NCBI GenBank assembly: GCA_021811105.1
Contig: JAJZPM010000006.1
Span: 1 to 64,000, forward strand
Length of the DNA stretch: 64,000 nt
Reading direction: 5' to 3'
From: Nitrospirota bacterium
GTDB taxonomy: Bacteria > Nitrospirota > Thermodesulfovibrionia > Thermodesulfovibrionales > UBA6898
This document shows positions 1 to 64,000 of this stretch, in pieces. Under the pieces are notes generated by a model that was not told the origin of the DNA, searched no databases, and saw nothing but the letters and a program-made list of their open reading frames with translations. How positions within the stretch are numbered: the stretch's first letter is position 1; each line of letters starts with the position of its first letter. Both the position numbers and the translations under genes were made by a program.

Positions 1-125
1 TCCCCGGAACGATGACCGAATGGCTGAAAATATTTCAAGTCGGTAACAGGTCGCGATGTCATTTTTATGTTATTCTTTCAGTAAGTTATATTGCTTCATG
101 CAAAAAACAGTCGGACAGATGTGAT

Positions 126-150
126 GTGCATACTATTTAGAAACTGTTAA
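126..150. repeat. Solo end of a MITE-like repeat
   Basis: This 25-base stretch is nearly identical to the right terminal inverted repeat of the element at 24775-24922 and to its relative near 25902-25928. Only the end is recognisable here; I find no matching left end in positions 1-125. Positions 1-287 otherwise hold no gene I can support. Confidence 0.6.
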
Positions 151-287
151 TAACTGAGAAACTTTGATGTGGATAAAAAGTTATTCTTTTCCCAGTCTAC
201 CATGCGGGCGTTCAATGTCAAACTGGTTCACTGGAAGGTTGCGTCAGGTGCATCGGCGGCATCGATGCCCTCGACTCGGGGATACGG

Positions 288-860
288 TTACTGCCGGAAC
301 TTCTCCCTCAGATAGCCGAGGAGATACTCGACGCGGCCGGCGAGTTTGTCGGGATCAGGATCCGAGCCCTTGTTGACGTAGTAGGCAGGTTCGAGACTCT
401 GCATCTGTTTCTTGAGGGCTTCGTCGGCCTTTTCAGCCGAAAAGAAAACGATTGGCACGTTCGTCGCCTTGTTCTGGGCCTCGAGCGCCCGGACCGTTCG
501 GGCGGCGGTAAGCCCGTCCATCACCGGCATGTTCAGGTCGATGATAGCCACATCGACCGGTCTCTTTTCCGTCAGGAGTTTTGAGTACGCGGTGATCAAT
601 TCGAGCCCGTTTTCAAACGACAATACATCAGAGGAAAACTTCCTCTCGGCGATGAGTTCCACTATGATCTTTCTGGTGAAAAGCGAGTCGTCGGCAATCA
701 GGGCATGCCCTTTGTTTTCCGCTTTCTGGGGCTCCGCCGCTCCCATCACATCGAGTGTGAAGCCGCAGAAGTTGCAGGTGACCTCCCTCCGCTCGTTCCT
801 CACGACGGTACCGAAGGGCACCTGCTCATCACAGCAGAGGCAATATTTGGTATCGGCCAT
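288..860 (-). CDS. Response regulator with N-terminal zinc ribbon
   Basis: Single receiver-domain protein of 190 residues. The start is set at 860 because a GGGGAGA ribosome site precedes that ATG. Residues 7-32 carry two Cys pairs (C7/C10 and C29/C32), a small zinc-ribbon-like module. Residues 51-185 are a receiver domain: acidic pair D57/D58, phosphoacceptor D108 in the IIDLNMP motif, a Ser in the FFSA strand and the late conserved Lys in VNKG. There is no DNA-binding or enzymatic output domain, so the signal must pass by protein contact or through the ribbon. No histidine kinase is adjacent. The receiver call is firm; the role is unknown. Confidence 0.85.
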   Translation of the reverse strand: MADTKYCLCCDEQVPFGTVVRNERREVTCNFCGFTLDVMGAAEPQKAENKGHALIADDSLFTRKIIVELIAERKFSSDVLSFENGLELITAYSKLLTEKRPVDVAIIDLNMPVMDGLTAARTVRALEAQNKATNVPIVFFSAEKADEALKKQMQSLEPAYYVNKGSDPDPDKLAGRVEYLLGYLREKFRQ

Positions 861-982
861 ATCCCTGTCTCCCCTATGGTTCAGTTTCAAAATTATATAT
901 AGAGAGGCTTAATATTGCAACTATAGCACCAGGACAGACATGTACCATTTGAGCTGTGTCAACAGCCCGACTTGAAAGGGCC

Positions 983-1183
983 TCATTCGGCATCTTCAAT
1001 GGCCTTCAATATCTGCTTTGCTATTTTGGGATGCAAAATCTTTCCAGCATGGAAGGGGACAACAATCCTTTTGCTTCCTTTCAGGTATAGTCTGTGACTG
1101 CCGCGGGATCTTAGAAGTTCAAAGCCAGCCTCGAGAAGCAGTGCTTCCGCATCTTGAGGGGTCAGTCGTGGGAGTTTAGGCAA
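983..1183 (-). CDS. hicA: HicA-type mRNA interferase toxin
   Basis: A 66-residue protein of the HicA/YcfA family, toxins of type II systems that cleave mRNA. It has the compact double-stranded-RNA-binding-like fold signature with the catalytic His in the RSRGSHRLY segment, followed by the conserved VPFHAGKILHPKIAKQILK-like helix region. Its start lies inside the end of hicB (8-base overlap), so the toxin is probably translationally coupled to the antitoxin. Length is normal for the family and no damage is visible, so the module is probably functional. Confidence 0.9.
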   Translation of the reverse strand: MPKLPRLTPQDAEALLLEAGFELLRSRGSHRLYLKGSKRIVVPFHAGKILHPKIAKQILKAIEDAE

Positions 1184-1400
1184 TCTGAACCTCGAAGGTA
1201 GTAGTCAGGATTTCCTTGCTCAGAGACTCTTTGATTTCTGTCTCTGATAAGGTCTCCAAATAGAGCGCAATAGCCTCTTTGACGTTTGCGATCACCTCTT
1301 CCAGTGTATCACCCTGCGACTGACACCCTTCAAGCTCAGGACAGTAGGCATAATATCCGTGGTCATCTTTTTCGATCACAATACTGACCTTATAAGACAT
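1176..1400 (-). CDS. hicB: HicB-type antitoxin
   Basis: A 74-residue HicB-family antitoxin with the partial RNase H-like fold: the N-terminal strands, then YYAYCPELEGCQSQGDT and the amphipathic helix EEVIANVKEAIALYLE that define the family. A GGAGGT ribosome site lies 6 bases before the ATG. There is no obvious C-terminal DNA-binding domain, so any autoregulation may need HicA or another mechanism. It is first in a two-gene operon with hicA, the usual reverse order being antitoxin-first here. Confidence 0.9.
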   Translation of the reverse strand: MSYKVSIVIEKDDHGYYAYCPELEGCQSQGDTLEEVIANVKEAIALYLETLSETEIKESLSKEILTTTFEVQIA

Positions 1401-1463
1401 GTCTTACCTCCATTCTCTGTCTTTATGGTAACAAAGACGACAACCTTCGTCGAATAGCTAACA

Positions 1464-2279
1464 CTATTCAAAGAATTCGCCCTCACTATTCATCACGACC
1501 GAATGAATTTTCCCCCCGACGACGATATCGTGTTTGTGATAATAATTTTTTTGTATCTCTTTGACCAACTCGATAGGGCGTCTTACAAGGCCCTTATAAA
1601 ACTCCGCCTTACTCATTTCTTTTAACTTTTGACGCCTTTTTACTTCATAAATAGCGTTAAAATAAGCCATTGAAAAAGAATTATACAGAACAGGGTCGCC
1701 ATTATTAAAGAATTGCATGCCGCCACTTATTAAGTAATTATTATAAATGCGCCTCTGTTCATTTAAATCTTTTATTTCCTTGAGTTCCAACGTATTTCCT
1801 GCTAAATCTGCAAAGGTTCTTCTCGAATATTCTAAATCAGAAACACAATCATAAAGTGGTGACCTATAGTTTGAGATAAGATACAATTCTGGTATCTGCT
1901 CATCACCAAACGTCTCAAAGCCACATAAATGAATTCCAATGCCATAGTCGAGAGGGCTCCTTAACGGATACTTAGAAAGGATTGCTTTAAGTTCTTCGCA
2001 AAGAGAGTTCGCCAATTCTTCCATCGACGAAAAGGTATCTTGATCTCTTTGCTTTTCTAGTAACCATGCATACGTGCTCCACACTTTTCTACCTTTAACC
2101 TCTATAGTTGCGAGGCCCCAGTAAGAAGCAATGCATCTTAAGTTTCTAAATGCCACATACTTGGGGATGGTATATGAGTTTTTCTTAGGAATCCTTCTCC
2201 CATTTTCACATTCGGTCAACAAAGAATCTGTGCCGACCGCAATAAACTCCTTTGCAAGGATGGCTGAAATTACACTCAT
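1464..2279 (-). CDS. AT-rich orphan with proteasome-like Ntn-hydrolase N-terminus
   Basis: Protein of 271 residues with no family I can name. The first 40 residues resemble a proteasome beta or HslV N-terminus. If Met1 is removed, Ser2 becomes residue 1, an Asp falls at mature position 17 (GTDS) and a Lys pair at 31-32, close to the Thr1/Asp17/Lys33 catalytic set of that fold, and it is followed by a YTI segment like the conserved strand. The rest is charged and helical, with no membrane segment. Base composition is much more AT-rich than the flanking core genes, suggesting transfer, and it sits beside hicBA. The Ntn-hydrolase reading is inference from spacing; a nuclease or unrelated fold is not excluded. 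Confidence 0.6.
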   Translation of the reverse strand: MSVISAILAKEFIAVGTDSLLTECENGRRIPKKNSYTIPKYVAFRNLRCIASYWGLATIEVKGRKVWSTYAWLLEKQRDQDTFSSMEELANSLCEELKAILSKYPLRSPLDYGIGIHLCGFETFGDEQIPELYLISNYRSPLYDCVSDLEYSRRTFADLAGNTLELKEIKDLNEQRRIYNNYLISGGMQFFNNGDPVLYNSFSMAYFNAIYEVKRRQKLKEMSKAEFYKGLVRRPIELVKEIQKNYYHKHDIVVGGKIHSVVMNSEGEFFE

Positions 2280-2592
2280 AAGAACATCTTCATTTATTCT
2301 AACATTGAAGCTACCATTTCGAGTTTTATCATGACACCGAACACTTCTTTCTCGTCGTTACAATGTTATTTAGCACTGGTTTATTATTCCCAAAAGAATA
2401 TCAGAGCCTTTCTCAAGAAAATTACTACAGAAGACGATTGTAACGCAGGGAAAAGAGCAATGACACCTCCGAATATTAACAGGATGAAAAAGTGTGCAAA
2501 AAAGCCAACGCCAGGCGCAGTAAAAAAAAGCAGGACTGTCAGCCGCCTATCGCGTCGTCCCTCTTTTAAACAGTCCCTTATTACGTATCCGC
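2280..2592. other. Gene-free AT-rich spacer
   Basis: About 310 bases between the orphan gene and the end of ubiB. A short hydrophobic open frame exists on the minus strand around 2390-2560 but has no ATG/GTG start or ribosome site. I see no convincing RNA or regulatory element. Confidence 0.5.
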
Positions 2593-4296
2593 TCAGAGCC
2601 TCCCCGACCTGATGATCGAGATAATCAGCCAGATGCCGAGGAAGAACGCAAAGCCGAAGGCGGTGAGGCCCAGGATCGAAATGCCGTGGAAGGTGGGGCC
2701 CACGCCGGTGGCATGCATGATAGCAGAACTGAGGAGCATAGCGCCGATGATCATGCTGAAGGAAATCCTGTTGCTCGACCGGTCCATGTCCCTGATGAAC
2801 TTGTCGAGTCCGATATGGGTCATCTTGACATGGATGTCGTCCTTCAGCACCTTCCTCACGATCTGTTTCATCTGTTTCGGGAACAGAATGAAAAAATCGC
2901 TCACCTCCATAAAGTTCTTTCTTGTCTTCTCGTAGATCTTCGACGGACTCAAGCGCTCCCTGACCAGCCTCGACGCGTACGGTTCGGCGGCCGCGATAAA
3001 ATCGAAGTTCGGGTCGAGTTCGCGGCCGAGACTCTCGAGGATCAGCATCGCCTTGTTGACGAGGATCAGGTCAGCCGGCATCTTCAATTTATGCTTGATC
3101 GCGAGGCGCGTGATCGTGTCCATGTATTCTGCGAAATTAAGCTCCTTGAGGGTGAGGCCGTAAAGGGGCTCGAGGAAATCGGCGAGGTCGTATTTGAATT
3201 CCTTCCGGAAGACGTCGAGGTCGACATCTTCCGGCACGAGGCCGAGTTCAAGGTACTGCTCGATCAGCTTGTCGAAGTCCTTGTGGATCAGCGCAAGGAA
3301 GGTGTTCGCCATAGTCTCCCTGAGTTCGGGCGACACCCTGCCGACGATCCCGAAATCCATGAACCCCACCCTGCCGTCTTTGAGGGCAAAGATGTTGCCT
3401 GCGTGCGGGTCCGCGTGAAAAAAACCGTCTTCGAGCACCTGTTTGAAATAGGCGTCGACCCCGATCCGGGCGAGGCTCTTCCGGTCTAGTCCGAGCCGGC
3501 TGATCCCGTCAATGTCGTCTATTCTGATCCCCTCGATCCTCTCCATGACGAGGAGGCTTTCGGTCGTGAACTCGCCGTACACCTTCGGGATCACCACATC
3601 GTGGACCTTTTCAAAGTTCTTCCTGAACCGGATGCAGTTCCTCGCCTCTTCGGTAAAGTCCAGCTCTTTTCTCACCGTCCGGGTGAATTCGTCCACGATG
3701 CCGGAGGGATTGTAAAAAACGCTTTCCGGTATGTAGCGTTCCATGAGGTGCGCAACGGCCGCGAGGATGTTGATGTCCGTCTCGATCTGCTCACGTATGC
3801 CGGGCCTCTGGACTTTGACGACCACCTCGCTGCCGTCGGTGAGCGTGCCGTGATGCACCTGTGCGATCGAGGCGGCCGCGACCGGTTCCAGGTCGAGCCG
3901 CAGAAATACCTGCCGCACCGGCCGACCGGTCTCCTCTTCTATGATCCTTACCGCCTCTTCGGTCGAAAAGGGCGGTACCTGGTCCTGCAGCTTCTTGAAC
4001 TCGTCCGCAAAAGGTTTGGTAATAAGGTCCGGTCTTGTGGAGAGGATCTGCGCGAGTTTGATAAAGCTCGGTCCGAGTTCGGTAAAGGCCATCCGAAGTC
4101 TTTCCGGGACCGTCGGGCTTTTCAGTGGCGGCCACTGGCCGAAGGTCCTGATTCTTTTCCTAAATGGAACGAACCTGTTCAGATGGAGCTGGTCGACTAA
4201 TTTCCCGAAGCCGTACTTCAGAAGGACATTGACAATCTGCCTCACCCTGTTGACGTTCTTGTATGTCCTTCTGAGGGTCAGGAAGTTAAAAGGCAT
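2593..4296 (-). CDS. ubiB: UbiB/ABC1/ADCK-family atypical kinase
   Basis: A 567-residue UbiB-family protein, an atypical kinase/ATPase linked to quinone biosynthesis and membrane lipid homeostasis. Motifs in order: KxGQ-type motif near residues 80-83 (here KLAQ, Gly replaced by Ala), the Ala-rich nucleotide loop VAAASIAQ at 139-146, a VVVK lysine at about 161, the catalytic HADPHAGN at 294-301 and DFG at 314-316. Two hydrophobic segments at about 518-560 anchor it in the inner membrane. The phasin gene just upstream (16-base gap) is probably in the same transcript. Family call is firm; the natural substrate is unknown for the whole family. Confidence 0.93.
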   Translation of the reverse strand: MPFNFLTLRRTYKNVNRVRQIVNVLLKYGFGKLVDQLHLNRFVPFRKRIRTFGQWPPLKSPTVPERLRMAFTELGPSFIKLAQILSTRPDLITKPFADEFKKLQDQVPPFSTEEAVRIIEEETGRPVRQVFLRLDLEPVAAASIAQVHHGTLTDGSEVVVKVQRPGIREQIETDINILAAVAHLMERYIPESVFYNPSGIVDEFTRTVRKELDFTEEARNCIRFRKNFEKVHDVVIPKVYGEFTTESLLVMERIEGIRIDDIDGISRLGLDRKSLARIGVDAYFKQVLEDGFFHADPHAGNIFALKDGRVGFMDFGIVGRVSPELRETMANTFLALIHKDFDKLIEQYLELGLVPEDVDLDVFRKEFKYDLADFLEPLYGLTLKELNFAEYMDTITRLAIKHKLKMPADLILVNKAMLILESLGRELDPNFDFIAAAEPYASRLVRERLSPSKIYEKTRKNFMEVSDFFILFPKQMKQIVRKVLKDDIHVKMTHIGLDKFIRDMDRSSNRISFSMIIGAMLLSSAIMHATGVGPTFHGISILGLTAFGFAFFLGIWLIISIIRSGRL

Positions 4297-4311
4297 TTAA
4301 GGGCTTTCCTG

Positions 4312-4623
4312 TCACTCCTTTTTCGACTCCTCGATCTTGGATATCCTCGAACCGAGAGAATCGACTTTTTCGTTCAGCTTGCCGATATCTTCCTTTGTCG
4401 CCAGCTTCATTTTTTCGAGCGCCTTCGAGACCGACTCGCTGATGTTTTTGCTGACCTCCTCCGTGTTCTTTTCGAACTTCTCGGACCACTCCTTCACGAG
4501 CTTGGCGCCCTGGGATTCGCTCAGCTCTCCCTTCTTCACGAGGTCGTCGATGAAATCCTTCACCTTCTCCTGCATACCGAATCCGGCGAGCATTGCGTTT
4601 CTGATCACGTCAAATAGCGACAT
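4312..4623 (-). CDS. Phasin-like coiled-coil protein
   Basis: A 103-residue, highly charged, mostly helical protein resembling the polyhydroxyalkanoate granule-associated/phasin-like family. A hydrophobic N-terminal stretch (FDVIRNAMLAGFGMQEKV) precedes a long coiled coil ending in a heptad-rich segment with LNEKVDSLGSRISKIEE. A GGAGGGTGT ribosome site precedes the ATG. It is followed closely by ubiB. No polyhydroxyalkanoate synthase is in the window, so granule binding cannot be assumed; it may act as a membrane-associated partner of UbiB. Confidence 0.75.
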   Translation of the reverse strand: MSLFDVIRNAMLAGFGMQEKVKDFIDDLVKKGELSESQGAKLVKEWSEKFEKNTEEVSKNISESVSKALEKMKLATKEDIGKLNEKVDSLGSRISKIEESKKE

Positions 4624-4766
4624 ACACCCTCCTCTTCTGTTCTCAGCCGCCCGTTACGTCCAAAAGGCAGCCGGTTTTTACGGGTTTAAGCCCGCCTCTG
4701 TCCTTACTATAAGTTGATTTTACCAGAGTTTACTGATGCTCACAACAGATTTTTTGTTCTGCTTTG

Positions 4767-4977
4767 CATGCTTAAAGATTGTCCACGGCTGTCCTACGAC
4801 TTATGGCGGGCTACTGGCCTACTCAGGAAGCCATCAAAAATGATCCCGTTGTTGCAGCCGGAATGAATAAAGCGGAAAAAGTCGTATTCTCCCGCACTCT
4901 CGAAAAGGTCGACTGGAACAACACAAGGCTTGTGAAGGATGATCTGCTTGCGGAAGTCCGCAAATTGAAGCAGCAGT
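4767..4977 (+). pseudogene. Dihydrofolate reductase (RibD C-terminal-like) fragment
   Basis: A stretch from about 4785 encodes MAGYWPTQEAIKNDPVVA and on through VVFSRTLEKVDWNNTRLV to VRKLKQQ. This is the unmistakable middle of the small dihydrofolate reductase-like (RibD C-terminal) family. The N-terminal third is missing and the reading frame shifts near 4788; the C-terminal part stops abruptly at about 4977, where the sequence becomes hsdR in another frame. It is a dead fragment left by a recombination or deletion joint. Confidence 0.8.
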
Positions 4978-6261
4978 ATCGAAGCGAAAAAGGTCGGCAC
5001 GACACTAACCGGTGTCGAGATTCAATCAGACAAATACAAGCATGGTTTCCCGGACATATTTCCGGCATGGTATCGCCCCCTCCCCTTTTGTTATCAGTCG
5101 ACCGGCGTCGAAACGCGTTTCACGAACGGGCTTGATCCCGATCCTTGCTCCCGAAACGTCTTTTCTTTTCATAAACCCGACACGCTGGAAGCCTGGCTGA
5201 ATGACGAGGAACCTTCTGTAATGGATCGGGCGGCTGAATCTCAGGCGGTCTATGGCCTACCGTTGACCTTGCGTTCACGACTGCGTCAGATGCCGCCCTT
5301 AAAAGAAGAAGGCCTTTGGCCTGCTCAGATCAAGGCAATCGGGAATCTCGAAAAGTCTCTGGCAGAGAACCGACCTCGCGCCTTAATCCAGATGGCTACC
5401 GGAAGCGGCAAGACCTTCACTGCGGTTACATCCATCTACCGCATGATCAAGTTTGGCGGTGCGCGGCGCGTGCTTTTCCTTGTGGATAGGGCAAACCTCG
5501 GCCGCCAGACTCTCAAGGAGTTTCAGCAGTATGTTTCGCCATACAGTCCATACAAGTTCACCGAAGAATACATAGTCCAGCAGCCGGAGCTTCGGAGGAG
5601 ATTGGTCGAGCTTTACAAAACCACCGAGCAGACTATTGATGTCGTCAGCAAGGATGAAGTCCTTGTGTCGGCATTCAGTGCCGAAGCGTTGGAGAACGCG
5701 AAGAAGACTGTCATCTCTTTTGAACGGTTCATCAAAGAGCATAAGGACGAGATTACCGCCTTGCAGATACTCTATAGCAGGCCATATAAGGCGAGGCTTC
5801 GCTTTGAAGAGATCAAGGCCCTTGCCCAGCTCATCGAAAAGCCGCCTTATTCGTGGAAGATAGACAGGCTATGGGAGGCTTATGCCGCTTTGGAGAAGTC
5901 GAAAGTCAAAGGCGCAAGCGCCCCGCATATTCTGACGGATTTAGTTTCTCTTGTTCGATTTGCCATTCATCAGGATAATGAGCTGGTGCCGTTTCCTGAG
6001 AAAGTAAATGTTAATTTCAATGCGTGGATGGCCCAGCAAGAGATCAACCGTAGGGGCATGGGTCTCCCTACCCTGACTGACGAGCAGCGCCGCTGGCTCG
6101 AAATGATCCGCGACCATATAGCTGCGAATCTAAGCATCGAGGCGGGCGATTTCGATTATGCGCCGTTTGCGCAGCAAGGCGGATTAGGCAAGGTGCATCA
6201 GGTTTTTGGGGATGAGTTGAATAAGATTATTGAAGAGTTGAATGGAGTGCTGGCGGCGTAG
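4978..6261 (+). pseudogene. hsdR: Type I restriction subunit R, 5'-truncated and internally deleted
   Basis: The open frame from 4978 starts inside the HsdR nuclease domain with IEAKK, the E-x-K catalytic pair, then TLTGVEIQSDKY and the STGVETRFTNGLDPDP segment. The helicase P-loop MATGSGKT follows at about 5391. After EYIVQ (about 5580) the protein jumps directly to the C-terminal helical domain, so the DEAD-box and motor motifs II to VI are gone, an in-frame loss of several hundred residues. The native C-terminus and stop are intact. There is no start codon at the 5' joint; an ATG at 5221 is internal. It cannot restrict DNA; a truncated product of 346 residues could still be made. Confidence 0.9.
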
Positions 6262-6380
6262 CACATATCCAAATATCGAAGTGGGAAGTGCTATAAATAT
6301 ATTTTTCATCCCATAAATGCAAAGTGTACTTGGTATATTGGGGGTCTCTTGATAATAAGCCTGCGGAATGATATACTTAG

Positions 6381-6396
6381 GTACTTAATTAAGTAC
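6381..6396. promoter_or_regulatory. 16-bp palindrome, likely TA autorepression operator
   Basis: GTACTTAATTAAGTAC is a perfect 16-base palindrome ending 16 bases before the antitoxin ATG and just before its AAAGGAG ribosome site. Phd-type antitoxins repress their own operons by binding such palindromes, so this is the expected operator; binding itself is inferred. Confidence 0.65.
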
Positions 6397-6412
6397 TGAA
6401 AGGAGTCCCAAT

Positions 6413-6676
6413 ATGAATACTATCGCTGCACAGGAAATCAAACGCAAGGGAATCTCTGCCGTCGATGAGGCGCTCAAGGAGGGGCCGGTGCATGTTATTA
6501 AGAACAACCAGCCCCAGTATGTAGTGATGACCGAGGCGCGTTATCGTGACCTAATTGAGGCGGAGGATGAAGCTTATATAGTACGAGTGCGAAAGTCCCT
6601 TGAGGATGTGAAGGAAGGAAGGGTCAAGCGCGGCACTGCAGAGGACCTGATTCGGGAACTGGGTCTGGAAGACTGA
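6413..6676 (+). CDS. Phd/YefM-type antitoxin
   Basis: An 87-residue antitoxin of the Phd/YefM class. The N-terminal fold is recognisable (IAAQEIKRKGISAVDEAL, then PVHVIKNNQPQYVVMTEARYRDL) and would form the dimeric DNA-binding domain. The C-terminal 35 residues are charged and would bind and neutralise the toxin. The AAAGGAG site 8 bases before the ATG supports this start. The toxin follows after 2 bases. The pair lies between two copies of the hsdR 3' end. Confidence 0.88.
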   Translation: MNTIAAQEIKRKGISAVDEALKEGPVHVIKNNQPQYVVMTEARYRDLIEAEDEAYIVRVRKSLEDVKEGRVKRGTAEDLIRELGLED

Positions 6677-6678
6677 GG

Positions 6679-6954
6679 ATGTATACTCTCGTCTGGACGG
6701 CTCATTTCACTCGTGCGGCGAAGAAATTTGCAAAGCGTCATCCGGAGTTAAGGAAGAAGGTCGCAGCCGTCCTTCGCGACCTCGAAGAAGACCCCTTTCA
6801 GCCGCACCTTGAATATCATAATCTCGGAGGAAAGTACAAAGGCATACAGGCGATAAGCATAACCGACAACTACAGGATTTCTATGACCATTAAGATCACC
6901 GCGAAAGAAATTCTCCTGATAGATATAGGCCCTCATGATGAGGTCTATCGGTGA
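6679..6954 (+). CDS. RelE/ParE-superfamily (YafQ-like) toxin
   Basis: A 91-residue toxin of the RelE/ParE superfamily. The family pattern is complete: an N-terminal strand, two helices rich in Lys/Arg (FTRAAKKFAKRHPELRKKV), the LGGKYKGIQAISITDNYRI strands and a terminal LLIDIGPHDEVYR. The GPHDEVY ending is typical of ribosome-dependent or free mRNA interferases of the YafQ/HigB side of the family. It is transcribed with the antitoxin, 2 bases downstream. No damage is visible. Confidence 0.88.
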   Translation: MYTLVWTAHFTRAAKKFAKRHPELRKKVAAVLRDLEEDPFQPHLEYHNLGGKYKGIQAISITDNYRISMTIKITAKEILLIDIGPHDEVYR

Positions 6955-6958
6955 TTGG

Positions 6959-6995
6959 CAGATTAGGCAAGATGCATCAGGTCTTTGGGAGTGAG
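6959..6995 (+). pseudogene. hsdR: Second, very short hsdR 3' relic
   Basis: This stretch reads G-R-L-G-K-M-H-Q-V-F-G-S-E-stop and matches GGLGKVHQVFGDEL near the end of hsdR (6180-6216) at both DNA and protein level, with a handful of substitutions. It is an imperfect direct repeat bracketing the toxin-antitoxin pair, probably the tail of another, diverged hsdR copy. Confidence 0.75.
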
Positions 6996-6997
6996 TA

Positions 6998-7273
6998 ATG
7001 AAAAAACCCTCTTCATATTGGACTTACGGGGTCATTGAAAGCGAAGACGTCTTTCGAATTCATGAAGTCTATTACAATAAGAAAGGGGAAATTACCGCCT
7101 TCTCCGAAAATCCAATAACGCCTTTGGGCGAAACTCTGGACGAACTAAGAGGCTATTTAGAGTATTACTTGCAGGCTCTCGACAGACCCGTATTGAAAAA
7201 AGAAGAAATAGTCTTTGCGCCTATGGATGGGATGGAAGAACAGGCCACAATGCGAAAAGGACGCAAACGCTGA
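6998..7273 (+). CDS. Conserved small protein of unknown function
   Basis: A 91-residue soluble protein that begins WTYGVIESEDVFRIHEVYYN and continues with FSENPITPLGETLDELRGYLEYYLQALDRPVL. I recognise this as a type of small uncharacterised protein common beside restriction or toxin genes, but know no function. The start is only 3 bases after the hsdR relic; the ribosome site is weak (GGGAGTGAG). It may have been carried as a passenger of the restriction locus. Confidence 0.6.
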   Translation: MKKPSSYWTYGVIESEDVFRIHEVYYNKKGEITAFSENPITPLGETLDELRGYLEYYLQALDRPVLKKEEIVFAPMDGMEEQATMRKGRKR

Positions 7274-7274
7274 C

Positions 7275-8421
7275 ATGAAATCAGAACCTGTAGGGGCAGG
7301 TTTCAAACCTGCCCGGCTAGAAATAGGTGGGCGTATATTGGAGAGGGCGGGGTTGACAAAGAATTTGCCGGAGGGGTGGGAATGGAAGACATTGGGGGAA
7401 ATTTCGAACATAAACCCACGAATTGAATTCTCCCGCTTGGACGAGGCGGTCACCGGGCTCAAGCGCATTAAGGCGAACCTCAAACGCTACAAAGCCGCTG
7501 TCCTCAAGGCCGCTGTCGAAGGGAAGCTGACCGAAGAGTGGAGAAAAGAACATCCTGATATTGAACCGGCCGGCCAACTTTTAAAAAGCATCCTCGCCGA
7601 GCGGAAGAAGAAATGGGAAGAAAAGAATCCCGGCAAGAAATACAAAGAGCCTGCAGTGCCCGATACTTCAAATCTGCCCGAATTGCCGAAAGGGTGGGTG
7701 TGGGCAACGTTGGATCAACTATCAACCAATATGGTGAATGGTTTCGGCAAGCGTTCTCAGTCAAATGGACTGCCATGCATTGTCATTCGTCTCGCAGATA
7801 TCGTCGAGGGCGAAATATCACTGGCGAATGCTAGACACATAAACTGCCTGGATGATGAGATTGCAAAGTATTCTTTGGTTGCCGATGACCTTTTGATCTT
7901 ACGAGTTAACGGTAGCCCAGATTTGGTAGGCAGATTTGTAATAGTTAGTTCCAACATTTCCACGCAGACACTGTTTTGCGATCACTTTATTCGTCTACGC
8001 ACAGTGAAACAGACGAGTGCGAGATGGCTGAGACTCTATACAGACACCAAGCGGTTTCGAAGATTCATTGACCTCAACAAAGTTTCAAGTGCCGGTCAGA
8101 ATACAATTAGTCAAGGAACTTTGGGGCCATTTGCATTACCGCTTCCGCCACATGCAGAACAAAGCAAGATAATTGAAGAAGTGGAAAGCCGTCTATCTAT
8201 TGTCTACGAAATTGAAGCTACTGTTGAGGCCAATCTCAAACGCGCCGACCGCCTGGTTTCAGGCACTACCGGTAAGGATGTTCCTCAGAACTGTTGCAGG
8301 TCCAGGCTGTTGAAGCGAATTGTTTCAGGCGATTTTAAGCGCTGCTTTTTCTGGACAGCTGACCTTAAGTGCCGAAAGCGGCATTGAGACTAGAGCGGTA
8401 GACAAAGGAGCTTGCTCATGA
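7275..8421 (+). pseudogene. hsdS: Type I restriction specificity subunit, damaged
   Basis: The start of target-recognition domain 1 (NLPEGWEWKTLGEISNINPR) runs straight into the central conserved region (LKRIKANLKRYKAAVLKAAVEGKL), so nearly all of recognition domain 1 has been deleted. Domain 2 (ELPKGWVWATLDQL to about 8160) and the helix EVESRLSIVYEIEATVEANLKRADRL remain. After about 8270 the frame is lost: the original frame ends at 8387, while another frame encodes LFQAILSAAFSGQLT, a normal HsdS ending, to the TGA at 8419-8421. That ending belongs to a different HsdS subclass, suggesting a chimera. A palindromic repeat lies in the 5' end. No hsdM is in the window. Confidence 0.85.
7294..7314. 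repeat. Perfect palindromic hairpin (REP-like)
   Basis: Ten-base arms GGGCAGGTTT and AAACCTGCCC separated by one base, preceded by TAG. The same GGGCAGGTTT-type palindrome is a widespread repeat motif in bacterial genomes. It interrupts the 5' part of the hsdS remnant. Confidence 0.7.
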
Positions 8422-8595
8422 GCCAGCTTAAAGCATTTATTGGTCACAGTTTCACAGACGATGACGACGCTTGTTCGTGCATACCTTAAGTTTTTCGATC
8501 AGGTCAAAAATATGAATATCGGGTTTAGCTGGGAGCATGCTGAAACTGCGGAGCCGAAAGAACTTGCGGAAAAGGTAAAAACCTACTTCAGGTAA
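8418..8595 (+). pseudogene. TIR-like domain fragment, frameshifted
   Basis: An ATG at 8418, after AAAGGAG, overlaps the hsdS TGA as ATGA. It encodes MSQLKAFIGHSF then TDDDD, matching the first strand of TIR-like effector domains. A one-base change near 8465 shifts the frame; the other frame continues TLVRAYLKFFDQ, then NIGFSWEHAETAEPKELAEKV, and stops at 8593-8595. Only about 60 residues of the domain remain. The ATGA overlap shows that the TIR-like gene was once translationally coupled to hsdS. Confidence 0.65.
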
Positions 8596-8737
8596 CACAC
8601 AAACGTGAGATGGACATCATCGAGGCTGAGCGATACGCCCTTGTGCAACCCAAACTCATGGCCATGTTCACAAAAGATCATCGTTTTACCTCGTACGGGG
8701 GAATTGTGGGACAAGGGAAAAGGGACAGGCTACTTTA
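8596..8737. other. Short unassigned stretch
   Basis: Contains an open frame from 8610 (MDIIEAERYALVQPKLMAMF...) without a clear ribosome site that runs into the antisense of the ORF6N gene. It may be another gene relic; I cannot assign it. Confidence 0.3.
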
Positions 8738-9208
8738 CTATCCGTCCTTCTCCCTTCCAAACCCCGTTATCACTTTCTTCGTCTCTGGCGGAGTCATGAG
8801 TTGGCGAATCGCGCTGAAAATTGCCTTTATCTCGCCGTCATGCTTTTCGATCCTTTTTTCAAGCAGCCTTAAATTGTATGCAAGTTCTTTGCTGGAAGAC
8901 AGCATTTCCCGAAGCTTCACAAAAGTCCTCATGATGGCTATATTGATCTTTATGGCCTGTTCGCTGTTGAGCACGCTGGAAAGCATGGCCACGCCCTGTT
9001 CAGTAAACGCATAAGGCAAAGAGCCGCCAACATCTATCTGAAACATGAAGTCTTCAGGAAAGCGCTGGCTATTTCTTTTTACAGCCTGGTTTAACGCCCT
9101 CGTCTCTATTCCATAAAGCTCGGCAAGATGCATACTGAGCATAACCCTATGACCCCGGATCAGGTATATCTTTCTTTCAAGTATCTCGACTGGAATAAGT
9201 TCTTTCAT
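8738..9208 (-). CDS. ORF6N-domain protein, probably shortened
   Basis: A 156-residue protein from the ATG at 9208. It shows the ORF6N domain, a putative DNA-binding module common in phage and mobile elements: MKELIPVEILERKIYLIRGHRVMLSMHLAELYGIETRALNQAVKRN, RFPEDFMFQ, then YAFTEQGVAMLSSVLNSEQAIKINIAIMRTFVKLR. Between MFQI and LPYAFTEQG about 20-25 residues normal for the family are missing, so an in-frame deletion is likely. A coiled coil (LEKRIEKHDGEIKAIF) forms the C-terminus. It lies among restriction remnants, and may itself be inactive. Confidence 0.8.
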   Translation of the reverse strand: MKELIPVEILERKIYLIRGHRVMLSMHLAELYGIETRALNQAVKRNSQRFPEDFMFQIDVGGSLPYAFTEQGVAMLSSVLNSEQAIKINIAIMRTFVKLREMLSSSKELAYNLRLLEKRIEKHDGEIKAIFSAIRQLMTPPETKKVITGFGREKDG

Positions 9209-9212
9209 CGTC

Positions 9213-9905
9213 CTATATCCCATCCTCCACAAACAACTCTCCCGGTCCTGCCGGCGTAGCCGCTTCATCGAGGGCAAACACACACTCCAGATAGCCCTTC
9301 ACCTCCGCCCACGGCTTTTCTGCCTTGGAGAAATCAAGCAGCGCCTTTCCCACGTCAACAACATTTGGCTGGGCGCTGGCGAGGTGTATCTCCAAGGCAT
9401 CGCGCTTGTCCATTTCGGCATGCTTCTTGTGGTCCTGCTTCCCGTAAGAATGAAAATTCGTGATTCTGCCTGGTTCAAGGAAAGCCGACGCATCCTTCAG
9501 GAGCTTGGCCCAGCAAACCGACTTTTTGGGAAGCTGAATGACCTCACCAAGACAATCTTTCATCGACGACTGGGCAAGCATGAACGGCGGATTATCATTC
9601 CACTCGGCCCCCGCGATGACCGCAGCCGGCGCGGCGTTGGCAGACTCAGAAGGCTTAGAGCAATTGTCATTTTCGCCGTCACATCCGTAGATGAGATTTG
9701 CAATATACTCATGAATTGGATCTGTCATGAAAGATGCGACCAAGGGGCTGGCCCTATCAGTGAATCTCGTCTTCCAGTTCTCGAACTTCATGATGAGTCT
9801 TGCGCTCCTGGTTGCCTTCGGTTCGATCTGATAGGCGGCTGCGTCAACTGCGAAGCATATTGATAGAAAGACCGCTACGGCAGGAAAAACACTTCTCATC
9901 TTCAT
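9213..9905 (-). CDS. Secreted protein of unknown function
   Basis: A 230-residue protein started at 9905, where a GGAGGGGGT ribosome site precedes ATG. Residues 1-23 form a signal peptide (basic start, VFPAVAVFLSICF core, Ala-rich cleavage region), so it is periplasmic or outer. The mature part has HEYIANLIYGCDG, a Cys-rich loop, then NFHSYGKQDHKKHAEM, a His-rich stretch that could bind metal. I do not recognise the family. It might be a zinc-dependent hydrolase, but no complete motif is visible. It lies 5 bases from the ORF6N start, in the same direction. Confidence 0.65.
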   Translation of the reverse strand: MKMRSVFPAVAVFLSICFAVDAAAYQIEPKATRSARLIMKFENWKTRFTDRASPLVASFMTDPIHEYIANLIYGCDGENDNCSKPSESANAAPAAVIAGAEWNDNPPFMLAQSSMKDCLGEVIQLPKKSVCWAKLLKDASAFLEPGRITNFHSYGKQDHKKHAEMDKRDALEIHLASAQPNVVDVGKALLDFSKAEKPWAEVKGYLECVFALDEAATPAGPGELFVEDGI

Positions 9906-10034
9906 ACCCCCTCCATCCCCGGAGCCGATGTCATGTTCCCGAATCTCCCTATCAGTGTCCCATTTATCCCATATCAAAAAATGATTAATGATAATACGTT
10001 AACCCTAACGTTGCATAAAGTGTGTGTATTTAGG

Positions 10035-10114
10035 CCGTCATTCCCGCAGTCTTTAGGCGGGAATCCATTCTTAAGAAAACATGGATGCCCGACTGAGAAC
10101 CTCGGGCATGACGG
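10035..10114. repeat. 80-bp palindromic repeat, CCGTCATTCCC type
   Basis: Begins CCGTCATTCCCGC and ends GGGCATGACGG, with internal pairs (CCCGC/GCGGG and TGGATGCCCGA/TCGGGCAT). Outer ends are inverted repeats (CCGTCAT/ATGACGG). A diverged relative lies at 45667-45740. This class of small palindromic non-coding repeat is common in environmental Gram-negative genomes. Confidence 0.75.
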
Positions 10115-10588
10115 AAAAAGAACTATGACCTGGAGGTAACATTCGGTGAACTCCAGCATAAGGAGTGTCATCAGGCTCAAGAGCCCGTCAATCAAGCTTT
10201 TGTGGCTGTTAATTTACAATCTTTATGCAACTGGAAGGTTAAGACTGTTAAAAACAAGAACTTTCTCTTTTTGTAGTGGCGGCAGCGGCCTGCCGTGATG
10301 AAGAAGTTCTGGCCCGCGTAATTGTCAGTTTGATACGAAAATATTCAAAGGGTGCAAGACACTGAAACCAGTATCAGTCAAAACAAATTCACACTTTAAG
10401 CGTGGGTGCCGTGTGCCGGACGGCCTGAGCAAAACCGACATGGTCACGCGACGCGGTTGGTAAGACTGAAAATGGTTATCTTATTGGAAGCTAAGTTTCG
10501 CGGATGCGTCGTGTTAATGATATATTGGACAATGCGAGGATAAAGTGCCTCTTTAACCTTCGGGTCTTGGCGCTCACATTTCAGATTA
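10115..10588. other. Gene-free spacer downstream of alaS
   Basis: About 470 bases between the repeat and the 3' end of alaS. No open frame with a ribosome site, no tRNA cloverleaf and no clear terminator seen. Confidence 0.5.
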
Positions 10589-13222
<2,634 letters not shown>

Positions 13223-13282
13223 ATCCGTATCACGCAATCCGTCCCGCCAAATCTGCAAGGGCGCCACAGTAACATTCGTATG

Positions 13283-13762
13283 TCAACATTCTCCTTCTCC
13301 TTCGCGGAAATTGAGATCTCCCAGCACCTTGCCGATCACCGCAGGAGGATACCCCCGCCGCGCAAGGAAATCAAAAAGTCTTTTTTTGTCTTTTTTCGTC
13401 AGATAATTTCCCATAGTCCTGCACTTTTTGTCCAGCAGTTTCCGGGCGTTCCTCAGTTCCGTGTCCTCGTCGTATCCGAGCGTCTGCCCGATCAGCTCCC
13501 GGGGGAGGCCCCTCTTCTGCATAAACTGCCTGGCGGCGCCATACCCGAGATATTTTTGTTCGAGGGCCTGTCTTTTCAGGTTCGCGGCGAGTGCGGCGTC
13601 ATCGATTAATCCGGTCTGTTTCAGGTAGTCAAGCGTGCGGGATACTGCGTCTTCGGAGAACCCCTTCTTGAAGAGCCTCTCCCGCATTTCGCGCTCGCTT
13701 CTTCCCCTGTAGCTGAGGAGTCTGAACGCGCACCGCTTTGCGTCACCGTCCGAATCTGTCAA
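13283..13762 (-). CDS. recX: RecX, regulator of RecA
   Basis: A 159-residue RecX protein: tandem three-helix repeats with RLLSYRGRSEREMRERLFKKGF, LDYLKQTGLIDD and LFDFLARRGYPPAVIGKVL. RecX binds the RecA filament and limits its activity, and recA is two genes upstream. The only start in frame near the family N-terminus is TTG at 13762, inside the end of pilT (20-base overlap), so translation is probably coupled and weak. This would keep RecX well below RecA. Confidence 0.92.
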   Translation of the reverse strand: MTDSDGDAKRCAFRLLSYRGRSEREMRERLFKKGFSEDAVSRTLDYLKQTGLIDDAALAANLKRQALEQKYLGYGAARQFMQKRGLPRELIGQTLGYDEDTELRNARKLLDKKCRTMGNYLTKKDKKRLFDFLARRGYPPAVIGKVLGDLNFREGEGEC

Positions 13763-14891
13763 TTTTCATATCATCGCCGGTCTCTTTCTTCGGCGCAGTA
13801 TCGTCATACGTGAGATCGCTTGTCGATTGTATGCCTTTGACCTTCAGCGCGAAATCGTCAGGGTTCGTCGCCCTTCTGAGCGCCTCGTCGTAGGTGATAA
13901 GACCGGACTTGTAGAGCTGAAAGATAGACTGGTCGAAGGTCTGCATCCCGTAATGGATCACGCCCTGCGCGATCACGTCGGGGATCATCTTGGTCTTGTC
14001 GGGGTCGAGTATGCAGTCTTTTATCGTGGCGGTGGCAATAAGCACCTCGACCGCCGGCACTCTGCCCTTGCCGTCCGCCTTCGGCACAAGCCTCATCGAG
14101 ATAATGCTTTTCAGCACCGAGGCAAGCTGTATCCTCACCTGCTTATGCTGGTAAGGCGGAAATACCGAGATTATCCTGTTGATCGTTTCGGTGGCGTCTA
14201 TAGTATGAAGGGTGCTGAGCACGAGATGCCCCGTCTCGGCTGCGGTCAGGGCGGTCTGGATAGTCTCGAAGTCCCTCATCTCGCCCACCAGGATGACGTC
14301 GGGGTCCTGCCTCAGCGCGGCCCTGAGCGCCTTGCTGAAAGATTCGGTGTCGTTGCCGATCTCACGCTGGTTTACGATAGACCTCTTGTCCCTGTGGAGG
14401 TATTCGATCGGGTCCTCGATCGTCATGATATGGTCGGTCCTGCTGGAATTGATCGTATCGATCATCGAGGCCAGCGTAGTGGACTTGCCGCTTCCCGTCG
14501 TCCCCGTCACCAGGATGAGTCCCCGGGGTTCCATGGCGATCTTCTTAATCACCTCGGGGAGCAGGAGTTCCTCCACCGTCGGGATTCTCATGGGGATTAC
14601 CCTGAAGACGAGGCCTATCGTCCCCCTCTGGATAAACACGTTGCACCGGAACCGTCCCAGTCCCGGTACGCTGTAGGCGAGGTCGATGTCGTTCTTTTTC
14701 TTGAACGTCTCCCTCTGGCCCGGGCTCATCACCGAAAACGCAATCTTCAGCGTCTCCTCCTGACTGAGTCTGTTCCCCTCCATGGGAGTAAGTTCACCGT
14801 CTACCCGGAGGACCGGCTGCGACCCCACCTTGAGATGCACATCGGATGCGCCCATCGAATGGGCAGTCTTCAGAAGGTCGTTTATTTCCAT
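13743..14891 (-). CDS. pilT: Type IV pilus retraction ATPase, PilT family
   Basis: A 382-residue secretion ATPase. The N-terminal PAS-like domain (SMGASDVHLKVGSQPVLRVDGEL) is followed by the RecA-like core: Walker A GTTGSGKST at about 130-138, the Asp box TIEDPIEYLH, Walker B DVILVGEMRD near 198-207 and the His box GHLVLSTLHT. It powers pilus retraction at the inner membrane. The C-terminus lacks the classic AIRNLIRE motif of PilT and is extended with TYDDTAPKKE, so it may be a PilT paralogue or PilU-like. It sits 17 bases after recA. Confidence 0.93.
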   Translation of the reverse strand: MEINDLLKTAHSMGASDVHLKVGSQPVLRVDGELTPMEGNRLSQEETLKIAFSVMSPGQRETFKKKNDIDLAYSVPGLGRFRCNVFIQRGTIGLVFRVIPMRIPTVEELLLPEVIKKIAMEPRGLILVTGTTGSGKSTTLASMIDTINSSRTDHIMTIEDPIEYLHRDKRSIVNQREIGNDTESFSKALRAALRQDPDVILVGEMRDFETIQTALTAAETGHLVLSTLHTIDATETINRIISVFPPYQHKQVRIQLASVLKSIISMRLVPKADGKGRVPAVEVLIATATIKDCILDPDKTKMIPDVIAQGVIHYGMQTFDQSIFQLYKSGLITYDEALRRATNPDDFALKVKGIQSTSDLTYDDTAPKKETGDDMKIDRFGR

Positions 14892-14907
14892 GACCGTCTC
14901 CTCAAAG

Positions 14908-15918
14908 TCATTTCTTAAGATTTACCGCCTCGATGATTTTTCCCTCTATCTCTGCGGCGACCGGGGCGTTGTTCCGCAGGTATTCTTTTACGTTTTCCCT
15001 GCCCTGGCCGACCCTGTTGCCGCCGTAACTGTACCAGGCGCCGGCCTTTTCGATAATGCCCTTTTCGACGCCGAGGTCGACAATCTCGCCTTCCCGCGAA
15101 ACGCCCTTGTTGAAGAGGATATCGAATTCGGCCTGCCGGAAAGGAGGCGCCATCTTGTTCTTGACGACCTTCACCCGCACCCGGCCCCCGATGACCTCCT
15201 GGTTCTCCTTAATGCTCTCGATCCTCCTGATGTCCAGTCTCATGGAGGCATAGAACTTCAGCGCGTTGCCGCCCGTTGTGGTCTCCGGGCTCCCGAACAT
15301 CACCCCTATCTTCATACGGATCTGGTTGATGAAGATGACCGTCGTGTTCGACTTCGAGATGGACGCGGTCAGCTTTCTGAGCGCCTGGCTCATCAGTCTC
15401 GCCTGGAGGCCGGGCAGCGAATCGCCCATGTCCCCTTCCAGCTCTGCCTTCGGCACAAGCGCCGCGACAGAGTCGATCACAATGATGTCCAGGGCCCCGC
15501 TCCTGACAAGCGCCTCGGCCACCTCGAGCGCCTGTTCGCCCGTATCAGGCTGCGCCACGAGAAGGTCTTCGACTTTCACGCCTATCTTCTTCGCGTAATT
15601 TACGTCGAGAGCATGCTCCGCGTCTATAAATGCCGCAGCGCCTCCGGAACCCTGCGCCTGGGCGATTGCGTTGAGCGCGAGGGTGGTTTTTCCCGACGAT
15701 TCCGGACCGAAGATCTCGACCACCCTTCCCCTCGGAAGCCCCCCGATGCCGGTCGCAATGTCGAGGGTCAGCGAGCCGGTCGGGATCGCCTGCACTCCCT
15801 CCACCGCGGCCTCTTCCCCCAGCCGCATGATCGACCCCTTCCCGAAATTCTTCTCGATCTGCGAGATGGCCATTTCAAGGGCCTTCAGCTTGTCCTTATT
15901 CATCTCCTTGGTCGCCAT
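14908..15918 (-). CDS. recA: RecA recombinase
   Basis: A complete RecA of 336 residues that forms the strand-exchange filament and triggers LexA cleavage. The start at 15918 follows GGAGGGG. Key motifs: Walker [10 protein letters not shown], catalytic Glu in the DAEHALD region, Walker [15 protein letters not shown], loop L1 ([21 protein letters not shown]) and loop L2 after [20 protein letters not shown]. The C-terminus is short and not strongly acidic. It overlaps the end of thpR by 23 bases. I did not find a clear LexA box directly upstream, so it may be driven from pgpA. Confidence 0.98.
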
Positions 15919-16483
15919 TATTCCCCTCCAACGGTATTTCAGCAAGGCTTGAATATTCAGCCCCGCCGGGTTTAAGTTCGCTCTTCATCAACGTCACTCC
16001 CTTTACCTCGAATTCATCAAAGCTGACCGCACGGAGTTCATCGAGTCTTTTCAAAACCTCCATCAGCCTCTTGCCGGACCTTACCCTTCCGATCGTCAGA
16101 TGGGGAGAAAAAGGTCTGTCTTCCTGGGGATATCCGAGCTGCGTCATCACGCCCTCCACTTCCCTGTAGATATCCTCCAGAGGCGCGTAATCTTGCATGC
16201 CGACCCATATTACCCGCGGGTGCCTTCCTCCGGGAAAACTTCCGACACCGCCTATTGTAATATAAAAAGGGCGGTAAGGTGATAGTTTTTTGCGGAGCGC
16301 CCCGCTCATCTCCTCAATCTTTTCCTCCCCGGTGGCGCCGAGAAATTTCAGGGTAAGGTGAAGGTTCTGCTCCGGGACCCACTTTACATCGGCCCCTGTC
16401 TCACTCAGGCCCCTGATCATCTTCCCGACTGACTGCTTCACCGCCGCCGGAAGGGCCACCGCGATGAAACATCTCAGAGCCAT
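15896..16483 (-). CDS. thpR: RNA 2',3'-cyclic phosphodiesterase
   Basis: A 195-residue member of the 2H phosphoesterase (2'-5' RNA ligase) family, which opens 2',3'-cyclic phosphate ends of RNA. The two catalytic motifs are present: HLTLKFLG near residue 42 and HLTIGRVR near residue 129. The start [12 protein letters not shown] is typical of the family. The gene overlaps pncC upstream by 10 bases and recA downstream by 23, so it is embedded in the operon. The last residues (NNGDQGDE) are an added acidic tail overlapping the recA start. Confidence 0.93.
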
Positions 16484-16962
16484 AGCCGAAGGACCTGATT
16501 GAGAAACCTGATCGCCTCCAGGGATGCCTTCCTTTTGATCGTCTCCCTGTCACCTTTCAGGCTCATTCCCCTGGATTCGGTCATATCCTTCAGAGAGACC
16601 GCCATGTACACAAGACCGACCTCTTTATCTTCGAGCGCCGCGGGGCCCGCAACCCCGGTGATCGAAAGAGACACATCCGTGTCCGCCAGTTTTCTCACGC
16701 CCTCAGCCATCGCGACCGCTGCCTCTTCGCTCACCGTCCCGTGCTTTTTGAGCAGAGACGCACCGACGCCGAGGACGGACTTTTTGGACTCTTCGGAATA
16801 ACTTACTACCCCAAGCTCGAAAAAAAGCGATGAACCGGGCAGGTTTGTGATCTGATGAGAAATGAGCCCGCCGGTGCACGACTCGGCAACGCTCATCGTG
16901 AGCTCCCGTTGGACCAGTTTGTCGGATATCTCTTTGACGATTGTCAGAAACTCATTTTCCAT
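16474..16962 (-). CDS. pncC: Nicotinamide-nucleotide amidohydrolase (CinA C-terminal type)
   Basis: A stand-alone CinA C-terminal domain of 162 residues, which converts NMN to NaMN in pyridine-nucleotide recycling. It has the conserved SVAESCTGGLISHQITNLPGSS, GVVSYSEESK, ALL/EEAAVAMAEG and SITGVAGP segments with the catalytic Ser and Lys region. The start at 16962 overlaps the pgpA stop region (19 bases). The N-terminal MoCF-like domain of full CinA is absent, as in E. coli PncC. Confidence 0.92.
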   Translation of the reverse strand: MENEFLTIVKEISDKLVQRELTMSVAESCTGGLISHQITNLPGSSLFFELGVVSYSEESKKSVLGVGASLLKKHGTVSEEAAVAMAEGVRKLADTDVSLSITGVAGPAALEDKEVGLVYMAVSLKDMTESRGMSLKGDRETIKRKASLEAIRFLNQVLRLWL

Positions 16963-17396
16963 ATCTGCAGTACCAGGTTCGTGACCATGCCGGCAAGGAT
17001 GTCGTCGGCCATGACGCCAAGCCCACCGGACAACTTCTTCTCCACCGTCCGTATGGGGAATGGCTTTAGTATATCGAAAAACCTGAACAAAAGGAAGGCC
17101 GCGACCAGATACCCGTATGTGCGGGGGACAAAGACGACAGAGACGAGATAGCCGATGAATTCGTCGATGATGATATGCCCGCTGTCGGCCTGGCCGATCG
17201 CCTTTTCGGCTGCGTCGGCCGCGATGATGCCTAGGACGGTCCCGCCGACGATCGTTCCCAGCAGGGCCGGGAGCGACACGGGGACCAGGGCGACAAAGAC
17301 AAGTCCCGCAAAGCTCCCCCACGTCCCAGGCGCCACCGGCAGGTAGCCGATAAACCATAGGGTGGCGATCTGCTTGAGGAGAGAACGGAGGCTCAT
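16944..17396 (-). CDS. pgpA: Phosphatidylglycerophosphatase A
   Basis: A 150-residue inner-membrane enzyme that dephosphorylates phosphatidylglycerophosphate. The PgpA signature is complete: GYLPVAPGTWGSFAG, then the metal-binding IIIDEFIGYLVSVVFVP and FRFFDILKPFPI, with the final GGLGVMADDILAGM. Four hydrophobic segments fit the family. The start MSLRSLLKQIA at 17396 is preferred over an in-frame ATG 28 codons earlier. It is the first gene of the operon that runs through recA to alaS. Confidence 0.93.
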   Translation of the reverse strand: MSLRSLLKQIATLWFIGYLPVAPGTWGSFAGLVFVALVPVSLPALLGTIVGGTVLGIIAADAAEKAIGQADSGHIIIDEFIGYLVSVVFVPRTYGYLVAAFLLFRFFDILKPFPIRTVEKKLSGGLGVMADDILAGMVTNLVLQIWKMSF

Positions 17397-17500
17397 CGCA
17401 AGATAGTATACCAGAACCGGCTTTCGCGTAATACCTGACGGCAGCCCTACTTGAACCTGTAAAGCACAAGAACAAACCATTTCATAAATATAACTTCACG

Positions 17501-17529
17501 TTGACAATCCGTGGTTGGGCTCTTTAAGT
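17501..17529 (+). promoter_or_regulatory. Possible sigma-70 promoter
   Basis: TTGACA at 17501-17506 with an A/T-rich, imperfect -10 about 17 bases later, upstream of the membrane-protein pair and efflux operon on the plus strand. The -35 is perfect; the -10 is poor. Confidence 0.35.
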
Positions 17530-17636
17530 TATTAAATATGTAGCCGCGTTTTCCCCGGAAACCGGCAGGCAGGGAAGAAAAGGAGTAATCCTTTTCATGG
17601 TTACTGAACATTGGGGGAGGCGTTGTTGAATTGCAT

Positions 17637-18107
17637 ATGACCCAGTCCCGATTTTTTCAGATATCTCTGCTCCTTCCTTTTGGGCTCTGGTGCCTCTGCC
17701 TGCTCGTCTTCTCGTTCACGTACAAAGAAGGCGCCGCCTTCATCCTCGACAATCTGTACAATGCGTATCGTGTCTTCGTCCCTTATCTTATCTTCGCCGC
17801 GGTGCTCTGGAAACTCGCCTACCACAAGCCATACCGCTGGTTCGTTCTAATGGCCGCATTCATACCGGTCATCTGGGGGATCTTTTTCGTTCTCTTTTAT
17901 ATGCTGTCGTCTTTGGTGACAGCCGGGACAGTGGAGAAATGGTATGTCCTCTCTATCATGGTTTTTTGGGCCATCGTGGTTGCATATCTTGTCGAACTCA
18001 TCCCCTTTCTTGTGCTCACCATATTCAAAAACGATTTCAAATCCGACGGCGTGAAAGAGGCCGACCCGGCCGACGCCCTCCTGTCCGGATCCCGTCCCCG
18101 CGCTTAG
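17637..18107 (+). CDS. Integral membrane protein, unknown function
   Basis: About 156 residues with four predicted membrane helices (roughly 7-27, 41-58, 70-95 and 108-130) and a charged C-terminal tail (VKEADPADALLSGSRPRA). The ATG at 17637 follows GGGGGAGG; a TTG two codons earlier is also possible. It is followed after 37 bases by another membrane protein, and then by an RND efflux operon. I do not recognise the family; it may assist the transport genes downstream. Confidence 0.7.
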   Translation: MTQSRFFQISLLLPFGLWCLCLLVFSFTYKEGAAFILDNLYNAYRVFVPYLIFAAVLWKLAYHKPYRWFVLMAAFIPVIWGIFFVLFYMLSSLVTAGTVEKWYVLSIMVFWAIVVAYLVELIPFLVLTIFKNDFKSDGVKEADPADALLSGSRPRA

Positions 18108-18144
18108 ACTCGACATTCCTGAAAAAGACAAGTAAAGTATTTTC

Positions 18145-18654
18145 ATGGGAACATTCGGAGCGATATGGGGTCTGACAGGCGTATTTCTGCTGCTCGGCAG
18201 CGCTGTATACCGCCTCTTTGTCATCGCACATGCGGCATTTTCTTACGATCTCAGATGGCAGCACTGGATGACACTTCTGCTTTGCGTCTTTTTCATGGCA
18301 TACGCGGAAGGCTACCGCGCCTTTCAGCAGCGGTTTTCACCGCGGGTGGCGGCAAGGGCCAAATACCTGAGGAACCATCCGAATGTGCTCCATGCACTGC
18401 TTGCGCCGCTCTTCTGCATGGGGTTTTTTCATGCAACGAGAAGAAGGAAGATCACCTCGATCTCGGTGACGGCGGGCATCATTGTGTTGATCGTGCTGGT
18501 GCGCCTCCTGCCCCAGCCGTGGCGGGGGATCATTGACCTGAGCGTCGTGGTAGGTCTTGCCTGGGGTATCGTCTCTCTCGGCATTTACAGCGTTCAGGCA
18601 TTCAGCTCCGGTGACTTCGATTACCCGCCGGACGTCCCGGATGGTAAATCTTAA
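18145..18654 (+). CDS. Conserved membrane protein, unknown function
   Basis: A 169-residue protein with an N-terminal helix, a second at about 43-55, then a conserved-looking loop YRAFQQRFSPRVAARAKYL followed by HALLAPLFCMGFFHATRRRK and two more helices. This pattern occurs in a poorly known family of bacterial membrane proteins. Its stop overlaps the start of the outer-membrane efflux gene as TAATG, so it is translated in the same operon. Confidence 0.72.
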   Translation: MGTFGAIWGLTGVFLLLGSAVYRLFVIAHAAFSYDLRWQHWMTLLLCVFFMAYAEGYRAFQQRFSPRVAARAKYLRNHPNVLHALLAPLFCMGFFHATRRRKITSISVTAGIIVLIVLVRLLPQPWRGIIDLSVVVGLAWGIVSLGIYSVQAFSSGDFDYPPDVPDGKS

Positions 18655-20222
18655 TGTCAATGGAGGACGAGGTCAGACATGCCGAAAAACGCAGGATGAT
18701 TCCTGTTTTTAACGCGCAATTTCTCGTTGTTGCGCTGTTGTGCGCCCTTTCCCTTGCCGGATGCACGGTAGGTCCGGACTTTCACAAACCGGAGGCCCCG
18801 GACGTGAATACCTATACGAAGACCCCATTACCGGAAAAGACATCGACCGCACCCGGTGCCGGCGGCGAAGCCCAGCGGTTCGCCTTCGGGGAAGAGATCC
18901 CTGATCAATGGTGGACACTTTTCCATTCGGAGGCGCTAGACAGCTTAATCCGCAGGGCGCTGGAAAAAAGCCCGACGCTTGCAGCGGCCCGGGCAGCGCT
19001 GCGTCAGGCTAAAGAGAACCTCGCCGCCCAAACCGGGGTGACACTTTTCCCTGCGGTGGATGCACAAGGCTCCGTTACGCGAGAGAAGTTTTCAGGCGCG
19101 GCATTCGGCCAACCCGGGCAGGGTACGCTCCTGACCCTTTATAACGCCTCGGTGAACGTCTCATATACCCTCGACATTTTCGGCGGCGGCCGTCGCGAGC
19201 TGGAGGCGCTCCGGGCTCTCGTCGATTACCAAGGCTACCAATTAGAAGGTGCATACCTTACCCTCACGTCCAATATCGTCACTGCCGCGGTAAAAGAGGC
19301 CTCTCTCCGTTCGCAGATCCGTGCGACTCGCGACATTATATCCGGGCAGGAAAAACAGCTCGACATCGTCGGGCAACAGTACCGGCTCGGTGGTGCATCT
19401 CTTGCCGACGTTCTTGCGCAGAAGGCCCAGCTTGCACAGACACGGGCAACACTGCCCCCTATTGAGAAAGATCTTGCCCAGACGCGCCACCTGCTGGCGG
19501 TTTTGACCGGTACGCTGCCCGCTGAGGCCGATCTGCCGGAATTCTTTCTGGATGGACTCCGGCTTCCTCAGGAACTTCCGGTAAGCCTGCCCTCTTCGCT
19601 GGTGCGCCAGCGTCCGGACATTCGCGCGTCGGAGGCACTGCTGCATCAGGCGAGCGCCCAGGTCGGGGTAGCGACCGCGAACCTCTATCCGCAGATCACA
19701 CTCACCGGCAATTACGGGTCGGAAACTACAAATTTGTCGAGTCTGTTCGGTCAGGGGACATCGGTCTGGAATATGACCGCAGGGTTGCTCCAGCCGATCT
19801 TTCACGGCGGGGAACTGATAGCCAAGAGAAGCGCGGCGGAAGCCGCGTACGATCAGGCGTCGGCACAATACAGGGAAACCGTGTTACAGGCATTTCAGAA
19901 CGTAGCCGATGTGCTGCGCGCGCTCGATTCCGATGCCGTCGCGCTTACTGCACAGGCCGAGGCCGATACAGCCGCGGCCGATACACTCGATCTTACCCGG
20001 AAGCAGTTTAGACTCGGGGCGGTGAGCTATCTTTCGCTGCTCAACGCCGAGCGTCAATACCAGCAGGCGCGCATACTCCTAGTGCAGGCGCGGGCGTTGC
20101 GTTTTGCCGACACCGCTGCACTTTTCCAGGCACTCGGGGGCGGCTGGTGGAACCGGCAACCTCAGGCCGACGCTGTAGCAATTCCAAAAAAGGAGGGTGA
20201 CAAGGAGGTGCATTCAAAATGA
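18654..20222 (+). CDS. RND efflux outer-membrane lipoprotein (NodT/OprM type)
   Basis: An outer-membrane channel subunit of up to 522 residues. Lipobox LSLAGC is near residue 36, so the mature protein is a lipoprotein that starts C-TVGPDFHKPE, the standard start for this family. Two TolC-like repeats follow, with AALRQAKENLAAQTG and FRLGAVSYLSLLNAERQ marking the coiled-coil/strand hairpins. The ATG at 18654 overlaps the preceding stop; an internal ATG at 18696 would give a shorter, more usual signal peptide. It forms a tripartite pump with the next two genes. Confidence 0.92.
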   Translation: MSMEDEVRHAEKRRMIPVFNAQFLVVALLCALSLAGCTVGPDFHKPEAPDVNTYTKTPLPEKTSTAPGAGGEAQRFAFGEEIPDQWWTLFHSEALDSLIRRALEKSPTLAAARAALRQAKENLAAQTGVTLFPAVDAQGSVTREKFSGAAFGQPGQGTLLTLYNASVNVSYTLDIFGGGRRELEALRALVDYQGYQLEGAYLTLTSNIVTAAVKEASLRSQIRATRDIISGQEKQLDIVGQQYRLGGASLADVLAQKAQLAQTRATLPPIEKDLAQTRHLLAVLTGTLPAEADLPEFFLDGLRLPQELPVSLPSSLVRQRPDIRASEALLHQASAQVGVATANLYPQITLTGNYGSETTNLSSLFGQGTSVWNMTAGLLQPIFHGGELIAKRSAAEAAYDQASAQYRETVLQAFQNVADVLRALDSDAVALTAQAEADTAAADTLDLTRKQFRLGAVSYLSLLNAERQYQQARILLVQARALRFADTAALFQALGGGWWNRQPQADAVAIPKKEGDKEVHSK

Positions 20223-20304
20223 CGATGGGAAGGTTTGCAGAGGCACGGCATGTGGTGATCCTACAACCGACAAACCTCCGTACCGGTTGGCGGAGGCGGC
20301 CGTT

Positions 20305-21435
20305 ATGACCAAACGGATGATCCTCATGCTGGTACTCGCCGGCGTGCTGTTCGGGGGGATATTCGGCTATCAGGCCTACAAGGCGCGGATGATCAGGAAA
20401 TCCATGGCTTCCCACGGCGAGCCGCCGCAGACTGTTTCGGTGATGAAGGCGACCTTACAGGAGTGGCAGCCCCAAACCGAGGCTGTCGGCTCGCTGGTGG
20501 CAGTGCGCGGTGCGGACATCTCACCCGAGGTGAGCGGCATCGTTTCGGCCATCCATTTCTCGTCCGGCCAGGAAGTCGATACCGGCGCGCCACTTCTCGA
20601 CCTGAACGCCGATTCGGACATTGCGAAACTGCGTTCGCTCAAAGCTGCGGCGGAACTCGCCAGACAGACGTATGAGCGCGACCGGCAGCAGTTCGAGATC
20701 CAGGCGATCAGCCGGGCGACACTCGATGCTGACATTGCGAACCTAAAGAGCGCCGGCGCGCAGGTCGCCGAGCAGCAGGCGCTGGTTGACAAGAAATTCA
20801 TTCACGCACCCTTCGCCGGCCGTCTCGGTATCCGCGCGGTCGACCTCGGCCAGTATCTCAATGCAGGCACCAAGATCGTCACGTTGCAGTCCCTTGATCC
20901 AATTCATGTGGATTTTTACCTGCCGCAGAAGTCCGTCGGCCAAGTCGCGACCGGTCATAAGGTATTGGTCAGAACCGATGCCTTCCCGGGACGGACGTTC
21001 TCAGGCGAGATTGCCGCAGTCGACCCGAAGGTCGACCTGAACACCCGCAATGTCCAGGTCCGGGCAACGATCCGGAATCCGCGCCATCTGCTGCTGCCGG
21101 GCATGTATGTAACGACCGATATTGCAGTCGGAAGAAGCCGGCGTTATGTCACGCTCCCGCAGACGGCTATCGCCTATAATCCGTACGGCAATGTGGTATT
21201 TCTCGTTCAGGAGCGTGGCAAGGGGCCGGACGGCAAACCTCTGTTGGTCGCCGAGCAGAAATTCGTGACGACGGGCGAAACCCGGGGCGATCAGGTGGCA
21301 ATCCTCAGCGGAGTAAAGGAGGGCGATATGGTGGTGACAACCGGCCAGATAAAGTTGCGTAACGGCACGCCGGTCATCATCAACAATTCTATCGTCCCGA
21401 CCGACAACCCGGCGCCTAAGCCGAAGGACGAGTAA
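20305..21435 (+). CDS. RND efflux periplasmic adaptor
   Basis: A 376-residue membrane-fusion protein. The start at 20305 is set by GGAGGCGGCCGTT before ATG and gives a single N-terminal membrane anchor (MILMLVLAGVLFGGIFGY). The lipoyl domain is split around a helical hairpin (ISPEVSGIVSAIHFSSGQEVDTGAPLLDLN ... FIHAPFAGRLGIRAVDLGQYL), followed by the beta-barrel domain and the membrane-proximal domain (LPQTAIAYNPYGNVVFLV). It links the pump to the outer-membrane channel encoded just upstream. Confidence 0.93.
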   Translation: MTKRMILMLVLAGVLFGGIFGYQAYKARMIRKSMASHGEPPQTVSVMKATLQEWQPQTEAVGSLVAVRGADISPEVSGIVSAIHFSSGQEVDTGAPLLDLNADSDIAKLRSLKAAAELARQTYERDRQQFEIQAISRATLDADIANLKSAGAQVAEQQALVDKKFIHAPFAGRLGIRAVDLGQYLNAGTKIVTLQSLDPIHVDFYLPQKSVGQVATGHKVLVRTDAFPGRTFSGEIAAVDPKVDLNTRNVQVRATIRNPRHLLLPGMYVTTDIAVGRSRRYVTLPQTAIAYNPYGNVVFLVQERGKGPDGKPLLVAEQKFVTTGETRGDQVAILSGVKEGDMVVTTGQIKLRNGTPVIINNSIVPTDNPAPKPKDE

Positions 21436-21446
21436 CGGGAATCCCG

Positions 21447-24400
21447 ATGAAATTCACCGATATCTTCATACGAAGACCGGTGCTGGCCACCGTCGTAAGT
21501 CTGCTGATCCTCGTGCTCGGCATGCGTTCGATCGGCCTGCTGCCGGTCCTGCAGTTTCCACGCACACAAAATGCCGTCGTGACGGTAACCACCGCCTATA
21601 CCGGGGCTGACGCAGAACTGGTCGCGGGGTTCATCACCACGCCGCTCGAAAACTCAATCGCCCAGGCAAACGGTATCGATTACATGACCTCTTCGAGCAT
21701 GCAGAGCGTAAGCACCATCACCGCCAACCTGCGGCTCAACTACGATTACAACAGGGCGCTGACCGAGATCAATACCAAGGTCAACGCCGTGCTGAACCGG
21801 CTCCCTCCCCAATCGCAGCTGCCGGTATTGAGCGTGCAGGTCGGCCAGACAACAGACGCGATGTACATCGGTTTCGCCAGCGAAGTGCTGCCACCTAACA
21901 AGATCACCGATTACCTCGTCCGGGTGGTGCAGCCGAGGCTGCAGGCGGTAGAAGGGGTGCAGACGGCCGAGATACTCGGTTCGAAGTTGTTCGCGCTGCG
22001 CGCATGGCTCGACCCTCAGAAGCTCGCTGCGTATGGACTCACCGCGGCGGACGTCTCGGTCGCCCTCGCGAATAACGATTTCCTCTCGGCGGTAGGCAAC
22101 ACCAAGGGCCAGATGGTCGAGGTAAACCTCACGGCGTCGACCAGTCTGCATTCGCTCGATGAATTCCGCAACCTGATTATTAAGCAACAAAATGGTGCCG
22201 TGATTCGTCTTCAGGACGTTGCCAACGTGACCCTCGGCGCCGAGGATTATGACACCGAGGTGAGTTTCGACGGAAAGAAGGCGGTCTATATCGGTATCCA
22301 GATCGCGCCGACGGCCAACCTTCTCCAAGTGATCAAAGGCGTGCGCGATGTCTTCCCCGGCATTCAGAAGCAGCTTCCCGAAGGGCTCAAGGGACAGATC
22401 GTCTACGACTCTACGAAATTCGTTAACAGCTCTATCGACGAGGTGGTGAGCACTCTGGTCCAGGCGCTCCTGATCGTCACGCTCGTCGTCTTCCTATTTC
22501 TCGGGTCGCTCCGCTCGGTAACAATTCCGACGATCGCCATCCCGCTGTCGCTGGTCGGCGCGTTTACGGTCATGCTGATCTTCGGTTTTTCGATCAACCT
22601 CCTGACGCTGCTCGCCCTGGTGCTCGCGATCGGCCTCGTGGTGGATGACGCGATCATCATCGTCGAAAACGTAGACCGGCACCTGGCCCAGGGAGCGAAG
22701 CCCATGGATGCGGCCATCCTGGCGGCGCGCGAACTGGCAGGCCCGATCGTGGTGATGACCGTAGTGCTGATCGCCGTGTATATCCCGATCGGCTTCATGG
22801 GGGGACTTACCGGTGCGCTCTTCACCGAATTCGCCTTCACGCTCGTCGGCGCGGTGACGATCTCCGGGATCGTTGCCTTGACCCTTTCACCCATGATGTG
22901 CTCGCGTCTGCTCAAACCGCACGATCCTTCGCTGAAGGGTTGGCAGGAACGTTTCGTACGATTCATTGACCACAGGTTCACCGCGCTCCATCAGGGGTAT
23001 GAACGACTGCTGCATGCCACGCTCAACTACGTCCCGGTGACCGCAACGTTCGCGCTGATCGTCCTCGGCAGCATCTATTTCCTCTACGGAGGGGCAAAAT
23101 CGGAACTTGCGCCGCAGGAAGACCTGGGAGTGATAATCGCCTCTTCTACGTCGGCGCCCGACGCAACGCTGCAGCAGAGATTGCTGTATTCCCACGCCGT
23201 CTACGAGACTTTTGCCAGCCACCCCGAGACCGATCATGTATTCCAGCTCGACATGCCCGGCCAGTCCATTGCCGGCATGGTGCTCAAGCCCTGGGATGAA
23301 AGGAAGAAGACCTCAAACGACCTGCAGCCGGTCATCCAGCAGCAGCTGTCGCAGATCGCCGGGATCCGGGCGGTTGCGTTCCAGCCGCCGCCCCTTCCAG
23401 GCAGCAGGGGCTTGCCGATCCAGTTCGTCATCCAGTCGACCGACCCCTTCGAGCGGCTGCACGGGTCGGCCACTAAATTTCTGCAGGACGCTCAGAAGAG
23501 CGGGATGTTCGCGTTCCTGGACAGCGACCTAAAGTACGACCTTCCACAGTCTACGGTCGTGATCGACCGGGGATTGGCCGCGCAATTGGGACTTTCGATG
23601 CTGCAAGTCGGCAGCGCGTTATCATCGATGCTTGGAGGGGATTATGTCAACTATTTCGACCTCTACGGCAGATCGTATAAAGTCATCCCGCAGGTGCAGC
23701 AGCAATACCGGCTCAACACAGACCAGTTGGGGCATTATTATATCCGCCCTGCAAACGGCTCCGCGGTCCCCCTCTCGACGATCGTGCATATCGGGAATAA
23801 GGTCGTCCCGGAGTCGCTCAACCACTTCCAGCAGCAGAATGCGGCAACGATCTCCGGGGTGATGTCCCCGGGCGTGACGCAAGGCGAGGCACTGGCATAT
23901 CTCAGAGACCTTGCCGGCCGGAGCCTTCCCCATGGCTACACCGTCGACTACGCAGGCCAGTCCCGCCAGTTCGTCCAGGAATCGAGTGCGCTTATCGTCA
24001 CGTTCTTCTTCGCGCTGGTCATCATCTTCCTCGCCCTCGCGGCACAGTTCGAGAGTTTCCGCGACCCGATAATCATCCTGGTGACAGTGCCGATGTCGAT
24101 CTGCGGGGCGTTGATCTTCATCAGCCTCGGCGTGGGCGGGGCGAGCCTCAACATCTACACCGAGGTCGGCCTCGTCACGCTCATCGGACTGATCAGTAAG
24201 CACGGCATCCTGATCGTGCAGTTCGCGAACGTACTTCAGCGGGAAGGCAGATCCAAACGCGAGGCGATAGAAATGGCGGCGGGCATCCGGCTCAGGCCGA
24301 TCCTCATGACCACGGCTGCGATGGTCCTCGGCGTAGTGCCGCTCATCACGGCGAGCGGCGCGGGAGCGGTAAGCAGATTCAATATGGGACTTGTGATCGC

Positions 24401-24530
24401 CACAGGGCTTTCGATCGGGACTCTCTTCACGCTTTTTGTGGTGCCGGCGATGTACATGCTCCTCGCCGCGGAACACGCAGCCCGGACAGTTCCCGAAACG
24501 ACGCCGGACGAAGCCTCATCATCCTTATAA
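21447..24530 (+). CDS. RND multidrug efflux pump, inner-membrane subunit
   Basis: A 1027-residue HAE1-type RND transporter with 12 membrane helices and two large periplasmic loops. The proton-relay motif GLVVDDAIIIVENVDRH lies in helix 4 at about residues 397-412. The start MKFTDIFIRRPVLATV is characteristic. The closest type is the MexW/MdtC-like multidrug group rather than metal pumps, because the metal-binding Met/His motifs are absent. It follows the adaptor by 11 bases. No regulator is adjacent. Confidence 0.94.
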   Translation: MKFTDIFIRRPVLATVVSLLILVLGMRSIGLLPVLQFPRTQNAVVTVTTAYTGADAELVAGFITTPLENSIAQANGIDYMTSSSMQSVSTITANLRLNYDYNRALTEINTKVNAVLNRLPPQSQLPVLSVQVGQTTDAMYIGFASEVLPPNKITDYLVRVVQPRLQAVEGVQTAEILGSKLFALRAWLDPQKLAAYGLTAADVSVALANNDFLSAVGNTKGQMVEVNLTASTSLHSLDEFRNLIIKQQNGAVIRLQDVANVTLGAEDYDTEVSFDGKKAVYIGIQIAPTANLLQVIKGVRDVFPGIQKQLPEGLKGQIVYDSTKFVNSSIDEVVSTLVQALLIVTLVVFLFLGSLRSVTIPTIAIPLSLVGAFTVMLIFGFSINLLTLLALVLAIGLVVDDAIIIVENVDRHLAQGAKPMDAAILAARELAGPIVVMTVVLIAVYIPIGFMGGLTGALFTEFAFTLVGAVTISGIVALTLSPMMCSRLLKPHDPSLKGWQERFVRFIDHRFTALHQGYERLLHATLNYVPVTATFALIVLGSIYFLYGGAKSELAPQEDLGVIIASSTSAPDATLQQRLLYSHAVYETFASHPETDHVFQLDMPGQSIAGMVLKPWDERKKTSNDLQPVIQQQLSQIAGIRAVAFQPPPLPGSRGLPIQFVIQSTDPFERLHGSATKFLQDAQKSGMFAFLDSDLKYDLPQSTVVIDRGLAAQLGLSMLQVGSALSSMLGGDYVNYFDLYGRSYKVIPQVQQQYRLNTDQLGHYYIRPANGSAVPLSTIVHIGNKVVPESLNHFQQQNAATISGVMSPGVTQGEALAYLRDLAGRSLPHGYTVDYAGQSRQFVQESSALIVTFFFALVIIFLALAAQFESFRDPIIILVTVPMSICGALIFISLGVGGASLNIYTEVGLVTLIGLISKHGILIVQFANVLQREGRSKREAIEMAAGIRLRPILMTTAAMVLGVVPLITASGAGAVSRFNMGLVIATGLSIGTLFTLFVVPAMYMLLAAEHAARTVPETTPDEASSSL

Positions 24531-24774
24531 TTCAGGGAGATCTGTTTTCCTTGCAACGGAAAATATCCCCTCACCCGGAAATCATAACTCCCCTTTACCC
24601 CCTCGATAATAATAACTCCCCCTTCCCCCTCTTACCTTAAGAGGGGGTGGCAAAGCGGGGGGCGTTATCTTTTCTCCTCGGCGAATCCGCCTGAGTGCGG
24701 AAAGAGGGGGAAAGGCGCCTGTCTGCCGGCAGGCAGGAAGCCTGGGGGCGTCAACTGAACTTTTGATTAGCTTA
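24531..24774. other. Spacer rich in small palindromes
   Basis: Downstream of the RND pump. It contains CCCCCTCTTACCTTAAGAGGGGG, a likely terminator-like hairpin around 24622-24650 without a T-tract, and CTGCCGGCAGGCAG-type inverted repeats near 24719-24740. No gene is seen. Confidence 0.5.
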
Positions 24775-24922
24775 TCAAGGGTCTCATAATTGAATGCACA
24801 TTTCCGGAAAATCTCCCCTCGCCCCTCTTTTCCTAAGAGTCCCGAAGGCTTTCGGGATTTGGCAAAGGGAGGTCAGGAGGGATTTTCTGATAATCATGTG
24901 CATACTATTTCGAGACTGTTAA
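24775..24922. repeat. MITE-like element, copy 1
   Basis: A 148-base element with imperfect 26-base terminal inverted repeats (24775-24800 and 24897-24922; about 19 of 26 positions match) and an inner hairpin (AAAATCTCCC/GGGATTTTC arms). A related copy lies at about 25744-25933 and a solo right end at 126-150. The right terminal repeat contains the rlpA stop codon. It encodes nothing. Confidence 0.75.
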
Positions 24923-25581
24923 TATATCTTAACGTCGGCCTTCATGACTACCGTCGAATATCCCTCCTGCCCCAGTTGTTCGGCTGTGGAGACCGCCCTG
25001 CTCAGGCTTTCGAAATTGCCGATCCTGACCCGGTAATAGGTGGCCCCTTTCAGTTCACTCTCCTGGATGTATACGTTGCCGTACTTCAGCCTGAGCGCCA
25101 CTTTCAGTCGGACCGCGTTGATACTTTCCGCAAATGAACCGACCTGTATCGCAAAGGGGCCGGTCTTTCCGGCAGACTGCACCTTCACTTTTCTGATGTA
25201 CGACATGTCCCTGCCGTCCACCTCAAGAAAGACTTTGCCGGTACCCGGTCCTATTATTCCAATCTCCTTCGCGACCCCATAGGAAAGGTCGATGTCCCTT
25301 CCCTCGACGAACGGTCCCCTGTCATTGACGACACATTCCGCGGTCTTGTTATTGGCGACATTAGTGACCTTCACCTTCGTCCCGAACGGATATTCCCTAT
25401 GGGCGCAAGTCATCGAATACATATTGAAGATCTCGCCGGAGGAAGTCGGCCTGCCGTTGAAATCGGGACCGTACCAGGAGGCCACTGCGTATCCCGAACC
25501 CGGAAGCGTCTCCTGCCTTACCGTGGAACAGGCGGCAAGAAACAAAAGTATTATTCCAATAATGAAATACCTTAATATCAT
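24919..25581 (-). CDS. rlpA: RlpA-type septal lytic transglycosylase with SPOR domain
   Basis: A 220-residue lipoprotein started at ATG 25581. The lipobox LLFLAAC places it in the outer membrane. The double-psi beta-barrel RlpA domain follows (GYAVASWYGPDFNGRPTSSGE, FNMYSMTCAHREYPFGTKVKVTN, VVNDRGPFVEGRDIDLS), with the catalytic Asp in NDRGPF. The C-terminal 75 residues are a SPOR domain (FAIQVGSFAESINAVRLK ... YYRVRIGNF) that binds denuded glycan at division septa. The TAA stop is supplied by the MITE-like repeat at its 3' end, so the last residues (DVKIY) may have been changed by the insertion. Confidence 0.93.
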   Translation of the reverse strand: MILRYFIIGIILLFLAACSTVRQETLPGSGYAVASWYGPDFNGRPTSSGEIFNMYSMTCAHREYPFGTKVKVTNVANNKTAECVVNDRGPFVEGRDIDLSYGVAKEIGIIGPGTGKVFLEVDGRDMSYIRKVKVQSAGKTGPFAIQVGSFAESINAVRLKVALRLKYGNVYIQESELKGATYYRVRIGNFESLSRAVSTAEQLGQEGYSTVVMKADVKIY

Positions 25582-25743
25582 TCCCCTATACAAAGTGCTC
25601 TGGGAATCCTTTTCATCCGGATGTGTGAATATAAAAAACCAAGAATGATTCTCGCCCCGGCGAGTCGCACGGGGTGACCGGAAAAGCCGGAATGACGGCA
25701 CGGTGAATCGTTCATCTGTTTAATTGCCCTATTTCGCCATAGC

Positions 25744-25933
25744 GAACAGTCTTACGTCTACAATCATAGTAAGCGCCCAATAATTCCACGCATATTCCCG
25801 AAAAATCTCCCTCTACGAGTCGTAGACCACGCCCCTCTTTGCTAAAGAGGGGTATACCTCCTCCCTTTGGCAAAGGGAAGTCAGGAGGGATTTTCTGATC
25901 ATTGCGCATACTATTTCGAGGCCGTAAACAAGT
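25744..25933. repeat. MITE-like element, copy 2 (degenerate)
   Basis: From about 25795 to 25928 this matches copy 1 (AAATCTCCCTC, GCCCCTCTTTGC..., GGCAAAGGGAAGTCAGGAGG, then GCATACTATTTCGAGG). It adds a CCCCTCTTTGCTAAAGAGGGG hairpin. The left end is poorly conserved, so the outer limit is uncertain. With copy 1 it brackets rlpA. Confidence 0.65.
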
Positions 25934-25935
25934 TC

Positions 25936-26117
25936 GGCTGATGAAGGGCTGGCATGAGCGCAATTGCTTTTTTTTCGTCCCCGTTCTTAGCAAAATGAAG
26001 CGTAAAGAAGCCGTGACTGTCTGAGCCCGACGGGTGAGTTTCACGGCTTCAGCGAAACAAGCTTAGAACGGCAGAACAAAAAAGCTTCTGAAGCGAAAGC
26101 CAGTTTCTTCATCAGCC
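25936..26117. repeat. 182-bp palindromic element
   Basis: Starts GGCTGATGAAG and ends CTTCATCAGCC. The two halves are inverted over about 80 bases: GCTTTTTTTTCG / GAACAAAAAAGC, CGTTCTTAGCAAAATGAAGC / GCTTCAGCGAAACAAGCTTAGAACG, GAAGCCGTGA / TTCACGGCTTC. The centre is GAGCCCGACGGG. This has the form of a non-autonomous mobile element or large structured RNA; there is no open frame. Confidence 0.65.
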
Positions 26118-26142
26118 ACTTCCCAATGGAATAACCGTTCTC

Positions 26143-27480
26143 CTACAAAATATACCTGCTCAGGTCCTCGTCTTTTACGATGTCGCTCAACTTCTCACGT
26201 ACGTATTTCCTGTCGATATCGAGTTTCGTACCGGGCTTCTCCGGCGCGTCGAAGGAAATGTCTTCCAGCAGTTTTTCCAAAATAGTATGCAGCCTTCTCG
26301 CCCCTATATTTTCGGTCTTGTCGTTCACCAGCGCAGCGATCTCCGCGATTTCGTCGACGGAGTCCTCCAGAAAATTGATCTCGACGTTTTCGGTCTCAAG
26401 CAGGGCGGTATACTGTTTGACGAGGGCGTTATGAGGTTCGGTAAGGATTCTTGTAAAGTCGTCCTTGCCGAGCGCATCGAGTTCGACGCGGATGGGGAAC
26501 CTGCCCTGCAGCTCCGGCACGAGGTCCGAAGGCTTCGCCGTATGGAACGCACCCGAGGCGATGAAGAGGATATGCTCGGTCTTGACCGGACCATATTTCG
26601 TCGTGACCGTAGACCCCTCGACGATCGGCAGAAGGTCGCGCTGGACCCCTTCCCTCGATACGTCGGGACCGTAACCGCCTCCCTTGCTCGCGATCTTATC
26701 GATCTCGTCTATAAACACGATCCCGCTCTGCTCGACGCGTTCAACCGCCTCCTGCGTGATCTTGTCCATGTCGATCAGCTTGCCCGATTCCTCCTGTTCG
26801 AGGAGGACGAGCGCCTCGGGGATCTTCACCTTCTTCCTCTTCGACTTCTCAGGGAGGAGGTTGCCGAGCATCGACTTCAAATTTATCTCAAGGTCCTCAA
26901 GCCCGACGTTGGATATCACGCCGAAAGGCATAGCCTTCTCCCTCACCTCTACGTCCACGTACCGGGAATCGAGTTTGCCGCCCCTCAGTTGTTCCCTCAG
27001 CCGCTCTCGTGTCTCCCTGCTCTTTTCCCTCTCCTGTTCGTCCATCTCCACCTTCGTGAACCTCGGCTGGGGCAGCAGGAGGTCGAGCAGCCTCTCTTCT
27101 GCGAGGTGTTTCGCCTTCTCCCGTATCATTTCGAGATGCTCCGTCTTGACCATATTGACCGAGATCTCGGTCACGTCCCTGATCATCGACTCGACGTCCC
27201 TTCCGACGTATCCGACCTCGGTAAACTTCGAGGCCTCCACTTTTATGAACGGCGCATTGGCGAGCTTCGACAGTCTCCTCGCAATCTCGGTCTTACCGAC
27301 TCCGGTCGGGCCGATCATGATAATATTCTTCGGAAGCACCTCGTCTTTGAGGTCCGGAGAAAGCCGCTGCCTTCTCCATCTGTTCCGCAGGGCTATGGCC
27401 ACCGCCTTCTTTGCCTTGTCCTGGCCGATGATGAACCTGTTCAGCTCCTCGACGATCTTCCTGGGTGTAAGGGTCTCCAT
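26143..27480 (-). CDS. hslU: HslU, ATPase subunit of the HslUV protease
   Basis: A 445-residue AAA+ unfoldase. [20 protein letters not shown] is the standard N-terminus; Walker A is [13 protein letters not shown], the pore motif GYVGRD follows, the I-domain spans about 110-240, and Walker B is [10 protein letters not shown]. It feeds unfolded substrates to HslV. The start lies 1 base after the hslV stop codon, so the two are co-translated. C-terminal YIL fits the tail that docks into HslV. Confidence 0.97.
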
Positions 27481-27481
27481 G

Positions 27482-28012
27482 CTATGACAGCTCCTCAATA
27501 TAGATATTCTCATTCGTATAGATGCAGATGCCGGCCGCTATCTTCATCGCCTTCTCTAGTATCTCCCTGGCGCCCAACCCGCTGTTGTCATACAGCGCCT
27601 TTGCCGCGGCCTGAGCAAAAGGACCTCCGGAGCCGATCGCTGCGATGCCCTCCTCGGGCTCGATCACGTCGCCGTTCCCGGAGATGATAAAGATGTGCTC
27701 CCTGTCTGCGACTATCAGAAGCGCCTCGAGTCTTCTCAGCACTTTGTCGGTCCGCCAGTCCTTCGCCAGTTCGACTGAGGCCCTCGTAATATTGCCTCGA
27801 TAGGATTCGAGTTTCCCCTCGAATTTCTCGAAGAGGGTAAAGGCGTCGGCCGTTGCCCCGGCGAACCCGCCGATCACCCTGTCTCCGTACATTCTCCTGA
27901 TCTTCTTTGCATTGTGCTTGAGCACCGTATTCCCCATTGTGACCTGGCCGTCTCCGCCTATGGCCACTTTCCCGTCACGGCTGACACATAAAATAGTCGT
28001 TGCGTGAAACAT
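27482..28012 (-). CDS. hslV: HslV, peptidase subunit of the HslUV protease
   Basis: A 176-residue proteasome-type Ntn hydrolase. The sequence begins [10 protein letters not shown]: a four-residue propeptide would be removed to expose the catalytic Thr5. [12 protein letters not shown] and [11 protein letters not shown] carry the Asp17/Lys33 equivalents. Length and ending are normal. A GGAG-rich ribosome site precedes the ATG. It is the first gene of the hslVU operon. Confidence 0.97.
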
Positions 28013-28320
28013 ATTATCTCCTTCTTCGTAATCCGTTATATTACAAAAAGATGAAGCGGCATGTCATTACATTATATGACGCAACTTGCCAATTGCAAAA
28101 AATTATCATACTCTGAGACCTAATGGCGAAAAAGGGCTTACTGCGATACGAACTCAAACATGCCGCCCCGGCGCATGAGTCTATTTTTTTTAGATGGGAA
28201 CTTCTGGCTGATATCTAAACGGTTTGGTTATTATAAGGTATTGTCACATAATCTGAAGATGAAGGCGATGCCGGGAAATAAATCTACAGTGCGCCGTCGG
28301 CACAGGTTTCACGCCTGGAA
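28013..28320. other. Spacer between hslV and chrA
   Basis: About 308 bases between divergent genes. It must hold both promoters but I cannot place them firmly. A GC-rich imperfect hairpin followed by eight T lies near 28160-28195. GGCGATG at about 28262 recalls a fluoride aptamer start but the rest of the aptamer is missing. Confidence 0.4.
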
Positions 28321-29490
28321 ATGAGGGACCTTTTGACGGAAAAGCCGGCCATCACGACCCTCTTTCTCTCCTTCCTCAAGCTCGGCCTGACGGCCTTTGG
28401 CGGTCCTGCTATGGTTGCGTACATAAAGGAAATGGCCGTAACCCGCAACCGGTGGCTTGGCGAAGAAAGGTTTAAGGACGGGGTAGCGCTCTGTCAAACC
28501 ATTCCGGGTGCCACCGCAATGCAGACCGCTGCATATGTAGGGCTCAGGGCAAGGGGCATCGAAGGAGCGCTGGCATCATTCGTCGGTTTCGGTCTGCCTG
28601 CATTTATTTTGATGCTTATACTTTCATCGCTCTATGCGAGGTACTATGCCGTTCCAAGGATTATCTCACTGTTTAACGGTCTGCAGGTTGTCGTGGTCGC
28701 CATTGTCGCAAACGCGACATATTCCTTTGGCAAGGGCACGTTCAAGAATTACAGGGATGCTCTTATTGCCATCGCTTCCGGTGCCCTTTTTTGGATCGGC
28801 ATAAGCCCCTTCATTGTAATCATAGGCGCTGCCTGTGCCGGGGCCTTCTTCTTCAGAAATATCAATACAGGACCGTTTCATGATCAGGCAGAAAGCATAG
28901 ATCACGTTGTTTTCAAAAAGCTCCTACTGATAATCCTGATTCTCTTATCAGTACTTCTTGCGCTCTATCTTGCAGATTCAAAACTTCTTCGTCTCGCTCT
29001 CCTGATGATGAGAATTGATCTCTTTGCCTTCGGAGGCGGTTTTGCATCGGTGCCGCTGATGCTTCATGAAATTGTAAACGTCAGGGGGTGGATGGACAGC
29101 AAGACATTCATGGATGGCATAGCCCTTGGACAGGTGACACCCGGCCCGATCGTTATCACCTCTGCCTTTGTGGGGTACATGCTCTTTGGCGTAAGCGGTG
29201 CAATAGTAGCATCGGCGGCGATTTTTACGCCGTCTTTATTGATGGTCGTTTTAGTAACCCCGGTCTTCGACAGGTTGAAGGCGTCGGCATTTTTTACCGG
29301 GGCGACAAAAGGGATCCTCGCATCCTTCGTCGGGCTTCTTTTCTTTGTGACTGTTAAATTTGCATCGGCCGTGCCATGGGATCTTGTCAGAATAGTGTTG
29401 GTATGTACGGCCTTTTTTGCACTGTTTAAGAAGGTTGATATTCTCCATGTCATTCTGATAAGCGCAGCTGTTTCAATTATGATATTTTGA
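28321..29490 (+). CDS. chrA: Chromate transporter, ChrA (long form)
   Basis: A 389-residue CHR-family protein with two homologous halves, each opening with the family motif: FLKLGLTAFGGPAMVAYI near residues 18-35 and RIDLFAFGGGFASVPLM near 233-249, with GQTIPG/LGQVTPGPI in each half. About ten membrane helices. The family exports chromate from the cytoplasm. The ATG follows CTGGAA, a modest ribosome site. It stands alone on the plus strand between two minus-strand operons. Substrate is inferred from family. Confidence 0.92.
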   Translation: MRDLLTEKPAITTLFLSFLKLGLTAFGGPAMVAYIKEMAVTRNRWLGEERFKDGVALCQTIPGATAMQTAAYVGLRARGIEGALASFVGFGLPAFILMLILSSLYARYYAVPRIISLFNGLQVVVVAIVANATYSFGKGTFKNYRDALIAIASGALFWIGISPFIVIIGAACAGAFFFRNINTGPFHDQAESIDHVVFKKLLLIILILLSVLLALYLADSKLLRLALLMMRIDLFAFGGGFASVPLMLHEIVNVRGWMDSKTFMDGIALGQVTPGPIVITSAFVGYMLFGVSGAIVASAAIFTPSLLMVVLVTPVFDRLKASAFFTGATKGILASFVGLLFFVTVKFASAVPWDLVRIVLVCTAFFALFKKVDILHVILISAAVSIMIF

Positions 29491-29588
29491 AGGACTGATT
29501 TGTTGTGGCCAGGACATCCATACGTTACCACCTCCTCAGCGTCAGAGTGCTGTTGTAGGCCTCGGAAACACCATGGGTTTCTGCGCTC

Positions 29589-31385
29589 TTATGCCTCTTT
29601 TGTCCCTTCCGCATAATTCTTAATGTTTGTCAGCCTGTCCCTCATTTCATCCAGGGCCAGCAGGGATTCCCGGAGTTCCTCGCTCCTCCTTTCGACTTCC
29701 CCTTCGCTTTTGCTTCTTTGCGTCATGCCTTTTTCTACCGCCGTACCGATCCCCTCGATCGTTGCCTCGATCCTCTGGAGCATCTCCCATCTGAAATCAA
29801 GCTTGCTCTTCTGTATCCTCTCCTCGAAATCATTTCCGGACCTTCCCAATTGCAGATCAATGGCCCGGACAAGATAGTCCTGCATTTTTTTAAGTATGAT
29901 TTTGTCGCCGATGAATTTAGGCAACGCAAGTGTCAGGGAGGAAGAGGCAATCTCAAGCCCGCCGGGCTGCTCCTTGAATTTATAATAAAAACGTGACTTA
30001 GCAGACCAGAGGGCATCGGTCTTGATCGCCTCAAAGGGGATTTCAAAAAGATCGGACGAGAATTTCAGCAGCGCGTCGACAGCTTCATCGATCTTCACCA
30101 CGAATCTTCTGCAGATAGCCTCGAATGCCTTTGCCAGCCTGTCGTCCTCCATGGCCCGCCAGATATTGAAGGCCTGTTTAACATGACCTATAACCATCTC
30201 TTCAAGGGCTTCCTTGAGCTCTTTTAATGGAAGTGATTTCGTCCGGGCGAACTCTTCCTCAAGATGGACCTGCTCCCGCGCAAGAAGGTCCTTCCTGAAC
30301 TTTGTGATGTCCTCGTCCAGGATCTCCCTGCTCAGTCTTTTGGTTTCGCCGTCAAGGAGGATGTCGAAGTCCCGTTTTTCAAGGAGCACCTCCTGCTTCC
30401 TGGCCTCGAACGCCTTGATCTTCTGCTGAAGCTCGTCAAGGGGCGTTGTAAGGGATTTAAGCTCGAGTTCAAGCTCAAGCCTTGATTGTGAGATCATTCT
30501 CAGGAGATTGTTGGTAACAGAAATAATAAGGACTGTTCCCTTTTCTTCCATGAGGAAAGTATTCAGGGTCTCGGAGAACCGCGGGAGCATGCTTTTTTGG
30601 ACCATGCCCGCCGCCTTGTTGAGTTCACCGTCCAGGGCCAGCTTCGCCGAGAGCGGGAATATCCGCACGTCCGAGCCTGTCGCCTCTTTGAGGACATTTT
30701 TTGAAAAATCGATGGATTCCCTCAGATCGTTTTCGTTCAGATAGTCGGCCTTGTTCAGCAGGAAAAAAATCCTGTTTGAATATTCTCTCACGTCCTTGAG
30801 GAAGTCGAGCTCGGCCCTGCTCATGGGCTGGTCGACGGACAACAGAAAAAGGACCGCATCTGATTTCGGCAGGTATCGATACGCCACATCCGTGTTGTGC
30901 TGATAGATGGAGCCGACACCGGGTGTGTCTATGAGCCTCACGCCGTCCTTGAGATAATGAGAGGGGTACGTGACCACGACCTCGTTTACATCCTTGACGT
31001 TCTTGGGGTTACCTTTTTCGGTGACGTATTCGGGAAGGCTTTCCGGTCTTATCTCGGCGACATTGCCGTCGTTGAAATAGACCCTGATCCGCAGTGCCTC
31101 GCCATAGGTCATGACAGTAGCGATAGAGGTAAGCGGCACTACGGCAACAGGCAGTATGTCTGCGCCGAGGAGGGCGTTAATAAGGCTTGTTTTCCCCCGC
31201 TTGAACTGGCCGACAACAACGAGATTGAAAGCGTTGGTCTCGATCTTCTCTCTCAACTCCTCGCATGGGCACCCCCTGATACACTCCATGGCGAGCATTT
31301 CATCGATGTATCGTACCAGGTCTCCTTTCAAACGCGAGTATGCCGACATAGCGGAAGACGTGTCCGTAAAGGTTTTTTCCGACAT
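29589..31385 (-). CDS. Bacterial dynamin-like GTPase
   Basis: A 598-residue dynamin-superfamily protein. The start at 31385 is fixed by AAGGAGGAGG. G1 P-loop GQFKRGKTS at 59-67, G2 Thr in PLTSIAT at about 86, G3 DTPG at 153-156, G4 NKAD at 211-214; long helical segments follow (about 300-420 and 490-598) as in the stalk/neck of BDLPs. A hydrophobic patch near 500-515 may be the membrane paddle. Such proteins bend or fuse membranes. A fluoride riboswitch and terminator lie directly upstream, so expression should rise with fluoride. That link is unusual for the family. Confidence 0.9.
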   Translation of the reverse strand: MSEKTFTDTSSAMSAYSRLKGDLVRYIDEMLAMECIRGCPCEELREKIETNAFNLVVVGQFKRGKTSLINALLGADILPVAVVPLTSIATVMTYGEALRIRVYFNDGNVAEIRPESLPEYVTEKGNPKNVKDVNEVVVTYPSHYLKDGVRLIDTPGVGSIYQHNTDVAYRYLPKSDAVLFLLSVDQPMSRAELDFLKDVREYSNRIFFLLNKADYLNENDLRESIDFSKNVLKEATGSDVRIFPLSAKLALDGELNKAAGMVQKSMLPRFSETLNTFLMEEKGTVLIISVTNNLLRMISQSRLELELELKSLTTPLDELQQKIKAFEARKQEVLLEKRDFDILLDGETKRLSREILDEDITKFRKDLLAREQVHLEEEFARTKSLPLKELKEALEEMVIGHVKQAFNIWRAMEDDRLAKAFEAICRRFVVKIDEAVDALLKFSSDLFEIPFEAIKTDALWSAKSRFYYKFKEQPGGLEIASSSLTLALPKFIGDKIILKKMQDYLVRAIDLQLGRSGNDFEERIQKSKLDFRWEMLQRIEATIEGIGTAVEKGMTQRSKSEGEVERRSEELRESLLALDEMRDRLTNIKNYAEGTKEA

Positions 31386-31410
31386 TCCTGTACCTCCTCC
31401 TTCATATGAT

Positions 31411-31448
31411 AAAAAAACTCCTACCCTCAGCCTGCTGAGAGTAGGAGT
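31411..31448 (-). terminator. Intrinsic terminator of the second fluoride riboswitch
   Basis: Arms of 14 bases (ACTCCTACTCTCAG / CTGAGGGTAGGAGT, one wobble pair) with a short loop, then seven T on the minus strand. Its 5' arm overlaps the CTCCTAC that pairs in the aptamer pseudoknot, the arrangement expected for a fluoride ON switch. Confidence 0.93.
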
Positions 31449-31525
31449 CATCGGTCCAACTTCGGACGGTTTATCCCGGTAGAGATTGCGATTCTCTAAC
31501 GGGGTTAAAGGCGAACTCCATCGCC
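31441..31525 (-). ncRNA. Fluoride riboswitch (crcB motif), long variant
   Basis: Minus-strand RNA begins GGCGATGGAGTTCGCC, then TTTAACC, and ends GGACCGATGACTCCTAC, matching the fluoride aptamer: the first stem GGCG/CGCC, the GGAG/CTCC pseudoknot and the conserved GATG. Between AACC and the GTCC/GGAC stem there is an extra hairpin of about 30 bases (CCCG...CGGG with AGAGA/TCTCT). Fluoride should block the overlapping terminator and let the dynamin-like GTPase gene be transcribed. Confidence 0.9.
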
Positions 31526-31544
31526 ATTTATAATCCTTAAAAGT

Positions 31545-31573
31545 AATTTAACAGATCATAAATATCAAGTCAA
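31545..31573 (-). promoter_or_regulatory. Likely sigma-70 promoter of the GTPase gene
   Basis: TTGACT (31573-31568) and TAAATT (31550-31545) separated by 17 bases on the minus strand, about 20 bases before the riboswitch. Confidence 0.55.
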
Positions 31574-31702
31574 CAAAGGGATTTTTGAAGATGTAGCGGG
31601 AAAATGCAAGAACAAGCTATATGCTGCAATGCCTACAGGTTGAATCGTGTCTTCATCATTGCCACGCTCCTATTTATCATCCCGGAAAATTCCTTGATAC
31701 AG

Positions 31703-34387
31703 TCAATCCATGCCGTGTCCAGAATCTTTCTTCTTATTCAGTCTGCGTTTAAAGAGTTTCTCTATTTCGACAGCGATAAATACCGCTGTTGAAAGAATCA
31801 ATACGATCACAAGCTCATTTATCGTAAGCGGTACGGTCTTGAAAACAGGGTTCAGAAAAGGGATGTAGATCGTCGCAAACTGGAGCAGAGACGTTGCTGC
31901 AACGCTTAGCAGCAGAGGTTTGTTCGTGAAGATACCCTGGACAAAGAGCGACTCCTTCTCCGACCGTATTGCCAGTACATGTCCAAGCTGCAGCAGGCAG
32001 AGAGTGGCAAATACCATTGTCTGCCAGTGCGCATCTCCTGTATGGATGGCCCATGCCTGAAGAGAAAGCACCACGCCTGCCATGAGAAGTCCTGCCCACA
32101 CCGCATGATAGCCAAGACCTCCCGAAAAGACACTCTCTCCCGGACGTCGCGGCGGCCTCGTCATCACGTTGCGTTCCTCAGGCTCCATGGAAAGCGCCAG
32201 TGCAGGCAGACCGTCGGTCACAAGGTTTATCCAGAGGATGTGTATGGGCTGCAGCGGAATCGGCAGACCGAGAAAAGGGGCGAGAAAGAGGGTCCATATC
32301 TCGCCTGAATTCGTCGTGAGCAGATATTTGATAAACTTGCGTATATTGTCATAGATCTTCCTCCCCTCCCTGACCGCCTTCACGATCGTGGCAAAATTGT
32401 CATCCAGAAGGATCATGGACGAGGCCTCCTTTGCCACGTCGGTCCCGGTGATGCCCATTGAGACGCCGATATCGGCAGCCTTGAGCGCCGGGGCGTCATT
32501 CACCCCATCTCCGGTCATCGCGACAAAATGTCCCTTGTCCTGAAGGGCGCGCACGATTTTGAGCTTCTGCTCGGGCGCAACCCTCGCATACACCCGGATG
32601 CGCTCCACACGTTCTTCGAACTTCTCCATAGGGAGGGCATCCAATTCCGCACCGGTGATGACCGATTCCGGATCGTCTTCATCAAGGATGCCGACGCGCT
32701 TCGCGATTGTCCGCGCCGTCAGCGGATGGTCTCCGGTAATCATGACCGGAATGATTCCCGCGCTTTTGCAGAGTGCCACAGATTCCCTTGCTTCTTCCCG
32801 CGGCGGGTCCATCATGCCGACAAGCCCCAGAATAGTAAGATCTTGTTCGATCGATTCGTGACCTGTTTCAGCGGGAAGCGTATCCCACCTCCTCATGGCA
32901 ATGCAGAGCACGCGTAATCCTGCCTCGGCCATTTCGTCGTTTGCCCTCAGGATTTCAGCGGCATTCACAGCCTCCGGACCTTCGGAGGTGTAGACTGCCT
33001 GCGCGCGCTTAAGCAGCACATCTGTAGCGCCTTTGGTAAACGAGATATAGCCCTTGCCCCACGGATGTATCGTGGTCATGCTCTTCCTCAGCGAATCGAA
33101 CGGTATCTCGGTTTTTCTTGGGAATGCCTGGTCGAGCTCTTTCTTGATGTAATCGTTTTTTTCCGCGAACTCAAGAAGTGCAATTTCTGTCGGATCGCCG
33201 GCATAATTGCCGTCAGAGTCGCGGCGGGCGTCATTGCAGAGGGTTGCGGCAGTCACAAGAAAGTCAGCGGCAGACATTCTCTGCCCGTCCTGAGTTTTAT
33301 GCACGCTCAATTCCTCCAGCTTGTCATGAGGTATTGTCCGGCCGTCGCAGTATGCGGCCTCGACCGTCATCCGGTTTATGGTCAGCGTTCCGGTTTTGTC
33401 AGTGCAGATATAAGTCACCGACCCCAGTGTTTCGACAGCCGGCAGTCTTCGGACAAGGGCGTTGCGCCTGACCATCTTCCTTGCACCGAGTGCGAGGGAT
33501 ATGGTAACGACTGCAGGCAAGGCCTCGGGGATTGCCGCGACTGCAAGGCTTACCGCGACGAGGAACATCCGGACAGGGTCTTCCTCCCTCAGCAGCCCGG
33601 CGATGAAGACCACAATACAGATGGCGAGCACAGCATATGCCAGTTTTTTTCCAAAAATGGCAAGCCTCTTCTGGAGTGGTGTCTTGCCCTCCTCACCCTG
33701 CTGGAGGAGGGTAGCGATCTTGCCTAGTTCCGTATTCATTCCCGTTGCCGTCACCAGCCCGAGCCCCCTGCCATAGGTAACAAATGTACCCTTGAAGAGC
33801 ATATTCAGACGGTCTCCAAGAGGAAGCGTTTCGTTGCGGATCTCTGTCGTATGTTTTTCAGCCGGAATAGACTCCCCTGTCAATGCAGCCTCCTCAACCC
33901 TGAGACTTGCCGCCTCAAAGACCCGCATGTCAGCCGGCATGATATTCCCTGCCTCAAGAACTACGATATCACCCGGCACAAGTTCTGAGGCAGGGATGGC
34001 AGATTGCTCGCCGCCGCGTATCACCGTGGCATGAGCGGCAGCCATCCTCTTGAGGGCAGCCATAGCCTTTTCAGCCCGATACTCCTGACTGAAACCCAGA
34101 GCAGCGTTCAGCAGCACAATCACAACAATGGCGATGGTGTCGGATGCCTCACCTATAAACCCGGAGATGAGGGCCGCCGCGATAAGGATAAGAATCATGA
34201 AGTCGGCAAACTGATCCAGCAGCATCCTCCATGGTGTTTTTCGCTTTTTTTCGATAAGCTCGTTTGGCCCGTATTGCCGCAGTCGGGCACCGGCTTCTTC
34301 CGGAGTCAGGCCCGCTGAAGACGACTGTATCTCCGACAGCGCCTCCGTAACACTCATCATGTGCCATAACACCTTATTCGTTATCAT
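31703..34387 (-). CDS. P2-type cation-transporting ATPase, probably Mn(2+)/Ca(2+) exporter
   Basis: An 894-residue P-type ATPase of the SERCA/PMR1-like P2A group. The N-terminal cation-ATPase domain (TEALSEIQSSSAGLTPEEAGARL), TGES loop, PEALP in helix 4, phosphorylation motif CTDKTGTLT, TGDGVNDAPALKAAD hinge and LWINLVTDGLPA in helix 6 (Asn and Asp ligands as in SERCA) are all present. The ATG at 34387 follows AGGAAGAGG; ATGs further up lie inside the terminator hairpin. A yybP-ykoY manganese riboswitch upstream argues for Mn(2+) export, as for other P-type ATPases under this RNA. Ca(2+) remains possible. Confidence 0.92.
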   Translation of the reverse strand: MITNKVLWHMMSVTEALSEIQSSSAGLTPEEAGARLRQYGPNELIEKKRKTPWRMLLDQFADFMILILIAAALISGFIGEASDTIAIVVIVLLNAALGFSQEYRAEKAMAALKRMAAAHATVIRGGEQSAIPASELVPGDIVVLEAGNIMPADMRVFEAASLRVEEAALTGESIPAEKHTTEIRNETLPLGDRLNMLFKGTFVTYGRGLGLVTATGMNTELGKIATLLQQGEEGKTPLQKRLAIFGKKLAYAVLAICIVVFIAGLLREEDPVRMFLVAVSLAVAAIPEALPAVVTISLALGARKMVRRNALVRRLPAVETLGSVTYICTDKTGTLTINRMTVEAAYCDGRTIPHDKLEELSVHKTQDGQRMSAADFLVTAATLCNDARRDSDGNYAGDPTEIALLEFAEKNDYIKKELDQAFPRKTEIPFDSLRKSMTTIHPWGKGYISFTKGATDVLLKRAQAVYTSEGPEAVNAAEILRANDEMAEAGLRVLCIAMRRWDTLPAETGHESIEQDLTILGLVGMMDPPREEARESVALCKSAGIIPVMITGDHPLTARTIAKRVGILDEDDPESVITGAELDALPMEKFEERVERIRVYARVAPEQKLKIVRALQDKGHFVAMTGDGVNDAPALKAADIGVSMGITGTDVAKEASSMILLDDNFATIVKAVREGRKIYDNIRKFIKYLLTTNSGEIWTLFLAPFLGLPIPLQPIHILWINLVTDGLPALALSMEPEERNVMTRPPRRPGESVFSGGLGYHAVWAGLLMAGVVLSLQAWAIHTGDAHWQTMVFATLCLLQLGHVLAIRSEKESLFVQGIFTNKPLLLSVAATSLLQFATIYIPFLNPVFKTVPLTINELVIVLILSTAVFIAVEIEKLFKRRLNKKKDSGHGMD

Positions 34388-34462
34388 GGGGAAAAATCCT
34401 CTTCCTTTTTGAAAAGTGACGCCCTGAATGCGCGTCTCCCTTTGTATAGTCCTTCCATGCCA

Positions 34463-34507
34463 AATAAAAAAGACCTTTGCCACAGATATCTCCATGACAA
34501 AGGTCTT
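34463..34507 (-). terminator. Intrinsic terminator of the manganese riboswitch
   Basis: Perfect ten-base arms AAGACCTTTG / CAAAGGTCTT with a run of T on the minus strand. The 5' arm includes GCAAGACCTTT, the conserved 3' strand of the yybP-ykoY aptamer, so ligand binding and termination exclude each other. Confidence 0.92.
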
Positions 34508-34590
34508 GCTTGTTAGTTTTACCTAACCAGTGGTACCGGATTTTTAGGCCGTGTTGACGATAGCCGCTGATTCAGCTACTCCCCTTTGTT
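34497..34590 (-). ncRNA. yybP-ykoY (Mn2+) riboswitch
   Basis: Minus-strand RNA carries AAAGGGGAGTAGC at the 5' side, a GCTATCGTCAACACGG segment, a variable stem and GCAAGACCTTTG at the 3' side; these are the conserved blocks of the yybP-ykoY motif, which senses Mn(2+). The terminator overlap implies that Mn(2+) turns the ATPase gene on. A TTGACA at 34620-34625 is a plausible -35 for it. Confidence 0.92.
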
Positions 34591-34716
34591 GGATAACCTT
34601 AACAGAACATTTCTAAACTTGTCAACATGTCACATTATTACAATAAAATACCCCGCCGGAAGCGGCCGGGCAGAAGAAGTTTTTTCCTCCTTCTCCAAAA
34701 ATACTGAAGAATGGAT

Positions 34717-35076
34717 CTATCCCGGAGGCCAGGAAAATCTGCGTCCCGAAAGAAGGTGGATGTGGATATGTGACACAGTCTGTCCGCCGCCTGTGCCATT
34801 GTTTATCACTGTCCGATAACCCTTCTTATCCAGTCCTTTGTCGCGCGCGATCTTTATCGCCGTCCAAAACCATCGTTCGATGAGTTCCTTGTCGTCGTCT
34901 GCGATAAACCGGATTTCAGAAATGTGCTTTTTCGGCATAACCAGAATGTGAACAGGTGCCTGCGGGCTTACATCTTCAACGGCGATGAACAAATCGTCTT
35001 CAAAAACAATTCTCGCAGGCGCCTTGCCCCGGACAATTTCACAAAAGACGCATCCTTCTTTGCGCACTCCATTCAT
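34717..35076 (-). CDS. HIT-family nucleotide-binding protein
   Basis: A 119-residue histidine-triad protein of the HinT branch, which hydrolyses nucleoside phosphoramidates. CVFCEIVRGKAPARIVFEDD is the metal-site N-terminus and VSHIHIHLLSGR the catalytic triad. It starts 24 bases after the DUF190 gene and is the third gene after the crcB fluoride riboswitch. Complete, normal length. Confidence 0.93.
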   Translation of the reverse strand: MNGVRKEGCVFCEIVRGKAPARIVFEDDLFIAVEDVSPQAPVHILVMPKKHISEIRFIADDDKELIERWFWTAIKIARDKGLDKKGYRTVINNGTGGGQTVSHIHIHLLSGRRFSWPPG

Positions 35077-35100
35077 CCTCGGAAGTTCTCCACGCGATAA

Positions 35101-35817
35101 CTATACGATCTCTGGGCCGACATCCCTGTGTGTGTACTTGATCACATTTACATCCGACAATACTACTATCCCCTCCTGGACCATATCGTCCAGGATAGGA
35201 ATCACTTTACTTATATTCTCCTCCGTGTCCATCACCGTTATCAGTATGGGCAATTCTCCATGAGTAGCAAGCGTTTTCTTCTTATGGTATCTCTTGTGCG
35301 GACCGTACCCTGCCATCGCCTTATACACCGTCGCCCCGGCGATATCGGTCATGATAAGCCTCTTCACAATCGCCTCGTAGAGCGGCTCTCCTTCCCACTC
35401 GTCGTCTTCGCTTATGATGATCCTGAGCATCTTCGCCTTGCCTTCGAGCTTCATATGTTCCTCCCTCTTTTCTTCTTTTTCAGGGACGTTCCTGCAACAC
35501 TTGACGACGTTGGTGTCCGTCACGTCCACGAGTCCCTTCTCCACGACATGATAAACGTCGGGCAGGACCTTATTGATCATCTCCTCCGAATCGACGACTT
35601 CGATCTTGACAGGCATGCTTGTCGACAGTTCAAGCATCTTTGAAGTATGAAATACCCCGTCGCTTCCGTATCCAGCTATGCCTCTGAAGACGCTCACCCC
35701 GATGATCTTCTTCTTGAAGAAGATATCGAGAAGCACCTCGTAAACCGGCTTACCGTGGAATTTGTCCGTCTCATCCACGTACACGGTGAGTTTCTTCGCA
35801 GGTCCTCTGGTAACCAT
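35101..35817 (-). CDS. Tandem DUF190 protein
   Basis: A 238-residue protein made of two DUF190 domains: residues 5-110 (KLTVYVDETDKFHGKPVYEVLLD ... GIAGYGSDGVFHTSK) and 120-230 (MLRIIISEDDEWEGEPLYEAIVKR ... AMAGYGPHKRYHKKK), joined by a charged linker. DUF190 has a PII-like ferredoxin fold and is repeatedly found with crcB. It lies 9 bases after crcB under the fluoride riboswitch and may be a sensor or regulator of the exporter. Molecular role unknown. Confidence 0.9.
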   Translation of the reverse strand: MVTRGPAKKLTVYVDETDKFHGKPVYEVLLDIFFKKKIIGVSVFRGIAGYGSDGVFHTSKMLELSTSMPVKIEVVDSEEMINKVLPDVYHVVEKGLVDVTDTNVVKCCRNVPEKEEKREEHMKLEGKAKMLRIIISEDDEWEGEPLYEAIVKRLIMTDIAGATVYKAMAGYGPHKRYHKKKTLATHGELPILITVMDTEENISKVIPILDDMVQEGIVVLSDVNVIKYTHRDVGPEIV

Positions 35818-35826
35818 TAATCCCTC

Positions 35827-36201
35827 CTATAACATCTTAGCGATGACTTCACCCGTTTTTAAGGCAACAAACCCTAAAAACACGCTCAAGACAACATTGA
35901 GACCAGCTAACAACAACTCATTATCTTTAAACAGCTTACCCGTCTCGTACTCAAAAGTCGAGAAAGTCGTATAGGCCCCCAAAAGGCCGACAACCAGCAA
36001 TAGCCTCCATAGAGGATTAGCCATAAACCTCTCTGTGAGCAGTGTCATGAGAAGGCCTATCACAAAGCTGCCGCTCACATTAATCACAAAGGTCCCCAGT
36101 GGGAAAGTCCGGCCCCACTTCTGACCTATCCAGGTCGCCACGGCATACCTCGCGATTGCGCCGATAAAACCTCCGGCCCCTATTATCAGATAGTCAACCA
36201 C
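35827..36201 (-). CDS. crcB: Fluoride exporter CrcB/Fluc
   Basis: A 124-residue inner-membrane fluoride channel of dual topology. The start is GTG at 36201, 10 bases after AAGGAGG. Four helices with the family signatures GGFIGAIARY, NVSGSFVIGLL (the polar Asn and Ser of the pore) and GAYTTFSTFEYE with the Phe box. It works as an antiparallel dimer; only one copy is present, so a homodimer is expected. It is the first gene under a fluoride riboswitch. Confidence 0.95.
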   Translation of the reverse strand: MVDYLIIGAGGFIGAIARYAVATWIGQKWGRTFPLGTFVINVSGSFVIGLLMTLLTERFMANPLWRLLLVVGLLGAYTTFSTFEYETGKLFKDNELLLAGLNVVLSVFLGFVALKTGEVIAKML

Positions 36202-36226
36202 CTTGATATGCCTCCTTTTCGGGCAT

Positions 36227-36265
36227 AAAAAAACTCCTGCCCTCATATAGTTTGAGAGTAGGAGT
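36227..36265 (-). terminator. Intrinsic terminator of the crcB fluoride riboswitch
   Basis: Arms ACTCCTACTCTCA and TGAGGGCAGGAGT (two imperfect pairs) with seven T on the minus strand; the first arm is shared with the aptamer. Confidence 0.9.
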
Positions 36266-36311
36266 CATCAGCTCCGATGAACAAGAGCGGTTAGCGGCGA
36301 ACTCCATCGCC
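36258..36311 (-). ncRNA. Fluoride riboswitch (crcB motif)
   Basis: Minus-strand RNA: GGCGATGGAGTTCGCC, then GCTAACC, a GCTC...GAGC stem and TGATGACTCCTAC. All conserved parts of the fluoride aptamer are present, including the GGAG/CTCC pseudoknot. It controls crcB-DUF190-HIT by antitermination. Confidence 0.96.
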
Positions 36312-36318
36312 TTTTGTC

Positions 36319-36348
36319 ATTTTATTACATATTTTATGCCGATTTCAA
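36319..36348 (-). promoter_or_regulatory. Possible promoter of the crcB operon
   Basis: TTGAAA (36348-36343) and TAAAAT (36324-36319) on the minus strand with an 18-base spacer, just before the riboswitch. Confidence 0.45.
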
Positions 36349-36421
36349 GAAGAAAGTGACACAGGAACCCGACTCCGGAAAGATTCTCCCCCGCGTCGCG
36401 GTTGGTCCTTGTCAAAGGCCC

Positions 36422-39403
36422 CTACAGACGTTCCAGGAGGGCAACGGGCGAAGTGGAAAAAACCTCCGCCAGATAAAACCCGGCGGTCCCTTCCCCCCCA
36501 ACGATAAGCTCTTCTTCCGTAAAGATATTGCGATACCGCGCACCCTTATCAGTCTCAGGAAGCGTCAAAAAAGAATTTGCCCACACGTCTGAACCGAGGG
36601 GCAGGGAATCAGGTGGACCGCAGATTTCCGTCAGAAATCTCGGTACAATCACGACCGCCATATTTTCGTCGAGCCGCCTGCCGAATGCACAGGTGTTCTT
36701 TGCCTTTGTCCCCGAGACATCGAGGGGAACATATTCGCCCTCCCCGAAAAGTCGGCTGTTCTTCTTCCTGTAATGCAGGGCCTTATAGGCAAGGTAGAGC
36801 TTGATCCTGCCGTCTTCCTTCGAGCGGATGAGCTCCGTCATAAGATGCAGAGGACCGATGCGCAACTCCCATTCCTCCAGATCACGGAGCATTTGCATCC
36901 TGAGAGGATAATCAACGGGCCTCCTGTTGTCCGGGTCGACAAGGCTGAATTCCCATAGCTCCGTGCCCTGAAAGAAGTCCGGGACCCCTGGCGAAGCGAT
37001 CTTAAGGAGCGCTTGTGAAAGGGAGTTGAACATCCCGCAGTGAGAGACCCTCTCTTGGAACTGAAGGAAGTCCCTGAGGAAAGAGTTTTCAGGACGGGGG
37101 TCCGTAATCCTCCGGACAAATTCCCTTACGCCCTCCTCATAGGCCACGTTCGGACTCGTCCAGCTCGAATTGATTTTGGCCTCTCTAAGCGCCTTGAGCA
37201 TGTATTCCTCGATCCTTGAGATGTATTCCGCGAGTTCTTTCCTGCCTATCTCCCCCGGGGGCCACGTCCCTGCAAGGGTCTGGTAGAGGAGATATTCCTC
37301 GTTTCTGTCAGGGGCCGGCTGACCCTCTACGAGAGGTTTCTTTCTCCTGTTTCCCCGGGCCCATACCGTAATCCCGCGCCTCCATTCGCCCGGTATCTCC
37401 GAGATGACGTTCATCCTCGCCCTCACATCTTCGCCCCTTTTAGTATCGTGGGTCGATGAGGCGATGAGGGTATGAGGCCAGTATTTTATCCTCTCGATAT
37501 TCTGGCCGTGGAACGCATCGAGAGAGGCACCGAACCTCTCGGGGCTTCCTCCCACCTCGTTGAGCGAGACAAACCGGTTGAAGGAGTAAAATGCGGTATC
37601 CTCAACGCCCTTGGCCATGACTGGACCGGTGATCTGCTGGAACCGCATGGTGAAATCGAGCCACGCCTCTTTCTCCTCTTCGCCAATCCCCTGCGGATAA
37701 TTGAGGAGGAGGACGTCCATCAGGAAATCGAATATTGAGGGGCTGATTGCCGGATTTCTCTTCTTCGCCTTCGAGACCGCCTGTTCTATATACCGCCGGT
37801 CCCTGTCGTCGATGCCTGAACGGCTGCTGTACGCCCGATAAACCGGAAAAAAGGCTATCGTGTCGATGACCGTCGTGGTAAGACTGTTCAGGGTAAAATC
37901 TCTGGTCAGCCTGTTCCTCTCAGAGATGCTGTCCAGAATATGGCCGAGAGTATTGATCTCGCCCGCCATGGCCACTTTCATGATCAGCCTCTTCTTCTCA
38001 TAAACGCGCTCCTGGAAATCCGTTGTCATCCCCGTGAATTTCTTGTAGAGGACGTCGAACTTCTTAGCGTTGTCCATGTCGATAAATATGCCGTTAAGCG
38101 TATTCAGGAAGGTATATCCCGTTGTGCCGTGAACAGGCCAATCCGCCGGGAGCCTCTCGCCCTTCATGAGGATCTTCTCGGCCACGAGATAGAAGGGCAA
38201 GGGATCAGCGGCCGGCACGGTCCCTCCCACGGCTTTGTCCGAATCGGCGTCTCCGTCGCTTCCGGGGTACCGGGAGGGGGCATCAGCGGCATCACGCGCA
38301 TCATGGCCCGACTCGATAAGGCATCCGCGCTGAAGATCGCGGAGGTATTCGGATGGGTTGTAAAGCCCGTCAGCGTGATCGATCCGCAGGCCGGTGATCT
38401 TCCCTTCCCTGATCAGTCTGAAGACGAGCCGATGGGTCTCTTCAAAGACTTCCGGTCTCTCCACGCGCAACGCAGCCAGCTCATTGATATCGAAGAACCT
38501 CCTGTAATTGATTTCGTCAATGGCGACACGCCAGTCTGAAAGACGGTACACCTGCTCCGAAAGGAGGCCGTCAAGCAGATCAAAGCTTTCGGGCTGCCCC
38601 CTGACACCGTTAAAGAGGCTTATGTTTTCGTCGATGAAACGACTTATCGGGAGACTCTTTTTCTTAAGGCTCGCAAGCCTTTTTTTCGATATTTCCTTTT
38701 CCCTGTGGCGTTCGTCAACCTGCTCTTTCTCCCTCTCTGTGTAATGGGGCAGATGGGAAAGGGCGGTCATGATGCTCCTCAACTCGACTAAATCCGGGGC
38801 TTCGTCGCCCAGAGACTCCCGAAGGGTATCGATGCGATGCCCCAAAACCGCCTGGTATGTCTCGGGCCTTATGGGGAAGCGGTGTTCGTGGTAGTCTATG
38901 AAAAAACCGGCATCCTCAAGGGTGAGGACAAGCTCTCCGTTTTCGAGGACCCTCCCGTACTGATCTCCGAGGATCGGCAGCAACACCTTGTCCTTCAGTT
39001 CCTTTTTTTCGGGGACCCAGTTGATGTCGAAAAAGTCGGCGTAGGCCGAGCTCGGACCGTTTTCGAGGATATCCATCCACCATCTGTTTTCCGGACTCGC
39101 GATGCACATATGGTTCGGGACAACGTCAAGGATATGCCCCATATCATACGCGGCGAGCTCCGAGGACAAGGCAAGAAAATCCTTCTCGGTCCCGATCTCG
39201 GGGTTGAGCTGATTTTGATCGACAATGTCATATCCGTGGGTGCTTCCTTTTTTTGCCTTGAAATAGGGGGATGCGTAGATGTCGGTAATGCCGAGTTCGT
39301 GAAGATAAGCCACGATCTTCTTTGCATCGCGGAACCTGAAGGACCCGTTAAACTGGAGCCTGTACGTTGAGACGGGTATCCGGCAGGAGGCCTCTTCTTT
39401 CAC
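36422..39403 (-). CDS. treY: Maltooligosyltrehalose synthase
   Basis: A 993-residue GH13 enzyme that isomerises the reducing end of an alpha-1,4-glucan to a trehalosyl unit. CRIPVSTYRLQFNGSFRF is the typical N-terminus; catalytic-region motifs are ILDVVPNHM, GLRIDHADGLYNP (nucleophile Asp), the LVAEKIL Glu strand and ASSTHDTKRGEDVR. The GTG start at 39403 overlaps the treZ stop (GTGA), so it is coupled; the frame stays open further upstream inside treZ but that is antiparallel-frame noise. It is the last gene of the trehalose operon. Confidence 0.95.
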   Translation of the reverse strand: MKEEASCRIPVSTYRLQFNGSFRFRDAKKIVAYLHELGITDIYASPYFKAKKGSTHGYDIVDQNQLNPEIGTEKDFLALSSELAAYDMGHILDVVPNHMCIASPENRWWMDILENGPSSAYADFFDINWVPEKKELKDKVLLPILGDQYGRVLENGELVLTLEDAGFFIDYHEHRFPIRPETYQAVLGHRIDTLRESLGDEAPDLVELRSIMTALSHLPHYTEREKEQVDERHREKEISKKRLASLKKKSLPISRFIDENISLFNGVRGQPESFDLLDGLLSEQVYRLSDWRVAIDEINYRRFFDINELAALRVERPEVFEETHRLVFRLIREGKITGLRIDHADGLYNPSEYLRDLQRGCLIESGHDARDAADAPSRYPGSDGDADSDKAVGGTVPAADPLPFYLVAEKILMKGERLPADWPVHGTTGYTFLNTLNGIFIDMDNAKKFDVLYKKFTGMTTDFQERVYEKKRLIMKVAMAGEINTLGHILDSISERNRLTRDFTLNSLTTTVIDTIAFFPVYRAYSSRSGIDDRDRRYIEQAVSKAKKRNPAISPSIFDFLMDVLLLNYPQGIGEEEKEAWLDFTMRFQQITGPVMAKGVEDTAFYSFNRFVSLNEVGGSPERFGASLDAFHGQNIERIKYWPHTLIASSTHDTKRGEDVRARMNVISEIPGEWRRGITVWARGNRRKKPLVEGQPAPDRNEEYLLYQTLAGTWPPGEIGRKELAEYISRIEEYMLKALREAKINSSWTSPNVAYEEGVREFVRRITDPRPENSFLRDFLQFQERVSHCGMFNSLSQALLKIASPGVPDFFQGTELWEFSLVDPDNRRPVDYPLRMQMLRDLEEWELRIGPLHLMTELIRSKEDGRIKLYLAYKALHYRKKNSRLFGEGEYVPLDVSGTKAKNTCAFGRRLDENMAVVIVPRFLTEICGPPDSLPLGSDVWANSFLTLPETDKGARYRNIFTEEELIVGGEGTAGFYLAEVFSTSPVALLERL

Positions 39404-41301
39404 GAGGGTGTCTCCCCTAAAGCGGCCTTCCTGTAAACGACGAAACTGTGCGGGTTCATCGCCACCGAGACCCCCTCCCCCTCTGCGGTGATAACCTCCC
39501 GGGCGACACTTCCCGGCCCTTCCCAACCGCTCGAAGACGAATCTATCAACAATCTCCATGGACCTTGCCCGACCGGAACCGGTATTGTCGGACGCCCGCC
39601 GGAAAAGTTGAATAGACAAAAGACCTCGTCGGCATCAAACCATCTCCTGACGAAGAGAAGGAATTCCATAGGGGACATTACCTCCATCTCCTGCTTAGAT
39701 AAATTGAAGAGGGAAGGCAGACCCCTCCTCAGCGCCACCACTTTTTTGTAGAATTCGAAGAGCGCCTTGTGGGTCCCCTTGCCGAGGAGTCCGATATCTG
39801 TCTTCGAGCGCAAAAACGTCTCTTCCGACTGCGGGTCGGGGGGCTCGCCTTCCCATGCAAAAGATGCGAATTCCAGCTGCCTTCCCTTCCTCACCGCCTC
39901 GATGAGGGCCTTTTCGCTGTGGCTTACGAAATAGAGGAAGGGGGCTCTTTCACCGTATTCCTCTCCCATGAAGAGAAGGGGGATGAAAGGTGACAGGATC
40001 ACGACTCCGGCTGCCAGCTTGAGCTTCTCAAAAGGCAGGATGCTGCTCAGCCTGTCTCCCTTCACCCTGTTTCCGACCTGGTCGTGGTTCTGGGAGAAGA
40101 CCACGAATCCATGGGCCGGGACCTTTTCAGAGGAGTTTCCGTGACTCCTCTTTCTGTAGGTCGAATACCTGCCGTCATAAACGAACCCCTCTCTCATCGC
40201 CTTCTCCATGTCTTCCGTCATGCCGAAATCTTCATAATAGCCTGTCTTTTCCCCTGTCAGGAGAACGTGGAGGGAGTGGTGGAAGTCCTCATTCCATTGG
40301 CAGTCCAGTCCATATCCCCCGGTTTCGGGAGGGTTGACCGTCCTTGAGTCGTTGAGGTCGCTCTCGGCGATGATATAGATATATCTGGCCGTTTCCTTCG
40401 CATATGTGTGGACCGCCTCAGTCAACTCAAGCAGAAAGGGTTTTGCGCTGAAGTCGTAAATCCCGTGGACCGCATCTATCCGGAGGGCGTCTATGCGAAA
40501 TTCCGATATCCAGTAGAGGGCGTTTTCCGTGAAGAACCTCCTCACCTCGTCACTGTGAGGCCCGTCGAAATTGACCGCATCTCCCCAGGGAGTTCTGTAC
40601 CGGTCGGTGAAATAGGGCCCGAAGGTGCTCAGGTAGTTGCCCTCCGGGCCGAGGTGGTTATAGACAACGTCTAGAATAACGGCGAGCCCCCGTCTATGAC
40701 ATTCTCTGATCAGCATCTTGAGTCCGCCGGGGCCGCCGTAGGAATTCTGCGGGGCAAAGGGATAGACACCGTCGTATCCCCAGTTCCGGCTGCCGGGAAA
40801 CTGGGAAACCGGCATGAGTTCCACTGCGGTAACCCCCAATTCGCAGAGATGATCGAGGCAGGGGATGACCGCCTCGAAGGTCCCGCCCTGTGTAAAGGCG
40901 CCGACGTGCAGTTCATAGATGATGAAATCGTTGAGGGGAAGTCCCCTCCACCGACCATCATCCCATGTAAATGCCTGAGGGTCCACGATAGCTGAGGGAC
41001 CGTGCACGCCTTCCGGCTGGAATCTCGACGCAGGGTCCGGCCTCATGCGCCCTTCCCCGAGGTCGTAAAGATAATGTGCGCCGGGGAAAACACCATCGAC
41101 CAAGGCATGCCAATATCCCTTCGGTCCCTTCTCCATCGGCATCATGCATTCCGCGGCCGCAAAGACCTTGATGGACACTCCCTTGCAAAGAGGCGCCCAG
41201 ACAAGAAACTCACACTTCCCGCCTCCCAGATACGTCGGGCCTATGCGGGCAGCCTCCGGGACCGGGCTCAAAGTGCCGTCGCCGCACCTCCCCGCGCTCA
41301 T
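39400..41301 (-). CDS. treZ: Malto-oligosyltrehalose trehalohydrolase
   Basis: A 633-residue GH13 enzyme that releases trehalose from the TreY product. N-terminal carbohydrate-binding Ig-like domain (GGGKCEFLVWAPLCKGVSIKVF), then the barrel: ELHVGAFTQGGTF, LDVVYNHLGPEGNYL, FRIDALRIDAVHGI with the nucleophile Asp, IIAESDLND with the acid Glu, and SQNHDQVGNRVKGDRL. The ATG at 41301 overlaps the treT stop as ATGA. Normal length. Confidence 0.96.
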   Translation of the reverse strand: MSAGRCGDGTLSPVPEAARIGPTYLGGGKCEFLVWAPLCKGVSIKVFAAAECMMPMEKGPKGYWHALVDGVFPGAHYLYDLGEGRMRPDPASRFQPEGVHGPSAIVDPQAFTWDDGRWRGLPLNDFIIYELHVGAFTQGGTFEAVIPCLDHLCELGVTAVELMPVSQFPGSRNWGYDGVYPFAPQNSYGGPGGLKMLIRECHRRGLAVILDVVYNHLGPEGNYLSTFGPYFTDRYRTPWGDAVNFDGPHSDEVRRFFTENALYWISEFRIDALRIDAVHGIYDFSAKPFLLELTEAVHTYAKETARYIYIIAESDLNDSRTVNPPETGGYGLDCQWNEDFHHSLHVLLTGEKTGYYEDFGMTEDMEKAMREGFVYDGRYSTYRKRSHGNSSEKVPAHGFVVFSQNHDQVGNRVKGDRLSSILPFEKLKLAAGVVILSPFIPLLFMGEEYGERAPFLYFVSHSEKALIEAVRKGRQLEFASFAWEGEPPDPQSEETFLRSKTDIGLLGKGTHKALFEFYKKVVALRRGLPSLFNLSKQEMEVMSPMEFLLFVRRWFDADEVFCLFNFSGGRPTIPVPVGQGPWRLLIDSSSSGWEGPGSVAREVITAEGEGVSVAMNPHSFVVYRKAALGETPS

Positions 41302-42509
41302 AACTCTATCACATCTTTTCCCCTGTTTTCGATGCAGTACCATGCCGAGAGATAATCTCTTGTGTGGCGCGTGATGAGGAAGTTCTGCCTCACAAACTCC
41401 CTTGCGTCGGTCCCCATCTTTGTCGCCATCTCAGGGTTGTTGAGCAACTGCCTGACCCTGAAGGCCGCGCCGTCAACAGAATGGACGAGGAAGCCGGTGA
41501 CCCCGTGCAGTATCTGAAGCGGAATGCCTCCGGTTGCGCCCCCGATCACCGCCTTGCCCTTCCACATCGCCTCCGAGACGGTCAGACCGAAGCCCTCCCT
41601 GACGGATTTCTGGAGGATGACCGTTGCCAGGCGCTGGAGCGCATTGATATCCGTATCACTGAACGGGGGAAGCAGGAGGATGCGGATATCGGGGTCATCG
41701 GCGGCATAATCCCTCACCTCCTGTAAAACGATCGCGCCTTCGGGGTCATCGGTCGCAGGGCTTCCCGCAAGGACCAGGACGCAGTCATTGTACTTCCTGA
41801 CGGCCCTGTATGCCTTTATCACACCGACAGGGTCCTTGAAACGGTCAAAACGTGAGACCTGCAGCAGGATCGGCCTTTCCTTCTCCAACCCGAACCTATC
41901 ACGGACAGCCTGGATCTCCTCGGCCGAAAGCTCCCTGTTCTTCTCTGCCAGAGGATCGATTGAAGGGGGGATGATAAACTCCTCAGTTCCCATGGCCCGT
42001 GAAAACTTCGCAACTGAAAAAACAGAGGCATCGTATTTCCGGCTGTACGTTGTGAGCATGTCGCATACATCCCTGCAAGGCGCTGACAGGTCGATGTGGC
42101 ATCTCCAGAGCCAGATTCCGCCCTTCCTGAATTCTATGAGGGGGGCCGGCTGGGGATCGTGTATCAGCACGGCGTCCGCGTCGAGGTCCAGCCTTTCGGC
42201 ATTTCTCCTGTTCACCTCAAAATAATATCGCCACATCTCCTCGTCGATCTTCTCCGTATTGCCCTGGAGCGTGTTATGCAGCTTCTTCGTGATTTCGAAA
42301 AACCGTTCGTCTCCCTCGATTACCTCCCACCGGGCTTCAATGCCGACCCCTTTCAAAATAGGGATCATCCTGTGCAGGATCTCGGCGACACCTCCGCCCG
42401 CACGGGTCGAGTTGACGTGGAGAAAGGTCTTTCCTTTAAGTCTTTCACCCAGCTTCCGGAGAAGGATCAGGTCCCTGGCAGGGGCTATTCCGGCGTATCG
42501 TGAGATCAT
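41298..42509 (-). CDS. treT: Trehalose glycosyltransferring synthase (TreT-like, GT4)
   Basis: A 403-residue GT4 glycosyltransferase related to TreT, which makes trehalose from NDP-glucose and glucose. KTFLHVNSTRAGGGVAEILHRMIP is the acceptor-side glycine loop; WRCHIDLSAP and LLQVSRFDRFKDPVGVIKAY carry the donor-binding Arg and Lys; the E-x7-E motif lies in VREGFGLTVSEAMWKGKAVIGG. The ATG at 42509 overlaps the preceding stop (ATGA). With TreYZ it gives the cell two routes to trehalose, one from free sugar and one from glucan. Confidence 0.9.
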   Translation of the reverse strand: MISRYAGIAPARDLILLRKLGERLKGKTFLHVNSTRAGGGVAEILHRMIPILKGVGIEARWEVIEGDERFFEITKKLHNTLQGNTEKIDEEMWRYYFEVNRRNAERLDLDADAVLIHDPQPAPLIEFRKGGIWLWRCHIDLSAPCRDVCDMLTTYSRKYDASVFSVAKFSRAMGTEEFIIPPSIDPLAEKNRELSAEEIQAVRDRFGLEKERPILLQVSRFDRFKDPVGVIKAYRAVRKYNDCVLVLAGSPATDDPEGAIVLQEVRDYAADDPDIRILLLPPFSDTDINALQRLATVILQKSVREGFGLTVSEAMWKGKAVIGGATGGIPLQILHGVTGFLVHSVDGAAFRVRQLLNNPEMATKMGTDAREFVRQNFLITRHTRDYLSAWYCIENRGKDVIEL

Positions 42510-43177
42510 CCTCCCCCCCCGGTCATTTCCATGTCCCTTCGCACTTCGGCTTCGACTGCACCGGCGATGTAGCGCCTTATCCACTCCAGATCGTGCATAA
42601 AGGGATCAATCGCCCGTACCGCCTCCGCCAGTGCAGGCTTGCCGATCACCCTTTCGAACCAGGCCGAGAAGTCGTCTGTCCCGAGCCTGACCCTCGCGTC
42701 GTAGAAGTGATAATAGACGGCGTTCACATCGATGAAGCGTATCGCTATCAGAAACTCGGCGAGATTTTCAGCCCGTATGCCCGCAGGGTAGATTATGGTC
42801 ACCGTTTCGTTGAAATAGAACTCATCCCCTGCCATCGCCTCCCGGGGATCGGGAAAACGCTCGAGATAGCCGCCGATTATGTCAAGCAGTCTCTTCCTCA
42901 CTTCTTCAGTATCCCTGAATTCATACGGGTCGATGTTCGAGAGCTCTTCCGCGAGCGCCCTTTCTTCAAGCCCCTCCCCCGCCCACTGCGCGAAATCGTT
43001 GGTATATTCCAGAAAGCGTTCCCTCATGAAATACTGATACGTGTGATGGAAGATGGATCCTGCACTCACCACGGCGACGATATCCCTCAACTCCCTGATG
43101 TTGCGCGCCTTCTTACCCGTGGCCTTGAGGATTCCGATGCATTCCTTGAACTCGAAGGGTTCCGATATTTTCTCCAT
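42506..43177 (-). CDS. DUF5752-family protein
   Basis: A 223-residue soluble helical protein matching the DUF5752 type: FEFKECIGILKATGKKARNIRELRD, SIFHHTYQYFMRERFLE..YTNDFAQWA, then a second similar half (YYHFYDARVRLGTDDFSAWF). The two halves share the pattern H-x-Y-x-F/Y...NDFA/DDFSxW, suggesting an internal duplication. It leads the trehalose operon and overlaps treT, so a role in trehalose metabolism is likely; the activity is unknown. Confidence 0.85.
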   Translation of the reverse strand: MEKISEPFEFKECIGILKATGKKARNIRELRDIVAVVSAGSIFHHTYQYFMRERFLEYTNDFAQWAGEGLEERALAEELSNIDPYEFRDTEEVRKRLLDIIGGYLERFPDPREAMAGDEFYFNETVTIIYPAGIRAENLAEFLIAIRFIDVNAVYYHFYDARVRLGTDDFSAWFERVIGKPALAEAVRAIDPFMHDLEWIRRYIAGAVEAEVRRDMEMTGGGG

Positions 43178-43374
43178 CCTGTCTCCTATGCCGGCGGGAA
43201 ACTCCGGCGCTTATTAAAAGTATATTACAGACGATCGCACTAATCTACTGTCGGTATAAAACAGGAAACAATGTGGGGGCTTAAGCCCATCGAGGCCTTG
43301 AAGGTGGATAAATTTGAAGACTTGCAATAGACCGGCGGAAGCAATTCCGCCGTCATATTTCCGGGAACTCCTGC

Positions 43375-44256
43375 CTAATCTTCGTCTTTCGACGCCATAG
43401 GGTGGGCCTTGTCGTAAATATCCATCAGGTGCGTGATGTCGAGATGAGTATATTTCTGGGTCGTCGAAAGCGACGCATGCCCGAGAAGTTCCTGGATGAC
43501 GCGGAGGTCGGCGCCGGCCTGAAGGAGATGCGACGCGAATGTATGACGCAGGGTGTGAGGTCCTATGCTGCCGCTGATTCCGATCATCTTCGCATATTTG
43601 ACCACGATCCGTCTCACTCCTCTGTCGGATAGCGGTCTGCCCCTGTTGTTGAGAAAGAGGGCCTTGTCCTTCCGCTTGAGAAGTATCTTTTCGACGAGGT
43701 AGGATTTGATCGCGTCGACCGCCTTGGATCCTACAGGGAGGATCCTTTCCTTTTTCCCTTTTCCCATGACTTTTACGAGGCCCTCCCTTGTATTGACATC
43801 TTCCATGTTCAGGCCGGCGATCTCGCTCACCCTGAGCCCGCTAGAGTAGAGCAGTTCCAGGATGGCCCTGTCCCTGGTCTGAAGAAAGCCTATGCTCTTA
43901 GGCTGCTGCACAAGCGAGAAAATATCGTCGACCGAAAGAAACTGCGGCAGCAGCCGCCGGGCCTTCGGGGTGTTTACAAGTTTTGCGGGGTTCTCCCTGA
44001 CGTACCCTTCGCGGTAAAGGTATTTCAGGAAAGACCTGACGGCAGCGAGCCTCCTCCCGGCGGTCGTTTTGCTGCGTCCGTCCTTGATCTGCCGGGCAAC
44101 GAACGCCCTCACGTCGATCATCTCGACATCTTCGGCCCTCTTCTTTACGTAGTCACTGAAATCTTCGAGGTCCTTGCGGTATGCCCTGAGGGTGTGCGCC
44201 GACGCGCCCCTCTGCAGATCCAGATACCTGATGAAACGGTCGATATGCTCCTTCAT
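43375..44256 (-). CDS. xerC: Tyrosine recombinase XerC
   Basis: A 293-residue recombinase that resolves chromosome dimers at dif. N-terminal SAM-like domain (FIRYLDLQRGASAHTLRAYRKDLEDF), catalytic Arg in YSSGLRVSEIAGL, Lys in MGKGKKERILPV, HTLRHTFASHLL with His and Arg, and LGHASLSTTQKYTH with His and the nucleophile Tyr. ATG at 44256 is preferred over TTG at 44271 because it follows GGGAGAG and lies 1 base after the trmFO stop. The trmFO-xerC order (often with hslVU) is common; here hslVU is 16 kb away. Confidence 0.94.
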   Translation of the reverse strand: MKEHIDRFIRYLDLQRGASAHTLRAYRKDLEDFSDYVKKRAEDVEMIDVRAFVARQIKDGRSKTTAGRRLAAVRSFLKYLYREGYVRENPAKLVNTPKARRLLPQFLSVDDIFSLVQQPKSIGFLQTRDRAILELLYSSGLRVSEIAGLNMEDVNTREGLVKVMGKGKKERILPVGSKAVDAIKSYLVEKILLKRKDKALFLNNRGRPLSDRGVRRIVVKYAKMIGISGSIGPHTLRHTFASHLLQAGADLRVIQELLGHASLSTTQKYTHLDITHLMDIYDKAHPMASKDED

Positions 44257-44257
44257 C

Positions 44258-45568
44258 TCAGACTCTCCCAAGATACTCCTCCCAGTCTGTCAACGCCCTT
44301 TCTACGATCATCGCCTTTCTCTTCCTCTTGTCCCTGATTTTCAACAACTCGCCGGGAACCGGGAAGAGTCCGAAGTTGATGTTGCTCGGCTGGAAGTGCT
44401 TGCTCTCTGATCCGGTGATATGCCTTATCAACGCTCCGTGTGCGGTCGAAGGGGGAACTTCGACAGTCGTCTTTCCCTTGATTTTGAGAGACGCATTTAT
44501 CCCTGCGATCAGGCCCATCGCAGTCGATTCGATATAGCCCTCCACCCCTGAAATCTGGCCGGCAATAAAGATATTCTCTTTGCTCTTGAGTGTCAGGTCC
44601 CTGCTCAGGAAAAGCGGAGAATTGATGAAGGTATTGCGGTGAAGACTGCCGTATCGCAGGAATTCGGCGTTTGCAAGGCCGGGGATCATGCTAAAGACCC
44701 TCTTCTGCTCAGGCCATTTGAGCCGCGTCTGGAAGCCGACGATATTATATGCAGTCAGTTGCGTATTCTCGGCACGCAGCTGGACCACCGCATAAGGCTC
44801 TTTCCCTGTTTTCGGGTCCGGAAGTCCGACCGGCTTCATCGGGCCGAACCGGATTGTATCTTTCCCCCTCGATGCCATCACTTCGATCGGCATGCAGCCT
44901 TCGAAGACCCGCTGTTTCTCGAACTCCCGCGGCGTAACCCTATCGGCCTCAATTAGCGCAGTATAGAAGGCCTCGTATTCTTCCTTGCTCATCGGACAAT
45001 TGACGTAGTCGTCGCCGCCCTTCCCATAACGCGACGCACGGTATACTTTTTCGTAATCGATGGAATCGGCGTCGATGATCGGCGCAATCGCATCATAAAA
45101 GTAGAGATGATCGCCGCCCAGAAGTTCGGCCAACGATGCAGTCATAGACCGGGAGGTGAGAGGACCCGTCGCCAGGACCGCAATTGTTTCCGGAAGTTGC
45201 GTTAATTCTTCTCTTACGATCCGGATGCGGGGATGGCCGGAGAGTCTCCGGGATATGAATTCCGAGAAGACACCCCTGTCCACCGCAAGGGCGGACCCCG
45301 CAGGTACCGAAGAATTCACCGCCGCCTCCATGATGAGCGAGCCGGCCATAGAAAGCTCTTTTTTCAGAAGTCCCGGCGCGCTATAAAGGTCATTCGACCT
45401 GAGCGAATTCGAGCAGACGAGTTCTCCGAGGTTCCCGGTCCTGTGGGCCTCGGTAAGTTTATCGGGCCGCATCTCATAGAGGCGAACCCGTAATCCTCGC
45501 CTTGCGGCCTGCCACGCAGCCTCAGAGCCAGCGAGCCCGCCTCCGATCACGATCAATTCTTCCGACAT
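44258..45568 (-). CDS. trmFO: Methylenetetrahydrofolate-tRNA-(uracil-5-)-methyltransferase
   Basis: A 436-residue flavoprotein that forms ribothymidine at tRNA position 54 using methylene-THF. GGGLAGSEAAWQAARRG is the FAD-binding Rossmann loop; EMRPDKLTEAHRTGNLGELVCSNSLR contains the conserved Cys region; further hallmarks are YYDAIAPI-like FYDAIAPIIDADSID and GQISGVEGYIESTAMGL. Complete and immediately upstream of xerC. Confidence 0.96.
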   Translation of the reverse strand: MSEELIVIGGGLAGSEAAWQAARRGLRVRLYEMRPDKLTEAHRTGNLGELVCSNSLRSNDLYSAPGLLKKELSMAGSLIMEAAVNSSVPAGSALAVDRGVFSEFISRRLSGHPRIRIVREELTQLPETIAVLATGPLTSRSMTASLAELLGGDHLYFYDAIAPIIDADSIDYEKVYRASRYGKGGDDYVNCPMSKEEYEAFYTALIEADRVTPREFEKQRVFEGCMPIEVMASRGKDTIRFGPMKPVGLPDPKTGKEPYAVVQLRAENTQLTAYNIVGFQTRLKWPEQKRVFSMIPGLANAEFLRYGSLHRNTFINSPLFLSRDLTLKSKENIFIAGQISGVEGYIESTAMGLIAGINASLKIKGKTTVEVPPSTAHGALIRHITGSESKHFQPSNINFGLFPVPGELLKIRDKRKRKAMIVERALTDWEEYLGRV

Positions 45569-45666
45569 GGTTAATTATAACCCAGATCGGTCCTTTCAAA
45601 GAGAGCTTGAAGAACAGCCCGGATACCCCTGCCCGCCTGCAATTACTAACGAACTCATAGTCTCAC

Positions 45667-45740
45667 GTCCGCCATTCCCCGGCTTGACCGGGGAATCCAG
45701 GAAGGCTTGGATGCCCGGACCAAGTCCGAGCATGACCGAA
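45667..45740. repeat. Diverged CCGTCATTCCC-type palindromic repeat
   Basis: GTCCGCCATTCCCCGG ... CCGGGGAATCCAGG ... TGGATGCCCGGAC ... GAGCATGACCG has the same block order as the repeat at 10035-10114. It fills most of the 249-base gap between trmFO and the next gene. Confidence 0.65.
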
Positions 45741-45817
45741 GTTTGATCATGAATCATGCCCGCTAACCGGTAATTAACGGAGAAAGATACTTCACCCGAT
45801 GTTTTATCATGGCCGAG

Positions 45818-46042
45818 TCAAATCAAGCCGGCGGTTTTCACAACCATCCAGACAGAAATAAAAAACGACACCCAGAAAGCGGCCCTGAGAAATATAAGAA
45901 GGTTTGCGGAATCCTTTTCCACATCACGCGGGGTATAAAAAAAGAGGGTGACCTTCTCCACCATATTCCTGCCGGCGTTCCCGAGAATGAGCGCGGAGAT
46001 CAGGACGATAAAAAAGGGGAGTAATCCGAGCACCAGGACCAT
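45818..46042 (-). CDS. Small membrane protein
   Basis: A 74-residue protein with two membrane helices (about 2-20 and 48-70) and a basic loop RNMVEKVTLFFYTPRDVEKDSANL. It lies 71 bases after cusA in the same direction. There is no strong ribosome site, but codon use and hydrophobic pattern look real. Unknown function; perhaps a late member of the copper operon. Confidence 0.55.
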   Translation of the reverse strand: MVLVLGLLPFFIVLISALILGNAGRNMVEKVTLFFYTPRDVEKDSANLLIFLRAAFWVSFFISVWMVVKTAGLI

Positions 46043-46113
46043 ACATTGTTATAGTTCTTTGGGCCGCCTGTGTCAACCCTCTTTGCGCATATAGTGCGCT
46101 CACGGGATCAGCC

Positions 46114-49100
46114 CTATTCCACGGCCTTCGGCAGTTCCCTCTTCTTCCAGATCTTGTAAATTGCAGGGTAAATCGTAAGCTCGAGTATCTCGGAGGTGAT
46201 GACGCCCCCGATCATGGGGGCCGCGATCCTCTTCATCACATCAGACCCCGCCCCATGACTGAACATGATCGGGATAAGACCCGCCAGGATCACCCCGACG
46301 GTCATGAGCTTCGGCCTGATCCTCTTCACCGCGCCGTGCATGATCGCCTCGTCGAGGTCGGCCACGGTATTCATCCGGCCCTGCTTCTTCCACTCCTCGT
46401 GCGCCAGGTCCAGATAGAGCAGCATCACGACTCCTGTCTCGGCGTCGAGCCCGGCAAGGGCGATCATCCCGACCCATACCGCGATGCTCATATTGTAGTG
46501 CAGCAGATACAGCAGCCAGAACGATCCGACAAGCGAGAAAGGAACCGCCAGCATAACGATGAAGGACTTAGTGACAGACTTCGTGTTGAAGTATAGAAGC
46601 ACGAAAATGATGAGGACCGTAAGGGGAATCACCAGCTTAAGCCGCTCGTGCGTCTTGACGAGGTATTCGTACTCCCCGGACCATTCGAGCCTGTAGCCTT
46701 CCGGGAGTTTTACGGCAGCGGCGACTTTTTCCTGGGCCTTCTTCACATAGCCGCCGACGTCTCCGCCAGAATAATCGATATAGACATAATTGGCGAGCAG
46801 ACCTTCCTCGCTCTTGATCGAGGTGGGACCCTTCACGATCCGGACGTCTGCGATCTCTCCGAGCGGGACATTGGCGGACGCCTCTGCGGGCGCCGGTCCG
46901 GCCATCATTTCTTTCCCGACACCTCCCGCGCCGCCTCCCGCGGGCCTCACGGGCACGAGGACCCGTTTTATCTTTGCGATATTATTCCGCAGCTCCCTCA
47001 TGTATCTTACGTCCACCGGATAGCGCTCCCTGCCCTCTACTGTGACCGTGATATTCATGCCGCCCAGGGCCGTCTGTATCACGTCCTGCACATCGTCGAC
47101 GGACAGCCCGTAGCGGGCTATCTCGTCACGCTTCGGTGTAATATCGAGAAAATATCCGGTCATGACCCTCTCGGCATAGGCAGACCTCGTGCCGGGGATG
47201 TTTTTGACAGCGTCCTCTACCTCCTTCGACACCTTTGCGAGTTCTTCCAGTCTCGGACCGATCACCTTCACCCCTGCATTCGTCCTTATGCCGGTAGCGT
47301 TCATGTCTATCCTTGCCTTGATCGGCATCGTGAAGGAATTCGCGACGCCCGGGATCTGGAGCGTGTCGTTCATCTCGTTCTTGAGCTTCTCGACGGTCAT
47401 GCCCTTGCGCCATGCCGACCGCGGCAGTTCTTTCTTGATGCCTAACCAATATAGAAGCCTATCCGTGATTGACGGCCGCTCGTCCGGCTTGAGGTTCACG
47501 ACAGTCTCAAACATCTCGATAGGCGCAGGGTCGGTGGCGGTATCGGCCCTCCCTGCTTTCCCGAAGACCTGAGAGATCTCAGGTATAGTCATGAGAAGCT
47601 TGTCCTGAAGCTGAAGAAGCCGGGAGGCGAGAGAAACAGAAATCCCCGGCACGGTGACCGGCATATAAAAGAGCGTCCCCTCATAGAGCGGGGGCATGAA
47701 TTCCGAGCCGAGCTTTTTGACCGGAAATACCGTCAGCGTCATGATCACTACCGCAAGAACAATGATCAGCCAGCTGTGCTTGAGAGAAAAATGGACCCTC
47801 GGTTTATAGAGCTTCCCAAGGAAGTTGACGATCGGGTTTTCGGACTCGGGTTTGATGTTCCCGCGGATAAAGAGCGACATCAGGACCGGGGTAAGCGTGA
47901 TTGCAAGGAACGAAGCGAAGAGCATCGCGAAGGTCTTGGTAAAGGCAAGGGGTTTGAAGAGCCTTCCGGCCTGCGACTCGAGCGTAAAGACGGGCAGGAA
48001 CCCGACGGTGATCACGAGAAGAGAAAAAAAGAGCGAAGGCCCTACCTCCTTTGCCGCGTCGATGATCACGTCAAGCCTGCTGCACCTCTTCCTTCCATCG
48101 CAGATCCATTCCTCCATTTTCTTGTGAGCGTTTTCGACCATGATGATGGAGGCGTCTACCATCGCGCCGATTGCGATCGCGATGCCGCCGAGGCTCATGA
48201 TGTTGGAGGTCACGCCGAGGTAATACATGCAGATAAAGGAGATGACTATCGCGACCGGAAGGGTCAGGATCACCACAAGCGCGCTCGGGAGATGGAAGAG
48301 GAAGATGAGACAGACGACGCTCACCGCGATCGAGAGTTTTATGATCTCCTCCTTCAGCGTGTCGATAGACTTATGGATGAGGTCGGACCGGTCGTAGGTA
48401 ACGACGATCCTCACGCCCTTCGGCAGCGACGGCTGAATATCCTTTGCGATCTTTTCCTTCACCCGGTCAATGACGTTCAGGACGTTCTCTCCGAAACGGA
48501 CGACGACGATCCCCCCGGCTACCTCTCCCTTGCCGTCGAGTTCCGCAACTCCTCTCCTTATGTCCGGGCCGAGCTGCACACGGCCGACGTCGCGCACGTA
48601 GATCGGCGTGCCGTTTCCGTTTGTGCCGACCACGATGTCCTCTATATCCCTGATGCTCTTGATATACCCGCGGCCACGCACCATGTATTCGGCGCCGGAG
48701 AACTCCACGACCCTGCCTTCCACATCCTTGTTGCCGGCCCGCACCGCATCGACGACCTTCATGATGGGAATATTGTAGGCGGCAAGACGGTTCGGATCGA
48801 CGTTCACCTGGTACTGTTTTACAAACCCGCCCACGGAAGCCACCTGGGAGACGCCGGGCACGCTTTCGAGCGCGAGCTTGATGTTCCAGTCCTGGATGGA
48901 CCTCAGCTGCCAAAGATTATGCCCGCCCGTGTCGTCGACTACGGCGTACTCGAAACCCCATCCGATGCTCGTCGCATCAGGACCGAGCACTGGGGTCACA
49001 CCGGGAGGCAGCTTGCCTTTCACCGAATCGATATATTCGAGCACACGGCTCCGGGCCCAGTAGATGTCCGTGCCCTCGTCGAAGATGATATAGATGAAGG

Positions 49101-49371
49101 AACTCCCGAGAAAGGAAAATCCCCGGACCGCCTGGACCCTCGGCGCTGCAAGAAGCGTCGAGGTGATCGGATAGGTGACCTGGTTTTCGACAAGGTCGGG
49201 ACTTCTGCCCGGCCAGTCGGTGAAGATGATCACCTGCGTGTCGCTGAGGTCGGGTATCGCATCGAGAGGGATGTTCCTGAGCGCCCATATCCCCCACAGC
49301 AGGAGAAAGCCGACCATCAGGAAGATGATAAACTTGTTCCTCACACTGTATTCGATGATCTTCGAAATCAT
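46114..49371 (-). CDS. cusA: Heavy-metal RND efflux pump, CusA-like
   Basis: A 1085-residue HME-type RND pump for Cu(I)/Ag(I). It starts MISKIIEYSVRNKFIIFLM, and IPLDAIPDLSDTQVII is the HME hallmark. Helix 4 has IAIGAMVDASIIMVENAH. The three CusA substrate Met positions have counterparts: Met in FYMPVTVPGIS, in DPAPIEMFETVV and in KARIDMNATG, which argues for Cu(I)/Ag(I) over Zn/Co. It forms a pump with the adaptor and channel encoded upstream, though a short gene relic separates it from cusB. Confidence 0.93.
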   Translation of the reverse strand: MISKIIEYSVRNKFIIFLMVGFLLLWGIWALRNIPLDAIPDLSDTQVIIFTDWPGRSPDLVENQVTYPITSTLLAAPRVQAVRGFSFLGSSFIYIIFDEGTDIYWARSRVLEYIDSVKGKLPPGVTPVLGPDATSIGWGFEYAVVDDTGGHNLWQLRSIQDWNIKLALESVPGVSQVASVGGFVKQYQVNVDPNRLAAYNIPIMKVVDAVRAGNKDVEGRVVEFSGAEYMVRGRGYIKSIRDIEDIVVGTNGNGTPIYVRDVGRVQLGPDIRRGVAELDGKGEVAGGIVVVRFGENVLNVIDRVKEKIAKDIQPSLPKGVRIVVTYDRSDLIHKSIDTLKEEIIKLSIAVSVVCLIFLFHLPSALVVILTLPVAIVISFICMYYLGVTSNIMSLGGIAIAIGAMVDASIIMVENAHKKMEEWICDGRKRCSRLDVIIDAAKEVGPSLFFSLLVITVGFLPVFTLESQAGRLFKPLAFTKTFAMLFASFLAITLTPVLMSLFIRGNIKPESENPIVNFLGKLYKPRVHFSLKHSWLIIVLAVVIMTLTVFPVKKLGSEFMPPLYEGTLFYMPVTVPGISVSLASRLLQLQDKLLMTIPEISQVFGKAGRADTATDPAPIEMFETVVNLKPDERPSITDRLLYWLGIKKELPRSAWRKGMTVEKLKNEMNDTLQIPGVANSFTMPIKARIDMNATGIRTNAGVKVIGPRLEELAKVSKEVEDAVKNIPGTRSAYAERVMTGYFLDITPKRDEIARYGLSVDDVQDVIQTALGGMNITVTVEGRERYPVDVRYMRELRNNIAKIKRVLVPVRPAGGGAGGVGKEMMAGPAPAEASANVPLGEIADVRIVKGPTSIKSEEGLLANYVYIDYSGGDVGGYVKKAQEKVAAAVKLPEGYRLEWSGEYEYLVKTHERLKLVIPLTVLIIFVLLYFNTKSVTKSFIVMLAVPFSLVGSFWLLYLLHYNMSIAVWVGMIALAGLDAETGVVMLLYLDLAHEEWKKQGRMNTVADLDEAIMHGAVKRIRPKLMTVGVILAGLIPIMFSHGAGSDVMKRIAAPMIGGVITSEILELTIYPAIYKIWKKRELPKAVE

Positions 49372-49529
49372 TTATTGGTGACTGGGGATTGGGACTTAGG
49401 GTTTAGTTTAGAGACAAGGCTGCGAATCTGTTTGCCGAGTATATCTATGCGCTGAACAATAACATCACGCGTGCCTTCATTCATATATCCAAGTTCATCT
49501 GCGATAATTATCACCTGTTTTGTCGTTTC
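49368..49529 (-). pseudogene. C-terminal relic of a four-helix-bundle (23S rRNA intervening-sequence type) protein
   Basis: The frame reads TTKQVIIIADELGYMNEGTRD, then IDILGKQIRSLVSKLNPKSQSPVTNK-stop, the last helix of S23-type four-helix-bundle proteins with their usual PKSQ tail. Upstream the frame breaks into GGTTAGGGATTGGGG-like repeats. The TGA overlaps the cusA ATG. It is an insertion remnant inside the cus operon. Confidence 0.6.
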
Positions 49530-49561
49530 CAACCCCTAACCCCCAATCCCTAATATCTGTC

Positions 49562-50794
49562 TTAGTGTTTATGCCCGCTCAGCGGCACCACACCCTGCAG
49601 CTGGGCCTCGGAATCGATAAGGAACGTGGCTGCCGAGGCGACCTTTTCGCCCGCCTTGAGTCCCTTCAGTACCTCTGCCATCCCTTCAGCCCTGACCCCA
49701 AGCAACACCTCCCGCGGCTCGAAGTTACCCTCGCCCCTGTCGACATAAACGATCTGGCGGGTGCCGGTATCGATCACCGCGTTGTCAGGGACCGAAAGCT
49801 TCTTTCCGAGACCGATCTTCACCTCGACGTTCGTGTACATCTGCGGCTTGAGCCGCCCCCCGAAATTTGGGACCTCGAACCTCACTTTTGCGGTCCTCGT
49901 CTGACCGGAAATGGTTGGGTAGACATAGTCGATGCGCGAAGAGAATTCCTTGCCGGGAAAATAGCTGAGGGAGATCGTCGCCCTTTCGCCCGGCTTCACC
50001 AGCGAAAGTTCGTATTCGTAGAAGTCCGCGATAATCCAGAGTGTCGACAGGTCCGCCAGATCAAAAAGCTTTTCTCCCGGCATCACCTTCATCCCCTGGA
50101 GCGCCGCCTTCTGGACCACGTAGCCGTTCGCAGGGCTGTAGACTGTTAGGGTCCTTACAGGCTTACCGGTCTCCTCAATCTTCTTTATCTGTGCCTCGCT
50201 TATGTCCCACAGCCTCAATCTCTGTTTTGCCGCCTCGACGAGCGCATCGGCATCACCTTTCAGCATGCCTGTCATGCCCTCGTACTTCACGTCGCTGGCC
50301 TTCCCCTGTCCCGCCCATTTTAACACGTTGATAAACTCCTGCTGCGTCGCCACAAGTTCCGGGCTGTAGATCTCCGCCAAAGGCTCTCCCTTTTTCACAT
50401 ACTTGCCGTTGTAATCGACATAGAGCTTCTCGATCCAGCCCTCGAATTTCGTATTGACCGTTGATAGCCTTCTTTCGTCATAGTCCACGATCCCCACGGT
50501 CCTGATCACCTCGGTGAGAGGTCTCACCTTCACCTCGACGGTCTTCACCCCTATCAGTTGCTGCTTATCGGACGATATCTCGATGGTAGGCACCTCTTCC
50601 TCTTCGTCGACTGCAGTGTCCTGCGGCGCTGCATTCTTAGCCTTTTCTGCCGGCGCAGCTTGCGGCCCCGGTGAAACCTGCGCCCTCGGCACGGTCTTCT
50701 TGTTTTTCTGGCCGAACCCTGAATTCGACAGAGAAAAAATCAATCCTGCGGCAATGGCCACTGCCGCTATGACTATCAGATGACCTTTTTTCAT
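49562..50794 (-). CDS. cusB: Metal efflux periplasmic adaptor, CusB-like
   Basis: A 410-residue membrane-fusion protein with an N-terminal anchor (HLIVIAAVAIAAGLIFSL), a Pro/Ala-rich linker of about 40 residues, then barrel-sandwich halves around a short helical hairpin: VDYDERRLSTVNTKFEGWIEKLYVDYNGKYVKKGEPL and YSPANGYVVQKAALQGMKVMPGEKLF. The DADALVEAAKQRLRLWDIS hairpin is typical of CusB. ATG overlaps the cusC stop (ATGA). It ends in SGHKH, which could bind metal. Confidence 0.93.
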   Translation of the reverse strand: MKKGHLIVIAAVAIAAGLIFSLSNSGFGQKNKKTVPRAQVSPGPQAAPAEKAKNAAPQDTAVDEEEEVPTIEISSDKQQLIGVKTVEVKVRPLTEVIRTVGIVDYDERRLSTVNTKFEGWIEKLYVDYNGKYVKKGEPLAEIYSPELVATQQEFINVLKWAGQGKASDVKYEGMTGMLKGDADALVEAAKQRLRLWDISEAQIKKIEETGKPVRTLTVYSPANGYVVQKAALQGMKVMPGEKLFDLADLSTLWIIADFYEYELSLVKPGERATISLSYFPGKEFSSRIDYVYPTISGQTRTAKVRFEVPNFGGRLKPQMYTNVEVKIGLGKKLSVPDNAVIDTGTRQIVYVDRGEGNFEPREVLLGVRAEGMAEVLKGLKAGEKVASAATFLIDSEAQLQGVVPLSGHKH

Positions 50795-52089
50795 CGCATT
50801 TGTCCTCCCGGCCCGGTGCCTCCCGTGACCGCTTCGATCCTGGCTATCGCCTTTTCCCTCTCGGAGAATTGTCCCCAGTACAGGGTCTCATATTCAAGGA
50901 GCGCCTTGAGTCTAGATATGACCGTGAGCGCGTCCACCTTGCCGGTAACGTACCCGGAAAGGGCCGAATCGAAATCCTGATATGTCTTGGGGATCAGACC
51001 GTTCTTATACAGGTCCATAAGTTTTTCCGCAGTCCTGACCATGGAATAGTTGTCCCTGATGCCCGAGGCGATCAACAGTTTCGTCGCTTCGAGCTCGTTC
51101 TTGGCCCCGACCTGCAGCGCCTCGGCCTCGAAAACGCCCTGTCTCTGCTTTGTCTTGTAATAGAGAGGGATATTGATCGCCGTCCTGAGCGCCCACATGT
51201 CCATAAAGGGCCCGCCCTTTTTGTCATATTCGGCGGAAACGGTAAAATCAGGATAATATTCCTTCTTGGCGAGCAGGACCTTCACCCGGGAGGCGGCGAC
51301 CATCCTCTCTTTCGCCTTGATCTCCGGAGACCTTTCATAAGCGCTCATCAGAAGCCTGTCCATGCTTTCTTCGTACGGGCGGTATGCGGGCTCGACCGGC
51401 CTTCCGAGCGGCGTGTTCACGTCCCTTCCGACAGTCGTATTGAGCATCGCCTCGGTCGACTGGATCTTCTGCCTGAACATCTCCTCTTTCTCGAGGAGCA
51501 TATATTTTTCGGCCTGGGCCATCAGGACCTCCTGTTGTGAGCCTTTTCCCGAGGAGTATCGCGCAAGCGCAGCGTCTTCGATCTGTGAGAAGAGGGCCGT
51601 TTTCGCTCTGACCAGCTCAAGGTCCTTGTAGGCGAGAAGGAGATCGTAATAAAGCTCCTTCACTTTCGCCGCAATCCGCAGCCTTGTCGACAGATGAAGA
51701 TCGCCAAAGGTCTCTGCGTCCCTAGACGCGGCATCTTCTTTTAATCCCAGTTTACCCGGAAACGGAAACAGCTGAGACGCCGAGAACATCCAGGCGGACA
51801 TGAGGGTCTCTCCGTAGGAATACCGGTCGAACCCCTCGTTTTGGTAGCCGACCATGAACATGGGGTCCGGCAGGCTCTTAGCCTGGGGTATTCTGAACCG
51901 CGCCGCATCGGCCCTCGCCTCCGATGCGAGCACTTCGGGACTGTTCTTCAGCGCCTCATCGATCAGAGGTTGAAGCTCCAGATTTTCAGCGGCACGTGCC
52001 GGACCGCCGAGGAGGAAGATACAGGCAAGGAGGACGGCTGCCCAGTGCGGCAGAAGCCGCTTCCCGAGAGTCCTTCGGCTGAGTGCCAT
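50791..52089 (-). CDS. cusC: Metal efflux outer-membrane channel, TolC family (CusC-like)
   Basis: A 432-residue TolC-family protein with a cleavable signal (AAVLLACIFLLGGPARAAE). Two repeats of long helices and strands: LKNSPEVLASEARADAARFRIPQAKSLPDPMF and YERSPEIKAKERMVAASRVKVLLAKKEYYPDFTVS. The absence of a lipobox differs from E. coli CusC. It starts the cusCBA run and overlaps cusB. Confidence 0.9.
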   Translation of the reverse strand: MALSRRTLGKRLLPHWAAVLLACIFLLGGPARAAENLELQPLIDEALKNSPEVLASEARADAARFRIPQAKSLPDPMFMVGYQNEGFDRYSYGETLMSAWMFSASQLFPFPGKLGLKEDAASRDAETFGDLHLSTRLRIAAKVKELYYDLLLAYKDLELVRAKTALFSQIEDAALARYSSGKGSQQEVLMAQAEKYMLLEKEEMFRQKIQSTEAMLNTTVGRDVNTPLGRPVEPAYRPYEESMDRLLMSAYERSPEIKAKERMVAASRVKVLLAKKEYYPDFTVSAEYDKKGGPFMDMWALRTAINIPLYYKTKQRQGVFEAEALQVGAKNELEATKLLIASGIRDNYSMVRTAEKLMDLYKNGLIPKTYQDFDSALSGYVTGKVDALTVISRLKALLEYETLYWGQFSEREKAIARIEAVTGGTGPGGQMR

Positions 52090-52116
52090 TACGCGCCGTC
52101 CCCCCGCATAACCGGC

Positions 52117-52509
52117 CTACTGCACGTCGACGCTGAACTTCACAGTCGACATCTTACCGCCATGTCTCACCTTCACCGCTACGCTCCATGAACCGCTCAT
52201 CGAGAAATTCATCTTCGCCTTATATAAGCTGCCATCCAGTGTCGTCGTTGTCTTATAGTTCATCGCCGGCATACCGGGCATCGCGGGCATCGAATAGTCG
52301 ACGAGCACCTTCGCGTCAGTCACTGCCTTTCCTGCAGCGTCCTTTACAATAACCGTGACATTATTGTCGCCGCCCGCAACCGGGGGGTTTTTGTCGAGAG
52401 TCACGGTCACCTCATACCCTCCGACCTTCTTCGTCACCTCGTAATTCTTAGCATATGCAACGCCTGCTGCCAGAATCATCATTACCGCAAATATCAGAAT
52501 CCTCTTCAT
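52117..52509 (-). CDS. FixH/YtkA-like periplasmic protein with Met-rich motif
   Basis: A 130-residue protein with signal peptide (MKRILIFAVMMILAAGVAYA) and a single Ig-like YtkA/FixH domain: GYEVTVTLDKNPPVAGGDNNVTVIVKD and SGSWSVAVKVRHGGKMSTVKF. The loop SMPAMPGMPAMNYKT has four Met in a pattern typical of periplasmic copper-binding proteins. AAAGGAGAG precedes the ATG. It leads the cusCBA operon by 27 bases and probably delivers or buffers copper. Confidence 0.85.
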   Translation of the reverse strand: MKRILIFAVMMILAAGVAYAKNYEVTKKVGGYEVTVTLDKNPPVAGGDNNVTVIVKDAAGKAVTDAKVLVDYSMPAMPGMPAMNYKTTTTLDGSLYKAKMNFSMSGSWSVAVKVRHGGKMSTVKFSVDVQ

Positions 52510-52529
52510 TAACGTTCTCTCCTTTACTT

Positions 52530-52631
52530 TTATCGTCTGAATTCTTTTTCGACAGTCTCTTTGACCTTCTTCACGGAATACCCTTGTTTGTACAGCTCGA
52601 AGGCCCGCAGGGCCTCCCCAAGACAAATGTC
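52530..52631 (-). pseudogene. Relic of a small CCxxA-type (PCYCGC-like) protein
   Basis: The frame after an in-frame TGA reads DICLGEALRAFELYKQG then YSVKKVKETVEKEFRR-stop, like the C-terminal end of small secreted proteins with a C-x-C-C start and a Y-K-x-G-x-S-x-x-x-I/V-K ending. There is no start codon or signal peptide, so it appears 5'-truncated. It stops 21 bases before the Met-rich protein start. Confidence 0.4.
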
Positions 52632-52756
52632 TCACATCAAAGCGTTGTTGTCAACGCGTCTCTCACCTCCCCCGGATTTCGTTTATTCTACTAAAATTTA
52701 ACCTAATATTATGAAGAAAATTTGAAATATCGCTAATTTTCGCATTTTTTTAGAAT

Positions 52757-52770
52757 ATGATCCATATCAA
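52757..52770. promoter_or_regulatory. FNR/Dnr-like box
   Basis: On the minus strand TTGATATGGATCAT matches the FNR/Dnr consensus TTGAT-N4-ATCAA at 9 of 10 fixed positions. It lies 62-75 bases before the DUF438/hemerythrin start, in the divergent region with the copper operon. An oxygen- or NO-responsive CRP-family regulator is implied. Confidence 0.55.
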
Positions 52771-52834
52771 TGACAGCAGGCGGACTTCTCGATACAATGG
52801 AATCAGAAGACCGCATAACGAACTGGAGGCCATG

Positions 52835-54286
52835 ATGGAACTGAGCGCAAAAACGAAGATCGATGATCTGCTAAGAAAATATCCCTTCCTGATGGACTAC
52901 TTTATCAGCAAGTCCCCGAAGTTCAAGATGCTCGAAAGCTCTGTGATGAGAAAAACGGTCGCCAAGGTGGCCCCGCTGGCCCACGTCGCTTCAATAGGCG
53001 GCATCGAGATCGGCACCCTTCTTTCGGAGATCGCCGCAGTGATCAGGGAAAAGACAGGAGAGGAAGTTGTGGTCGCGGGGGCCGGGCCGGTTGCGGGAGT
53101 GGAAGCGGACCGGCAGGAGATATTGAAGGGAATCATAAAAGACCTCCACAAGGGCGTCGACATGCCGGTCCTCAAACAGCGATTCCATGAGCTGATCAGG
53201 GACATCGACCCTTCGGAGATCGCAAAGATGGAGCAGAGGCTGATCGAGGAAGGAATGCCGGAGAGCGAGATAAAGCGGCTCTGCGACGTGCATGTTGAGG
53301 TCTTCAGGGAATCCCTCTCGCAACAGGAGGCGCCGACCGTTCCTCCGGGTCATCCCATCCATACGTTCATGAAGGAGAACAGGGCTGCCGAGGATATCAT
53401 CCGCGAAATGACCGGCATAATGGAGACGCTATGCGATTCACCTGACAAGGAGGTCTTCAAACAGCACAGCGAAAAACTCGCCGGACTCGTGGCGAGGCTA
53501 TCAGAAATCAACCTGCATTACCTCAGGAAGGAGAACCAGCTCTTTCCAATCCTCGAACAGCACAACATCTCGGGACCTTCTGAAGTAATGTGGGCGCTCC
53601 ATGACGATATACGCCAGATGTTCAAGTACGCCGGCGAGCAGATTGCCGGCCTTCAGGTGCCGCTAGTATACGGTACGCTGAAATATCTCCTCAAGAGCGT
53701 CAACGACATGATATACAAGGAAGAGCATATCCTCTTCCCGATGGCGAAGGAGATGCTGTCTGACTCCGACTGGGAAAAAGTCAAAAGGGGCGAAGAAGAG
53801 GTCGGCTACGCCTGGATCAGACCGGATACGGGATGGATGCCGCAGGTAGAAGTCCCCCCGGCGGAAAAATCACTCACGGGAACTTTCCCTTTCGACACGG
53901 GCCATCTCACGGTCGAACAGGCGGACCTGATATTAAAACACCTGCCCCTCGACCTTTCCTTCGTAAACGAAGACGACGAGGTCGTCTACTATTCCCGGGG
54001 CAAAGAACGGATATTTCCGAGGAGCCCCGGTGTTATCGGCAGAAAAGTCCAGAACTGCCACCCCCCGAAGAGCTACCACGTGGTGCAGAAGATACTCGAC
54101 GAATTCAGGGCCGGCACGAAAGACGTTGCAAACTTCTGGATACAGATGAAGGGGAAGTTCATACTAATAAAATATTATGCCGTCCGGGACGCGAAGGGAA
54201 ACTATAGGGGAACGCTGGAAGTAAGCCAGGACGTGACGGAGATCAGGAAGCTCGAAGGACAGAAGCGTCTGCTCGACTGGGAATAG
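52835..54286 (+). CDS. DUF1858/DUF438/hemerythrin/PAS protein
   Basis: A protein of about 483 residues. ATG at 52835 (or 52832) follows GGAGG. Domains in order: DUF1858-like (IDDLLRKYPFLMDYFISKSPKFKML), DUF438 (ILKGIIKDLHKGVDMPVLKQRFHELI ... AKMEQRLIEEGMPESEIKRLCD), a hemerythrin-like helical bundle (HPIHTFMKENRAAEDII, HYLRKENQLFPILEQH, ALHDDIRQMF, EEHILFPMAKEML, with diiron His/Glu ligands) and a C-terminal PAS_10 domain ending SQDVTEIRKLEGQ. Such proteins sense or buffer NO or oxygen. The FNR-like box upstream agrees. Confidence 0.9.
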   Translation: MELSAKTKIDDLLRKYPFLMDYFISKSPKFKMLESSVMRKTVAKVAPLAHVASIGGIEIGTLLSEIAAVIREKTGEEVVVAGAGPVAGVEADRQEILKGIIKDLHKGVDMPVLKQRFHELIRDIDPSEIAKMEQRLIEEGMPESEIKRLCDVHVEVFRESLSQQEAPTVPPGHPIHTFMKENRAAEDIIREMTGIMETLCDSPDKEVFKQHSEKLAGLVARLSEINLHYLRKENQLFPILEQHNISGPSEVMWALHDDIRQMFKYAGEQIAGLQVPLVYGTLKYLLKSVNDMIYKEEHILFPMAKEMLSDSDWEKVKRGEEEVGYAWIRPDTGWMPQVEVPPAEKSLTGTFPFDTGHLTVEQADLILKHLPLDLSFVNEDDEVVYYSRGKERIFPRSPGVIGRKVQNCHPPKSYHVVQKILDEFRAGTKDVANFWIQMKGKFILIKYYAVRDAKGNYRGTLEVSQDVTEIRKLEGQKRLLDWE

Positions 54287-54336
54287 AAGGTGCAGGTTTT
54301 CATTTCGATTGCGCAGCGGGCAATTAGGTAAAAGGT

Positions 54337-54522
54337 TCACTTCTTCTTTTTCCAGAAGGAAAGGTCGTCTATCGCCACCTTGAGGAGTTCGCGGGGCGTT
54401 TTCTTCGACATCTCCTTGCACCTGCAGTCTTCCCCTTCGCCCTGCGCCGCCGGTTTCCCGGCTTCGCTCTTCTTCACCGGGCCTTTATCCGGTCCTTTTG
54501 TTCCCCGTCTGTGCTTTGCCAT
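54337..54522 (-). CDS. Small basic protein, unknown
   Basis: A 61-residue, very basic protein with a strong ribosome site (AAAGGAGAGG, 5 bases before ATG). A disordered Lys/Gly/Pro start is followed by CRCKEMSKKTPRELLKVAIDD and LSFWKKKK. The two Cys could bind metal. The ribosome site and the sensible C-terminal helix support a real gene; no function is known to me. Confidence 0.6.
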   Translation of the reverse strand: MAKHRRGTKGPDKGPVKKSEAGKPAAQGEGEDCRCKEMSKKTPRELLKVAIDDLSFWKKKK

Positions 54523-54725
54523 CTCTTCCTCTCCTTTCTTATTTTACCCTGCGCGAACGGAAAGCGGTATCGCGCCCCCCGGAAGGGAGCCTTTTCCCCG
54601 GATTCTCCACATCGGTGCAACAGCCCCTGTTCTTTGGGCCCCGTTGCATTATATTGCCGGACATGCTACCATTCCAAACCGTGACCGCGAAAGGTCGGAC
54701 GCAAGCCGGTCATACCGGAGGTACT

Positions 54726-55208
54726 ATGAAGATCGATTTTACAAAAAAAGAATATCGCGCGCTTCTTGATCTGTTACAGATCGCAGACTGGGTCCTTCAC
54801 GCCCACAAGGCGGAAGAACCCCCGAAAACGAAACTTTACCGCGAACTCGAACAAAAGATATTCTCCTTGGCAAAGGACTTCGGTTACGAGGAACTTGTCG
54901 AACACGCTGCTGCGCAGGACCGTTATTACCCTACCCGGGCGCTCGAGGAAAGCGGCCCGGCCATGGACTTCATTGAGGACTTCGAAGAGGACGCGTTCTG
55001 GTCGCAGCTTGCCAAGCACCTGTCGGAAAGAGACCTTCGCAGGGAAATAGGGGAGCAGCAGTTGGATGCCCTCGACCGCGGAGAACTGTGGGAACTGCTC
55101 GAGGTACACGAGACAAAATATTGGGACGAGTTTCAAAGGCACGGCGTCGAGCGCCTCGAAATCACCGAACATCCCTGGCACGAAACACCGAACATGCCCA
55201 CGGCATAG
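54726..55208 (+). CDS. Conserved hypothetical acidic protein
   Basis: A 160-residue soluble, acidic, helical protein. GGAGGTACT before ATG fixes the start; an upstream in-frame extension is not supported. Features: DFTKKEYRALLDLLQIADWVLHAHK, FGYEELVEHAAAQDRYYPTRALEESG, FIEDFEEDAFWSQLAKHLSERDL and a C-terminal EVHETKYWDEFQRHGVERLEI. I have seen this type of protein as uncharacterised in Nitrospirota and deltaproteobacteria. It converges with the glycerophosphodiesterase, 8 bases away. Confidence 0.75.
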   Translation: MKIDFTKKEYRALLDLLQIADWVLHAHKAEEPPKTKLYRELEQKIFSLAKDFGYEELVEHAAAQDRYYPTRALEESGPAMDFIEDFEEDAFWSQLAKHLSERDLRREIGEQQLDALDRGELWELLEVHETKYWDEFQRHGVERLEITEHPWHETPNMPTA

Positions 55209-55216
55209 GACTCCGT

Positions 55217-55885
55217 TTATGCTATCCCCCGAAAAATATCGGGGTCATCGCTGGCGATGCCGTCGACTCCCTTCGCGATGTATTTCTTAGCTTCCTTCTT
55301 CGAGTTAATCGTCCAGACCACCACCTTGAGACCGTTTTCGTGGGCACTCTCGATGTCTCTTGCATGGACAAACCTGTAGAGAGGAAGGAGGTACTGCGCC
55401 TGCAGCGCCAGCGCGGCCCTCACCGGATTCTTATATCTCGCATAGATGAGGCCGGTCTCTATTTTTTTGTCCGCCTCCCTCACGCGTGAAAGCACCTCTT
55501 CGTGAAAGGAGACGACTATCGCCCTGTCCTTCACTCTTTCTCTTCCGATTACTCCGAGAACTTTCTTTTCGTATCCCGCTTCCTTCAGTTCGACCAGAAC
55601 TTTTTCGATCTTCCCCTTGACGAACCGCAACGCCTCTCCCAGAGTCATAATCCTGTTGCCCGTGAGATCTTTCAGTTCACGCAGTGTCGCCTCCCTCACG
55701 CGACGCTTCTTGCCGTAGACCCTTTTCAGATTGTCGTCATGGATAACGACCAACCCGCCGTCGGCCGAACTCCGCACATCGAGTTCAATGCCATTCACCC
55801 CCATCTCGATGGCCTTTCCAAAACTTTCGCGCGTATTCTCGGTTTCATGTGCCTTGGCACCACGGTGGCCGATCCTCAGAAACAT
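55217..55885 (-). CDS. Glycerophosphodiester phosphodiesterase
   Basis: A 222-residue cytoplasmic GDPD-family TIM barrel that cleaves glycerophosphodiesters to glycerol-3-phosphate and alcohol. GHRGAKAHETENTRESF holds the catalytic His and Glu, GIELDVRSSADG the metal Glu/Asp, VVIHDDNLKRV the second catalytic His. VWTINSKKEAKKYIAKGVDGIASDDP is the standard ending. No signal peptide. Shortish but complete. Confidence 0.93.
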   Translation of the reverse strand: MFLRIGHRGAKAHETENTRESFGKAIEMGVNGIELDVRSSADGGLVVIHDDNLKRVYGKKRRVREATLRELKDLTGNRIMTLGEALRFVKGKIEKVLVELKEAGYEKKVLGVIGRERVKDRAIVVSFHEEVLSRVREADKKIETGLIYARYKNPVRAALALQAQYLLPLYRFVHARDIESAHENGLKVVVWTINSKKEAKKYIAKGVDGIASDDPDIFRGIA

Positions 55886-55988
55886 CCTTCCGCCTTCCTC
55901 CCTTTTTAATAGTATAGTGCCGGATGCAGCCGGAGACTATCCGGCATTGCCCAGCCGCGTGTATGCCCTACTCTTCGTACGGCGACAA

Positions 55989-56075
55989 ATGGAAAAGACC
56001 GTCCTTTATCTACATGGTAGTTTCAGTTCGTCTGCGACTGCGGCAAAGGCCCGCTTCCTGTGCGTGACTGGATAG
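55989..56075 (+). pseudogene. N-terminal fragment of an alpha/beta hydrolase
   Basis: ATG at 55989 opens MEKTVLYLHGSFSSSATAAKARF, the oxyanion-hole HG strand and start of a YqiA-like esterase, then ends after 28 codons at TAG. No catalytic nucleophile elbow is present. The next sequence belongs to a different gene, so this is a rearrangement remnant. Confidence 0.5.
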
Positions 56076-56084
56076 CCCGGCTGA

Positions 56085-56231
56085 GACGTCCGCACGAACC
56101 TCGGCTTCATTTTCACGGTCTGGGACCGGATGTTCGGGACCTACACGGCCCCCCGGTCAATAGAAAGAAACTTAGCGCTCGGGTTTGTCCCGACGCGGAA
56201 CCGCCTCATCAGGATGATCGTGGGATTCTGA
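56085..56231 (+). pseudogene. C-terminal fragment of a fatty acid hydroxylase/sterol desaturase
   Basis: A 48-codon frame reads NLGFIFTVWDRMFGTYTAPR then a helix and stop. The F-x-x-W-D-R-x-F-G-T-Y motif marks the C-terminus of di-iron fatty acid hydroxylase/sterol desaturase proteins. The His boxes upstream are missing and no start is present. Confidence 0.6.
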
Positions 56232-56305
56232 CTCGTCGAATACCATGATGAAGAGGACATCATCTGTCCGTCAAGGGAAGAAAAAATATATGCTCGAAAA
56301 AAGGG

Positions 56306-56334
56306 TTGACATATCATCCTTAAGCGCTTAATAT
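56306..56334 (+). promoter_or_regulatory. Near-consensus sigma-70 promoter
   Basis: TTGACA (56306-56311), a 17-base spacer and TAATAT (56329-56334), 57 bases before the lipoprotein ATG. With the GGAGGAGG ribosome site and a strong hairpin after the gene it makes a compact, highly expressed-looking unit. Confidence 0.8.
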
Positions 56335-56390
56335 TATGAGTAAATTGCCGGACGGCAGTTTATATCTTTATTATGGGAGGAGGTTCACGA

Positions 56391-56639
56391 ATGAAGAAGT
56401 TAGTGATTATTATGTTCGGTTTGATGATTGCGCTTTCCCTGACGTTCATGGGATGCCAGAAAAAGGAGGAGGCACCCGCGCCGGCTCCTGAAACGGCACC
56501 CGCACCGGCTCCTGCACCGGCACCGGCTCCTGAGAAGAAGGAAGAGGCAGCACCGGCCCCCGCGCCTGAGCAGAAGAAAGAGGCGGCTCCGGAGAAGAAA
56601 GAGGCGGCTCCTAAAAAGAAACCCGCAGCCGGTTATTAA
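56391..56639 (+). CDS. Small lipoprotein with Ala/Pro and Lys/Glu repeats
   Basis: An 82-residue lipoprotein: signal MKKLVIIMFGLMIALSLTFMGC with the lipidated Cys at 22, then a low-complexity tail of APAPAPE and KKEEAAP repeats ending KKKPAAGY. The tail has no fold; such tails may span the periplasm or bind peptidoglycan. The start follows GGAGGAGG. It has its own promoter and terminator. The sequence is simple, so homology is hard to judge; the expression signals make it convincing. Confidence 0.82.
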   Translation: MKKLVIIMFGLMIALSLTFMGCQKKEEAPAPAPETAPAPAPAPAPAPEKKEEAAPAPAPEQKKEAAPEKKEAAPKKKPAAGY

Positions 56640-56649
56640 TCGACTCGCA

Positions 56650-56678
56650 ACGAAGGGGGCCAAAAGGGCCCCCTTCGT
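56650..56678 (+). terminator. Strong hairpin after the lipoprotein gene
   Basis: Perfect 12-base arms ACGAAGGGGGCC / GGCCCCCTTCGT with a five-base loop, 10 bases after the stop. There is no T-tract, so it may act as a mRNA-stabilising end as much as a terminator. Confidence 0.7.
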
Positions 56679-56836
56679 CAATAACACCCGCACAATCAGT
56701 CCTTTCTCATCGAACCCTACTCGGAAGATCCGAACGAAAAGACCCCCGAATTTGATCTGACCTGAAACATTTCGCCTTCTTCCTGTATCAGGTATAATGA
56801 ATACAGCAAAGCTCTTCACACACACAGCGGCCCTTT

Positions 56837-59800
56837 ATGGAAAAAGAAACAATCAGTACTGAAAGCGGCGTCGTACTGTCTGTCGAAAAACAGGCCGATG
56901 ATGTCCGCGCGGAATTGGATATCAGCAGCAACGCTGCTGTGCCGTGCCTCCTTCACTGGGGACTCCGTCGGCGCGGAGACCCTTCCTGGCAGGCGCCTCC
57001 TCCTGATTCCTGGCCGGAAGGAAGCCGCGCATTTGACGAAAAGGCGATCCAATCCCCCTTTCTCAGGCAGGACGGCCAGGGCCGGATAACAATCAGACTC
57101 GGGAAATCATCGGATTTCCGGTCGATCGACTTCGTCCTCTTTTTCCCGGACGAAAACCGCTGGGACAACAACAGGGGAAAAAATTACCGGATCGAAATCC
57201 CGGGACGGCCGTCACCCTATGAGCCGGCACTCGGCGACCGCGCAGTCGCGGAGATCGCCGAGGAAATCATAGAGCATGAGACCTCCGGGAATTCCTGGAC
57301 ACTGATGCACCGGTTCAATCTCTGCTACGACCTGTTGGACAAGGCAAAAGATACGGAAGAAGGCCTTGCCCTTGTCTTCGTCTGGCTCCGCTACTCTTTT
57401 ATCAGGCAGCTGGATTGGCAGCGGAATTACAATACGAAACCAAGGGAACTCGGCCATGCCATGGACCGCCTCACCCTTAAACTTGCCGGCATCTACGGGG
57501 AGCTTCCCGAAAGAAGGGAACTGGTGCGCCTCATCATGACCACCCTCGGCAGGGGCAGCGACGCCCAGAGGGTGCGAGACGAAGTGCTGAATATAATGCA
57601 CCGTCACCACATAAAGGAGGTTTCGGGCCGCTTCATGGAAGAGTGGCACCAGAAGCTTCACAATAATGCAACGCCGGACGATATCGTCATCTGCGAGGCA
57701 TACCTCGAATTTCTAAGGAGCAACGGCAACCTCGAAAGGTTCTATAAAACACTCAATGACGGCGGCGTTACGAAGGAAAGGCTTGAAGGCTATGAACGGC
57801 CGATACGTTCTCATCCGGATTTCATTCCGCATCTGAAGGACGCCCTCATAGGGGACTTCGAGCATTTCCTTGGCATCCTGAAGGCTGTCCATGCCGGCAC
57901 GGACCTCGGAAGCGCCATACATGCGGCACGCTACCTCTTCGACAGCGACATGCACCAGCTCATGGATTTCATATGGTATCATCACGACGACTGGAAGATG
58001 CCCGCGGTCCAGCTCTCCGAAAAAACCACCGAGGCCCGCCGACGTATCGCAAGGTTGCTGTCGGGGCATCAGGACAGGATACGGGACCTGCTCTTCCTTG
58101 ATATTGCGCTCGCGGATTTCCTGAGGATCGTCACAGAGAAGAATCTCGGCCCTGATCAGGGTCCCAATGAATTGGTGGACCTCGCTGCATCGATGCTCGA
58201 AACCCTCTGCCTGTCCGGCCAGGGAGAAGAACTGGACTATGTCAGGAAAGATTGGGAACGGCTCGGGAAGAAGCCGCGATTCGACAGGGAATGGTCCCTG
58301 CATGCAAAGGCGGTTTCCGATCGCATGGCCGCCGTTGTCGGGGAGTCTGTAGACAGGCTGAACAGACTGCTCCAGCCGAAGGCGAAATTCCTCGGCAAGG
58401 CATTTCATGCCCAGACGTGGGCCGTAGAACTGTTCAGTGAAGAAGTCGTACGCGGCCTGCCGGTCTTCGCCTTGTCGCTTGTCCTGAGATACCTGGATCC
58501 CCTGCTGAGGAAGAGCGCACATATGGGGAACTGGCAGCTAATAAGCCCCGGTGAAGGGACCGCTGAAATAGCGGTGACGGAGACATTGAAGTCTGTTCAG
58601 GGCAGAAGTTTTTCACACCCGGTCCTGATCGTCACTGATAAGGTCTCGGGCGACGAAGAGATCCCCGGCGGAGTTGTCGCCATCATCACCCCTGCGGTCA
58701 TCGACATACTCGCGCATCTTGCGGTCCGTGCGAGGAATGCAGGCGTCCTTTTTGCGACCTGCTACGACACGGGACTTATCGGCAATTTGAAATCGCTTCT
58801 GGGCCACACGGTAAAGATAGGCATACGCAGCGGCGATGTGGTATTCGAGGAGAGCAGCAGCCTCGTTGAGACGACTGCTGAGAGGCACGCCCCCCTCCGA
58901 CATGCCGCATCGCGTCCTTCTTTCACTTCCTATGCGCTTACGATGGAGGAATTCAACGAAGATAATGTCGGCGGAAAATCGAACCACCTGAAGCAGCTGA
59001 GGGGAAAACTTCCCGACTGGATCGGCCTTCCGGCGTCAGCGGCGATCCCCTTCGGTGTCTTCGAAAAAGTACTGACTGATAAAGCAAACTCCGAAGCTGC
59101 AACGCAGTACAGTCGCCTTCTGGCAGAGGTTGAAAAAGGGGGCGAGAACAAAGTGGAACTTCTCCAGGCGCTCCGCGAGAATATACTGAAGCTTGCGGCG
59201 CCTGATGAGCTCGTTGCCTCCCTGCGTGTTGTCATGGAAAAATCCGGGCTCCGGTGGCCGGAGAATTGGGAAGACGCCTGGACCTGCATCCGGAAGGTCT
59301 GGGCCTCAAAATGGAACGAGAGGGCCTATCTCAGCCGCAAGGCAAACAACATATCCCATGACGACCTTTTTATGGCTGTGCTGATCCAGTCCATTGTCGC
59401 GGCAGATTATAGTTACGTGATCCACACCGTCAACCCCTCCACCGGAGCAAGCGAAGAGATTTACGCCGAGGCTGTGAAGGGACTCGGGGAGGCGCTCGTC
59501 GGCAATTATCCGGGCAAGGCCTACAGCTTCACCTGCCGGAAGGGGCAACCACAACCCCGGCTGCTTTCCTTTCCGAGCAAACGAGAAGGACTTTTCGGGA
59601 CGGGCATGATCTTCAGGTCCGACTCCAACGGCGAAGACCTGGCCGGATTCGCAGGTGCCGGACTTTACGACAGCTTCATCTTCCCGAAGCCCCGCAGGAT
59701 CACCCTCGATTACAGCGCCGACCCGCTTATCTGGGACGACTCATTCAGAAATAATTTTTCTGTCGCGATCGCCGAGATTGGTGAACTTGTCGAAGGGGCG

Positions 59801-59884
59801 CTGGGACCGCCGCAGGATATCGAGGGCGCATACTCGAAAGGTAATTTTTTCGTGGTCCAGTCACGGCCCCAGGTGGGCGTCTGA
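56837..59884 (+). CDS. Alpha-glucan, water dikinase homologue (plant GWD1-like)
   Basis: A 1015-residue dikinase. Residues 1-125 form a CBM45-like beta domain (CLLHWGLRRRGDPSWQAPP). Residues 140-460 match the plant GWD middle: NYNTKPRELGHAMDRLT, then IMTTLGRG, MEEWHQKLHNNATPDDIVIC, KTLNDGGVTKERLEGYERPI, LKAVHAGTDLGSAI. The phosphohistidine domain has the catalytic His627 in DILAHLAVRARN, then LFATCYD. The C-terminal ATP-binding domain has KVWASKWNERAYLSRK, ADYSYVIHTVNPS and FRSDSNGEDLAGFAGAGLYDS. GWD transfers the beta-phosphate of ATP to glucose units of starch. The next gene follows directly (TGA-ATG). Glycogen or a related polymer is the likely substrate; this is inference. Confidence 0.9.
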   Translation: MEKETISTESGVVLSVEKQADDVRAELDISSNAAVPCLLHWGLRRRGDPSWQAPPPDSWPEGSRAFDEKAIQSPFLRQDGQGRITIRLGKSSDFRSIDFVLFFPDENRWDNNRGKNYRIEIPGRPSPYEPALGDRAVAEIAEEIIEHETSGNSWTLMHRFNLCYDLLDKAKDTEEGLALVFVWLRYSFIRQLDWQRNYNTKPRELGHAMDRLTLKLAGIYGELPERRELVRLIMTTLGRGSDAQRVRDEVLNIMHRHHIKEVSGRFMEEWHQKLHNNATPDDIVICEAYLEFLRSNGNLERFYKTLNDGGVTKERLEGYERPIRSHPDFIPHLKDALIGDFEHFLGILKAVHAGTDLGSAIHAARYLFDSDMHQLMDFIWYHHDDWKMPAVQLSEKTTEARRRIARLLSGHQDRIRDLLFLDIALADFLRIVTEKNLGPDQGPNELVDLAASMLETLCLSGQGEELDYVRKDWERLGKKPRFDREWSLHAKAVSDRMAAVVGESVDRLNRLLQPKAKFLGKAFHAQTWAVELFSEEVVRGLPVFALSLVLRYLDPLLRKSAHMGNWQLISPGEGTAEIAVTETLKSVQGRSFSHPVLIVTDKVSGDEEIPGGVVAIITPAVIDILAHLAVRARNAGVLFATCYDTGLIGNLKSLLGHTVKIGIRSGDVVFEESSSLVETTAERHAPLRHAASRPSFTSYALTMEEFNEDNVGGKSNHLKQLRGKLPDWIGLPASAAIPFGVFEKVLTDKANSEAATQYSRLLAEVEKGGENKVELLQALRENILKLAAPDELVASLRVVMEKSGLRWPENWEDAWTCIRKVWASKWNERAYLSRKANNISHDDLFMAVLIQSIVAADYSYVIHTVNPSTGASEEIYAEAVKGLGEALVGNYPGKAYSFTCRKGQPQPRLLSFPSKREGLFGTGMIFRSDSNGEDLAGFAGAGLYDSFIFPKPRRITLDYSADPLIWDDSFRNNFSVAIAEIGELVEGALGPPQDIEGAYSKGNFFVVQSRPQVGV

Positions 59885-62800
59885 ATGCCCGACAGGCCCC
59901 GCATCCGGATAGGCAATCAGACCGCCTTTTCCGCAGAAAGAGTGACCCTTCCCTTCGAGTTCGCTGTCGACCACGGCTTCGACGCCTTCGAATGGTTCCC
60001 TGACAAGAAGGAAACAGGAGAGGGCTGGACGGTTCGGGACATTCCGGCTGAAGTCCGCTCATCGATTAGGGCAACTGTGGAGGCCCGCGATATTCGTCTT
60101 TCGGTCCATGCGCCCTGGCCGTCTGACCCTTTAAGCGGGGATGCCGCCCAGTCTTTCAATGATGCGATCGATTTCGCAAAGCAGATCGGCGCATCTCTCT
60201 TTATTGTCCATCTCAGGACGGACCTTGGGATCGGGGCTTATGCCGAGGCGCTCCGGCCTTTCATGCAACTTCTCAGGGAGGCGGGGATCGGTCTTGCAAT
60301 AGAAAATACTGTCTTAACTTCGCCCAAGGACATGACAGCTATTTCCCGGCATCTGAGCGGATTCGGCGAAGATACGGCATCTCACGTAGGAATATGTCTT
60401 GACCTGGGCCACGCAAACCTCTTCCGCGAAACCCGCAACGACTACCTCAGGTTCTTCGACATGCTCGGCCCGGAAGTCCCCATAGTTCATGTCCACATGC
60501 ATGAAAACTACGGGGACCAGGACAATCATCTCACGATCTTCACCGGGCCGGCGGGGAAAGACGCCTCCGGCATCAGGGCATTTGTCGAGCGACTGAAGAA
60601 AAGAAATTTCTCCGGCTCCATCATCCTGGAACAGTGGCCGAGTCCCGAAGGCCTGCTCGTCGAAGCCCGCAACCGTCTGATCGAAATACTTGGCACAAGG
60701 CCGGAGCACCAGCAGGCAAAGAGCAGCGCACCGGAGGAGGAAGATAACGTCACCAAGTTTGTGGAGGCAAACAGACGTTTACTCAGTTGGAGAAAACGCC
60801 TCGAATGGGTACTGCGCTTGCTGACGGATACTACAGAGGGGCCCGGCCCCGAACTCCTGACGTATATAGCCGTCTATCTGCGCTTCTTAGGCACAGGGGA
60901 GGTACGTTGCAGCGAAGACGGCGGCCACTACCGTCCCTCGCGTCATGCTAATATCTCAGGACATATCTATGAGAGACTCGTCACCCTTGCCACTGCCGAC
61001 AACCGGTTCGTAGTGAGGAAGATATATCCCTGGCTCCCCTCTTTCGACAGCGAGTTCAGGCGTTCGGAGCCGCTCACGCTCATCAGGGATATAGCCCACC
61101 GGAACGATATCCCCCGGGAGCTGAAGCAGGAGATCAAGACAACACTCCAGAACAAGCTGCACCGCTCGGCAGGGCCTGAGGACCTCGCCGTCTCCTCGGC
61201 GCTACTGGAAAGGATCACGGCACCGGGCGCTTCCTATCCGCAGTCATTTGTCGCGGAATTCAGGCGATTTCACGAGGAGCTGAAGGATTTTTTCAACGCC
61301 GGCTCGCTTAAGGAACTGCTCCTCCGGATCATCGAAAAAGATGAATTCGGGGACGTTCCGCTACTTCATGAATTTATCGCCATCCTCGACCGTCAAGGGA
61401 AAGACCGCGACGCGCTGAAGGCGCTTGAACTTCTCACAAACATCCGTGCCCGCCTCGTGCCGCAAACTCTCACTGACAGCGGCGCGACAGGCCTCCGGCT
61501 GCAGATCGCAGATATCAGGCTCGAAGACCATTCATTCGTTCTTCTCAGCCTTATCACAAATGCTGTCGAAGGCCGCATCGCCCGGGAGAAGATGCCATGG
61601 AAAACAGCGCTTCGTGCTTCCGTGCTTGCGGTGGCAAACATTCGCTTCGGCGGATTCGACCCCGAAGAATGTGCGGCAATAGAAGCGGAGACGGAGTCGG
61701 TGTCTTCTGTGTTCGATCACCGCAGGCGGGATAGTCTCCTCAGGCTGAAGGCTTCGGCCGACAGGTGCCTGAGACTTGCCGAATCATATAGAGACAAGAT
61801 CCTTGCACTTTTTCCGGAAAAAGCGAAGATGCTTGGACGGGCACTCGGTGTCGCAGAACATGCGATCAGTGTCTATGCGGACGCTGATATCAGAAGCCAT
61901 CCGGTTTTTCAACTTTCCAAGCTGGCCTCACTTCTCCTGAAGGAGATCAGGGAAGCGGCGTCGCTTCCCTTCTGTGACGTTATCGTGCCGGGGGCTGCCG
62001 GTGGAAGACTTCTGACCGGCCCTTCCCTTTTGTCTCTGCCGGTCACGCAGGACGGACCGGCCGTTGTGCTCACGGAGCGGGCAGCGGGAGACGAGGAGAT
62101 ACCCCCTTATGTCACCGGCATTATCGTCACCGTCGAAACTCCACTACTTTCCCATCTCGCCGTGCGCGCCCGCCAAAACGGCACTGTTTTTATATTCTGC
62201 GGGGATTCGAAGCGGATCGAAGAAATAAAGACATTTTCGGGGAAACCGATCTCGATCGCTACAGCCGGCGGGAATTTCCGGGTCTCCTCTGCCGAATTCA
62301 GCAGCAGCGGGGAGTCCGGCAGACTATGCTTAAGGACAGCCGGACTGATCGCGCCGCCGATAGAGTATCCGGGAGAGGCGCTGATCGCTCTGGACCTCAT
62401 AAGCACTTCGGCGGGAGGCGGGAAGGCGTATGGCGCCCGCAGACTCGGGGAGATCGCTGAGACGGAGAGTGCGGGATTCAGGGTGCCCGGGGGCCTCGTG
62501 GTCCCCTTCGGCGTTATGGAAGCATCGCTTCGTTCCAATTCCGCCCTGGCTGAGGAATATGCATCGCTGACCGCAGAAATCGATCGCCCGGCGCTGTCTG
62601 CGCAGAACGTCTGCCTCAGGAGGCTGAGGGAGATCATCATGCAGCTTATGCCGCCCGGCGAAGTGCTCTCCGGGGTGGCCCGGCATTTTGCGAAAGACAG
62701 CATGCTGATGGTACGTTCCAGTTCCAACTGCGAAGATGCCGAAGGCATGGCCGGGGCGGGTATCTACGATTCTGTTGCGAACGTGCCGTTGTCCGAAACC

Positions 62801-63364
62801 ACCGTAGCAATACCCAGGGTCTGGGCGTCACTCTGGAACAGGCGTGCGCTTGATGCCAGAAGGAATGCGGGCATCGCGCATGAAGCTTGCCGCATGGCGG
62901 TACTCATCCAGCCCGTGATCCCGGCAGACATTTCCTTTGTCATGCACACCGTCAATCCTGTCAGCGGGAACGAAGATGAAATACTCATAGAGTTAGCAGT
63001 AGGACTGGGAGAAACACTTGTATCGGGCCGCGAACCCGGATCTCCTTTTCGCATGATATACCATAAGAAGACCGGGGACCTGGAGATTCTCTCTTTTGCA
63101 AGCTATAGCTTCCGGTTGCGGCCGACCGGCCGCGGAGGAACTGTCAGGGAGAGAGTCGATTACTCGGCAATACCTTTTTCCCGTGACGAGGATTTCAGGC
63201 GGAAATTAGCTATGCACATAGGAGAATCCGGCGGTCTGGTGGAGCGTGCTTTAGGCAAGCCCCAGGACATAGAAGGGGTCGTCAAAGGCGAAGAGATTTA
63301 CCTCGTTCAGGCACGGCCCCAGCAAACAGGCCGACAGACAGGGAGGAAGGAATGTCCGACATAG
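59885..63364 (+). CDS. Fusion: xylose-isomerase-like TIM barrel + phosphoglucan-water-dikinase-like protein
   Basis: A 1159-residue two-part protein. Residues 1-275 are a sugar-isomerase/AP-endonuclease-2 type TIM barrel with its metal-site strands: SVHAPWPSDP, GLAIENTVL (Glu), ICLDLGHANL (Asp, His), VHVHMHENYGDQDNH (His), SIILEQWP (Glu). The rest resembles dikinases: a helical middle, a phosphohistidine domain with catalytic His757 in PLLSHLAVRARQNG, and a C-terminal ATP-binding domain (MLMVRSSSNCEDAEGMAGAGIYDS, VWASLWNRRALDARRN, ISFVMHTVNPVSGNEDEI). It begins right after the GWD stop. It may be a second-step dikinase, as PWD follows GWD in plants; the barrel role is unknown. Confidence 0.85.
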   Translation: MPDRPRIRIGNQTAFSAERVTLPFEFAVDHGFDAFEWFPDKKETGEGWTVRDIPAEVRSSIRATVEARDIRLSVHAPWPSDPLSGDAAQSFNDAIDFAKQIGASLFIVHLRTDLGIGAYAEALRPFMQLLREAGIGLAIENTVLTSPKDMTAISRHLSGFGEDTASHVGICLDLGHANLFRETRNDYLRFFDMLGPEVPIVHVHMHENYGDQDNHLTIFTGPAGKDASGIRAFVERLKKRNFSGSIILEQWPSPEGLLVEARNRLIEILGTRPEHQQAKSSAPEEEDNVTKFVEANRRLLSWRKRLEWVLRLLTDTTEGPGPELLTYIAVYLRFLGTGEVRCSEDGGHYRPSRHANISGHIYERLVTLATADNRFVVRKIYPWLPSFDSEFRRSEPLTLIRDIAHRNDIPRELKQEIKTTLQNKLHRSAGPEDLAVSSALLERITAPGASYPQSFVAEFRRFHEELKDFFNAGSLKELLLRIIEKDEFGDVPLLHEFIAILDRQGKDRDALKALELLTNIRARLVPQTLTDSGATGLRLQIADIRLEDHSFVLLSLITNAVEGRIAREKMPWKTALRASVLAVANIRFGGFDPEECAAIEAETESVSSVFDHRRRDSLLRLKASADRCLRLAESYRDKILALFPEKAKMLGRALGVAEHAISVYADADIRSHPVFQLSKLASLLLKEIREAASLPFCDVIVPGAAGGRLLTGPSLLSLPVTQDGPAVVLTERAAGDEEIPPYVTGIIVTVETPLLSHLAVRARQNGTVFIFCGDSKRIEEIKTFSGKPISIATAGGNFRVSSAEFSSSGESGRLCLRTAGLIAPPIEYPGEALIALDLISTSAGGGKAYGARRLGEIAETESAGFRVPGGLVVPFGVMEASLRSNSALAEEYASLTAEIDRPALSAQNVCLRRLREIIMQLMPPGEVLSGVARHFAKDSMLMVRSSSNCEDAEGMAGAGIYDSVANVPLSETTVAIPRVWASLWNRRALDARRNAGIAHEACRMAVLIQPVIPADISFVMHTVNPVSGNEDEILIELAVGLGETLVSGREPGSPFRMIYHKKTGDLEILSFASYSFRLRPTGRGGTVRERVDYSAIPFSRDEDFRRKLAMHIGESGGLVERALGKPQDIEGVVKGEEIYLVQARPQQTGRQTGRKECPT

Positions 63365-64000
63365 AGAGATGTCCCAGGATTATGGCGTTGTTCCAAAAAA
63401 GGATAGACGGCGATGACGCGCTTCTCAGGCTGGCCAGTCTCCGCTTCAGGGAGGCCCGTCTCGGCGCGGAGTATTACGCCGAATCCCCCGACGAACTCGA
63501 GTGGCTTCTCGGCTTCAGGCCCTTTCATGATGCCCCCGTTGCCGTCCACCTGCACCGGGATCTCAATATCAGCGAGGAATGGGGCAGACGGCTTATCTTC
63601 GATTTTGCCGGCCGCTTCAAGGGAAGGATTTACGGCATTGTCGTCCACGACCGGCCTGAGACTGCGTCGCGGTTCGATGAGTATCTTGCAGCGGTGAGGG
63701 ATACCGCCTCCCGCCTGGGGCAGATCGAAGGGTGTCCCGGTCTTTTTATCGAATATGCCGCAGGGATCGATCCCGAGATTTTTGTCCTCCTTTTCAGGTC
63801 GGTCGCCGACCTCGACAAAGTGAGTGCGTGCGTCGACATCGGGCATATAGGCATCCGGCAGGCGAGGGTCCTTTTTTCGAAGAAATACCCTGATAAGGAC
63901 ATCTGCAGCCTGAGGCCTGACAGTCCCGAACTTCCCTCCCTGATTGGAGACGTCGAAGGCGTCGTCCGCTCGGGACGGGAGAAAGTGCTTCAGGTTATAA
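63352..64000 (+). CDS. Sugar-isomerase-like protein, partial (runs off the window)
   Basis: A frame open from ATG 63352 (AGGGAGGAAGG ribosome site) to the window end, 216 codons so far, overlapping the end of the fusion gene by 13 bases. Segments GLFIEYAAGIDPEIF, KVSACVDIGHIGIRQARVLF and early AVHLHRDLNI resemble the E and D-x-G-H metal strands of the xylose-isomerase-like barrel. It seems to be a stand-alone relative of the barrel fused to the dikinase upstream. The 3' end is not in the window. Confidence 0.75.
   Translation, partial: MSDIERCPRIMALFQKRIDGDDALLRLASLRFREARLGAEYYAESPDELEWLLGFRPFHDAPVAVHLHRDLNISEEWGRRLIFDFAGRFKGRIYGIVVHDRPETASRFDEYLAAVRDTASRLGQIEGCPGLFIEYAAGIDPEIFVLLFRSVADLDKVSACVDIGHIGIRQARVLFSKKYPDKDICSLRPDSPELPSLIGDVEGVVRSGREKVLQVI

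Follow-up and report, generated by a model that had tools for sequence, protein, structure and literature searches.

What might a dynamin-like GTPase do for a bacterium exposed to fluoride, and is its gene really under the control of this ion? The question is raised by a locus of a Nitrospirota bacterium, which we analysed within a window of 64,000 nt (the whole stretch of DNA under study). The features needed for the argument are as follows, all on the minus strand.

29589-31385 (-): dynamin-like GTPase of 598 aa, assigned to the BDLP/IniA class by its Dynamin_N domain and by profile and fold matches
31410-31449 (-): intrinsic terminator; hairpin 31449-31416 with 15 pairs and a loop of 4, then a T run
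31435-31534 (-): fluoride riboswitch aptamer (RF01734); Rfam 48.3 bits (gathering score 34; E 2.6e-10), with all of model positions 1-64 covered
31545-31573 (-): promoter-like site TTGACT-17-TAAATT with an extended -10 TG, 9/12 matches
31703-34387 (-): P-type ATPase for cations (calcium type), located between both fluoride units; at most a candidate fluoride-regulon gene
34717-35076 (-): HIT-family protein that may belong to the crcB operon
35101-35817 (-): DUF190 protein
35827-36246 (-): CrcB fluoride channel
36252-36320 (-): second fluoride riboswitch, before crcB; Rfam 65.6 bits

A predicted fluoride-responsive leader precedes the dynamin gene

An earlier note, made from the sequence of this DNA, had described a fluoride aptamer overlapping an intrinsic terminator 26 bases before the dynamin gene. 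The aptamer was recovered by Rfam over the full length of the model, with a 35-nt insert bearing an accessory hairpin placed between P1 and P3 by both the match and the fold. Between P1 and the UUAACC linker, some fluoride aptamers have an additional hairpin of about 25-35 nt, and their matches then extend over about 92-104 nt; besides the window aptamer these are L087:5847-5946, L098:5817-5915, L046:1501-1594 and L047:1501-1592. When 31 aptamers including that of the window were aligned, 95.8% of cells were paired (100% in the pseudoknot), compensatory changes were present, and both-side changes occurred in 40 cells vs 14.9 in shuffles. The structure outscored both kinds of control, shuffled and slid, in every measure except further pair types, for which 47 of 500 shuffles were as high.

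The overlap with the terminator also held. The 15-pair hairpin draws on the 3' strand of the aptamer, and its ascending arm GACTCCTACTCTCAG includes ACUCC, which forms the 3' side of the pseudoknot. Because these bases are common to the pseudoknot and the ascending arm, aptamer and terminator are mutually exclusive. The terminator is present in the ligand-free minimum-energy fold of the whole leader (-55.2 kcal/mol, z = -4.2, with 0 of 200 shuffles as low). Upstream, 11 nt separate the end of the promoter-like site from the aptamer. Since a scan of the region found promoter-like sites in no excess over shuffles, position is the main argument for this site. Family-wide counts of promoters (40/53) and terminators (46/53) were obtained at loose thresholds with no shuffled control, the latter including some terminators located clear of the aptamer, and our argument is built on the window's own elements alone. 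We place the start of the gene at ATG 31385, 49 nt past the Rfam match, with GGAGGAGG just 5' of it; this start lies 25-26 nt past the T run, which reproduces the spacing given earlier. A longer start, giving an ORF of 620 aa, was considered unlikely, because its ATG falls within the aptamer and because ATG 31385 has a good ribosome site in front of it.

We infer that fluoride turns the gene on, both from how riboswitches of this class usually work and from the sequence overlap found here. In fluoride-free cells the leader would fold into the terminator, and transcription would stop. With fluoride bound, the pseudoknot (GGAGU with ACUCC) would hold the ascending arm of the terminator, and RNA polymerase would read into the dynamin gene. 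Elsewhere in the window a crcB-DUF190-HIT unit with its own switch spans 36320-34717. The search of the 3.94-Mb genome gave two fluoride riboswitches, both in the window, so that the dynamin is one of the two fluoride-switched units found.

The pairing of switch and dynamin recurs in related and distant bacteria

Sixty-one genomes, the window's own included, were screened with the protein and, in a separate search, for fluoride riboswitches. Dynamin matches were obtained in 18 of the 61, with a clear gap separating the family (at least 50% identity) from unrelated dynamins (about 25%), and for many family members the coordinates showed a riboswitch a short distance upstream. Ten members were then aligned, and with this alignment relatives were retrieved on protein similarity alone, the best 80 of 534 being kept, and a covariance model built from 31 aptamers (R1), some of which stand before dynamins, was run over all 80 loci. 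Dynamins downstream of fluoride riboswitches, which the earlier note had proposed to seek, proved to recur: in 52 of the best 80 of 534, a switch on the gene's strand precedes the protein match by no more than 400 nt. Five more of these 80 had a switch within 3 kb and one (L128) at 3.3 kb. The other 22 had no upstream switch, several of them with little upstream sequence (short upstream sequence: L081 13 nt, L070 315, L082 599, L097 888, L121 893 and L085 901). Sorted by identity to the window protein, the best 80 of 534 had an adjacent switch in 24/29 loci at 60% or above, 7/19 at 48-59%, 0/7 at 42-47% and 21/25 below 42%. The pairing is seen down to a protein identity of about 37-40%, in records of the Nitrospirota and of the Desulfobacterota type.

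Since the training set of R1 held aptamers that precede dynamins, Rfam's own model was used as a check. At its gathering score, RF01734 was found directly upstream in 25 of 28 mostly divergent loci and farther upstream in two (L086, L128), with none in L063. Eleven switch-less loci re-scanned with the Rfam model had no switch before the dynamin, and two of them (L115, L111) have one elsewhere in the locus. As a control, seven unrelated dynamins (about 25% identity) were taken from relatives: none of the seven had an R1 match within its 1.5-kb flanks. An adjacent match was found in 9 of the 14 family loci of the same control, and of the five without one, L011 and L014 hold part of the gene only. 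Chance pairing was rejected as an explanation, with about 1.6e-4 expected per locus (at most 400 nt, 2 switches per 2.5 Mb) vs the 52/80 observed. These comparisons strongly support the predicted fluoride control of the dynamin.

A sample of 295 genomes from the phylum gave a matching picture. Fluoride riboswitches were present in 31 of the 33 genomes with the family dynamin vs 95 of the 262 without it (Fisher p = 7e-11); the two dynamin genomes lacking a switch are G298, with fragments only, and G127, which is 74% complete. For 30 loci of this sample, which includes the window itself (L171) and several genomes that also belong to the 61-genome set, the switch was adjacent in 20, lay about 1.7 kb upstream by coordinates in five (G038, G049, G156, G096, G303) and was not near in the remaining five (L186, L187, L188, L190, L192). 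Because 95 of the 126 fluoride-riboswitch genomes of the phylum sample lack the family dynamin, this is an accessory gene, not a core one. Pieces of the dynamin gene only were seen in G298:C13 and G265:C152, suggesting recent loss or assembly breaks. Six fluoride riboswitches were counted in one genome (G029; contigs C42, C37, C48, C17), where each of the two dynamin copies immediately follows a switch of its own.

A quick maximum-likelihood tree was calculated from 75 family rows and 3 outgroup rows, leaving off six of the 80 loci as incomplete (L064, L074, L098, L104, L110, L130); it has several long branches. Four changes of state suffice to explain the presence or absence of the switch among scorable rows, and each of the two large deep clades (15 and 58 rows) contains rows with a switch. 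Within a Syntrophobacteraceae-rich clade of 14 rows, 10 have more than 2 kb of upstream sequence and no switch, and four are too short to score. The switch looks to have been lost in this clade, the tree being compatible with gain or loss, and since the clade has no upstream riboswitch, the protein can serve without one. Neighbours there include a lytic transglycosylase, a pyrophosphatase and GlnD: membrane pyrophosphatase or GlnD adjoins the dynamin in L081, L082, L088, L092, L093, L096, L097, L099, L101 and L102, and a divergent lytic transglycosylase gene often lies upstream, hinting at other control. The nearest named rows to the window protein are Nitrospirae and Thermodesulfovibrionales records. 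MAG titles may reflect mis-binning, as for L071, titled 'Deferribacteres' and placed about 0.05 from a Thermodesulfovibrio row.

Recurrent neighbours include known fluoride genes

Neighbours were counted over the best 80 of 534 loci, many of which end at contig ends, so that the counts are minima. Over these 80, universal stress proteins (USP) were found in at least 18 loci, CPA2 Na+/H+ antiporters in at least 16, MFS transporters in at least 16, DUF190 and CrcB in at least 6 each, and enolase and a second antiporter family in at least 5 each; at least 5 loci, of the switch-less clade, have a membrane pyrophosphatase. Genes for DUF190 and for universal stress proteins are fluoride-riboswitch genes. 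The dynamin units share with the fluoride (crcB) riboswitch regulon the aptamer family, the terminator expression platform and the neighbours CrcB, DUF190, Na+/H+ antiporter, USP, enolase and pyrophosphatase. A review names exporters, antiporters, pyrophosphatase and enolase as fluoride-riboswitch gene classes (PMC11139923).

Back-to-back fluoride riboswitches on opposite strands, one of which drives the dynamin, were found in L108, L114 and L117 (at about 5.4-6.0 kb) and in L116 (about 1.5-1.8 kb); the other switch of the pair faces the CrcB side in L114 and the antiporter side in L117. An MFS transporter gene often comes right after the dynamin (e.g. L079, L107, L133) and has its own fluoride riboswitch in L128 (about 1.2-2.6 kb); this recurrent family may be an undescribed fluoride-response transporter. 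Other genes seen downstream of the dynamin encode a small HAD-type protein (L077:10543-11025 and 7 other loci), a zinc-ribbon HEAT protein (L062:3632-4018 and 6 others) and an AAA ATPase family (L059:6480-7283 and 6 others).

The protein resembles BDLP and IniA

Dynamin_N (PF00350) matches the window protein at 103.4 bits against a Pfam cut-off of 27 (E 1.7e-29). The G1-G4 motifs listed in the earlier note are all intact (G1 GQFKRGKT at 59-66, switch T86/T90, G3 DTPG at 153-156 and G4 NKAD at 211-214) and near-invariant: over 47 relatives, each of the 17 motif positions is invariant save N211 (98%), Q60 (94%) and T66 (70%). The invariant K62-R63 pair was dismissed as a fluoride-specific adaptation of the P-loop, the same K-R-G-K being common to BDLP and the window protein. 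An AlphaFold2 model (pLDDT 83, pTM 0.76) predicts a GTPase head with two long helical bundles, a neck and a trunk. The tip of the trunk (447-489) is the least well modelled part, with a block of pLDDT 32-53 over 461-490, and the aligned members have a partly conserved FYYKF...LP pattern in this low-confidence region. Hydrophobicity gave no membrane-spanning segment at the tip, and the most hydrophobic stretches lie within the GTPase domain.

A protein profile built from 47 members was used to search the PDB. The top match was BDLP of Nostoc punctiforme (2j68, 8e-46). A second BDLP entry is matched nearly over the full length by Foldseek (2j69, E 5.9e-22, TM 0.66/0.60), and the structural Z to BDLP is 23.4 over 580 residues (rmsd 5.5), although identity is only about 17-18% and the paddle region is poorly modelled in the window protein. 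The highest structural Z, 26.4 over 523 residues, was obtained for IniA of Mycobacterium smegmatis (6j72; profile match 1e-30, Foldseek 2.2e-21, nearly full length), again at low identity (about 18-20%). The Campylobacter DLP pair (5owv), SynDLP (7zw6) and mitofusins match as members of the dynamin superfamily fold, but their full-length similarity is weaker, and unlike the Campylobacter pair, the window dynamin has no paired DLP gene adjoining it among the window ORFs. On profile and modelled fold, the window protein is a BDLP/IniA-class dynamin.

IniA is induced by anti-tuberculosis drugs; we know of no riboswitch for IniA and of no link between BDLP and fluoride. Published studies describe IniA as a stress-induced dynamin with a neck, a trunk and a lipid-interacting loop that performs GTP-dependent membrane fission (PMC6715688), report that DynA supports membrane integrity (PMC8844932), and place lipid contact at the trunk tip in BDLP (PMC2862293) and IniA (PMC6715688). 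By its modelled fold, the window protein may likewise bind lipid through its tip and remodel membranes.

Role of the dynamin in fluoride stress

We consider it probable that the dynamin is a fluoride-induced effector that remodels or stabilises the membrane, as a dedicated part of the fluoride regulon and not as a back-up of a housekeeping dynamin. Its regulation is well supported by the sequence comparisons, and its membrane role would follow from the fold. The protein would be a soluble, GTP-dependent dynamin whose trunk tip binds the cytoplasmic membrane and remodels or stabilises it. The regulon context suggests that the benefit to the cell would be a membrane that stays intact as HF comes in, lowers the internal pH and depletes the proton-motive force, and that the dynamin would act alongside export by CrcB and Na+/H+ antiport. 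Two roles had been offered in the earlier note. The first, a membrane-maintenance protein raised under fluoride, fits the BDLP/IniA fold and the published stress roles of IniA and DynA and was retained; the second, compensation for poisoning, was disfavoured.

On the compensation reading, fluoride with Al, Be or Mg would trap dynamin in a transition-state-like complex, and the cell would make more of it, as is done with enolase or pyrophosphatase. Enolase does follow the dynamin in L066 and L076, and riboswitch-linked enolase is described as a response to inhibition in passages of PMC11139923. However, among the matches listed, none of ten family genomes compared (G000, G007, G020, G029, G037, G038, G043, G048, G049, G054; each with a full-domain member) has a full-domain dynamin outside the family, which leaves no separate constitutive dynamin to poison; the two full-domain dynamins each of G007 and G029 are both family members. 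For this reason we regard compensation as unlikely, and a terminator-controlled gene should in any case be mostly off without fluoride. In the window genome the window protein is the sole full-domain dynamin among the matches listed. Of three Dynamin_N matches in G000, two are limited to model positions 1-39 and 1-33, in frames of 413 and 443 aa, and resemble P-loops belonging to other GTPases, and a back-up for another dynamin was rejected as the main reading on these listed matches.

The dynamin might instead organise or assemble the antiporter, CrcB or USP with which it shares operons, without a general action on the membrane. Several loci (L056, L057, L067, L105) have the gene order switch-antiporter-USP-dynamin, and CrcB or DUF190 adjoins the dynamin in others; yet the majority of members are found singly after a switch of their own, no partner gene being constant, and such a scaffolding function seems improbable to us. 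Least credible, and in our judgement very improbable, is that another stress or phage defence of the Leo type is the main job and the fluoride switch incidental. PADLOC profiles do match (LeoA 5.7e-20, LeoBC 4.3e-18) and one clade of the family has no switch, but these scores look like general dynamin similarity, the recurrent neighbours are fluoride genes, and the switch is kept across deep branches with few changes of state.

Implications

The fluoride switch and the dynamin are each of a known kind, and it is their lasting combination that appears new. By title and start of abstract, the literature surveyed contained no link of dynamins to fluoride riboswitches or bacterial crcB, the gene list of Baker et al. 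2012 being outside the survey; the word dynamin has 0 occurrences in the main texts of PMC2864571, PMC7266159 and PMC11139923. A bolder reading, to which we give about even chances, is that these proteins form a separate dynamin subfamily of patchy distribution that serves survival in fluoride, a membrane-remodelling GTPase being switched on by an RNA that senses the ion, and that fluoride is toxic in part through direct damage to, or remodelling of, the membrane, an effect so far unrecognised. If this were true, fluoride damage to the membrane would be handled by a dynamin, beyond export alone.

The pairing of switch and dynamin in related and distant bacteria suggests that reshaping or protection of the membrane is part of fluoride survival. 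It is difficult to attribute physiological functions to bacterial dynamins, and here a conserved ion-sensing switch would name the condition in which a subfamily is needed. The fluoride response, so far mainly export, pH control and enzyme replacement, would gain a membrane-remodelling arm, and both ideas become testable in a fluoride-sensitive laboratory strain.

Follow-up and report, generated by a model that had tools for sequence, protein, structure and literature searches.

Three genes on the forward strand form a tight operon at the downstream end of the window (the whole 64-kb stretch of DNA that was analysed). The first two encode proteins of 1015 and 1159 amino acids, and the third starts at position 63352. 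The TGA stop codon of gene 1 is directly followed by the ATG start codon of gene 2 (zero gap), and gene 2 shares its last 13 bases with gene 3. The open reading frames agree with the initial annotation, which described three directly adjoining or overlapping genes. Gene 3 continues beyond the window, ends at contig base 65700 (L031:7352-9700), and encodes 782 amino acids. The contig that carries the cluster is 118 kb long and belongs to a genome of 3.9 Mb, which is rated 100% complete. The organism is an uncultured member of the Nitrospirota, and relatives of the same genus (L050, L051, and L109) are public Nitrospirae genomes. The genes and their domains are as follows.

56837..59884, + strand: gene 1, GWD homologue, 1015 aa
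56843..57199, + strand: Ig-like GWD N-terminal module of gene 1 (Pfam PF23166, 78.7 bits; one copy)
57254..58519, + strand: GWD-specific helical middle domain of gene 1 (match to 9ha9, E 3.8e-87)
58529..58858, + strand: phosphohistidine domain of gene 1 (PF22973; His627 codon at 58715-58717)
58949..59872, + strand: nucleotide-binding domain of gene 1 (relocated RSDSNGED motif)
59885..63364, + strand: gene 2, barrel 1 fused to a second GWD/PWD-type dikinase, 1159 aa
59894..60700, + strand: barrel 1 of gene 2 (AP_endonuc_2; H75, H109, E140, D173, H176, H202, D213, H215, and E249)
60722..61966, + strand: middle domain of gene 2, distantly related to that of GWD
61976..62293, + strand: phosphohistidine domain of gene 2 (PF22973; His757 codon at 62153-62155)
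62417..63343, + strand: nucleotide-binding domain of gene 2 (PF01326, 144.5 bits; canonical motif order)
63352..64000 in the window (first 216 of 782 aa), + strand: gene 3, barrel 2, with the GH13 domain lying beyond the window

Judged by its sequence, gene 1 is a true homologue of glucan, water dikinase (GWD). In Pfam the protein matches, from the N- to the C-terminus, the Ig-like N-terminal domain of GWD, the phosphohistidine domain of GWD (GWD1_pHisD, PF22973; 110 bits with a cut-off of 27), and PPDK_N. Residues 140-561 align to 9ha9, a plant GWD domain of solved structure (E 3.8e-87), and in this middle domain the plant protein and the best bacterial homologues are ~42% identical. With the N-terminal module and the middle, phosphohistidine, and nucleotide domains all matched, the proposed likeness to plant GWD1 along the whole length of the protein holds. 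The catalytic His627 pointed out earlier is invariant in all 59 gene 1 homologues, and the catalytic region is strongly conserved among 17 diverse bacterial homologues. What had been called a CBM45-like start is indeed an N-terminal GWD module, but Pfam names it the GWD Ig-like domain and not CBM45. While some longer bacterial GWDs have two N-terminal Ig-like stretches (L089, L104, and L098), the protein encoded in the window has one.

Gene 1 has LFATC where land-plant GWD1 has CFATC. Only the second Cys (C642) is kept, and redox control of the plant type is therefore unlikely. Note that the CFATC redox motif is a feature of land plants and is not universal in the GWD family. The order of the nucleotide-binding motifs also differs between the two dikinases of the operon. 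In gene 1, RSDSNGED (residue 927) follows the W-A-S-K-W-N motif (822), while in gene 2 the order is canonical, with RSSSNCED (944) before WASLWN (980). Plant GWD1 and PWD show the same difference in motif order, which is a lead only. The GWD family was not found in 14 control genomes, and the other PPDK_N proteins encoded in the same genome as the operon lack the GWD phosphohistidine domain.

Gene 2, as its domain matches indicate, is an endonuclease IV-superfamily barrel (barrel 1) followed by a second, divergent dikinase of the GWD/PWD type. GWD1_pHisD matches it with 70 bits (cut-off 27), and the GWD middle-domain profile aligns with residues 455-694 (E 3e-13). All 23 gene 2 homologues examined for it retain His757, and the nucleotide-binding motifs are likewise invariant among gene 2 homologues. 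Together with PPDK_N, these results bear out the earlier statement that gene 2 carries its own dikinase with a catalytic His757. A V-F-x-x-C sequence near this His is loosely like VFVTC of plant PWD. A phylogeny of middle domains joins plant GWD to the bacterial gene 1 proteins, apart from the second dikinase, with a support of 100. Pfam finds no CBM20 at the N-terminus of gene 2; the AP_endonuc_2 barrel is there instead. Gene 2 is also without a recognisable starch-binding module. The placement within the PEP synthase, PPDK, or rifamycin phosphotransferase families that, according to the initial annotation, would have spoken against its reading does not hold for either dikinase, since both are of GWD type in the order of their domains, in the middle domain, and in Pfam family, and all NCBIfam scores for the three families are far below cut-off.

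Gene 3 was initially listed as a second barrel gene. A divergent barrel (barrel 2) does occupy its N-terminal part, but the C-terminal half, which lies beyond the window, was missed. From residue ~360 onward the protein matches GH13 enzymes and the glucanotransferase domain of debranching enzyme. The GH13 alpha-amylase domain scores over cut-off, and 24 gene 3 homologues all keep the catalytic acids D524, E553, and D608. By these matches the C-terminal half is an intact GH13 glucan hydrolase or transferase. Pfam matches nothing in the first 345 residues, and a sequence search of the PDB with barrel 2 was likewise negative. In a profile comparison barrel 2 is similar to barrel 1 (hhalign 95%, E 4e-8). 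Most of the metal ligands are conserved in barrel 2, fold matches are weak, and the structure, modelled on the homologue from L109, is predicted to be TIM-barrel-like (pLDDT 88.7).

A total of 71 loci turned up among the 84,980 species genomes that were scanned. They are found in Nitrospirota, Thermodesulfobacteriota, Planctomycetota (including the anammox bacterium Scalindua), Verrucomicrobiota, Acidobacteriota, Nitrospinota, Pseudomonadota, and deltaproteobacterial lineages. The parts of the cluster exist as single genes or as varied fusions, and their order stays the same. All matches come from uncultured genomes. The survey of gene neighbours that the initial annotation had suggested thus finds a cluster that recurs in several phyla, near glycogen and starch genes. 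A GT5 starch/glycogen synthase is present in 11 loci and a GH57 branching enzyme in 13, and GH57-DUF3536 or CBM48-GH13 genes are also among the neighbours. The genome studied here has GT5 and glycogen phosphorylase genes, and a TreT/TreZ/TreY trehalose cluster exists within the window.

The barrels go together with the dikinases. GWD is over cut-off in 23 of 296 Nitrospirota genomes; barrel 1 is found in 21 of these 23 genomes versus none of the 273 others (Fisher p 3e-30, a test that ignores shared ancestry), and it is missing altogether from two GWD-bearing genomes. In several genomes barrel 1 is distant from GWD (e.g., at 22.6 kb versus 677 kb in G040, a genome that consists of a single contig), indicating that the association is not just a matter of shared DNA. 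Barrel 2 follows the second dikinase. Among loci with enough downstream sequence, it is present in 17 of the 20 that carry the second dikinase versus 0 of the 19 that lack it, and among the Nitrospirota genomes it is present in 7 of 10 with two dikinase matches versus 0 of 286 others. No barrel is nearby in 10 of the 39 GWD loci that have enough flanking sequence.

AP_endonuc_2 matches barrel 1 with 86.7 bits, over cut-off, and the predicted structure is a TIM barrel (pLDDT 91.5). In Foldseek the nearest fold and best PDB match is the uncharacterised protein MJ1311, with epimerases and endonuclease IV behind it. None of the close relatives of barrel 1 has a known function. Taken alone, the modelled fold cannot separate an isomerase from a phosphoesterase, and it is equally like sugar epimerases. 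The trinuclear site of endonuclease IV has nine metal ligands, and the nine residues of barrel 1 listed above correspond to them in order and spacing (PMC13113976). In a profile search these residues align with endonuclease IV chains. They are invariant in 40 barrels, and most of them are at the C-terminal ends of predicted strands. From these nine invariant ligands of endonuclease IV type we infer that barrel 1 is a metal-dependent phosphoesterase and a candidate glucan phosphatase, not an isomerase. A phosphorylated glucan is its likely substrate, to judge from the company that the barrel keeps. Considered by itself, a phosphatase step catalyzed by the barrels is about an even call. Other candidates for barrel 1 were rejected: CbiR reaches 41.6 bits against an NCBIfam equivalog cut-off of 105 and its context is also unlike, and DNA-repair endonuclease IV is ruled out by score and context. 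No dual-specificity phosphatase of the laforin/SEX4 type was found in the same genome.

The barrels had been described as sugar-isomerase-like partners. The fold is common to isomerases, but the full nine-ligand site fits a phosphoesterase better. An alternative that keeps the same dikinase pathway would have the barrels act as isomerases or epimerases of sugars or sugar phosphates, serving the (phospho)sugars that are released by glucan breakdown. Many ketose 3-epimerases and UlaE are among the top Foldseek matches of barrel 1, and the Pfam family AP_endonuc_2 consists mostly of isomerases. Epimerases, however, retain roughly four ligands of the site (E, D, H, and E), where all nine are invariant in the 40 barrels, and it is this site that demotes the alternative. 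That barrel 1 strictly follows GWD and not sugar catabolism, and that it is fused to a dikinase, also argues against isomerase barrels, which we regard as unlikely.

The operon thus probably encodes a bacterial system of alpha-glucan phosphorylation and turnover that works like the GWD/PWD cycle of plants. The protein encoded by gene 1 would bind glycogen or a starch-like polymer, which is the most likely substrate of the dikinases, through its N-terminal module. The beta-phosphate of ATP would be transferred to His627 and from there to glucosyl residues, by which ordered chains would loosen. The dikinase of gene 2 would phosphorylate another position or already phosphorylated chains. The loosened glucan would be attacked by the GH13 enzyme of gene 3, and the two metallo-barrels, as candidate phosphoesterases, may remove the phosphate in the role of plant SEX4 and LSF2. 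Phosphorylation of glycogen or a starch-like polymer by two dikinases was already proposed in the initial annotation. That part is supported, with a GWD homologue and a second GWD/PWD-type dikinase in one operon, but the isomerase-like partners assigned to them are not.

It is possible that the second dikinase is regulatory or inactive, or that the cluster modifies glycogen during its synthesis rather than opening it for breakdown. The strong divergence of gene 2 and the synthesis genes that adjoin many loci are consistent with this, but gene 2 homologues keep the catalytic His and the nucleotide-binding motifs without exception and a GH13 enzyme exists within the operon, and such a role seems fairly improbable. 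Still less probable is action of the dikinases on another polysaccharide (e.g., an envelope or extracellular polymer) in place of a storage alpha-glucan. The missing starch-binding module of gene 2 and its sequence, which is far from GWD, would fit such a substrate. Against it are the GWD N-terminal and middle domains of gene 1, the GH13 partner, and the GT5, GH57, and CBM48 neighbours in many loci. Assembly contamination or a recent acquisition from algae is largely refuted and highly improbable, although all matches are from uncultured genomes and a 2018 tree proposed that some bacteria received such genes by transfer (PMC6260743). Single-contig genomes and sister species of the same genus that carry the genes rule out contamination, and a wide and deep spread over several phyla and operon partners not known from plants also speak against this reading.

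GWD-catalyzed glucan phosphorylation has been regarded as a hallmark of plastid-linked eukaryotes that store starch (PMC6260743). A plant study places the split of GWD and PWD in the last common ancestor of Archaeplastida and detected no homologue in the nearest cyanobacterium (PMC6805951). A survey in 2009 judged a bacterial glucan phosphatase unlikely and concluded that such enzymes are lacking in bacteria (PMC2714694). The initial annotation stated that no bacterial pathway of this form is described. In the open-access literature we likewise found neither the pathway nor the operon nor any glucan phosphatase from bacteria described, an absence which is weak evidence, but the statement went too far in that a 2018 tree, the only account of bacterial GWD that was found, included bacterial GWD sequences and suggested gene transfer (PMC6260743). 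As to whether transfer went from plants to bacteria or the reverse, a bacterial clade was neither recovered nor rejected (p-AU 0.709) with a single plant domain on a long branch. A more far-reaching proposal, which we offer tentatively and at somewhat less than even chances, is that both barrels are the first bacterial glucan phosphatases, unrelated in fold and metal chemistry to laforin/SEX4 and paired with two dikinases, and that a bacterial pair of dikinases was ancestral to GWD and PWD of algae and plants.

A gene set that recurs over several phyla points, on sequence grounds, to a plant-like cycle of starch or glycogen phosphorylation in bacteria. Read as a glucan phosphorylation and turnover system, the operon makes it testable whether the storage glucans of bacteria are reversibly phosphorylated and what the origin of the plant enzymes GWD and PWD is. 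It is also a source of compact enzymes for starch modification.

Among known systems, plant GWD1 (EC 2.7.9.4), which phosphorylates alpha-glucan at C6, has in common with gene 1 the Ig-like N-terminal module, the middle, phosphohistidine, and C-terminal nucleotide domains, and the catalytic His. Gene 1 differs in being bacterial, in being part of an operon, and in having one N-terminal module and LFATC instead of CFATC. Like plant PWD/GWD3 (EC 2.7.9.5), which acts at C3 and only on glucan that already carries phosphate, gene 2 is a second, divergent dikinase of the superfamily in one organism and has a V-F-x-x-C sequence similar to VFVTC, but an endonuclease IV-type barrel is in the place of CBM20. 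Note that the placement of gene 2 separate from GWD comes from a tree in which the single plant sequence is a GWD domain. PEP synthase, PPDK, and rifamycin phosphotransferase share the ATP-binding domain and the phosphohistidine mechanism, but their domain order is reversed, with an N-terminal ATP domain ahead of the phosphohistidine and PEP/pyruvate domains, whereas the dikinases described here have GWD-specific domains and no PEP/pyruvate domain. Endonuclease IV and CbiR, of the AP endonuclease 2 superfamily, have the TIM-barrel fold and the nine-ligand metal site in common with barrel 1. They are associated with DNA repair or cobamide genes, while the barrels described here are fused or linked to glucan enzymes. 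Laforin, SEX4, and LSF2 resemble the barrels only in the proposed reaction, the removal of glucan phosphate; fold and chemistry are unrelated. The GH13 domain of gene 3 shares its family and catalytic triad with the glucanotransferase domain of eukaryotic debranching enzyme, GlgE, and neopullulanase, but it belongs to a distinct GWD-linked group and is fused here to barrel 2.

The products of TreT, TreZ, and TreY convert alpha-glucan to trehalose, and their genes lie 14 kb from the GWD (glucan, water dikinase) operon. Further features of the window are listed with them:

36422-42584, minus strand: TreT, TreZ, TreY trehalose-synthesis gene cluster
46114-52089, minus strand: CusA/CzcA-type heavy-metal RND efflux operon
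56373-56639, plus strand: ORF for a small lipoprotein-like protein of 88 aa, a short distance upstream of the GWD operon

The efflux operon, known from ORF sequence only, is judged to encode an RND pump, a membrane fusion protein, and an outer-membrane factor. The 88-aa ORF contains proline/alanine/glutamate/lysine repeats; a spurious 141-aa ORF is its antisense frame.

The organism's own genome has two further long frames with fragments of PPDK_N, the dikinase nucleotide-binding domain (about 1394 and 1467 aa; G000:C63:3618-4430 and G000:C30:25943-26614). Neither matches the GWD phosphohistidine domain (PF22973).

In other species, DUF4912 proteins, standalone or fused to GT4 glycosyltransferases, recur as neighbours of bacterial GWD genes (loci L052, L068, L073, L079, L083, L088, L108, L115, and further loci) and may have a role in alpha-glucan metabolism.

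GWD and barrel 1, a candidate glucan phosphatase, are present in the anammox bacteria Scalindua and Anammoxibacter (L087, L089, L110), and Scalindua additionally has the second dikinase and barrel 2. An enrichment of GWD-bearing anammox bacteria is a possible source of the native polymer.

Follow-up and report, generated by a model that had tools for sequence, protein, structure and literature searches.

Within a 64,000-nucleotide stretch of a Nitrospirota contig (JAJZPM010000006.1; the window), we identified three consecutive genes that, judged from their sequences, would form an operon to phosphorylate and break down a stored alpha-glucan (starch or glycogen). New here are a bacterial pair of dikinases, resembling plant GWD and PWD, in one operon; separate partnerships of one barrel protein (BAR1) with GWD and of another (BAR2) with the second dikinase (DIK); and the rarity of glucan phosphatases of the plant type in GWD genomes. 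The gene joining BAR1 to DIK represents one arrangement within a broader system that recurs.

In plants, according to the excerpted text of PMC12892837, GWD phosphorylates C6 and PWD then phosphorylates C3 after GWD, and the phosphatases SEX4 (mainly C6) and LSF2 (C3) strip phosphate before amylases act; starch phosphorylation by GWD and PWD is treated in that text as plant matter. The mechanism of glycogen phosphorylation is called unknown in the excerpted text of PMC13011383. A search of an incomplete open-access PMC collection turned up no description of a GWD system in bacteria; comma spellings (glucan, water dikinase) may escape a phrase search.

The three genes lie on the + strand in the order GWD (P0002), BAR1:DIK (P0001), and BAR2:GH13 (P0003), with BAR denoting a barrel and DIK the second dikinase. 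Their features are as follows.

56837..59884, +: GWD, alpha-glucan water dikinase homologue, 1015 aa (Pfam; profile versus 9ha9)
56843-57199, +: GWD Ig-like N-terminal domain (Pfam Ig_N_CWD1, 5.3e-22)
58529-58858, +: GWD phosphohistidine domain, with His627 at 58715-58717 (Pfam GWD1_pHisD, 5.7e-32)
59885..63364, +: BAR1:DIK, 1159 aa, barrel joined to second dikinase (single ORF)
59885..60697, +: BAR1, xylose-isomerase/endonuclease-IV-like TIM barrel, residues 1-271 (Pfam, AF2, fold search)
60107..60631, +: BAR1 metal-ligand residues H75, H109, E140, D173, H176, H204, D213, H215, and E249 (conserved in 69/69)
60698..60739, +: linker between barrel and dikinase, residues 272-285 (pLDDT < 50)
60737..61960, +: DIK all-helical region, residues 285-692 (DSSP of model; profile A4)
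61976..62293, +: DIK phosphohistidine domain, residues 698-803, with catalytic His757 at 62153-62155 (Pfam)
62417..63343, +: DIK ATP-grasp domain, residues 845-1153, normal motif order (Pfam PPDK_N; fold match)
63352..64000, +: BAR2:GH13, 5' part of a protein of 782 aa in all that runs on to contig base 65700 (ORF, Pfam)

The start codon of BAR1:DIK abuts the GWD stop (TGAATG), and BAR2:GH13 overlaps BAR1:DIK by 13 bases. The initial annotation had described a barrel fused to a dikinase with a joint near 60740. The ORF at 59885-63364 is open throughout, with no interruption; the linker at 60698-60739 is that joint, and it shows no frameshift or assembly joint. Because the genome is a 93-contig draft, we considered whether the fusion could be an assembly or frameshift artefact or a decayed gene, and we reject this reading as having negligible probability: the in-frame fusion recurs in 32 of 79 loci of other assemblies (from the best 80 of 100 confirmed stretches), and the catalytic residues of both halves are conserved in 25 full-length fusion copies. 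The same count removes the impression that no other dikinase carries such an N-terminal domain. The next gene, first taken for a free barrel, encodes the BAR2:GH13 fusion of 782 aa, whose 3' part lies beyond the end of the window.

Elsewhere, this genome also carries GT5 and glycogen phosphorylase. About 14 kb upstream of the operon, at 36422-42584 (-), are a TreT-like glycosyltransferase and two GH13 proteins that, from the look of their sequences, we take to be TreZ-like and TreY-like. These trehalose genes could draw on the same glucan as the dikinase operon.

GWD has the Pfam domain PPDK_N besides Ig_N_CWD1 and GWD1_pHisD, with a helical region between. A profile of 23 orthologues, in all of which His627 is invariant, matches the plant GWD structure 9ha9 (E = 1.7e-127). 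The dikinase half of BAR1:DIK has matches to GWD1_pHisD at residues 698-803 (1.4e-19) and PPDK_N at residues 845-1153 (6.2e-42), its ATP-grasp domain has a fold match in rifampin phosphotransferase (5hv3; Z = 33.7), and His757 is invariant in the 25 full-length copies. Profile A4 matches 9ha9 at residues 508-692 (E = 2.5e-10), by which the DIK helical region appears to be related to that of GWD. Over the dikinase part, BAR1:DIK and GWD are homologous (BLAST 31% over 562 columns, E = 7e-64).

The two dikinases differ in the order of their ATP-grasp motifs: R-S-x-S-N-x-E-D precedes the VWAS, HTVNP, and GLGE motifs in BAR1:DIK and follows them in GWD, and because it stands after them we regard the GWD domain as permuted, relative to both DIK and PEP synthase. 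Plant GWD1 has the permuted order and plant PWD the normal one. We therefore call DIK PWD-like on its normal motif order. A Pfam scan of BAR1:DIK found no CBM, with the barrel at the N-terminus instead. Separately, the GWDs of four other loci (L079 6384-9857, L117 6436-9906, L128 6063-9989, and L098 1206-4793) have N-terminal extensions of 150-280 aa. Pfam finds two stretches of Ig-like domain in all four of these proteins, and the L079 extension weakly resembles a CBM25 starch-binding module.

Structure prediction bears out the TIM barrel proposed for residues 1-275. The AF2 model of this segment, built with 69 sequences (pLDDT 93.2, pTM 0.91), has eight strands alternating with helices in a (beta/alpha)8 arrangement, and residues 24-260 match Pfam AP_endonuc_2 (PF01261; E = 2.7e-24, 86.7 bits versus a cut-off of 31.1). 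The model of full-length BAR1:DIK, built with 25 full-length fusions (pLDDT 87.0), has four domains and a weak linker at residues 272-285 (pLDDT < 50). The closest solved relative of BAR1 is MJ1311 (3wqo; Z = 24.8, 3.0 Å over 243 residues), an uncharacterised protein titled epimerase-like. Two AP endonuclease entries come next (Z = 24.1-24.5), and sugar 3-epimerases and E. coli endonuclease IV also match (Z about 22-23). With scores within about 3 Z units, the fold search fails to separate hydrolase from epimerase.

All nine metal ligands of BAR1 are identical in 69 of 69 sequences (set A3, comprising the window barrel and 68 of the 79 loci), among which relatives are 45-91% identical to the window barrel. 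We take these nine positions to be the zinc ligands of endonuclease IV. Eight of the nine fall in identical columns when BAR1 is compared with the genome's own endonuclease IV (L001), and the ninth, E249, is one column off E263 of L001, at the end of strand 8. The Glu, Asp, His, His, and Glu that the initial annotation considered intact fit E140, D173, H176, H204, and E249, and H75, H109, D213, and H215 complete the endonuclease IV set. As a set, the ligands are those of endonuclease IV and CbiR, though the fold search ranks hydrolases and isomerases or epimerases alike. Invariance of H202, H204, H206, E207, N208, E249, Q250, and W251 is partly by construction in loci found by pattern search, in which the patterns included HxHxHEN and EQW stretches; 21 sequences from a BLAST-type search carry the same residues. 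Read from sequence, the nine-ligand set favours phosphoester hydrolysis over isomerisation for BAR1.

We rejected endonuclease IV and CbiR themselves as identities for BAR1 on the NCBIfam models: TIGR00587 (nfo) has no match to the window barrel at E 0.01, and the closest NCBIfam model, CbiR (NF041277), scores 45.9 bits versus a cut-off of 105. The true Nfo of this genome is the separate L001 (TIGR00587, 242.6 bits). Another barrel in the same genome (L002, on G000 contig C33) is CbiR-like and also below the CbiR cut-off (76.1 versus 105 bits). A plasmid collection searched with the barrel gave no match. Searched with full-length BAR1:DIK it gave 117 records, none with 80% coverage, and the plasmid records among the matches listed (ten) align only with the ATP-grasp end.

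In P0003, BAR2 occupies about residues 1-340 and a GH13 amylase about residues 350-782 (Pfam hDGE_amylase, 1.6e-21; Alpha-amylase, 2.2e-10). D179, E208, H262, and D263, which we take to be GH13 catalytic residues, are invariant in 24 members of the family. A His/Asp/Glu set is invariant in 19 BAR2 sequences, 3 of which have weak matches to AP_endonuc_2 (best E = 0.0092), and a barrel fold is probable. The similarity of this barrel to BAR1 suggested earlier is real but distant: hhalign gives a probability of 95% (E = 1.9e-8, 115 columns), and BLAST gives no significant alignment between the two. We therefore discarded the idea that BAR2 is a close copy of BAR1, since the kinship is at profile level only. 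One further locus (L045 1-1689, genome G077) has the end of BAR1 and a GH13 amylase in one 563-aa frame starting at the contig start, a possible BAR1:GH13 fusion.

A genome scan provided the 79 named loci, with labels that include Nitrospirota, Desulfobacterota groups, Planctomycetota, Verrucomicrobiota, Nitrospinota, Omnitrophota, and Pseudomonadota; most of these genomes are metagenome-assembled, and the taxonomic labels may err. In this set (best 80 of 100), BAR1 is in frame with the dikinase in 32 loci and free in 47. BAR1 has GWD upstream in 52 of the 79 (24 fused, 28 free), within 150 bases in 45 of those 52, and downstream in 1; the remaining 26 have no GWD in the stretch fetched, partly from contig ends. 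From the same best 80 of 100, BAR2 is present in 20 of 32 fused loci versus 0 of 47 free ones, and GH13 in 29 of 79. BAR2 was not found in the stretches fetched for four full-length fusion loci (L071, L090, L102, and L119), and the G001 contig ends within its fusion gene. Neighbouring families, named from one scanned representative per cluster, include GT5 glycogen/starch synthase (19 of 79 loci, best 80 of 100), GH57 branching enzyme (13 of 79), and DUF4912 (8 loci and a second cluster of 3), which may have a glucan-related role. At L066, L067, L069, L074, L081, L082, and L083, the cluster is followed by a DUF4912 protein, a GH57 branching enzyme, and often a GT5 synthase.

Fusion and fission of BAR1 and DIK recur. 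Bootstrap trees of the 69 barrels imply 14-16 changes of the fused state, and supported branches force at least 6 changes. BAR1 and DIK are separate neighbours at L116, L132, and L134. In 4 of the 79 loci (L063, L064, L065, and L084), BAR1 is followed by the helical region, and a stop corresponding to residue 694-710 ends the frame ahead of the phosphohistidine domain or close to its beginning; in the L063 and L084 genomes, the single phosphohistidine match is GWD, and there is no other dikinase of this type. Since BAR1 is retained by itself, with just the helical region, or ahead of a complete dikinase, it is more than a targeting part of the dikinase.

Of 395 genomes sampled from the window's phylum, 39 have GWD above the cut-off and 33 have BAR1; all 33 belong to the 39, so that BAR1 occurs in 33 of 39 GWD genomes versus 0 of 356 without GWD (Fisher 2e-42, a value that ignores kinship between genomes). 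In a second phylum (395 genomes drawn around G404), both GWD and BAR1 were found in the same 4, G404 being included by choice. BAR1 is coupled to GWD, in an obligate-looking partnership in the two sampled phyla. The GWD genomes without BAR1 number 6 of 39 (G052, G061, G088, G096, G336, and G400). In G052, G061, G088, and G096, a GWD gene adjoins GH13 and the search turned up no barrel; G061 carries two dikinases of the GWD type.

BAR2, in turn, is coupled to DIK: it occurs in 9 of 12 genomes classed as DIK-bearing versus none of the other 27 GWD genomes. This classification places G061, G395, and G400 without DIK on the basis of G061 alone (second dikinase 48% GWD-like), and counting all three as DIK-bearing gives 9 of 15 versus 0 of 24. 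The single-contig genome G332 separates the two pairs, with GWD, free BAR1, and GH13 at 35.3-41.2 kb and, about 2 Mb away at 2.11 Mb, a 905-aa DIK without a barrel followed by BAR2. From this split we therefore assign BAR1 to GWD and BAR2 to DIK. The main partner of BAR1 is the GWD of the preceding gene and not the dikinase to which it is fused, given that 47 of 79 loci (best 80 of 100) carry it as a free protein and that it tracks GWD in two phyla. Of the 39 GWD genomes, only 4 have a DSP-type phosphatase (PF00782) over the cut-off and 13 have some DSPc-like match; a search for PF00782 found none in BAR1:DIK and none in this genome.

We propose that GWD (56837-59884) would phosphorylate the stored glucan, that the DIK half of BAR1:DIK would act as a second, PWD-like dikinase, and that the GH13 joined to BAR2 would cut the chains. 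A phosphorylated glucan is probably the substrate common to the operon, in support of the shared substrate suggested by the initial annotation. BAR1 would be a catalytic metalloenzyme of the endonuclease IV/CbiR kind and the functional partner of GWD, hydrolysing a phosphoester on the phosphorylated glucan as a phosphoglucan phosphatase with the job of SEX4. BAR2 would do likewise for the DIK product, as LSF2 does for C3 phosphate. That both barrels use metal to hydrolyse phosphoesters, each on what its own dikinase produces, by analogy with SEX4 and LSF2, is in our view plausible, stopping short of probable, and it is the most economical reading because of the endonuclease IV/CbiR ligand set. 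The GWD-BAR1-GH13 module comprises a writer and an amylase with BAR1 at the place expected of a phosphatase, and DIK-BAR2 repeats the arrangement of writer plus barrel. The ancestral order may have been GWD, BAR1, DIK, BAR2, GH13, with fusion joining the second and third neighbours.

BAR1 could instead be a non-catalytic phosphoglucan-binding module that replaces the GWD-type Ig-like domain, whose sequence position it holds, and steers DIK to glucan already phosphorylated by GWD; plant PWD requires prephosphorylated glucan, according to the excerpted text of PMC12892837. We consider such a role rather unlikely, as the nine metal ligands are invariant in 69 of 69 sequences (H204 and E249 lie within the search patterns), BAR1 is free in 47 of 79 loci (best 80 of 100), and the DIK of G332 has no barrel. 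The ligands also bear on an isomerase or epimerase role for BAR1, in which its substrate would be a phosphorylated sugar, or the phosphorylated end of an oligosaccharide, freed by amylase from phosphoglucan. D-tagatose and D-psicose 3-epimerases and UlaE are among its fold neighbours (Z about 22-23), and E140, D173, H204, and E249 match what we take to be the ligands of those enzymes. However, H75, H109, D213, and H215, the additional ligands of the multi-metal endonuclease IV kind, show no variation either, and in-chain glucosyl units cannot be isomerised, which makes this role quite improbable.

A metal-dependent hydrolase or transferase with another target, either a glucan phosphodiester or a metabolite signalling glucan phosphorylation, has little probability in our judgment, as the neighbours are glucan enzymes and we know of no diester in a storage glucan. 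What speaks for it is that CbiR is the nearest named model and that CbiR and endonuclease IV are phosphodiesterases (excerpted text of PMC7733943). Several points also weigh against a phosphoglucan phosphatase role for the barrels: BAR1 and its close relatives have no known reaction, epimerases score nearly as high as endonuclease IV, a phosphatase joined to a dikinase could risk a futile cycle, and among the 39 GWD genomes 6 are without BAR1 and 13 have a DSPc-like match.

If the barrels do hydrolyse glucan phosphoesters, the whole could be a complete bacterial phosphoglucan cycle spanning several phyla, in which GWD and BAR1 would serve one phosphate position and the PWD-like DIK and BAR2 the other. 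The erasers would then be a new TIM-barrel class of metal-dependent phosphatases, with no kinship to the cysteine-dependent phosphatases that plants and animals have, and in the window the eraser of the first module would be fused to the writer of the second. We hold this full picture to be speculative and, taken as a whole, doubtful.

An operon with both kinds of dikinase and conserved metalloenzymes offers small, testable proteins for the question of glycogen phosphorylation, and it suggests that phosphate marking of storage glucans is older or more mobile than plants. Barrels that proved to take phosphate off would constitute a new class of phosphoglucan phosphatase, with applications in processing starch. 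Failing that, the barrel family, found exclusively with GWD in the two phyla sampled, is still a well-delimited partner that can be given a name.

Compared with known systems, the operon GWD shares with plant GWD1 the Ig-like N-terminal, helical, phosphohistidine, and ATP-grasp domains; unlike plant GWD1, it is bacterial and shares its operon with a barrel and an amylase, and its dikinase activity, which would be transfer of the beta-phosphate of ATP to glucan C6, is predicted. DIK, like plant PWD/GWD3, is a second dikinase beside GWD with a phosphohistidine domain followed by an ATP-grasp domain in normal order, a likeness drawn from domain and motif order. The N-terminal starch-binding module of plant PWD is CBM20, whereas DIK has a metal-site TIM barrel at its N-terminus and no CBM. 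With CbiR, a cobamide phosphodiesterase of the AP endonuclease 2 superfamily, BAR1 has in common the His/Asp/Glu pattern of L002, but it scores 45.9 bits versus 105 and sits among glucan genes. Endonuclease IV (Nfo) shares the fold of BAR1 (Z about 22) and the nine metal ligands, but BAR1 has no nfo match at E 0.01 in a genome with its own separate Nfo (L001). SEX4, LSF2, and laforin would have in common with BAR1 the proposed job of removing phosphate from phosphoglucan; they are cysteine-dependent enzymes of the DSP fold, and BAR1 would be an unrelated metalloenzyme.
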